From positions 1 to 24,968 of the IMG/VR virus record IMGVR_UViG_3300009466_000155: a stretch of DNA of 24,968 nt; one strand, given 5' to 3'. The DNA is from a virus. The position numbers and the translations under genes are program-made. The notes beneath the pieces are model-generated. The model did no database searches, was not told the DNA's origin, and was given only the letters and a program-made list of their open reading frames with translations. Positions 1 through 24,968 of the stretch are shown piece after piece (within the stretch, counting starts at the first letter, position 1; every line of letters starts with the position of its first letter).

Positions 1-543
1 GAGTTTGTTACTAATATTCCTAGATGGGTAGAGTCATACTTTAAGCCAATAGAAGATTATGAAGAAGAGGGCGCTTTCATTATCATGGGGATGGTTAAAT
101 CAATTAAGCGCGGAGATGGATGGAGCCGAATTGAGATTGTTGATAAGACTGGGAGTGTTGGTGTATTTCATAACCAAGACACCCAGGTTGAGCCAGGGAG
201 GATGTATATCTTCTTAGTTTCAGATAATAGAGTTGCCTCATTTATCCAGCCGGACTCCCTTGACTCAGCACAGACACCTTTTGTACAATTTCTAAAGGCG
301 AAGACTATGGTCTTAGGTCCAGAAGAATATTATGTTGTGGACGTAGAGCCTAGGAGGACAAAGAAGGGTGATAGAATGGCACACGCAGTTTTGTCTAATG
401 AAGACAAAGAACTAACTTCAGTCATCATCTTTCCATCAGTTTACGCAGAATCTTTAGCACATATGAAGCCTGGTACAAGTTGCAAGCCAGTATTTGGTGA
501 GACTAACACAGGCGCTACTACATTAAAGGGATTTATCAGATGA
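1..543 (+). CDS. dnaE: DNA polymerase III alpha subunit, C-terminal part (5' end outside window)
   Basis: The reading frame is open from base 1, so this is the last 180 residues of a larger protein that begins upstream. The first visible segment (up to about residue 85) looks like an OB-fold with GMVKSIKRGDGWSRIEI. The second has the pattern TKKGDRMAHAVLSNED followed by VIIFPSVYAE, which matches the OB/tail region of bacterial DnaE (usual form TKKGxxMAFxxLED ... vvFPxvy). DnaE is the replicative polymerase catalytic subunit; the PHP and polymerase domains would lie upstream. The stop overlaps the next gene by four bases (ATGA), so the two are translationally coupled. The identification rests only on the tail, so it is good but not certain. 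Confidence 0.8.
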   Translation, partial: EFVTNIPRWVESYFKPIEDYEEEGAFIIMGMVKSIKRGDGWSRIEIVDKTGSVGVFHNQDTQVEPGRMYIFLVSDNRVASFIQPDSLDSAQTPFVQFLKAKTMVLGPEEYYVVDVEPRRTKKGDRMAHAVLSNEDKELTSVIIFPSVYAESLAHMKPGTSCKPVFGETNTGATTLKGFIR

Positions 544-878
544 ATTTAGATACTCTAGCAGATAGATTGCACAATACTGCACAGGAAAAAGGATTTTGGG
601 AACCAGTATCAAGAATGCAGGAGCAAGACTTCTTTATATTTTATTCAAAGCAAATAGCCATGATCCATTCTGAGGCCACAGAAATTTTAGAGGCATTGAG
701 AAAAGACAAGGGCGATGAGGCAGTTGTAGAAGAGATTGCAGACCTTATTATTAGAGCCCTTGATTTGTATAAAGGAATTAAAGTCTACTCTGGAGATTTG
801 CCTTCTTTGGATTCTACACTTATGAAGAAGTCTTTAACAAATCAGGAAAGGCCACGGCTCCACGGCGTTCGTGGATGA
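540..878 (+). CDS. MazG-like nucleotide pyrophosphohydrolase
   Basis: This 112-residue all-helical protein carries the MazG/dUTPase-like metal-binding pattern: E45xxE48 in SEATEILEALRK, then E65xxD68 in VVEEIADLIIRALDLY. Proteins of this fold hydrolyse NTPs or dNTPs to the monophosphate and pyrophosphate; phages use them to clean or adjust the nucleotide pool or to lower host ppGpp. The start is the ATG in the ATGA overlap with the DnaE stop. Its place between the polymerase and RecA fits nucleotide metabolism. Which nucleotide it prefers cannot be read from the sequence. The tail after about residue 85 looks disordered and basic. Confidence 0.72.
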   Translation: MNLDTLADRLHNTAQEKGFWEPVSRMQEQDFFIFYSKQIAMIHSEATEILEALRKDKGDEAVVEEIADLIIRALDLYKGIKVYSGDLPSLDSTLMKKSLTNQERPRLHGVRG

Positions 879-882
879 TATA

Positions 883-1113
883 ATGAATGCTTACTTTCTT
901 CACGGCTCAGAGGGTGAAAAGTTAATGGTAATCCGTGGGCACGATGAAGAGTTAATGAAGAAAATAATTGATAACTTACATAGATCAAGAGATGAAGATA
1001 TCAAAAGACTAGCGGAAGTATTGGAGAATCATTTTAATGAGCGACATGATGATGGAGGAAGTCCTATCGAAATTAGATCCAAAAATAAGAAAGATGGTAG
1101 GAAGCGCAGATAA
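883..1113 (+). CDS. Hypothetical basic helical protein overlapping recA start
   Basis: I do not recognise this protein of about 76 residues. It begins MNAYFLHGSEGEKL, has a charged helical middle (HDEELMKKIIDNLHRSRD) and a very basic tail ending KKDGRKRR. I take ATG 883; an in-frame GTG at 871 would add four residues and overlap the MazG-like gene by eight bases. Its last 77 bases overlap the best recA start in another frame, which is long for this otherwise economical genome. Either recA starts downstream of 1037, or the two proteins really share sequence. It may encode a small regulator or recombination accessory factor, but nothing in it proves this. Confidence 0.5.
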   Translation: MNAYFLHGSEGEKLMVIRGHDEELMKKIIDNLHRSRDEDIKRLAEVLENHFNERHDDGGSPIEIRSKNKKDGRKRR

Positions 1114-2044
1114 TGTAGAAATACATAAACAAAAGACTCCTAGCCTATCTTTAAATGTTGCTCTTAAGGGAGGTTTGGCTTATGGTAGACAAGTTCTTAT
1201 ATGGGGCAATAAGAGTGCTGGAAAATCCTCATTCTGCCTGCAACTTATTGCAGATGCACAAAAACAGGGGAAGACATGCGCGTGGATCGATGCCGAACAG
1301 TCATATTCTCCTGAGTGGGCTGAAAAACTTGGAGTCGATTCCAAAAAACTTATTTACTCATCAGCAAAAACAATTAACGACATGGTTGACATTGGCACGC
1401 AACTTATCCAATCGGGAGTGGACCTACTTGTTGTAGATTCCATCTCTGCTCTACTTCCAGCCATATACTTTGAAAAAGACGGCTCAGAACTGAAACAACT
1501 GCAGGATACAAAACAAATCGGCGCAGAGGCAAAGGATATGACTCATGCTGTCAAGATGCTCAACTATGTTAATGACAAGACATTGCTTATCCTTATCTCT
1601 CAGCAGAGAAACCAGTTTGGATCTATGCACGCTAGCCATATTCCAACTGGAGGAATGGCAGTAAAGTTTTTTTCTAGCACCATTATTAAACTATGGTCAA
1701 GTGAGGCAGAGGCCTCATCAATTAAAGATAAGATTGCTGTGGGTGATAAACTTATTGAACAAAAGGTCGGTCGTCCGGTTAACTGGACGATTGACTACAA
1801 TAAGACTGGACCTCAATTCATTACTGGATCGTATGATTTCTACTTCCAAGGTCTGCATGTAGGAGTTGATCAGGTTGCTGATCTAGTTGATACTGCAGAA
1901 ATGCTTGGAATTATTGAGCGCGGCGGTGCCTGGTATACTGTATTAGGAGAAAGAATTCAAGGTCGTGCAAACGTTATTGCCAGAGCCAGAGAAGACCTTG
2001 ATATGCAAGAAGAACTTACAAGATTGGTATATGAAAAAATATGA
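1037..2044 (+). CDS. recA: RecA-like recombinase
   Basis: This 335-residue ATPase drives homologous strand exchange on single-stranded DNA. The RecA core is clear: Walker A GNKSAGKSS at residues 57-65, IDAEQSYSPEWAEKLGVD (the DAExALD region) at about 84-101, Walker B VDLLVVDSISAL at 128-139, and the L1/L2-type stretch around SQQRNQFGSM. The C-terminal part matches bacterial RecA (GGAWYTVLGERIQGR, resembling the GxWYsYxgeriGQGR motif). The start at 1037 has GGAG at 1023-1026, ten bases upstream. In-frame ATGs at 1046, 1049 and 1052 are alternatives that would shorten the overlap with the gene before. The length is close to cellular RecA. Neighbouring nuclease and resolvase genes suggest a phage recombination-dependent replication module. 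Confidence 0.9.
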   Translation: MSDMMMEEVLSKLDPKIRKMVGSADNVEIHKQKTPSLSLNVALKGGLAYGRQVLIWGNKSAGKSSFCLQLIADAQKQGKTCAWIDAEQSYSPEWAEKLGVDSKKLIYSSAKTINDMVDIGTQLIQSGVDLLVVDSISALLPAIYFEKDGSELKQLQDTKQIGAEAKDMTHAVKMLNYVNDKTLLILISQQRNQFGSMHASHIPTGGMAVKFFSSTIIKLWSSEAEASSIKDKIAVGDKLIEQKVGRPVNWTIDYNKTGPQFITGSYDFYFQGLHVGVDQVADLVDTAEMLGIIERGGAWYTVLGERIQGRANVIARAREDLDMQEELTRLVYEKI

Positions 2045-2232
2045 TTGACCCAAGAGCATTTCTTTCTAACGATGAGTCTAAGTCCTCTGGTAAATATAGA
2101 GACATTCAGGGATCGTTCTCTTGCCCAGAACAGGGCTGCTATGAGGTTGCTAATGAAGGACAATACGATGAAGAAAATCGTAAGGTTTTTTGGACCTGCC
2201 CGAACGGTCATGATGGAAGCGCAAGGCTTTGA
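2041..2232 (+). CDS. Small putative zinc-binding protein
   Basis: This 63-residue protein starts in an ATGA overlap with the recA stop and ends in a TTGA overlap with the next gene, which supports it over the competing frame that starts at 2045. Two half-sites are visible: SCPEQGC (C28, C33) and WTCPNGH (C53, H57), a likely zinc ribbon or zinc knuckle. Such small phage zinc proteins commonly bind nucleic acid or partner proteins; no specific role can be given. It sits between RecA and a putative junction nuclease and is very likely co-translated with both. Confidence 0.6.
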   Translation: MIDPRAFLSNDESKSSGKYRDIQGSFSCPEQGCYEVANEGQYDEENRKVFWTCPNGHDGSARL

Positions 2233-2537
2233 GCGAAAAGGCAGAACTGCGTCGCATAGGGGCTAAGTCTCATAAAAATAGTGGTCGTGGACAATATCAG
2301 AAAGCAGACGGAAACATCGAAAGATTCGTTGTAGATATAAAAGAATATGGCAAGTCTATATCATTAAGCCAGGATATGTGGGCCAAGATTGTTACTGATT
2401 GTCTAAGAACAGATAACAAAAAGAACCCTTTGCTTATGGCTGTGCTTGGTAGCGGTGGAAGAAAAACCAGGCTAGCCGTAATTGAGTGGGAAGTATTAGA
2501 AGAATTATTGGAGGAACTAGATGGAAGATACAATTGA
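2229..2537 (+). CDS. Holliday-junction-resolvase-like PD-(D/E)XK protein
   Basis: This 102-residue protein has the pattern of a minimal PD-(D/E)XK nuclease. SGRG at 18-21 is followed by D27, then FVVDIKEYGKSISLS with D36xK38 and a serine-rich end of the strand, then a helix starting at W51 (MWAKIVTDCLR). This SGR...D...(D/E)xK...S layout is that of archaeal-type Hjc resolvases and some actinophage proteins. Resolvases cut four-way junctions before packaging. The start is TTG at 2229, overlapping the previous stop in TTGA; there is no ATG in the first part of the frame. The region around VIEWEVLEELL is the likely last strand and helix. The nuclease call is inference from the motif; a RuvC-like resolvase is also encoded at 3890-4456. 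Confidence 0.55.
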   Translation: MSEKAELRRIGAKSHKNSGRGQYQKADGNIERFVVDIKEYGKSISLSQDMWAKIVTDCLRTDNKKNPLLMAVLGSGGRKTRLAVIEWEVLEELLEELDGRYN

Positions 2538-2853
2538 TTTAATTAATCAGGTGTCGGAGTTCGCTGACATTCATGATTTTGTCAGAGATGAGGGGCTTGA
2601 TGATGCGATGGCGGCTATCGTAAAAATTATTTCTAAGCCAGATATCCCTCCAGTTCAGGCACTCACACTAATAGCAAAACTACAAGCCTTGTCTGCTAAG
2701 TTTGGAATCCTTGCAGCATGGTATACAACAGCAGCAAAAGGTCCAACAGGATCTCCAAATAATATCAAGAAGAATATCTACTACTCTACAAAAGAAGCCC
2801 TAGATAAACTTGTTGACAGTCTCAAGTACATAGTAAGGTATAATCTTGGGTGA
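2521..2853 (+). CDS. Hypothetical helical phage protein
   Basis: I do not recognise this 110-residue protein. It is acidic at the N-terminus, then helical and alanine-rich (PPVQALTLIAKLQALSAK), with a lysine-rich region after TTAAKGP. The start at ATG 2521 has GGAGG at 2510-2514, six bases upstream, and the gene overlaps the nuclease-like gene by 17 bases. It is followed directly by the Cas4-like nuclease, so it may be a partner in recombination or replication. No catalytic motif is visible. Confidence 0.6.
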   Translation: MEDTIDLINQVSEFADIHDFVRDEGLDDAMAAIVKIISKPDIPPVQALTLIAKLQALSAKFGILAAWYTTAAKGPTGSPNNIKKNIYYSTKEALDKLVDSLKYIVRYNLG

Positions 2854-2854
2854 C

Positions 2855-3631
2855 ATGACTAAAAACTTATTATCGTCTTTACTAAACAAGCCTAAAGACC
2901 CTAAACTAAATTCTAAAAAGTTTATTAAAATGCTGAATTCAGCATACGAAGATACTAATACTAATAAAGAATATAAGAGAAAGAAGACATTCTCTCCAAG
3001 TACTATTGGGTATGGTCATGGAACCTGCTCTAGATACTGGTGGCTTGCATTTAATGGTGCGGAGTTTACTGAGAATATTCGTGCCGCTAACATTGCATCC
3101 ATGAGATCTGGCACCGCCGCCCATGAAAGAATAGAAAAATTAGTTGAGGCAACAGGTCTTCTTAAAGAGCGGGAAAGAGAGATTAAAAGTGATAGCCCTC
3201 CCATCAGAGGTTTTGCCGACCTAGTTTTAGATATCGATGGTGAAGAAATTATTGGAGAGATTAAAACTATTAAAGACCAATACTTCATTCAAAGAAAATC
3301 TGAAGGACAACCATCTCCCAGCCACTTCCTACAACTATTGGTCTACATGAAGGTTGAGGGTGCCTCAGAAGGCTTTATTCTATATGAGAACAAGAATGAT
3401 AATGAACTTCTATCTATTCCAATAGAAATGAATGCTAAAAATGAAGAGTATATCAATTACGTTTTTGAGTGGATGGACAAAGTTTATAATGCATACAAGG
3501 AAAATACTCCACCTAAAAGAGGTTATACAAAGTCTACATGGACATGTAAATCATGCCCTGTAGCAGAGGCTTGCCTGGAAAGAGAAGAGGGCGTAAAAAA
3601 GATAGAGAATCTTAAGGTCGGTCTTGAATGA
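2855..3631 (+). CDS. Cas4/RecB-like iron-sulphur PD-(D/E)XK exonuclease
   Basis: This 258-residue protein fits the Cas4/AddB-type family of 4Fe-4S DNA exonucleases. One cysteine lies early (GTCSRYWW, C58) and three late (CKSCPVAEAC: C231, C234, C240), the usual split cluster. Between them are H90 (GTAAHERIE), D122 (GFADLVLD), E135-x-K137 (GEIKTI) and the QLLVYM motif at 160-165, which form the PD-(D/E)XK core. Such enzymes resect DNA ends; in phages they support recombination. I take ATG 2855; a TTG at 2846 would add three residues and overlap the previous gene. No CRISPR array or cas1 is visible here, so a replication or recombination role is likelier than spacer acquisition. Confidence 0.82.
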   Translation: MTKNLLSSLLNKPKDPKLNSKKFIKMLNSAYEDTNTNKEYKRKKTFSPSTIGYGHGTCSRYWWLAFNGAEFTENIRAANIASMRSGTAAHERIEKLVEATGLLKEREREIKSDSPPIRGFADLVLDIDGEEIIGEIKTIKDQYFIQRKSEGQPSPSHFLQLLVYMKVEGASEGFILYENKNDNELLSIPIEMNAKNEEYINYVFEWMDKVYNAYKENTPPKRGYTKSTWTCKSCPVAEACLEREEGVKKIENLKVGLE

Positions 3632-3924
3632 AAAACTGCGCCCATTGCGGTGAGCCCTTTGAGTCAAATAAAAAGAACCAAAAATATTGCGCTCCTTCAT
3701 GCTGCAGACTTGCTACAAATAAAAAGATTATGGAACGGTACTACGAAAATAAAAAAAGAAAAAGCGGAGTAAAAAGATACTGTGATTGTGGTCAACTTCT
3801 AAGTAGATATAATGATAGTGATATTTGTTTTATTTGCTTAAAAAAGAAAAAAGAGAATGATAATAGCGCGGTTATAGAGGTAATTAATAATGTCATTAAA
3901 AAAATTAATAAAACAAAACGCTAA
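3628..3924 (+). CDS. Zinc-finger protein with two cysteine clusters
   Basis: This 98-residue basic protein starts in an ATGA overlap. The N-terminal cluster is CAHCGEPF followed by YCAPSCC (a C-x2-C ... C-x3-C arrangement). A second cluster is YCDCG ... ICFICLKK. The spacing NxKYCAxxC is common in phage and bacterial zinc proteins of the MYND/HNH-like recognition type. The C-terminus is a lysine- and isoleucine-rich helix (VIEVINNVIKKINKTKR). Likely nucleic-acid or protein binding; no nuclease residues seen. It overlaps the RuvC-like gene by 35 bases. Confidence 0.6.
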   Translation: MKNCAHCGEPFESNKKNQKYCAPSCCRLATNKKIMERYYENKKRKSGVKRYCDCGQLLSRYNDSDICFICLKKKKENDNSAVIEVINNVIKKINKTKR

Positions 3925-4456
3925 AGTGGTTATGGGGGTAGACTCATCTACCAATTCATTTGCGTTCTGCCTGTTCGATAAGGAGCCAATTAAATGGGGA
4001 AAGATAACTTTCAATGGGAACAATATCTACGACAAAGTTGTAGATTGCAGAGACAAAATGAAATTTATAAAAGAAGAAGTGCATCCAGATTATATTTGTA
4101 TAGAGTCTGCAATCATGGTAAAATCTCAGGCAGTAGCGATAAATATGGCTATGATTGTAGGAAGTCTGATATCTGAATTAGCATTAGACTCACGTTCAAT
4201 AATTACTGTACCACCAGCAACATGGCAAAACTATATAGGAAATAAAAATTTAACAAAAGAAGAAAAGGCCCTAATAAAAAAACAAAATCCAGATAAATCT
4301 GAAGCCTGGTATCGTAATACCGCCAGAAACATAAGAAAGCAACGGACAATAGATTTTTTTAATGACAAGTATGGAATGAGTTTAGATGATAATGATGTTG
4401 CAGACGCTTGTGGAATTGCCTACTATTCCTATGAGAAATTGACAAGTCATGGCTAA
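3890..4456 (+). CDS. RuvC-like Holliday junction resolvase
   Basis: This 188-residue protein has the RNase H-like fold pattern of RuvC. The acidic catalytic residues are all present: D18 in MGVDSSTNSFAFCLFD, E72 in YICIESAIM, and the C-terminal pair D169/D172 in DDNDVADACGIAYY. RuvC enzymes cut Holliday junctions symmetrically; in phages they debranch replicated DNA before packaging by terminase. A lysine-rich insertion around residues 118-135 (LTKEEKALIKKQNPD) resembles similar insertions in phage RuvC-like proteins. The start at 3890 lies within the end of the preceding zinc-finger gene. Confidence 0.85.
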   Translation: MSLKKLIKQNAKVVMGVDSSTNSFAFCLFDKEPIKWGKITFNGNNIYDKVVDCRDKMKFIKEEVHPDYICIESAIMVKSQAVAINMAMIVGSLISELALDSRSIITVPPATWQNYIGNKNLTKEEKALIKKQNPDKSEAWYRNTARNIRKQRTIDFFNDKYGMSLDDNDVADACGIAYYSYEKLTSHG

Positions 4457-4610
4457 ACTATATGAAAGTAAAGCGTACCTGACTAAAAGATATTCCATAG
4501 AAAAGAAAAGCCTGGAAGAAATTGCAAAAGAGTGTAATGTTAGCCATCAAACAATATATAGGTACTTAATGAAATTTGGACTGATAAGAAACCCGAGGAA
4601 ACTATCATGA
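4449..4610 (+). CDS. Small helix-turn-helix protein
   Basis: This 53-residue gene begins MAKLYESKAYLTKRY and has a clear homeodomain-like helix-turn-helix: LEEIAKECNVSHQTIYRYL, where the LEEIAKEC helix is followed by the NVS turn and the recognition helix HQTIYRYLMKFG. It starts within the end of the RuvC-like gene (8-base overlap) and ends in an ATGA overlap with the next gene, so it is well placed as a real gene. Probably a DNA-binding protein of the resolvase-HTH type acting as a small regulator. Target unknown. Confidence 0.65.
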   Translation: MAKLYESKAYLTKRYSIEKKSLEEIAKECNVSHQTIYRYLMKFGLIRNPRKLS

Positions 4611-4942
4611 AAGAAACTAACCTGTCTGATATGTACGCAGAGGCAAAAAGTATTGAAGAGAGATCATTCTTTCCAAAAAATAATACAGAGATAGCAATTG
4701 TAGATGAGTGCCAGAGAATGGCGATGATGTTAGTAGAAAAGAATCGTGCCTACGGAAACTCTGCCCTTGATCCAGTAAGAATCATGTCATCATCAGACGC
4801 AACAGAGCAATTAAAAGTTAGAATAGACGATAAATTATCTAGATTTATGAGAGGTAAGAATTATCACGGAGACAATGATCTTGACGATCTGATAGGTTAT
4901 CTGGTATTATTGAGTATTGTACAAAAGGAGACATGGAAGTAA
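4607..4942 (+). CDS. DUF1599 / nucleotide-modification-associated-like protein
   Basis: This 111-residue protein carries the conserved pattern of the DUF1599 (Nmad1-like) phage family: KNRAYGNSALDP at 45-56, RIDDKLSR at 72-79 and DDLIGYL at 93-99. The acidic residues in RIDDK and DDLIGY resemble MazG-fold metal ligands. Members occur in many phages and are proposed to act in nucleotide metabolism or base modification; the reaction is not established. It starts in an ATGA overlap with the HTH gene and its TAA overlaps the ATG of the FmdB-like gene. AAGGAG near its 3' end serves the next gene. Confidence 0.62.
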   Translation: MKETNLSDMYAEAKSIEERSFFPKNNTEIAIVDECQRMAMMLVEKNRAYGNSALDPVRIMSSSDATEQLKVRIDDKLSRFMRGKNYHGDNDLDDLIGYLVLLSIVQKETWK

Positions 4943-5118
4943 TGCCGTTATATACCTTTACATGCATGGATTGCGATAAGACGCATGAAATGATATTAAA
5001 GATTGAGGAAAGGAATAATGCTATTTGTCCAGACTGCGGAATGCGGCTGGTCAGGAACCTTGATTCCCCAGGTATGGTATGGGCACCCACCCGTGGCGGT
5101 AGTGGTTTCGCCACTTAA
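4942..5118 (+). CDS. FmdB-family zinc ribbon protein
   Basis: This 58-residue protein begins MPLYTFTCMDCDKTHE and continues with AICPDCGMRLVRNL, giving the two C-x2-C pairs of the FmdB-type putative regulatory zinc ribbon. The start at 4942 is preferred to an in-frame ATG at 4933 because AAGGAG at 4925-4930 is only two bases from 4933 but eleven from 4942, and because family members begin MPxYxFxC. The role in phages is unknown. The C-terminal tail is glycine-rich and probably flexible. Confidence 0.72.
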   Translation: MPLYTFTCMDCDKTHEMILKIEERNNAICPDCGMRLVRNLDSPGMVWAPTRGGSGFAT

Positions 5119-5130
5119 TAAAGGAGAACT

Positions 5131-5433
5131 ATGTCTAGACGACAATCAAGAGACTCTGAGGAACTTCCGACTTACAAAGTAAATCCAGATATATCCGTTT
5201 TCTACGAACTTAAATTTGGCAAGGATATAATAAAACCAGGAGACTCCTTGAAGTTTAAGGATGTAAGAGGATCTTTTAGATTTATCCGCCTTGCTCATAA
5301 TGTTAAGAAGGATGTTACTTGGATAGACTGCTACTCTCCAACTACTGGAGAATATAGATCTTTCTATGTAGAAAAACTTAAGGGCGTCGTCCATGCTAAG
5401 AAAAGTATTAGAAAGAAGATGAATGTCAACTGA
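5131..5433 (+). CDS. Hypothetical phage protein
   Basis: This 100-residue basic protein has a good ribosome binding site (AAGGAG just upstream). Its core reads SVFYELKFGKDIIKPGDSLKF, then FRFIRLAHNVKKDVTWIDCY and YRSFYVEKLKGV, which predicts a beta-rich fold with a basic tail. I recall similar proteins in actinophages, always without an assigned function. It overlaps the small terminase gene by 11 bases, so it is probably expressed together with packaging genes. Confidence 0.65.
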   Translation: MSRRQSRDSEELPTYKVNPDISVFYELKFGKDIIKPGDSLKFKDVRGSFRFIRLAHNVKKDVTWIDCYSPTTGEYRSFYVEKLKGVVHAKKSIRKKMNVN

Positions 5434-5941
5434 TGTAGTCCTGGCTGAACGCTGGGAAAAAATTAATAAGGTTGTCGATGTGTTCCTTAAGGGAACCACG
5501 AACCCCTCTGCAATTGCTAAGGCTACTGGGTTTAAAAGAGCAGAAGTCCAGGAGTTCCTTGATGAGTGGCGCTCTGTCATTCAAAGCGATAGACAGATTC
5601 AAATGCGTGCAAGAGAGGCTTTGTCTGGGGCCGACCGACATTACTCAATGCTGATTGAGGAGGGCTGGGATGTTATTAATCAGGCTGGTACAGTTGGAGA
5701 TTTGGGTAAGAAAACTGCTGGGATTAAGATTGTAGCGGACATTCAACAGAAGCAAATAGATATGCTACAAAAGGCTGGGCTAATTGAGGATAGTGAAATC
5801 GCTCAACAAATAATTGAAACGGAGCGTAAGCAGGAAGTCCTAGTTAAAATCTTAAAAGAAGTTGTGGCAGATTGCGACCATTGTAAGAGAGAAGTATTTA
5901 GGCGTCTAGAAGAAGTTACAGGTAAGGCGGAGGGCTTCTGA
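5423..5941 (+). CDS. Putative terminase small subunit
   Basis: This 172-residue protein lies directly before the large terminase, with its stop overlapping the next ATG. Residues 27-49 form a helix-turn-helix (NPSAIAKATGFKRAEVQEFL), as in many small terminases. A long helical region follows (GIKIVADIQQKQIDMLQKAG), likely the oligomerisation domain, then a C-terminal segment with CDHC at about 151-154 that may bind metal. Small terminases recognise packaging sites in phage DNA and load the large subunit. The call rests on position, HTH and helical layout, not on a strong family motif. Confidence 0.65.
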   Translation: MSTDVVLAERWEKINKVVDVFLKGTTNPSAIAKATGFKRAEVQEFLDEWRSVIQSDRQIQMRAREALSGADRHYSMLIEEGWDVINQAGTVGDLGKKTAGIKIVADIQQKQIDMLQKAGLIEDSEIAQQIIETERKQEVLVKILKEVVADCDHCKREVFRRLEEVTGKAEGF

Positions 5942-7716
5942 TGTTTGATGATTTCATATCTGCCCTGGAAGAAGACGAGTTTGAAGAACACCCAGTAAAT
6001 ATTGAAGAGTTTGTTACAAATGAAGACTACCTACATCTTCCACCTCTTTCAGAATATCAATATCAGGCTATCAAGGCTATGACACAAATCTATAAAAAAG
6101 ACACACTCATAAAACTTTATGGTGAAGAAGAAGGCACAAAGAGATTCAAGCAAACCTGTAATGAGGTTATACTGCAACTGGGAAAGGGTAGCGGTAAGGA
6201 TTATCTATCTACAATTTCAGTAACGTATCTTGTTTACCTATTGCTGTGCTTGAAAGACCCTGCAAAATATTTTGGAAAACCCCCAGGAGATTCAATTGAC
6301 ATTATCAATATTGCTATTAACTCCGAACAGGCAAAGAACGTATTCTTTAAAGGTTTTCGCAAAAGAATTGAAGATTCTCCATGGTTTGTCGGTAAATATG
6401 CTATTACAGCGCAAAGCGTATCGTTCGATAAATCCATTACATGCCACTCTGGTCACTCAGAACGGGAATCATGGGAAGGGTATAACGTTATCTGTGTAAT
6501 TCTGGATGAGATCTCTGGCTTTAGCACAGTATCGACAAGCGGTAACGAGCAGGCCAAGACAGGTCAGGCGATCTATGATATGTATAGGGCCTCAGTAGAT
6601 TCACGCTTCCCAGACGTTGGGAAGGTTGTCCTTCTTTCATTCCCTAGATACCGTGACGACTTTATTCAGCAGAGGTACAACGCTGTCATTGCTGATAAAG
6701 ATGTAGAGATAAAGTCTCACAAATTTAAATTAGATGATGAACTGGAAAATGTTGCAGAAAATGAGTTCACAGTTGAGTGGGAAGAAGATCATATTAACGC
6801 CTACAAATATCCAAAAGTATTTGCCCTTCGTAGGCCAACGTGGGAGGTCAATCCAACGAGATCAATAAATGATTTTAAGATTGCATTCTACAACAATCCG
6901 GTAGATGCCCTTGGTAGATTTGCCTGTATGCCTCCAGATGCAGTAGATGCTTTCTTCAAATCTAAGGAAAAAATTCTCACATGCTTTAATCAGCCTATGA
7001 ACGGTGTGGACGATGACGGCAGGTTTAGAGATTGGTTTAGACCCCAGGAAAGCAAAGAGTATTATATCCACGTTGACTTGGCACAAAAGCACGACCATTG
7101 TGCTGTAGCAATGGCTCATGTTGATAGATGGGTTCATCTAAAAAGTTTTATGAATCATAGTGTGGTCAGCCCTATCGTTGTCGTGGATTGTGTGAGATGG
7201 TGGACCCCGACCTCCGACAAATCTGTTGATTTCTCAGAAGTTAAACAGTTTATTGTGGACCTAAGATCACGGGGATTTAACATTAAAAAGGTTACATTCG
7301 ATAGGTGGAATTCACACGATATCATGTCAGAACTTAGAATGATTGGCATAGAAACAGAGACTCTTTCTGTAGCAAAGAAGCATTATGATGACATGGCTAT
7401 GCTGGTCGGAGAAGAAAGAATTGTTGGACCCAGCATTAAACTTCTTACAGATGAGTTACTTCAACTTAGAATTATCCGTGACAAAGTGGACCATCCAAGA
7501 AAAGGTAGTAAAGATCTCTCAGACGCGGTTTGTGGTGCCATTTATAATTCTATTGCCTATACCAGAAGAGAAGATGAAGAAATAGAAATTGAAGTACACA
7601 CATTTAAACAATTAATTAGAGATCGTGAAAAAGAAGAGGCAGATAGAAATATTATTAAACCGCCAATTCCACCAGAAAGTTTTGATGATTATGTTAATTC
7701 TATAGGGATGGTATAA
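5941..7716 (+). CDS. terL: Terminase large subunit
   Basis: This 591-residue protein is the packaging motor with ATPase and nuclease domains. ATPase: Walker A GKGSGKD at 81-87, Walker B VICVILDE at 183-190, coupling motif LLSFPRY at 231-237. Nuclease (RNase H-like): D379 in YYIHVDLAQKHDHCAVAM, D454 in VTFDRWNS, and the C-terminal acidic motif KDLSDAV at 524-530. The length is normal for a full two-domain large terminase. It begins one base after the small subunit's last coding base and ends just before a hypothetical gene rather than a portal gene, so the packaging genes are separated from the structural genes in this genome. Confidence 0.92.
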   Translation: MFDDFISALEEDEFEEHPVNIEEFVTNEDYLHLPPLSEYQYQAIKAMTQIYKKDTLIKLYGEEEGTKRFKQTCNEVILQLGKGSGKDYLSTISVTYLVYLLLCLKDPAKYFGKPPGDSIDIINIAINSEQAKNVFFKGFRKRIEDSPWFVGKYAITAQSVSFDKSITCHSGHSERESWEGYNVICVILDEISGFSTVSTSGNEQAKTGQAIYDMYRASVDSRFPDVGKVVLLSFPRYRDDFIQQRYNAVIADKDVEIKSHKFKLDDELENVAENEFTVEWEEDHINAYKYPKVFALRRPTWEVNPTRSINDFKIAFYNNPVDALGRFACMPPDAVDAFFKSKEKILTCFNQPMNGVDDDGRFRDWFRPQESKEYYIHVDLAQKHDHCAVAMAHVDRWVHLKSFMNHSVVSPIVVVDCVRWWTPTSDKSVDFSEVKQFIVDLRSRGFNIKKVTFDRWNSHDIMSELRMIGIETETLSVAKKHYDDMAMLVGEERIVGPSIKLLTDELLQLRIIRDKVDHPRKGSKDLSDAVCGAIYNSIAYTRREDEEIEIEVHTFKQLIRDREKEEADRNIIKPPIPPESFDDYVNSIGMV

Positions 7717-7718
7717 CT

Positions 7719-8084
7719 ATGGATATGAACGAAGAACTTATCAAGATGATGCTAGAAAGAGGATATATAGAGCAAGTTGGATATAATCCTGTAGGAGATC
7801 CACTATACAAAATAACGGAATTATTTTACACAGAGCAGGCCGATCTAGTAGAATGGATGCGTCAGCAAGACTCTGATACCCTAAGCAGTCTATGGTTTAA
7901 AGGATATATAGATTTAAAAATGTCTGAGGAAGGCCTGGGGTTTGTCTATCTTACAGATAGGTCAGATAGTTGGGTAGAAGCAGAAGATCTTACTGAGGAT
8001 GAAAAGTCAATGATGTATCTTATTTACAGCACAGGTTCTTACTTTGGAGGTAACCCAGATTATGGATACGAGGAACGTAATTGA
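7719..8084 (+). CDS. Hypothetical acidic protein
   Basis: I do not recognise this 121-residue acidic protein. It starts two bases after the terminase stop. The N-terminus (MNEELIKMMLERGYIEQVGYNPVG) and the repeat-like ITELFYTEQADLVEWMRQQ suggest a small winged-helix-like or helical fold. Tyrosine and tryptophan are frequent; the C-terminus (YFGGNPDYGYEERN) is polar. It overlaps the methyltransferase gene by 23 bases. Possibly a packaging or head-associated accessory protein by position only. Confidence 0.6.
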   Translation: MDMNEELIKMMLERGYIEQVGYNPVGDPLYKITELFYTEQADLVEWMRQQDSDTLSSLWFKGYIDLKMSEEGLGFVYLTDRSDSWVEAEDLTEDEKSMMYLIYSTGSYFGGNPDYGYEERN

Positions 8085-8589
8085 TTATTACAAGGAATGG
8101 GAGAACGATCAAATCAGGGCGGATCTAGATACTAAACGTCTTCCATTCATTGTAGGCTTTGAAAATATTACTGGTGATTTTAATAAGGCTTCTGGAATTA
8201 GAAATAGTAATGCATTCCTGGCTAAAGAATCCTGGATTATTGGGAATAAAAGGTGGGATCGCCGTGGAGCGGTGGGGACACAGAACTACATCCACTTGAA
8301 GTATGCCCCCTCACTAGATCATATATATCTTAATGAGCCACACATTAGAGACATGCGATGGGTGGCGGTAGACAACGTTCCTGGAGCCATTCCTATTACT
8401 CAGTATGAGTGGAAGCCAAACACCTTTATGATCTTTGGAGAAGAGGCTAGGGGTGTAAGCCCGATGGGGCTGGGCATGGCAGATGACGTTGTTATGATTC
8501 CTCAACTTGGTAGTGTTAGAAGTCTAAATGTTAGTGTTGCGAGCGGCATCGTAATGTATGACTATGCGACAAAACTTGGAATGCTATAA
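8062..8589 (+). CDS. SpoU/TrmH-family RNA 2'-O-methyltransferase
   Basis: This 175-residue protein is a minimal SPOUT enzyme, which transfers a methyl group from SAM to a ribose 2'-OH in tRNA or rRNA. All three SpoU motifs are visible: motif 1 around ENITGDFNKASGIRNSNAF (34-52), motif 2 FGEEARGVS (125-133) and motif 3 IPQLGSVRSLNVSVASGI (146-163), which forms the knotted SAM site. I take ATG 8062 because GGAGG at 8046-8050 lies eleven bases upstream; a TTG at 8044 is possible. It has no extra RNA-binding domain, like TrmL. The target is unknown; a phage or host tRNA is plausible, as a tRNA gene lies about 0.6 kb downstream. Confidence 0.82.
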   Translation: MDTRNVIDYYKEWENDQIRADLDTKRLPFIVGFENITGDFNKASGIRNSNAFLAKESWIIGNKRWDRRGAVGTQNYIHLKYAPSLDHIYLNEPHIRDMRWVAVDNVPGAIPITQYEWKPNTFMIFGEEARGVSPMGLGMADDVVMIPQLGSVRSLNVSVASGIVMYDYATKLGML

Positions 8590-8595
8590 TTAATC

Positions 8596-8730
8596 ATGAA
8601 AGTATGCTCATTTTGCGGTGAAAAGGCTGAGTGGTCTGGTTCTAGGAAAGACACAATGCTTTATGTATGCAAGCCCCACTTTGAGGCATATTACATAAAT
8701 TTTTCAGATTGGAAGAGACTAGATGGCTGA
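8596..8730 (+). CDS. Tiny zinc-binding protein
   Basis: This 44-residue gene reads MKVCSFCGEKAEW ... YVCKPHFEAYY, with C-x2-C and C-x2-H half-sites forming a likely zinc finger. It starts six bases after the methyltransferase stop and overlaps the next gene by eight bases. This fill of the gap, together with the metal-binding pattern, supports a real gene. Function unknown. Confidence 0.6.
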   Translation: MKVCSFCGEKAEWSGSRKDTMLYVCKPHFEAYYINFSDWKRLDG

Positions 8731-9097
8731 ATCATATGTACCAACAGACTCAATGGCTTCTAATGCCCGTCGCGGACTTGCATTGCGAGATGAATTTAAT
8801 CGCGGAGGAACGGCAGTAGGAATCGCACGCGGTAGAGATATTGCCAATAAAAAGAATCTTAGCGAGTCTACCGTATTGAGAATGCACTCCTTTTTTAGCC
8901 GCCACGCCGTTGATAAAAAGGGCAAGGGCTGGAAGCAAGGTGAAGAAGGCTATCCATCAAATGGTTTAATTGCGTGGTTGCTTTGGGGCGGTGACTCTGG
9001 AAGATCTTGGGCAGAGTCTAAGAGAAATGCAATCATGAGAAGGAGAGAGCAGTCCAGCAAAATGTGGAAAGGTACTGCTTTCGATATAACCGAATAG
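8723..9097 (+). CDS. Conserved phage protein of the head-maturation-associated type
   Basis: This 124-residue protein has a recognisable phage pattern: ARRGLALRDEFNRGGTAVGIA near 15-35, SFFSRHAVDKKGKGW near 57-71, and GLIAWLLWGGDSGRSWAESK near 81-100. From memory this module is often found attached to or near prohead proteases and other capsid proteins in tailed phages. Its biochemical role is not known. Here it is a separate gene. The IAWLLWGGD segment is hydrophobic but short and glycine-rich, more like a packed helix than a membrane segment. It is the last gene before the RNA region. Confidence 0.65.
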   Translation: MAESYVPTDSMASNARRGLALRDEFNRGGTAVGIARGRDIANKKNLSESTVLRMHSFFSRHAVDKKGKGWKQGEEGYPSNGLIAWLLWGGDSGRSWAESKRNAIMRRREQSSKMWKGTAFDITE

Positions 9098-9100
9098 ACC

Positions 9101-9199
9101 CCGATGTGCCAGCAATGCCGAGTTACGCGGTTGATTCCAGTATGAAGTTAGTCAAACGTGCAGAACTTAGGATGGTTATGTTACTCGCTGGCACATCGG
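9101..9199 (+). ncRNA. Long-stem hairpin, candidate structured RNA
   Basis: A 13-base perfect inverted repeat, CCGATGTGCCAGC at 9101-9113 and GCTGGCACATCGG at 9187-9199, encloses 73 bases with no reading frame of note. Inside, GAGT/ACTC (9120-9123 with 9183-9186) can extend the stem and AAGTT/AACTT can form an inner hairpin. TCTTTT follows the stem and could aid termination. The sequence lies between a gene stop and a tRNA on the + strand. It is not a tRNA: the ends could form a seven-base acceptor stem, but no T-arm fits. It may be a small RNA, a processing element for the tRNA, or a short element with terminal repeats. Whether it is transcribed is unknown. Confidence 0.5.
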
Positions 9200-9204
9200 T
9201 CTTT

Positions 9205-9275
9205 TCCCGATTGGTGTAATGGCAGCACAAATGATTTTGGTTCATTTAGTCGTAGTTCAAATCTATGATCGGGAG
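9205..9275 (+). tRNA. tRNA-Gln (anticodon TTG)
   Basis: The 71 bases fold as a full cloverleaf. Acceptor TCCCGAT pairs with ATCGGGA; D-stem GTGT/GCAC has loop AATGGCA; anticodon stem AATGA/TCATT has loop TTTTGGT with anticodon TTG at 9235-9237; variable loop TAGT; T-stem CGTAG/CTATG has loop TTCAAAT; discriminator base G. CCA is not encoded. It reads CAA (and CAG by wobble), fitting an AT-rich phage in a host with other codon preferences. The next gene starts only two bases after the tRNA end. Confidence 0.88.
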
Positions 9276-9276
9276 C

Positions 9277-9456
9277 ATGGAAATACATTCAGATGACGAA
9301 TGTCAAAAATATTGGCGGGAGGTATTTGCCTCCCAGATAGAAAGAACAATAAACTCTTATCATATACAAGAAAAAGATGAAGACGTAGATAGAATTAGAT
9401 GGTTTCTTGAAGGATTAAGATATGCCTCTATGATTATTAGATGGGACGATGAGTGA
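9277..9456 (+). CDS. Hypothetical small acidic protein
   Basis: This 59-residue protein begins MEIHSDDECQKYWREVFASQ and is mostly helical and charged, with RIRWFLEGLRYASMIIRWDD at the end. I take ATG 9277; an in-frame ATG at 9265 lies inside the tRNA T-arm and is unlikely. The ribosome binding site for 9277 would be the tRNA 3' end (GGGAG), which is too close, so translation may be weak or the RNA may be initiated differently. A short hairpin (GTGAG/CTCAC at 9453-9466) spans its stop. Function unknown. Confidence 0.5.
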   Translation: MEIHSDDECQKYWREVFASQIERTINSYHIQEKDEDVDRIRWFLEGLRYASMIIRWDDE

Positions 9457-9482
9457 GACTGCTCACAAATCCCCTTTAAAAT

Positions 9483-9511
9483 TTGACCCCTTATCAGTAC
9501 CCTGATAAGAT
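9483..9511 (+). promoter_or_regulatory. Sigma70-like promoter P1 with palindromic operator
   Basis: TTGACC at 9483-9488 and TAAGAT at 9506-9511 are spaced by 17 bases. Between and across the -10 lies a perfect 8-base inverted repeat, CTTATCAG (9490-9497) and CTGATAAG (9502-9509), with loop TACC. A palindrome that covers spacer and -10 is a typical repressor site. Transcription would start near 9518 and lead into the 52-residue gene, which has a strong ribosome binding site. Confidence 0.65.
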
Positions 9512-9538
9512 AAATATATCAACCCACAAGGAGGAATT

Positions 9539-9697
9539 ATGAAGGCTTTAGGTCATTATTTTTCTGAGATTTTTAGAGGTGCCACAAGCAAAGCCTCTGG
9601 AATCCAGTCAGATTGGGACAGGGCTAGAAGAGATGCTTCTAGATTTGGACCATCACACGTTGCAGAGATTGACGCCATTTTTTCACGACAGGCATAA
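9539..9697 (+). CDS. Hypothetical 52-residue protein
   Basis: This short protein begins MKALGHYFSEIFRGATSKA and ends AEIDAIFSRQA; it is helical and mixed-charge. AAGGAGGA lies six to seven bases before the ATG, the best ribosome binding site in the region, and promoter P1 lies directly upstream with an operator-like palindrome. It has no signal peptide or membrane segment. The separate promoter and strong translation signal suggest high, regulated expression of a small regulator or host-directed protein. No family recognised. Confidence 0.6.
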   Translation: MKALGHYFSEIFRGATSKASGIQSDWDRARRDASRFGPSHVAEIDAIFSRQA

Positions 9698-9700
9698 TCA

Positions 9701-9742
9701 TTGACACCCGCCCACGACTACTGTATTATTAGTGTCGTGGGC
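9701..9742 (+). promoter_or_regulatory. Sigma70-like promoter P2 flanked by an inverted repeat
   Basis: TTGACA at 9701-9706 and TATTAT at 9724-9729 have a 17-base spacer. A perfect 9-base inverted repeat, GCCCACGAC (9710-9718) and GTCGTGGGC (9734-9742), with 15 bases between, encloses the -10 and the expected start near 9736. It could be an operator or, once transcribed from upstream, a hairpin; no T-run follows, so a classical terminator is unlikely. It drives the lipoprotein gene at 9768. Confidence 0.68.
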
Positions 9743-9767
9743 AAGTCATTTATAGAAAAGGATTAAT

Positions 9768-10166
9768 ATGAAAAATATTATTATTGCTGCTGCTATTTCT
9801 GCAGTTGCTCTAGTTGGATGCACATCTGAGGTGTCCCCGGCCCCGACAGTAACCATTACTGAGCAGGCCCCCGCTCCACTCCCAGCGCCAAGTGTTGATG
9901 ATGGGGTGACAACTAACTCTCAAAAGTTTGTAGGTTTTGTAAGACAAAATGGTGGTGTCTATGGAAGTATTGCTAATGAATCAGACCTTCTTGGTTTGGG
10001 AGATACTATTTGTAAGGGTTTCGCAGGAGGTCTTTCAGAAGATGAGATTACTCAGGTACTATCCCAGGCTTTAATTAATAGCAATATGGGCAATGATGAT
10101 GGCGCTAAGTTTGGCGCAGCACTCATTGTAGGCGCAAGAACCTATCTCTGTGTAGTAACTTACTAA
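9768..10166 (+). CDS. DUF732-like lipoprotein
   Basis: This 132-residue protein has an N-terminal lipoprotein signal: positively charged start, hydrophobic core and lipobox LVGC with C18 as the lipid anchor. A proline- and alanine-rich linker (about 24-45) follows, then a helical domain (about 52-132) with two cysteines, C82 and C128, a layout like the actinobacterial DUF732 domain (Ile/Leu-rich start, ...GxxICxGxxxGLSxDE..., final YLC). It should sit on the outer face of the host cytoplasmic membrane. In temperate phages such surface lipoproteins can block superinfection; that role here is inference. P2 lies upstream, with AAGGA before the ATG. Confidence 0.72.
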   Translation: MKNIIIAAAISAVALVGCTSEVSPAPTVTITEQAPAPLPAPSVDDGVTTNSQKFVGFVRQNGGVYGSIANESDLLGLGDTICKGFAGGLSEDEITQVLSQALINSNMGNDDGAKFGAALIVGARTYLCVVTY

Positions 10167-10282
10167 TGCCTTACTTTACATTTTATTGCTTGGTTAAGTC
10201 CGGTAACGAATACGTTATGAAACCTCATATAAATATTTACAACAACATGATAGAAATTATTGATTGGGAAAAAAATGTATGA
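10166..10282 (+). CDS. Hypothetical 38-residue peptide
   Basis: The gene reads MPYFTFYCLVKSGNEYVMK to IIDWEKNV. Its ATG overlaps the lipoprotein stop (TAATG) and its stop falls inside the start of the nuclease gene, so it fills the gap exactly. It is aromatic and beta-rich, without cysteine pairs. No family recognised. Translational coupling is the main evidence. Confidence 0.45.
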   Translation: MPYFTFYCLVKSGNEYVMKPHINIYNNMIEIIDWEKNV

Positions 10283-10598
10283 ATATAAAGCGTATGTTGA
10301 AAGAGTCGTTGACGGAGATACTGTAGATCTAACTATTGACTTAGGCTTTCATACATATGTAGTGAAAAGGGTTAGGCTATCTAACATTAATGCACCAGAA
10401 AGATTTACAGAAGAAGGTAAAATAGCAAAAGCATTTGTAGAAAATGCTCTGGCGGTGGGCATGGAAGTGGTAATACAAACACAACTAGATTCAAAAGATA
10501 AATATGGGAGAGTTCTTGGTGAGATATTTATTGACAAGCAATTCTCTTTGAATGAAATGCTACTAATGAACGGTCTCGCAACCCCCTATAATGGTTGA
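10275..10598 (+). CDS. Staphylococcal-nuclease-like (SNase) protein
   Basis: This 107-residue protein is a minimal SNase domain. It has VVDGDTVDL (D13, D15), VRLSNINAPE with R34 and E42, and DKYGRVLGEI with R79, the equivalents of the catalytic R35/E43/R87 and calcium-binding residues of the staphylococcal enzyme. SNases are calcium-dependent endonucleases cutting DNA and RNA. I take ATG 10275; an in-frame TTG at 10260 would add five residues. No signal peptide is seen, so it likely acts in the cytoplasm, for example in host DNA degradation. Its stop codon lies in the -35 box of P3. Confidence 0.82.
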   Translation: MYEYKAYVERVVDGDTVDLTIDLGFHTYVVKRVRLSNINAPERFTEEGKIAKAFVENALAVGMEVVIQTQLDSKDKYGRVLGEIFIDKQFSLNEMLLMNGLATPYNG

Positions 10599-10627
10599 CT
10601 TATATTATTATCTACTGTAGAGTAGAT
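10595..10627 (+). promoter_or_regulatory. Sigma70-like promoter P3 with palindromic operator
   Basis: TTGACT at 10595-10600 and TAGAGT at 10618-10623 are separated by 17 bases. A perfect 7-base inverted repeat, ATCTACT (10610-10616) and AGTAGAT (10621-10627), with loop GTAG, covers the -10. Its CTACTGTA (10612-10619) also occurs at the same position relative to the -10 in P2 (9718-9725). It drives the secreted lysozyme-like gene. Confidence 0.62.
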
Positions 10628-10653
10628 TAATGTTGCCGCCCAAGGAGGTCAAT

Positions 10654-11277
10654 ATGACGACAAAAAACCAATTTGGAATGGCAATAGATTGGATTGCCGT
10701 AGTAGTTCTAGCAATCACATTTATTGCAGCACCAAGTCTGGCGTATGCTAAGTCTGCGCCCTTGGCGGAAAGTGCAAATGGAAACTTTGCCACCGCTGAT
10801 GCATTCGAAAGAAGTGCAAGCAAAAAGAAAGTTTGGGTTTTGCCATCCAAATGTGATAACAAGCAGGCAAAGATTCTGTTTGACGCAGGTTTTAATAGAC
10901 CTGGGATGTTAAGAGGAGCGTGGGCTATTACCTGGCGCGAATCTAAGCATCAGTCACTTGACGAATCTAGCAGATGGTATTCAGGTGCTCTGGGTACTTG
11001 GCAAATTCAGACCAGCGCATGGTCTGGAAGATCCTGGTGGTCACGGAGTAACATGCTAGATAAAGAAATAGAATCAAAAATTGTGCGTAAATACTTTCTT
11101 AAAGATGGTATGCATAATTGGGGCTATGGATATTCTTTTAAGAATGATTCATGGTACGAGGATGCAGGGATGTACTACTCTCTATGGGGATCTAGTACAA
11201 CATATGCATGGGTAATTGCTCCATTCAATACCGGATGGTCTTTATTCCCTGGCAAATGCACCCCTAAAAAGGTATAA
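10654..11277 (+). CDS. Secreted lysozyme/transglycosylase-like protein
   Basis: This 207-residue protein has a Sec-type signal peptide: hydrophobic residues 14-30 and a likely cleavage site after AYA at 32. The mature part has the lysozyme-like pattern WAITWRESKHQS with candidate catalytic E96, followed by SGALGTWQIQTSAW (111-124), like the GAxGLxQi motif of SLT or goose-type lysozymes. It probably cuts peptidoglycan from outside the membrane, as an endolysin-like or cell-wall-modifying enzyme. AAGGAGG at 10642-10648 is six bases before ATG 10654, and P3 lies upstream. C67 and the late cysteine in PGKCTPKK could form a disulphide. Substrate unproven. Confidence 0.65.
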   Translation: MTTKNQFGMAIDWIAVVVLAITFIAAPSLAYAKSAPLAESANGNFATADAFERSASKKKVWVLPSKCDNKQAKILFDAGFNRPGMLRGAWAITWRESKHQSLDESSRWYSGALGTWQIQTSAWSGRSWWSRSNMLDKEIESKIVRKYFLKDGMHNWGYGYSFKNDSWYEDAGMYYSLWGSSTTYAWVIAPFNTGWSLFPGKCTPKKV

Positions 11278-11293
11278 TGTAGTACATAGGTAT

Positions 11294-11337
11294 GGCGGGG
11301 GGAACAACACAATAAAATGTGCGGCAACACCCCCGCC
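11294..11337 (+). promoter_or_regulatory. GC-rich hairpin in leader of the GT4-like gene
   Basis: GGCGGGGG (11294-11301) pairs with CCCCCGCC (11330-11337) across a 28-base loop. No T-run follows, so it may be a U-less terminator for the lysozyme-like gene, a leader structure or a protein-binding site for the gene starting at 11360. The G-run stands out in this AT-rich sequence. Confidence 0.45.
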
Positions 11338-11359
11338 TACCATAACTATTGGAGAATGA

Positions 11360-12517
11360 ATGAGAATAGGTTTTCTTTCTACAGACTGGGGCGATCACTT
11401 TCAGGCGCAGCCAGGTGGTTGTACTAACGTCAGAATGCTTGGTCCAGGTATGCAATTAACCACCATAGGTCATGAAGTTATGGTTGGAGAGATTGGCTGG
11501 AAGGACGGAGAAGGCTTTGTGGCAGTTCAGCCAGTAGAAAGAGTTAAGGTTCGTGATCGTAGCGTTATCACAAAATATTCTAAGGCTTTTGAAAAACTTG
11601 ATGTTGTTGTACTTAAACTATTTATGCATAAGGATGCGCCAAGATATATAGAAGAAGCCAAGAGGCTAGGTCAGACAGTCATTATTGACACGGATGACCA
11701 CTTTGAGCAACTTCCAGAAGATAATCTAGCATTCATAACAACTGACCCACAGACTCATCCAGAAAATAATAGAGAGCATCTTATAGCGACCTATCCTTTA
11801 GCAGATGGAATCATTGCTAGCACCAAGTTCCTTGAGGATAGAATGCGTAGGTATAATAAAAATGTATACAGAGTCTCTAATTCTTTAGACCCATCCAACT
11901 TTATGTACAGAATAGATACTGCTGGAACCAAGCCAACCATTGGATGGGTTGGGATTATGATGTGGCGAGTTAATGACCTAAAGGATGTTGCTGCACCAAT
12001 TAAGACTGTTATAGAAACTCACGGACTTAAATTTCATCATAGTGGAATAATGTTAGATAAGCCATTATGGGCGGCAGAAACCATTGGAATAGATCCTAAG
12101 AAAATGAGTGGCTATTGTGGAGCGAGGCCGCAGTATTACGGTAACATATTTATGCCCATAGATGTAGGTATCGTTCCTCTGACGAAGAATCAATTTAACG
12201 AGGCCAAGAGCAACCTAAAGGGTCTTGAGTATGCTTTGTCTGGAATCCCTTTTGTGGCTTCTAATACTAGAGAGTATAGAGATTTAGCAGATATGGGTGT
12301 TGGTAGAATTGCAAAATCTTCAAAGGATTGGATTAAGCATCTAACAAAACTTACAGATCCAGATGTAAGAGAAGAAGAGAGGCAGAACAATTATAAGATT
12401 GTAACTCAAAACTTCAACCTAAACTGGACAAAGTATAAATGGTCAGAAGCAATAGAACTTATCCATCTAGAAGCACAAAAAAATATAATGAAACAGTATC
12501 AACTAATTAAGGTATAA
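11360..12517 (+). CDS. GT4-like glycosyltransferase
   Basis: This 385-residue protein has the two-domain GT-B pattern of family 4. The N-terminal domain begins MRIGFLSTDW with GGCTNVRMLGP; IIDTDDHFEQLP (108-119) is a feature of many phage GT4-like enzymes. The C-terminal domain begins with PTIGWVG (192-198) and contains IVPLTKNQFNEAKSNLK (271-287) and LEYALSGIPFVAS, the donor-binding region. The enzyme moves a sugar from a nucleotide donor to an unknown acceptor. It lies alone, about 2.4 kb before the glycan operon, and its start has GGAG five bases upstream. Its target may be a phage structural protein or host surface glycan. Confidence 0.75.
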   Translation: MRIGFLSTDWGDHFQAQPGGCTNVRMLGPGMQLTTIGHEVMVGEIGWKDGEGFVAVQPVERVKVRDRSVITKYSKAFEKLDVVVLKLFMHKDAPRYIEEAKRLGQTVIIDTDDHFEQLPEDNLAFITTDPQTHPENNREHLIATYPLADGIIASTKFLEDRMRRYNKNVYRVSNSLDPSNFMYRIDTAGTKPTIGWVGIMMWRVNDLKDVAAPIKTVIETHGLKFHHSGIMLDKPLWAAETIGIDPKKMSGYCGARPQYYGNIFMPIDVGIVPLTKNQFNEAKSNLKGLEYALSGIPFVASNTREYRDLADMGVGRIAKSSKDWIKHLTKLTDPDVREEERQNNYKIVTQNFNLNWTKYKWSEAIELIHLEAQKNIMKQYQLIKV

Positions 12518-12545
12518 TTAATTATTACGCTTGGGAGGCTGCCAT

Positions 12546-13049
12546 ATGCCATATGACATTAGACAAAATTATCGTGGTAAGTCTGGATACTCTGTAGTTG
12601 GTCCAGACGGTACCGTTCGTGGCACTCATCGTACCCGTGGAGAGGCGGTGAGCCAACAAAGGGCTCTCTATTCCGCTGAATCAAACTCTAAGAAGGATAT
12701 TTCTAAGGCAGGGCATAACTTATACGAAGAACTATCTGCTGCTGAAAAAGAATTCCATGACTCCCTGGTAACAATTGCAGACAACTATGGGCCTTTAGAT
12801 GCAGAAGAAACTGGCATTTGGATAGGATATGAGTCTGCAGCAGAAAATGAAGATGCCTCTATTGGGGTTATGTGTGGAAACTGCTCCTTACACTATGAAA
12901 AAGAAGATGGTGGTCTAGGCTGTATGATCCTATCTTATGAAATTGAAGAGATGGGGAAATGTAGACTGGCAGTTATACCGCCAGGATATGTAAATTCAAG
13001 CCCGGTTATGAAAAATTTCTGGGGCGGTAAGTTCTCAAACAACAGATAG
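12546..13049 (+). CDS. Phage protein with capsid-protease-tail-like and HiPIP-like segments
   Basis: This 167-residue protein begins at ATG 12546, with GGGAGG seven bases upstream. Residues 13-37 (SGYSVVGPDGTVRGTHRTR then EAVSQQRALY) match a motif I recall from the C-terminal tails of prohead-protease polyproteins. The C-terminal part has CGNCSLHYEKEDGGLGC and GKCRLAVIPPGYV, with four cysteines and a spacing like small high-potential iron-sulphur or zinc proteins of phages. The middle is helical and acidic. The two segments suggest a head-assembly role, but both assignments are from memory of motif forms and remain tentative. Confidence 0.55.
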   Translation: MPYDIRQNYRGKSGYSVVGPDGTVRGTHRTRGEAVSQQRALYSAESNSKKDISKAGHNLYEELSAAEKEFHDSLVTIADNYGPLDAEETGIWIGYESAAENEDASIGVMCGNCSLHYEKEDGGLGCMILSYEIEEMGKCRLAVIPPGYVNSSPVMKNFWGGKFSNNR

Positions 13050-13053
13050 GTTA

Positions 13054-13425
13054 ATGATGAAAATTCTTGTTTACGGAAGCAATAAGTTTTCCGATTATGA
13101 TACTTTTACCCGTGCTGTGGTGGTGGCGATTGATAATGCCGTAGACAGCATAGATGACAAACTTGATATTTATACAGCAGGTCCGTACAAGGTAAATCAG
13201 TTTACTGCTGAGTTTGTTAATAAAACAGAGGGCTTCTTCAAGCAGAAAGGCATTAAGTCACGATTCTATCGGGTCTTAAAGAACGATGTTGTGGAAAACT
13301 TTGACAAGTACGGCATTGATAGTGTAGTATATTTATCAACGAAGAATGAACGTGCTGAGATTTTTGATACAGTAATATCTACGGCAGAAAGCCAGGACGT
13401 TCCCGTAAACATCTATAAGGTATAG
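13054..13425 (+). CDS. SLOG/DUF2493-like nucleotide-binding protein (tentative)
   Basis: This 123-residue protein begins KILVYGSNKFSDYDTFTRA, resembling the GxRxFxDY start of DUF2493 (YspA-like) proteins of the SLOG superfamily, which bind nucleotide-derived ligands. Later strands are visible (LDIYTAGPY, SRFYRV, SVVYLST), as expected of a Rossmann-like fold. The function in phages is unknown; ligand sensing in nucleotide metabolism is possible. Starts at 13054 or 13057 are equally likely. A TTGACA / TAGTAT pair at 13301-13330 inside the gene may be chance. Confidence 0.5.
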   Translation: MMKILVYGSNKFSDYDTFTRAVVVAIDNAVDSIDDKLDIYTAGPYKVNQFTAEFVNKTEGFFKQKGIKSRFYRVLKNDVVENFDKYGIDSVVYLSTKNERAEIFDTVISTAESQDVPVNIYKV

Positions 13426-13433
13426 GAGAGAAA

Positions 13434-13469
13434 ATGAGAATTATCAAAGGAGCAGGTCGCCGTATCTAA
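13434..13469 (+). CDS. Possible 11-residue leader peptide
   Basis: ATG 13434 follows GGAG at a good distance and opens a frame MRIIKGAGRRI that stops with TAA at 13467-13469. This falls exactly where the deaminase homology begins in another frame. It may be a true leader coupling translation to the deaminase, the displaced 5' end of that gene after a one-base change, or chance. No promoter is evident. Confidence 0.3.
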   Translation: MRIIKGAGRRI

Positions 13470-13503
13470 GCGCGACCAAGCATATCTTTCTGTAGCATCA
13501 TAT

Positions 13504-13818
13504 ATGGCATCTCAGTCTTCTTGTAGAATGAAGCACGGTTCTGTTATTGTAAAGGGTGGTAGAGTGATTTCTACTGGAGTTAACAAAGAAAGAAGTCATC
13601 CAAGAATTGTATCTAGTGAGCATATCAAGCAGCATTGTTCAGTTCATGCAGAAGTAGATGCAATCAAGAGGGCTAAGGATGTTAACGGGGCCACCATTTA
13701 TGTAGCAAGAGTGAACCGTCGTGGAGAGCAAAGAGATAGCAGGCCATGCAACAGATGCTATGAGGCAATAAAAAATAGTGGTATCAAGAAGATTGTCTAT
13801 ACAACGAGTGAGGAATAA
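13504..13818 (+). CDS. Cytidine/dCMP-deaminase-like protein
   Basis: From ATG 13504 the protein has 104 residues with the zinc site HAE (48-50) and PCNRC (C82, C85), and the N-terminal motif GSVIVKGGRVISTGVNK typical of dCMP/CMP deaminases. These convert dCMP to dUMP or deaminate related bases. The same frame is open upstream to 13438 and reads SKRDQAYLSVASYMA before residue 1, which is the normal first helix of this family; but that stretch has no ATG, GTG or TTG. GGAG at 13449-13452 would suit a start at GTA 13462. So the real N-terminus is uncertain, and the gene may use an unusual start or carry a small mutation. Confidence 0.78.
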   Translation: MASQSSCRMKHGSVIVKGGRVISTGVNKERSHPRIVSSEHIKQHCSVHAEVDAIKRAKDVNGATIYVARVNRRGEQRDSRPCNRCYEAIKNSGIKKIVYTTSEE

Positions 13819-14036
13819 TGTCTTTTAAAACAATTAACTACGAAGAGGCACATACAATTGTAGATTCTAATAAGAGTCTGTTTTGGGATGGATGGACAAT
13901 CGTAGACTGGAAGCCATACAAGGATGCTCTATATAAAAAGAATGGGCTCTTTCGGGATGGTAAGTGGGGTGTGTCTAGACGTTACACTCCAGATACAAAT
14001 GGATGGAAAGTGCCAGCAAAATATGTGGATCGATGA
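13818..14036 (+). CDS. Hypothetical tryptophan-rich protein
   Basis: This 72-residue basic protein starts at the ATG overlapping the deaminase stop. It has repeated aromatic patches (FWDGWTIVDWKPY, RDGKWGVSRRYTP, NGWKVPAKYVDR) with the look of a small beta-rich DNA- or protein-binding domain. Similar short proteins occur in actinophages near WhiB genes, as far as I recall. It overlaps the WhiB gene by 14 bases. No function assigned. Confidence 0.58.
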   Translation: MSFKTINYEEAHTIVDSNKSLFWDGWTIVDWKPYKDALYKKNGLFRDGKWGVSRRYTPDTNGWKVPAKYVDR

Positions 14037-14298
14037 GGCGCTATGCGCTGGCACAGATACCGAACTTTACTTTGATAAATACGAATCAAACCAGGACACA
14101 GCGGTAGAAATAGATAGAATGTGTTTATCGTGTCCAGTTATTAAAGAATGTTTTGATGAGGGTGTTAAGAGTGAGTCTTACGGAGTCTGGGGTGGCGTCT
14201 TCCTTAATGAAGGAAGATTAGATAATGTAAGAAACTCTCATAAAACAGATGTAGTTTGGCAAAGGATTCTCCCATTGATTTCGGAGGAAAAATGGTAG
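14023..14298 (+). CDS. whiB: WhiB-family iron-sulphur transcription factor
   Basis: This 91-residue protein has the four cysteines of WhiB proteins: C8 in DEALCAG, then C34, C37 and C43 in CLSCPVIKEC (C-x2-C-x5-C), followed by the GVWGG turn at 54-58. These bind a 4Fe-4S cluster and work with the host primary sigma factor. The family is restricted to Actinobacteria and their phages, so it is the best host marker here. ATG 14023 is chosen because the homology begins at once (MWIDEALC); longer starts would overlap more of the gene before. Phage WhiB proteins can silence host whiB genes and affect superinfection; the role here is inference. Confidence 0.88.
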   Translation: MWIDEALCAGTDTELYFDKYESNQDTAVEIDRMCLSCPVIKECFDEGVKSESYGVWGGVFLNEGRLDNVRNSHKTDVVWQRILPLISEEKW

Positions 14299-14537
14299 AT
14301 AAATTAGTTCTCAATGTTCTTAAAGATAATAAACCACCCTATAATATAGTCGTGGATATTGTGGAAACGCCTAATTATCTTGCTCTAAGAGTGTATGAGA
14401 ATGAGGTCATGTCTTTATCTAGCGATAAACAATTGATCGTAATGGAATACCTGCACAAACTACGAAATATCGTAATGACATTTGGAATTAAATGCCATTT
14501 CCAGGGTGTTCCAGGAGATCCACCTAGGAGAGTCTAA
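14292..14537 (+). CDS. Hypothetical small protein
   Basis: This 81-residue protein begins MVDKLVLNVLKDNKPPYNI at ATG 14292, with CGGAGG just upstream, and overlaps the WhiB stop. It is alpha/beta: an N-terminal strand, VDIVETPNYLALRVYEN, and a helix VMEYLHKLRNIVMTFGIKC. No motif recognised. The TAA overlaps the ATG of the next gene. Confidence 0.6.
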   Translation: MVDKLVLNVLKDNKPPYNIVVDIVETPNYLALRVYENEVMSLSSDKQLIVMEYLHKLRNIVMTFGIKCHFQGVPGDPPRRV

Positions 14538-14710
14538 TGGAAATGGTTTGGATTGAATCCGAACGATGCTGGGGTAAAGTTATGCAAAGAAATACTTCTT
14601 ATTGCATAGTAAAGTATTATAAAGACGGAATTAATTATGAAGAGGCGATAGAAATAGAAGATCTTGTAGATCTTAATGATATGGGTATAGATTATGAAGA
14701 GGACTCCTAA
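14537..14710 (+). CDS. Hypothetical acidic 57-residue protein
   Basis: The gene starts in a TAATG overlap and stops in another TAATG overlap, filling the space exactly. It begins MEMVWIESERCWGKVMQ and ends in a strongly acidic tail (EDLVDLNDMGIDYEEDS). No known family. The coupling on both sides is the main support. Confidence 0.55.
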   Translation: MEMVWIESERCWGKVMQRNTSYCIVKYYKDGINYEEAIEIEDLVDLNDMGIDYEEDS

Positions 14711-14892
14711 TGTTTAAAAGAAAAAGCGCGGTGGAGATAAAGCAGCCACAAGAGTATTACTGCTCTAATCCAGACTGCCGTAATGAGGTAGCAGACTTTA
14801 GCCCCCTAAAAAATCTGCTTACCGACGAAGCCCATAATAATTATTCAGACTTCTATTGCATGGACTGTATAATTGAGGAGAATTTTCTATGA
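14710..14892 (+). CDS. Small zinc-binding protein
   Basis: This 60-residue protein has [11 protein letters not shown] and [11 protein letters not shown], two cysteine pairs (C-x4-C and C-x2-C) that likely bind zinc. It lies directly before the glycan operon, overlapping gmd by four bases (ATGA), and may be read through into it. Function unknown. Confidence 0.58.
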
Positions 14893-15896
14893 AGAAGGCT
14901 TTAATTACAGGGATTACTGGTCAGGACGGGTCCTACCTAGTAGAGTTACTTTTGGATAAAGGCTATCTAGTTTATGGAATAAAGAGGAGATCCTCATCTC
15001 TGAATACAGAAAGAATAGATCATCTATTTAATCACCCAAATCTAGAATTAGTCTACGGTGACCTGACAGACTCTTCATCAATTATAAAGATTGTTAACGA
15101 TACCAGGCCCGATGAAATTTATAACCTTGGCGCTCAAAGCCATGTTCAGGTGTCATTTGAAACTCCTGAATATACTGCACAGTCAGACGCGGTGGGTCCG
15201 TTAAGAATTCTTGAAGCAATTAGAACATTAGGATTACAGTATGATACAAGATTTTATCAGGCAGCAACATCAGAAATGTACGGCCTTGTCCAAGAAGTTC
15301 CGCAGACTGAAACGACGCCGTTCTATCCTAGATCTCCTTATGGAGTAGCAAAACTTTATGGTTATTGGATTACAAAGAATTACCGTGAGGCATACAATAT
15401 GTATGCATGTAGTGGAATATTATTCAATCACGAATCACCTCGCCGTGGTGAAACCTTTGTAACTAGAAAGATTACAAGAGGTCTGGCGGCTATTAAAAGA
15501 GGAGAACTTGAAACTCTAGAACTTGGTAATCTAAATGCTTTAAGAGACTGGGGGCACGCAAAGGATTTTGTCAATGCTATGTGGCTAATGTTGAACCAGG
15601 ACGACCCAGAAGATTATGTCATTGCAACGGGAGAAGAGCATACTGTTAAGGAATTCATTGAGGCAAGCGCACCGTTTTTTGACATGGAAATAGAATGGCG
15701 GGACGAGGGCGTTGATGAAATAGGTGTAGACGTTAAAACTGGAAAAACTATTATTGCTGTGAATGATAAATACTTTAGGCCAGCAGAAGTAGATAGATTA
15801 ATTGGAGACTCTTCTAAGGCTAGAAAAGAATTGGGGTGGAAGCAAGAATACACCTTCTACGATCTAGTAAGGGAGATGTGTCTTGCAGAATTATGA
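14889..15896 (+). CDS. gmd: GDP-mannose 4,6-dehydratase
   Basis: This 335-residue short-chain dehydratase converts GDP-D-mannose to GDP-4-keto-6-deoxy-D-mannose, the branch point for fucose, rhamnose, perosamine and colitose. It has the NADP site GITGQDGSY (8-16), the TSEMYG motif with E129 and T127, and Y151xxxK155 ([12 protein letters not shown]). Family marks include [29 protein letters not shown] and [14 protein letters not shown], all near-identical to bacterial Gmd. The length is full. It opens the operon; no ManB/ManC or GDP-mannose synthesis gene is present, so host GDP-mannose is presumably used. Confidence 0.95.
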
Positions 15897-16665
15897 TGTT
15901 ACTATCAAAGCCCACCCAAAGGATTATTACAAACTTCCATATGTTATATCCAGCCTTAAGCATTTAAAGCCCAGATTTGAGAACATTTATATTGTTTCTC
16001 CAGACGGGCACAGACCAGACTCTATCTTTCAAGATTACATCATTACTGTAAAGGATGATGAGGTCAGGCCATTTATAGATAAAACTAAATTTAAGCATAG
16101 GTACAACTGGTCTTGGGTTAACATGCTGTCTTTGACACAAGAATTTACAAAAAATGATTTGTACTTTGATGTTCAGGCAGACAACTTTTTCCTTAATGAT
16201 TTAGAATTGTTTACAGAGGATGGTAGGCCAAGACTATTCAAAACTCGCGCTAATTCTAATAACAATACTGTCTGGCCTGGGTATTTTGAATTTAGTAAGA
16301 ACATGTTTAACATAGAAAAAATAACCTTTGGATCTTCCTACATTATTGAATTCATGATGTATGATAAAAATAAACTGAAGAGTCTATATGAACCATATGA
16401 TAAAGGCATCATGATAGAAAAATCTTATAAAGAAATTAATGAAAACTCGTACCCCGCAGATCAGGAAATTTATGGAAATCTTATAGAAGGAAGATTTCCA
16501 GAATCATATGAAATAGTAGGCCCTATTGAAACTCACATCGGCGGAGATGATTTACAAGATGATGATATAGATAGAGTTTTGGACTATGTATCATCAATAA
16601 AAACGAAATATCCTGCAGCAATAGCCTGCAGCCATCACACATATTGGATGCCAGAATGGAACTAG
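15883..16665 (+). CDS. DUF6492-like putative glycosyltransferase
   Basis: This 260-residue protein begins with TTG 15883, as no ATG fits the homology start; GGGAG lies seven bases upstream and the gene overlaps gmd by 14 bases. It opens [21 protein letters not shown] and continues with [14 protein letters not shown], a GT-A-like start, then [12 protein letters not shown] (a metal-binding acidic motif of the DxD type, here QAD). Family resemblance is to DUF6492 proteins of polysaccharide loci. It likely adds one sugar in the glycan made by the operon. The assignment is moderate. Confidence 0.6.
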
Positions 16666-17597
16666 ATAGTAGAATTTATGTAGCAGGGCACAGAGGTTTA
16701 GTTGGCTCTGCCATAGTAAGAAAATTAAAAGATCTTGGATATACAAAAATCATTGTAGATCGCCATGAAGATTTAGATTTAAGGCATCAACAATGGACTC
16801 GCAACTTTATATCGTTGCATGAGCCAGATTATGTTTTTTTGGCAGCAGCAAAAGTAGGCGGGATTAATTATAATAAGAGTCATCCTGCAGATTTTATCTA
16901 TGACAATCTATCTATTCAGAATAACGTTATTAATTCTTCATATAAACTGGGCGTAAAGAAACTTTTATTCCTGGGATCTTCATGCATCTATCCTAAAGTA
17001 TGCGATCAGCCAATTAAAGAATCAGCACTTTTGACTTCACCATTAGAACCAACTAATGAAGCATATGCAATTGCAAAAATTGCTGGTTTAAAAATGTGCC
17101 AGATGTTTACAAGTCAGTACGGATTTGAAACCGTATCTGCCATGCCAGCGAATCTATATGGTCCAAACGATAACTTTAACTCTGAACAATCTCACGTTAT
17201 TCCTGCAATGATAAAGAAATTTATGGATGCTATTTGGCACGGTAAGAAGGAAGTTATTTTCTTTGGTGACGGTTCTCCTATAAGAGACTTCATGTACGTT
17301 GATGATTTGGCAGACGCATGTGTATTCCTGATGAACAACTATGATGATCCAAATCATATAAATGTAGGATCTGGATTAGATGTATCAATTAAATATTTGG
17401 CTCAAGTAATCTCTTCTATTATTGGATACGAGGGTGAAATATTATGGGACGATACTAAGCCTAATGGATCTCCAAGAAGAACTCTTGACACATCTAGGAT
17501 GGGTGCGCTAGGATGGTATCCAAAGACCTCTTTAATACAGGGGTTAGAAAAAACCATTAAGTGGTACAGAGAAACTGGTGGACAGCGTGAATTATAA
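16656..17597 (+). CDS. GDP-L-fucose synthase-like epimerase/reductase
   Basis: This 313-residue protein has the fucose synthase signature: GHRGLVGSA (11-19), SSCIYP (108-113), Y137xxxK141 in NEAYAIAKIAG, and MPANLYGPNDNF. The enzyme epimerises C3 and C5 and reduces C4 of GDP-4-keto-6-deoxymannose to give GDP-L-fucose; related ColC does the same on the 3-deoxy substrate to give GDP-L-colitose. Which applies cannot be decided from the sequence. ATG 16656 overlaps the previous stop; a TTG 12 bases earlier is possible. The family fit is strong, the substrate is not. Confidence 0.88.
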   Translation: MELDSRIYVAGHRGLVGSAIVRKLKDLGYTKIIVDRHEDLDLRHQQWTRNFISLHEPDYVFLAAAKVGGINYNKSHPADFIYDNLSIQNNVINSSYKLGVKKLLFLGSSCIYPKVCDQPIKESALLTSPLEPTNEAYAIAKIAGLKMCQMFTSQYGFETVSAMPANLYGPNDNFNSEQSHVIPAMIKKFMDAIWHGKKEVIFFGDGSPIRDFMYVDDLADACVFLMNNYDDPNHINVGSGLDVSIKYLAQVISSIIGYEGEILWDDTKPNGSPRRTLDTSRMGALGWYPKTSLIQGLEKTIKWYRETGGQREL

Positions 17598-18753
17598 ATG
17601 GCCTTTAATGAAAGAAACTATAACTTTGGGTGACAGACTTGAGATGATTAAGTTTGTTGCAACGACAGGAAAATTTACTAACGGAGATAAGGTAAAGAAG
17701 TTTGAGTCTGAGTGGAATGAATGGCTTGGATCTCAGCACTCTTTGTTTGTTTCATCTGGCTCTACTGCAAACTTTTTATTGCTGGCGGCAGTAAAAGAAT
17801 ATCTGGGCCTTAAGGACGGTGATAAAGTTTTAGTGCCAGCCTGTACCTGGATGACTAATGTTGCTCCGATTATACAGTTAGGCCTTCAGCCAGTATTCTG
17901 TGATATTAATATGTTTAATTATTCATTTAATAAGCAACATCTAGAAACACTATCTATTCTTCATAAAGATATAAAGGTGATCTTTGTTACGCATCTTCTT
18001 GGGTTCCCCTCATGGGAGGTCGAATACTTTAAAGAGTATTTTCCAAACGCAATCATCTTAGATGATGTTTGTGAGTCTCATGGAGTTAGTCGAAGCGGTG
18101 AAAGGGTTGGGTCAAATAGTGTTGGTGCCACCTTTAGTTTTTACTTTGGTCACCATATGACAACAATTGAAGGCGGCATGGTGTCTACTAGAAATGAAGA
18201 CCTTTATGATCTAATGAAGATGAAACGTAGTCATGGCATGTCAAGAGAGTCGATTCATGCAAATGAATATGCCATCAAGTATCCAAAGATGGACCCATCA
18301 TTTCTTTTTATCACAGACGGTTATAACTTTAGAAATCATGAAATACCCGCTGTTCTTGGGTCTAGCCAACTCAAAAGGCTTGACGGCATGATAAAGAAAC
18401 GCAAAGAAAACTACAGGCTATTTCTTAAATTAATCAGAAAGCATGAAGACAAGTTCTATATTCCTTATGATCGTGGTGGAGATAGCAACTTTGCCTTTCC
18501 AATAGTATCTAAGCGTGAACTTACGCATAGCATTCTTAAGTCTAAACTTCATAATGCTGGGATCGAAAAGCGTCCAATTGTAAGCGGTAATCTTTTAGAG
18601 CATCCATTCCTTAAGCAATATAAAATGGCTCAGGCTGGCCCAGAAACGCCACAGGTAAAGATCGTACATGAAAGAGGACTCTATGTAGGTAATAATCATT
18701 TCGTAGGAGAAAAAGAAATATCTATGCTAGAGGAGATCTTTGACGAACTATGA
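17587..18753 (+). CDS. DegT/AHBA-fold 3-dehydratase, ColD-like (catalytic Lys replaced by His)
   Basis: This 388-residue PLP-dependent protein has the aminotransferase fold: SSGSTANFLL near residue 56-65, PACTWMTN, DD at 159-160 (LDDVCESHG) for the pyridine nitrogen, and the active site at SFYFGHHMTTIEGGMV. In normal DegT aminotransferases a lysine stands where H189 is; here HH replaces it. This is the mark of ColD and of E1/RfbH-type 3-dehydratases, which remove the C3 hydroxyl with a His base. ColD acts on GDP-4-keto-6-deoxymannose, the product of the Gmd upstream, and is also about 388 residues long. I take GTG 17587; GTG 17578 is another option. Confidence 0.78.
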   Translation: MNYKWPLMKETITLGDRLEMIKFVATTGKFTNGDKVKKFESEWNEWLGSQHSLFVSSGSTANFLLLAAVKEYLGLKDGDKVLVPACTWMTNVAPIIQLGLQPVFCDINMFNYSFNKQHLETLSILHKDIKVIFVTHLLGFPSWEVEYFKEYFPNAIILDDVCESHGVSRSGERVGSNSVGATFSFYFGHHMTTIEGGMVSTRNEDLYDLMKMKRSHGMSRESIHANEYAIKYPKMDPSFLFITDGYNFRNHEIPAVLGSSQLKRLDGMIKKRKENYRLFLKLIRKHEDKFYIPYDRGGDSNFAFPIVSKRELTHSILKSKLHNAGIEKRPIVSGNLLEHPFLKQYKMAQAGPETPQVKIVHERGLYVGNNHFVGEKEISMLEEIFDEL

Positions 18754-19502
18754 GTAAAGATCCAAGAGAGTATGAAGATTTTCTATATAAGTTAAGGCCT
18801 AAGTGGAACTTCTATCTAAATGAAGAAATACTACAATGTAATACTCCATCCGAAAATAACATAGGATACCTAATTGAGTCTAAAACTATTATTGAGGGGG
18901 TGTATGTAGACTTCATATTAAACTGGGAAAGAGTTATAGATAACTTTAAGTATATCTTTGTTCAGGACAGCAGTCTGCTCAAATACCATCCAAAGATTAA
19001 ATGGGCTCCAGCATCATTTATATGGATAGATGAACCACAAATCTATCCTAAGACAAAACTAATATCAATGATATCTTCTAAGAAGAATATGTGTCCAGAG
19101 CATACCAGACGATTGGCTATGGTGGATAGAATGTCATCTGTCGGCGGCGTGGATATTTATGGTCAGGGGTTAAGATACATAGAGAAAAAGGAGCAGGGTC
19201 TTTGCGACTACATGTTCTCAATAGCCATGGAGAATGCCAGGTACCCTGGAAACTTTACTGAAAAGATAATGGATTGTTTTGCTACTGGAACAATTCCAAT
19301 TTATTCTGGAGATCCAACTATAGATAGATTCTTCAATCCTGATGGCATTATAACTCTGAGTGATGACTTTCACCCATCCCAAGTAAATGAGGACTTGTAC
19401 TATGAGAAAATGGACGCCATAAAAGAAAACTTAGAAATAGTAAAACAATTCTCCAGCATACAAGACTGGATACATGAAAAATACCTTAAGGAATTAGAAT
19501 GA
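18750..19502 (+). CDS. GT10 fucosyltransferase-like protein
   Basis: This 250-residue protein has the C-terminal donor-binding signature of family 10 (alpha-1,3/1,4-fucosyltransferases): YMFSIAMENARYPGNFTEK (154-172), then ATGTIPIYSGDP (178-189) and RFFNPDGII. GDP-fucose or a related GDP-deoxy sugar is the usual donor. The N-terminal acceptor half is short and divergent. It starts in an ATGA overlap and ends in another with the FkbM gene. Donor choice between fucose and a dideoxy sugar cannot be read. Confidence 0.82.
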   Translation: MSKDPREYEDFLYKLRPKWNFYLNEEILQCNTPSENNIGYLIESKTIIEGVYVDFILNWERVIDNFKYIFVQDSSLLKYHPKIKWAPASFIWIDEPQIYPKTKLISMISSKKNMCPEHTRRLAMVDRMSSVGGVDIYGQGLRYIEKKEQGLCDYMFSIAMENARYPGNFTEKIMDCFATGTIPIYSGDPTIDRFFNPDGIITLSDDFHPSQVNEDLYYEKMDAIKENLEIVKQFSSIQDWIHEKYLKELE

Positions 19503-20134
19503 ACCCCTTAAAATGCGTAGTAGATGCCTACAATAAATATTTTGGAGAGCAAGCCAAGACTATTTTAGAAATAGGTTCCAGAGATGGGCACGACGCCTAT
19601 TACCTTTATCTTAAACTAAAGGCTCATAAAGCCTACACGTTTGAGGCGAACCCTAATTGTTACAAAGTAATTAATTTAAATTACCCAGAGTTTCATAATA
19701 TCTATGGTGCAGTATCTAACTTTACTGGTCAGTCCACATTCAACATGGTTGAGTCATCTGACTGGGATGCGGTTGGCACCTCCTCATTAAAGGATCGTAA
19801 TGATTCCTGGTACGACGGCAGAGCAATCAAGATTACAGTAGATGTAGATACTATGCATAACTATATTATTAATTACGATATCCAACCCCCTTTTGATGTA
19901 GTAAAACTTGATGTTGAGGGATGTTCATACGAAGTTCTTGAAGGATTTGGTTCTTTTATCAAAGACGTAAGGGTTTTGCATGTTGAAAATGAAACTATAC
20001 AATACTGGTCGGACCAAAAACTTGCAAACGATGTAGCAGAACTGCTATTATCTAAGGGCTTCTTCTTAGAGTATTCCGAAAACTTTGGAACTAATAGCGT
20101 TGATGAGGTTTGGGTAAATGGCAATTTCGTTTAA
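19499..20134 (+). CDS. FkbM-family SAM-dependent methyltransferase
   Basis: This 211-residue protein has the FkbM layout: SAM site TILEIGSRDGHDAYYL (21-36), FEANPNCYKV (48-57), the catalytic-region DVVKLDVEGCSYEVLEGF (133-150) and a final HVENE. FkbM enzymes methylate hydroxyl groups of sugars or polyketides. In this operon it likely caps or decorates the glycan, which often stops chain growth. It overlaps the GT11 gene by 17 bases. The acceptor is unknown. Confidence 0.8.
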   Translation: MNPLKCVVDAYNKYFGEQAKTILEIGSRDGHDAYYLYLKLKAHKAYTFEANPNCYKVINLNYPEFHNIYGAVSNFTGQSTFNMVESSDWDAVGTSSLKDRNDSWYDGRAIKITVDVDTMHNYIINYDIQPPFDVVKLDVEGCSYEVLEGFGSFIKDVRVLHVENETIQYWSDQKLANDVAELLLSKGFFLEYSENFGTNSVDEVWVNGNFV

Positions 20135-20885
20135 TAGTCTCGGTGGCTATGGCAGAATGGGGAACCAAATGTTCCAGTATGCTGCCCTTAGAGGAATAGC
20201 ACATGAGCATGGATATGAATTTTCTATTCCAGGATCGGGGCATAGATTATTTGAAGTATTTACAATGGATAACTGCACCATTAGAGAAGAAAATAAGATA
20301 ACTATGCAGAATCTGACTCACATAGGATTTGAATTCGATAAAGCCCTGTTTGATAACTGCCCAAACTATACAGATCTTTATGGATATTTTCAAAGTGAGA
20401 GGTACTTTGAGGCTATTGCAGAATCTATCCGACAAGACTTTACATTCAATAATCCAGATATAACTCTAATTAAAGCATTAAGAGATGAAGCGGACGGCAA
20501 ACCAATAGTAAGCGTACATGTACGCAGAGGAGACTATATTACATTGCAAGACTACCACCCGCTACTGACCAAAGAATACTATGAATCATCTATGTCAGTC
20601 TTTAAAGACGTTTTATTCGCAGTATTTTCAGATGATCCAGAGTGGTGTGAGTATCAAGAAATGTTCCATGACTGCATGGTAATCGATGCTTCAGATAAAA
20701 CTACAATGTATACCATGTCCCAATGTGATCATAATATAATTGCTAATTCATCATTTAGTTGGTGGGGTGCGTGGCTCAATAATAATTACCATAAGGTAGT
20801 TATCGCTCCTAAAAAATGGTTTGGACCAGCGTACTCAGACTACGACTTATCTGATTTGTATCCAAGTAGGTGGATAGTTCTATGA
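20118..20885 (+). CDS. GT11 alpha-1,2-fucosyltransferase-like protein
   Basis: This 255-residue protein has all GT11 motifs: GRMGNQMFQYAAL (12-24), VSVHVRRGDY (131-140), and IIANSSFSWWGAWL (207-220). Family members use GDP-L-fucose; the E. coli O55 colitosyltransferase belongs to the same family. The full-length single domain predicts a soluble or peripheral GT-B enzyme. The stop overlaps the next gene (ATGA). Together with the GT10 enzyme, it fits the Gmd/fucose-synthase route in this operon. Confidence 0.9.
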   Translation: MAISFNSLGGYGRMGNQMFQYAALRGIAHEHGYEFSIPGSGHRLFEVFTMDNCTIREENKITMQNLTHIGFEFDKALFDNCPNYTDLYGYFQSERYFEAIAESIRQDFTFNNPDITLIKALRDEADGKPIVSVHVRRGDYITLQDYHPLLTKEYYESSMSVFKDVLFAVFSDDPEWCEYQEMFHDCMVIDASDKTTMYTMSQCDHNIIANSSFSWWGAWLNNNYHKVVIAPKKWFGPAYSDYDLSDLYPSRWIVL

Positions 20886-21487
20886 GTTTCTATGATCACT
20901 TTGACGCCGCCTTCTGCATTAATTTAGATAAAAGAGAAGATAAATGGGATGCATCTCAAAAGCAATTTGAAAAGATTAATTTAGAAGTAGAAAGAGTATC
21001 TGCAGTAGACGGATTTCTTGAGCCGCCTGCAAGCATCCGGCCCGGTGAGGTAGGGTGCCTAAAGTCTCACCTAAAAGTATTTGAGATAGCAAAAGAAAGA
21101 GGGCTAAAATCATTCCTTATGCTAGAGGATGATGTTCACTTTGCAGACCCGTTTCATGAAAGATTTAACATAATAGAGCCACAAACACCGGCTTACGAAA
21201 TGCTTTATTTTGGATCTAACCCTCATAGTGGAGAAAGATTTGAGGTCGCCCCGAATCTAAACAGAATTACATATACATTTGCGGCTCATTGTGTGATATT
21301 TAAAGAGTCCTGCTTTGACGATATTATAAATCAATTACGCGGACCAATGGTTCATGCTGTAGATGTTGTTTATGGTCACCAGCAAGTTGTGCATACAGCA
21401 TATTCTATAAAGCCATCCTTGGCGTGGCAGAGAAAAGAGTTCTCAGATATAAACCAGGAAATTGTTGACTACGAGTTTTTAAGATGA
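20882..21487 (+). CDS. GT25-family glycosyltransferase
   Basis: This 201-residue protein has the LPS-type GT25 pattern: FCINLDKRED (11-20), SAVDGF, GEVGCLKSH (55-63) and LMLEDDVHF (79-87). These are typically galactosyl- or glucosyltransferases acting on surface glycans. ATG 20882 is preferred to GTG 20870, as it forms an ATGA overlap and has an AGGTGG site. The C-terminus (TYTFAAHCVIF, VDVVYGHQQ) fits the family. Substrates unknown. Confidence 0.82.
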   Translation: MSFYDHFDAAFCINLDKREDKWDASQKQFEKINLEVERVSAVDGFLEPPASIRPGEVGCLKSHLKVFEIAKERGLKSFLMLEDDVHFADPFHERFNIIEPQTPAYEMLYFGSNPHSGERFEVAPNLNRITYTFAAHCVIFKESCFDDIINQLRGPMVHAVDVVYGHQQVVHTAYSIKPSLAWQRKEFSDINQEIVDYEFLR

Positions 21488-21498
21488 TAGGATAAGGT

Positions 21499-22110
21499 GT
21501 GCCTAAATTTACAATTATTGCTACAGATGCAGAAAATCATGTCCCCAGAGATAAAATGAAGCAGGGAATAGAATCACTAAACAAACAAACATTCAAGGAT
21601 TTTGAATTACTTATTATCCATGATGGACCAAGAAAAGGGTCATATGATAATGAGTTAGACGAACTTCCAGAGAATACGGGATTTATTGAAACCGATAAGC
21701 ATTATGGAATATATGGTCTTGATGAATTCTGGGCTGGATATGGATGGGGTCATCACTCTAGAGATCTTGGAATAAAACAGGCGAGCGGAGACTACATTAT
21801 CCACTTCAACATTGATAATATACTGTTTCCAGATGCTCTACAGAAAATTTCTGAAACAATAGATGAAACGAATTCTGACGTTGTAATCTTTGCATGTAAG
21901 CATGAAAAATTTGGTGTAAATTATTTCTCAGGCGTTCCTCCCGTCATGGGTAAAATCGATTTGCTACAATGTGTTGTTAGCAAGGAGGCGTGGGAGTCGA
22001 TTGGCGGCTGGCATAGATATGATCACTCTGCCGATGGCTTCCTATTTGAAGAAATAATTGCAAAATATGGATATGTTCACATACCAGAAGTTCTAGGAGA
22101 AAATAGATAA
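21499..22110 (+). CDS. GT2-like glycosyltransferase
   Basis: This 203-residue protein starts at GTG 21499 and has a GT-A fold: MPKFTIIATD, KQGIESLNKQTFKDFELLII, then GDYIIHFNIDN (97-107). The metal-binding DxD motif is altered to NID, which some GT2-like enzymes tolerate, so activity is not certain. Its HHSRDLGIKQASGDY segment matches the family. It lies in line with the other GT genes and its stop overlaps the next ATG. Confidence 0.72.
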   Translation: MPKFTIIATDAENHVPRDKMKQGIESLNKQTFKDFELLIIHDGPRKGSYDNELDELPENTGFIETDKHYGIYGLDEFWAGYGWGHHSRDLGIKQASGDYIIHFNIDNILFPDALQKISETIDETNSDVVIFACKHEKFGVNYFSGVPPVMGKIDLLQCVVSKEAWESIGGWHRYDHSADGFLFEEIIAKYGYVHIPEVLGENR

Positions 22111-22901
22111 TGCCAGTTTATGAGGATATTCGTGTAGCGTTAGAATATCAAAATGAAAACGCAGACAAGGATTTGATACCAGACGACGTTCCTATTATTA
22201 TTCCAACCTTTAACACTCCGTCGTATCTGAAGTCTATGATTGATCAACTTGAGAAAAGAGGTTGGACAAATGTTATCATTTGTGATAATAACTCTACCTA
22301 TCCACCAATGATAGATTTGTTAGAAGAACTATCCCAGAAGTATCATGTAGTGCGATGGTCAGATAATCATGGGCCACGTTACTATACAGAAAATAAAGAT
22401 ATCTGCTCAAGGATGCCAAAATATTTTATTGTGACCGACCCCGATCTATTGCTTAATGATAATATGCCTCGTAATGCTATAAACAAGATGAAAAGAATTG
22501 TTGATATGTATGGGGTATCTAAAGTAGGTCTTGCAATAGACATTCATTCAGCAGAAGAAAGAGATAGATTCTTTAGTCCTAGGCAGGTGGACGATTGGGA
22601 GGGGCATTACTGGAATGTAAAGGTCGATAAATATCCAGAAAAGGATGATCTTTATGCTGCTCCCGTAGATACAACCTTTGCTCTCTATAATAGAGATAGA
22701 TTTCTTGCGGAGATTGATAATGTCCCCATGCAGATGACTTGTAATACTAGCGCCATTAGAATTGCTGGAAGATTTACTTGCAAGCATATGGGCTGGTGGG
22801 ATAAACTTCCATTAGAGCAAGAAGAATATGATTACTACCAAAAGACGATAACAAACTGGTCGTCTACAGAAACAGAAAAGAAGAAGTTAGGATATCAATG
22901 A
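22110..22901 (+). CDS. GT2-like glycosyltransferase
   Basis: This 263-residue protein has the GT-A fold: VPIIIPTFNTPSYLKSMID (27-45), NVIICDNNSTYPPM and VTDPDLLL, with D110-x-D112 as the metal-binding motif. A long C-terminal region with CKHMGWWDKLP may recognise the acceptor. The catalytic layout is more regular than in the GT2-like protein before it. It ends in an ATGA overlap with the RmlB-like gene. Confidence 0.75.
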   Translation: MPVYEDIRVALEYQNENADKDLIPDDVPIIIPTFNTPSYLKSMIDQLEKRGWTNVIICDNNSTYPPMIDLLEELSQKYHVVRWSDNHGPRYYTENKDICSRMPKYFIVTDPDLLLNDNMPRNAINKMKRIVDMYGVSKVGLAIDIHSAEERDRFFSPRQVDDWEGHYWNVKVDKYPEKDDLYAAPVDTTFALYNRDRFLAEIDNVPMQMTCNTSAIRIAGRFTCKHMGWWDKLPLEQEEYDYYQKTITNWSSTETEKKKLGYQ

Positions 22902-23908
22902 CAACCGTACTTTTGACTGGGGCCAGCGGGTTTGTTGGCAGCCATGTATTACGACATATTCTTTCCAATACTGATTGGAATGTAGTATGCCTAGTGTCTT
23001 TTAGACACCGTGGAATCACAGATAGAATCCGTCTGGCGGTGGAAGGCTATGATGATGACTTCAAGCGTACAAAGGTAATTAAGCATGACCTTACAGCACC
23101 GTTCTCTCCTGTTCTTACCTATGAGATTGGTGAGATTGACTACGTTATCAACGTTGCTAGTGAATCCCATGTTGATCGCTCTATTGAAGAGCCCGTACCC
23201 TTTATTGAGAATAATGTTTCATTAGTTTGTAATATTCTAGAGTGGGCAAGATTCTCAAATATTAAAAAGTTTATTCATGTTTCTACCGATGAGGTATATG
23301 GTCCCGCACCACATGGTCATGCACATCGTGAATGGCAAGATCAGTATTTCCCAAGTAATCCATACTCTGCATCTAAGGCTGCTCAGGAGTCCATCGCGTA
23401 CTCTTACTGGAGGACATATGGAGTGCCACTTATTATCACTAATACAATGAATATTATTGGCGAAATGCAGGACCCAGAGAAGTTTATTCCGATGACCATC
23501 AAGAAAGTTTTGGCTGGAGAAACAATGACTATTCATGCTTCTCCTACAGGAGAAATTGGAAGTAGGTATTATCTTCATGCTAGAAACCAGGCAGATGCTT
23601 TACTTCATGCACTCACTCAGGATACTCCCGCATATGGCGATTCTCAGGCCCCACAGAAATTCCATGTGGTAGGTGAGAGAGAGGTTGATAATTTAGAGAT
23701 GGCACAGATGGTTGCTGCCTATGTTGGCAAGCCATTAAAGTATGAACTAGTAGACTTCCACTCATCTAGGCCAGGACATGACTTGCGTTATGCTCTAGAT
23801 GGTGATAAAATTGCGAGCACGGGGTGGAAGGCTCCCCTTTCACTTGAAGAATCACTAGAGAGAACGGTAAAATGGACTCTGGATCGCCCAGAGTGGCTAA
23901 GACTATGA
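22898..23908 (+). CDS. RmlB-like NAD-dependent sugar dehydratase/epimerase
   Basis: This 336-residue extended-SDR enzyme has GASGFVGSH (8-16), VASESHVDRSIEEP near 86-99, STDEVYGP (129-136) and Y156xxxK160 in NPYSASKA. The T130-D131-E132 triad and ESHVDRSI are hallmarks of NDP-glucose 4,6-dehydratases such as RmlB. Its product would be an NDP-4-keto-6-deoxyglucose, or it may act on another nucleotide sugar. No RmlA, RmlC or RmlD is here. It closes the operon. Confidence 0.8.
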   Translation: MTTVLLTGASGFVGSHVLRHILSNTDWNVVCLVSFRHRGITDRIRLAVEGYDDDFKRTKVIKHDLTAPFSPVLTYEIGEIDYVINVASESHVDRSIEEPVPFIENNVSLVCNILEWARFSNIKKFIHVSTDEVYGPAPHGHAHREWQDQYFPSNPYSASKAAQESIAYSYWRTYGVPLIITNTMNIIGEMQDPEKFIPMTIKKVLAGETMTIHASPTGEIGSRYYLHARNQADALLHALTQDTPAYGDSQAPQKFHVVGEREVDNLEMAQMVAAYVGKPLKYELVDFHSSRPGHDLRYALDGDKIASTGWKAPLSLEESLERTVKWTLDRPEWLRL

Positions 23909-24006
23909 ATATAGATTATTATTACGAAGAAGAAGAAGAATTAGATGAAGAAATAGTTCATCTAATGAAAAAGAAGCGACAAGTTCAGAACAAAAGATCC
24001 TATTAA
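23905..24006 (+). CDS. Hypothetical 33-residue charged peptide
   Basis: The gene reads MNIDYYYEEEEELDEEIVH then a lysine/arginine-rich tail (KKKRQVQNKRSY). It starts in an ATGA overlap with the dehydratase stop. The acidic head and basic tail recall small unstructured phage peptides. No family recognised. Confidence 0.45.
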   Translation: MNIDYYYEEEEELDEEIVHLMKKKRQVQNKRSY

Positions 24007-24017
24007 CATGGAGTAAG

Positions 24018-24551
24018 ATGACCTGCATCTCAGCAATCGCTCATAACGGTAAAGTGTATATGGGTGGAGATTCTGCTGCCGTAGATGAGGGAAGTGACCT
24101 TGTATCTACCAGGAAAGAGCCAAAGGTATTTATTAGAAATAATTATCTAATTGGTTTTGCTGGAAGTTTTAGGTTTGGTAAAGTTGTAGAACACATCTTT
24201 AACCCTCCAAAATTACAGACTGACAATATTGATAAGTTTTTAAATACAGTATTTGTAGATGCTCTCAGAGATACTTGCGATCTATCTAAAATAGACCCCC
24301 CATCAGAGGATGACTCATCAGAACTTTTGATCGGTGTCAATGGAAGACTCTTTGAATTCTGTAATGATTGGCATTTCGGAGAAGATGTAAATGATTTTAA
24401 TGCCATTGGTTCGGGTACAAAATTAGCACTAGGCTCTTTGTATTCTACTAGACGAATGCAGTCTCAAAGTGCTAGAATTAAACTATCACTACAGGCGGCA
24501 GAGAAATTCTCCCCGTCTGTACGAGGTCCATTTACTATATTGGAGATCTAA
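24018..24551 (+). CDS. Proteasome/HslV-like Ntn-hydrolase
   Basis: This 177-residue protein begins MTCISAIAHNGKVYMGGDSA, the start of proteasome-beta and HslV-type hydrolases. After removal of Met, Thr1 would be the nucleophile; D17 and a lysine at about 32-35 (RKEPKVF) complete the usual catalytic set. The middle (NNYLIGFAGSFRFG) and the GSGTKLALGSLYST region match the fold. Cellular forms are protease rings; in phages the substrate is unknown and an ATPase partner is not visible here. GGAG lies just upstream of the ATG. Confidence 0.78.
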   Translation: MTCISAIAHNGKVYMGGDSAAVDEGSDLVSTRKEPKVFIRNNYLIGFAGSFRFGKVVEHIFNPPKLQTDNIDKFLNTVFVDALRDTCDLSKIDPPSEDDSSELLIGVNGRLFEFCNDWHFGEDVNDFNAIGSGTKLALGSLYSTRRMQSQSARIKLSLQAAEKFSPSVRGPFTILEI

Positions 24552-24748
24552 TGCTTGATGCTAGAGGTATTCCTACTCCTGAGTGCCCTAACTGTGGCTC
24601 ATGGCTATTGAAGATTAATGCTACTTTCGATGAAGATTATAAAATAGCGTCATATTTGCTTGACGGTGAGTGTGCTATGTGTAGTACACTTCTTACTGTA
24701 CCAACAGAAATCGATCACCCAGAATACGACCCACAGGAGTTGCTATGA
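24551..24748 (+). CDS. Zinc ribbon protein
   Basis: This 65-residue protein has ECPNCGSWLLK and GECAMCSTLLTV, two C-x2-C pairs in a standard zinc ribbon. It starts in a TAATG overlap with the Ntn-hydrolase and its stop overlaps the next small gene. Acidic tail (DHPEYDPQELL). Function unknown. Confidence 0.65.
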   Translation: MLDARGIPTPECPNCGSWLLKINATFDEDYKIASYLLDGECAMCSTLLTVPTEIDHPEYDPQELL

Positions 24749-24798
24749 TTGACTACTTTGAAGAGATGTTTCAGAAACTAATTAAGGATAATAAGTGA
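24745..24798 (+). CDS. Possible 17-residue peptide
   Basis: The frame reads MIDYFEEMFQKLIKDNK, starting in an ATGA overlap and ending in a GTGA overlap with the next gene. It may only bridge translation between its neighbours, or it may be chance. AGGAG is placed well before its ATG. Confidence 0.35.
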   Translation: MIDYFEEMFQKLIKDNK

Positions 24799-24968
24799 TT
24801 ATTCGTAATGCCGCCCAATGTGCAAAGTGTGGAGATATTGTAGAGTCTAAGCATCGCCACGATTTTGCTAGTTGTTCATGCGGCTCTATATTTGTAGACG
24901 GCGGCAAAGAGTATTTGCGTGCTGGTGGAAACCTAGAGTACTTCATTTCCCTGGCGGAGACAGACAAT
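24795..24968 (+). CDS. Zinc-binding phage protein, 3' end outside window
   Basis: From GTG 24795 the frame stays open to the window end (58 residues): VIIRNAAQCAKCGDIVESKH then FASCSCGSIFVDGGKEYLR. The CAKC and CSC cysteines likely bind zinc. I recall this IIRNAxxCxKCGDxIESKHxHDFxxCxCG pattern as a widespread phage protein with no known function. GTG overlaps the previous stop. The opposite-strand open frame here is a shadow. Confidence 0.72.
   Translation, partial: MIIRNAAQCAKCGDIVESKHRHDFASCSCGSIFVDGGKEYLRAGGNLEYFISLAETDN

Follow-up and report, generated by a model that had tools for sequence, protein, structure and literature searches.

A predicted proteasome-like Ntn hydrolase in a clade of actinobacterial phages

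The window analysed here, i.e. the whole stretch of 24,968 bases from an IMG/VR virus record, encodes a protein which, by alignment and structural model, is a proteasome-like Ntn hydrolase with Thr1, Asp17, Lys33 and Gly47 predicted on a beta-sandwich core. Proteins of this kind are already known in phages (PHROG 1040; PMC8665760, available text), and the best fitting group is the AAH group of Fuchs, Alva and Lupas 2021. With moderate confidence we read the gene as an actinophage accessory gene for an AAH-type group I threonine hydrolase that would act as an ATPase-independent, self-assembling peptidase on host or defence proteins.

Table 1. Positions of the hydrolase gene, its coding features and other genes in the window
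Feature	Position	Strand	Basis or remark
Proteasome-like Ntn hydrolase gene, AAH-type as best fit	24018..24551	+	ORF of 177 aa; PHROG, tblastn and fold matches
Shine-Dalgarno GGAG	24010..24013	+	directly read, closely 5' of the ATG
Thr codon, residue 2 (Thr1 of the mature protein), predicted nucleophile	24021..24023	+	alignment
Asp codon, residue 18 (Asp17 equivalent)	24069..24071	+	alignment
Lys codon, residue 36 (Lys33 equivalent)	24123..24125	+	alignment
Gly codon, residue 46 (oxyanion-hole Gly47 equivalent)	24153..24155	+	alignment
Pore-loop region (residues 85-103) following helix H2; net charge -6	24270..24326	+	alignment; helix limits from model
33-aa acidic ORF, 5' neighbour of the hydrolase	23905..24006	+	kept also in relatives without the hydrolase
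65-aa zinc-ribbon-like protein with two CxxC	24551..24748	+	start and hydrolase stop overlap
NAD-dependent sugar dehydratase/epimerase, bordering the variable slot on the left	22898..23908	+	PF16363, E 1.9e-44
WhiB-like regulator, actinobacterial host marker	13924..14298	+	PF02467, 50.4 bits vs cut-off 23.6
Large terminase	5941-7716		16 kb from the hydrolase gene

Family, fold and active site

The protein starts with MTCISAIAHNGKVYMGGDSA, and no RNA structure was seen at the start site of its gene (z +1.58). The original prediction of a proteasome/HslV-like hydrolase in a phage is borne out by searches and by fold. PHROG 1040 ("peptidase HslV family"), a name that indicates remote homology only, matches the full length (residues 1-177, E 8.3e-19), and tblastn finds an annotated phage protein with this same family name at E 3e-31. 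The match to Pfam PF00227 stays below threshold (E 0.11, 12.5 bits vs 22.4). At E<=0.01, 163 of 50,697 annotated phage records match, the best being Moorella phage MTATph1 (39% identity); members are common among Salmonella, Escherichia and Vibrio phages, and none of the annotated phage records matches the window at the DNA level. IMG/VR yielded 403 relatives through one peptide pattern derived from isolate phages and 46 through a pattern of the window clade, 16 of them at >=68% identity and three (L144, L134, L116) at 45-56%.

The AlphaFold2 model (pLDDT 94.6, pTM 0.90) was built from a 75-row alignment of the window protein and IMG/VR rows, filtered for ATG and Thr2. Foldseek placed the Thiobacillus BPH first (E 1.4e-12) and HslV next. 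In VIA-align the two are tied, less than 1 Z apart: Z 21.0 for BPH (5ovs_A, rmsd 2.0 over 163 residues) and 20.8 for HslV (3ty6_C). Model residue 2 meets chain residue 1 in the BPH superposition. The predicted helices (51-59, 71-89, 134-143, 150-164) and last strand (173-176) make a compact group I subunit with H1-H4, without insertions, S12/H5 or propeptide.

Other members of the superfamily were considered and rejected: HslV itself (TIGR03692, 14.8 bits vs a cut-off of 157.75); the 20S beta subunit (TIGR03690, PrcB, 19.2 bits vs 191.9, and separate branching from PrcB); Anbu, since the model ends in a strand and lacks the C-terminal helix (H5 coiled coil); and PPH, a protein of about 140 residues in which H2 is missing, against the 19-residue helix 71-89 here. 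Five BPH candidates starting with MTYC (L258, L259 and L282-L284) we take to be Anbu. With AAH (Fuchs 2021) the window protein has in common the group I fold, the catalytic set, the lack of propeptide and H5, and occurrence in phages; it differs in branching beside the clade of all 80 bacterial members and in its acidic pore loop. BPH (5ovs, 5ovt, 5ovu) also has a long acidic pore loop and lacks unfoldase and propeptide, but the window protein is only about 18-20% identical to it. HslV (ClpQ) shares the fold, the active site and the Thr directly after Met; the window protein differs from it by its long pore loop, the lack of a detected HslU-type partner and scores far below the family cut-offs.

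The pore-loop region comprises the last part of helix 71-89 together with the loop that follows. Its mean charge is -5.4 (-5.36) in 11 rows of the window clade, -2.7 in six L003-type rows, -1.7 in 17 isolate-phage rows and -0.9 in the 80 bacterial rows, and the HslV references align just four residues over it. In the BPH structures the pore loop is elongated and very acidic and an unfoldase is absent; the linker of HslV is, by contrast, short (PMC5777263, available text). The long acidic loop predicted here, from sequence and model, resembles that of BPH.

The catalytic residues are kept. Among 21 phage proteins Thr2 is found in 20 (Ser in one), Asp18 and Lys36 in all 21 and Gly46 in 20. The nucleophile position, at which a substitution seen on alignment would have counted against the hydrolase reading in the original prediction, is Thr in 127 and Ser in 1 of the 128 distinct relatives with a visible start, out of 130 distinct complete relatives; of the remaining two, one matches only from query residue 9 and the other is cut by a contig end. 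Thr2 is also present in 11/11 proteins of the window clade; its invariance in the 75-row alignment is by choice of rows. The claims that D17 and a lysine are preserved hold as well, and the lysine, whose place had not been named, falls in the same column as the Lys of HslV and 20S beta. In a joint alignment of 80 bacterial relatives with HslV and PrcB references, Asp18 and Lys36 occupy the Asp and Lys columns of these references in every row, including 80/80 bacterial relatives. Gly46 is present in 11/11 rows of the window clade and in 76/80 bacterial rows, the other four being gaps. The serine of the GSG motif (residue 132) is Ser in 11/11 window-clade rows and Cys in 65/80 bacterial ones.

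Selection on the hydrolase is purifying: dN/dS lies between 0.05 and 0.15 in nine pairs, several with dS near saturation, and the tenth pair is identical. Examples are the window against L001 (0.053; dS 1.3, near saturation) and L103 against L105 (0.072; dS 0.14).

Two features of other members were observed in passing. In MTATph1 (L006, CDS0188) the deposited start at 6043 lies 14 codons inside the homologous frame and drops the catalytic Thr, which a TTG start at 6001 would keep (6001-6042); this start is probably mis-annotated. Members from Pseudoalteromonas and Vibrio phages (L013 3001-4167, L019 3001-3867) carry C-terminal extensions of about 100-200 residues past the hydrolase domain.

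Phylogenetic position and host

The tree comprised 156 rows: the window, phage relatives, 80 bacterial rows, HslV, PrcB and Anbu, without BPH; treekit flagged long branches, and also four rhizobial rows that cover less than half of the columns. The window falls in a 12-row group (92/98, not starred), which is nested together with L003-type phages in a 19-row group (96/73). The 80 bacterial rows without exception fall in a different set (118 rows, 98/87; 106 rows, 99/96), surrounded by phage rows, and the window clade lies outside this set. HslV, PrcB and Anbu are outside, the branch that unites the window and bacterial AAH against HslV and PrcB being weak (93/23). The best 80 of 203 genome loci came from 54 Pseudomonadota (Alphaproteobacteria in nearly every case, judging by title), 19 Actinomycetota, five Bacillota and two others. 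The nearest cellular relatives therefore lie in Alphaproteobacteria and Actinobacteria, as expected of AAH. The pattern for this bacterial scan was derived from isolate phages and cannot match the GFAGSFR version of the window; the scan may therefore have overlooked bacterial proteins of the window subtype.

WhiB is described as exclusive to actinobacteria and their phages in the available text of PMC10611076. It scored above the PF02467 cut-off in 22/22 records first tested (19 of the window clade, two of L003 type and phage DSL-LC01); among 14 control genomes only Corynebacterium had it. Three of 31 other family records carry it (L120, L126, L158), and all three belong to the subclade that is sister to the window clade; none was found in L140 and L157, from the same part of the tree as this subclade, or in L135. 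As the window and all 22 records first tested have WhiB, an actinobacterial host, assumed in the original prediction, is well supported.

DSL-LC01, like the window a WhiB-bearing genome of actinophage type, encodes a group I homolog annotated "ATP-dependent protease subunit HslV" (OQ999401, WJZ48484.1), but its protein is 26% identical to that of the window and joins L014 on a different branch (97/89). WhiB-bearing phages therefore hold at least two lineages.

The premise that Actinobacteria have their own proteasomes stood only in part: 69 of 149 sampled actinobacterial genomes match the proteasome family (PF00227) and 80 do not, so that it fails as a general statement. The AAH type is rare in the phylum: run on 396 actinobacterial genomes, the family profile matched strongly just once, in the genome that served as centre, and the other, weak matches cover the N-terminal region only. 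The window clade also differs from AAH as surveyed in 2021 by sitting in actinophages; according to the available text of PMC8665760 no Actinobacteria-specific phage encoding AAH could be found. If AAH includes the window clade, this clade is AAH-type in actinophages and fills that gap. No paper on the clade was found in the literature searched.

Variable locus and genomic context

L289, L290 and L294 (56, 38 and 107 kb) share both flanking genes with the window, at 89-90% identity for the dehydratase and 68-75% for the zinc-ribbon gene. The slot between them holds the small acidic ORF and, where the window has the hydrolase, an ORF of about 43 aa. No hydrolase was found anywhere in these records or in L302, which are perhaps incomplete; in L291, L295, L297 and L301 it lies elsewhere in the record. 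Since close relatives lack it at the slot or in the whole record, the hydrolase appears to be accessory, dispensable in close relatives and variously sited. The ORF of about 43 aa (2366-2497 in L289, 2357-2497 in L294, and in L290) conserves ..PMFDW.NGDEINPWEWLWDDED..; its sequence in L289 is MKAWIPMFDWANGDEINPWEWLWDDED...

The zinc-ribbon gene, the one constant neighbour within the clade, follows the hydrolase in 18/20 of its loci. A dedicated partnership was nevertheless rejected: in the loci of zinc-ribbon relatives the hydrolase lies within the examined flank in 2/25, and a whole-record search of eight of the other 23 loci found it elsewhere in four and not in the other four. The zinc-ribbon gene is a general gene of this phage group.

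The context survey covered 121 representatives at 75% identity, from 237 loci, in which cuts at contig ends make the counts lower bounds. Head genes lie within 5 kb of the hydrolase in at least 31/76 IMG/VR, 0/16 isolate and at least 7/29 bacterial loci, and within 200 bases in at least 15, 0 and at least 1 of these, respectively. In isolates the neighbours are ribonucleotide reductase, thymidylate synthase or DHFR, and also PhoH-like genes, peptide deformylase and a ClpP-like gene. In the jumbo Escherichia phage 121Q (L022 2065-3597) a ClpP-like protease gene lies one gene from the proteasome-like gene. No fixed partner gene emerges across the loci examined, in agreement with the available text of PMC8665760, which reports no telling genomic context and limited clues to function for the new homologs.

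The original prediction saw no ATPase partner, and wider searches concur: AAA_2 (PF07724, HslU/ClpX type) matches 0/23 related records, which may be fragments, and 14/14 control genomes. PF00004 AAA is absent from the window and its six tested relatives; it matches 3/11 records (DSL-LC01, MTATph1 and phiR2-01).

The window also encodes a UvsX-like recombinase, a Cas4-like nuclease, a RuvC-like resolvase and tRNA-Gln. A run of sugar genes at 11360-23908 includes two GT2, GT10, GT11, GT25 and other glycosyltransferases, a DegT aminotransferase, epimerase/dehydratases and an FkbM methyltransferase, which suggests glycan synthesis for virion or host-surface modification. At 9768-10166 there is a weak match to DUF732 (PF05305, E 0.00095, 20 bits vs a cut-off of 22.4).

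Possible function and alternatives

The role that we prefer, and propose, is the degradation of host or defence factors. That the gene is accessory, swappable and under purifying selection suits action against variable host factors better than a part in virion building. To expose Thr1, methionine aminopeptidase alone would suffice, since Met followed by Thr is a permissive site, and the host enzyme would remove Met1 and free the Thr. The subunits would stack into a closed ring as in BPH and HslV, the acidic loop may gate or select substrates in place of an ATPase, and in the course of infection the ring would cleave host or anti-phage proteins that are unfolded or selected in some other way. 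The model retains H3 and H4 and has no insertion there; these helices mediate ring-ring contact in the proteasome (PMC8665760, available text). By analogy, the simplest reading of an acidic gate without ATPase would be a BPH-like, ATP-independent compartment for unfolded or specific polypeptides. An intact active site does not prove proteolysis, because BPH, which has these residues too, was inert when given peptides or casein (PMC5777263, available text).

We put forward as rather doubtful a more extended version, in which a distinct actinophage lineage would have evolved a BPH-like acidic gate and would use the ATPase-free ring protease as a swappable anti-host module; one phage group would exchange it at a fixed slot with the unrelated ORF of about 43 aa, which may serve the same end. 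The lineage makes a compact test object, with an intact catalytic site, a charged pore loop and a presence/absence contrast at one locus, and a host phylum partly without its own proteasome adds to this value. No functional study of any phage proteasome homolog was found in the literature searched.

Another reading is that the protein is not a protease at all. Chemistry differs among Ntn hydrolases. Connectase, which belongs to the same superfamily, acts as a monomeric ligase (PMC8665760, available text), and the inert BPH could be read in the same sense. A sequence-specific ligase, transpeptidase or amidase like connectase is nevertheless unlikely here: the ring proteases BPH and HslV come closest in fold, and the model has H1-H4 and no Hins1/Hins2 insertion, whereas connectase is without H1-H2 (PMC8665760, available text). 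A true HslV replacement, fed by a host AAA+ unfoldase (HslU, ClpX or Mpa), would agree with the HslV-like fold, and a host enzyme would be needed because no phage unfoldase was found in the related records searched. This we judge very unlikely, given a score far under the HslV cut-off and a long acidic pore loop where HslV has its short linker (PMC5777263, available text). As to the host 20S proteasome, hosts of the bacterial members (Dactylosporangium, Actinomadura, Streptomyces, Frankia) have PrcA/PrcB-type genes with which the protein might co-assemble, or which it might poison. But more than half of the sampled actinobacterial genomes are without PF00227, the tree sets the hydrolase apart from PrcB, and family members are frequent in phages infecting Salmonella, Escherichia and Vibrio, which are not known to be 20S hosts; this idea is hardly credible.

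Maturation of virion proteins, which the original prediction had also offered, would make the hydrolase a protease that processes heads or tails and is expressed late, together with the genes for the head. It draws on the IMG/VR representatives, in which a portal, TerL, S78 protease or capsid gene lies within 1 kb in 20/76 and within 200 bases in 15/76, and on the order TerL-hydrolase-portal-S78 protease in L082 and L058. Such proximity is seen neither in the 16 isolate-phage representatives nor in the window, many head-module loci have a separate S78 prohead protease, and the place of the hydrolase within the head module varies between loci. For this phage the proposal is not upheld, the gene being distant from the terminase and absent from the whole examined record in close relatives, and we hold it to be quite unlikely. 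Hydrolases within the head module were also observed in L130, L036 and L035, at varying places between TerL, portal and S78 protease.
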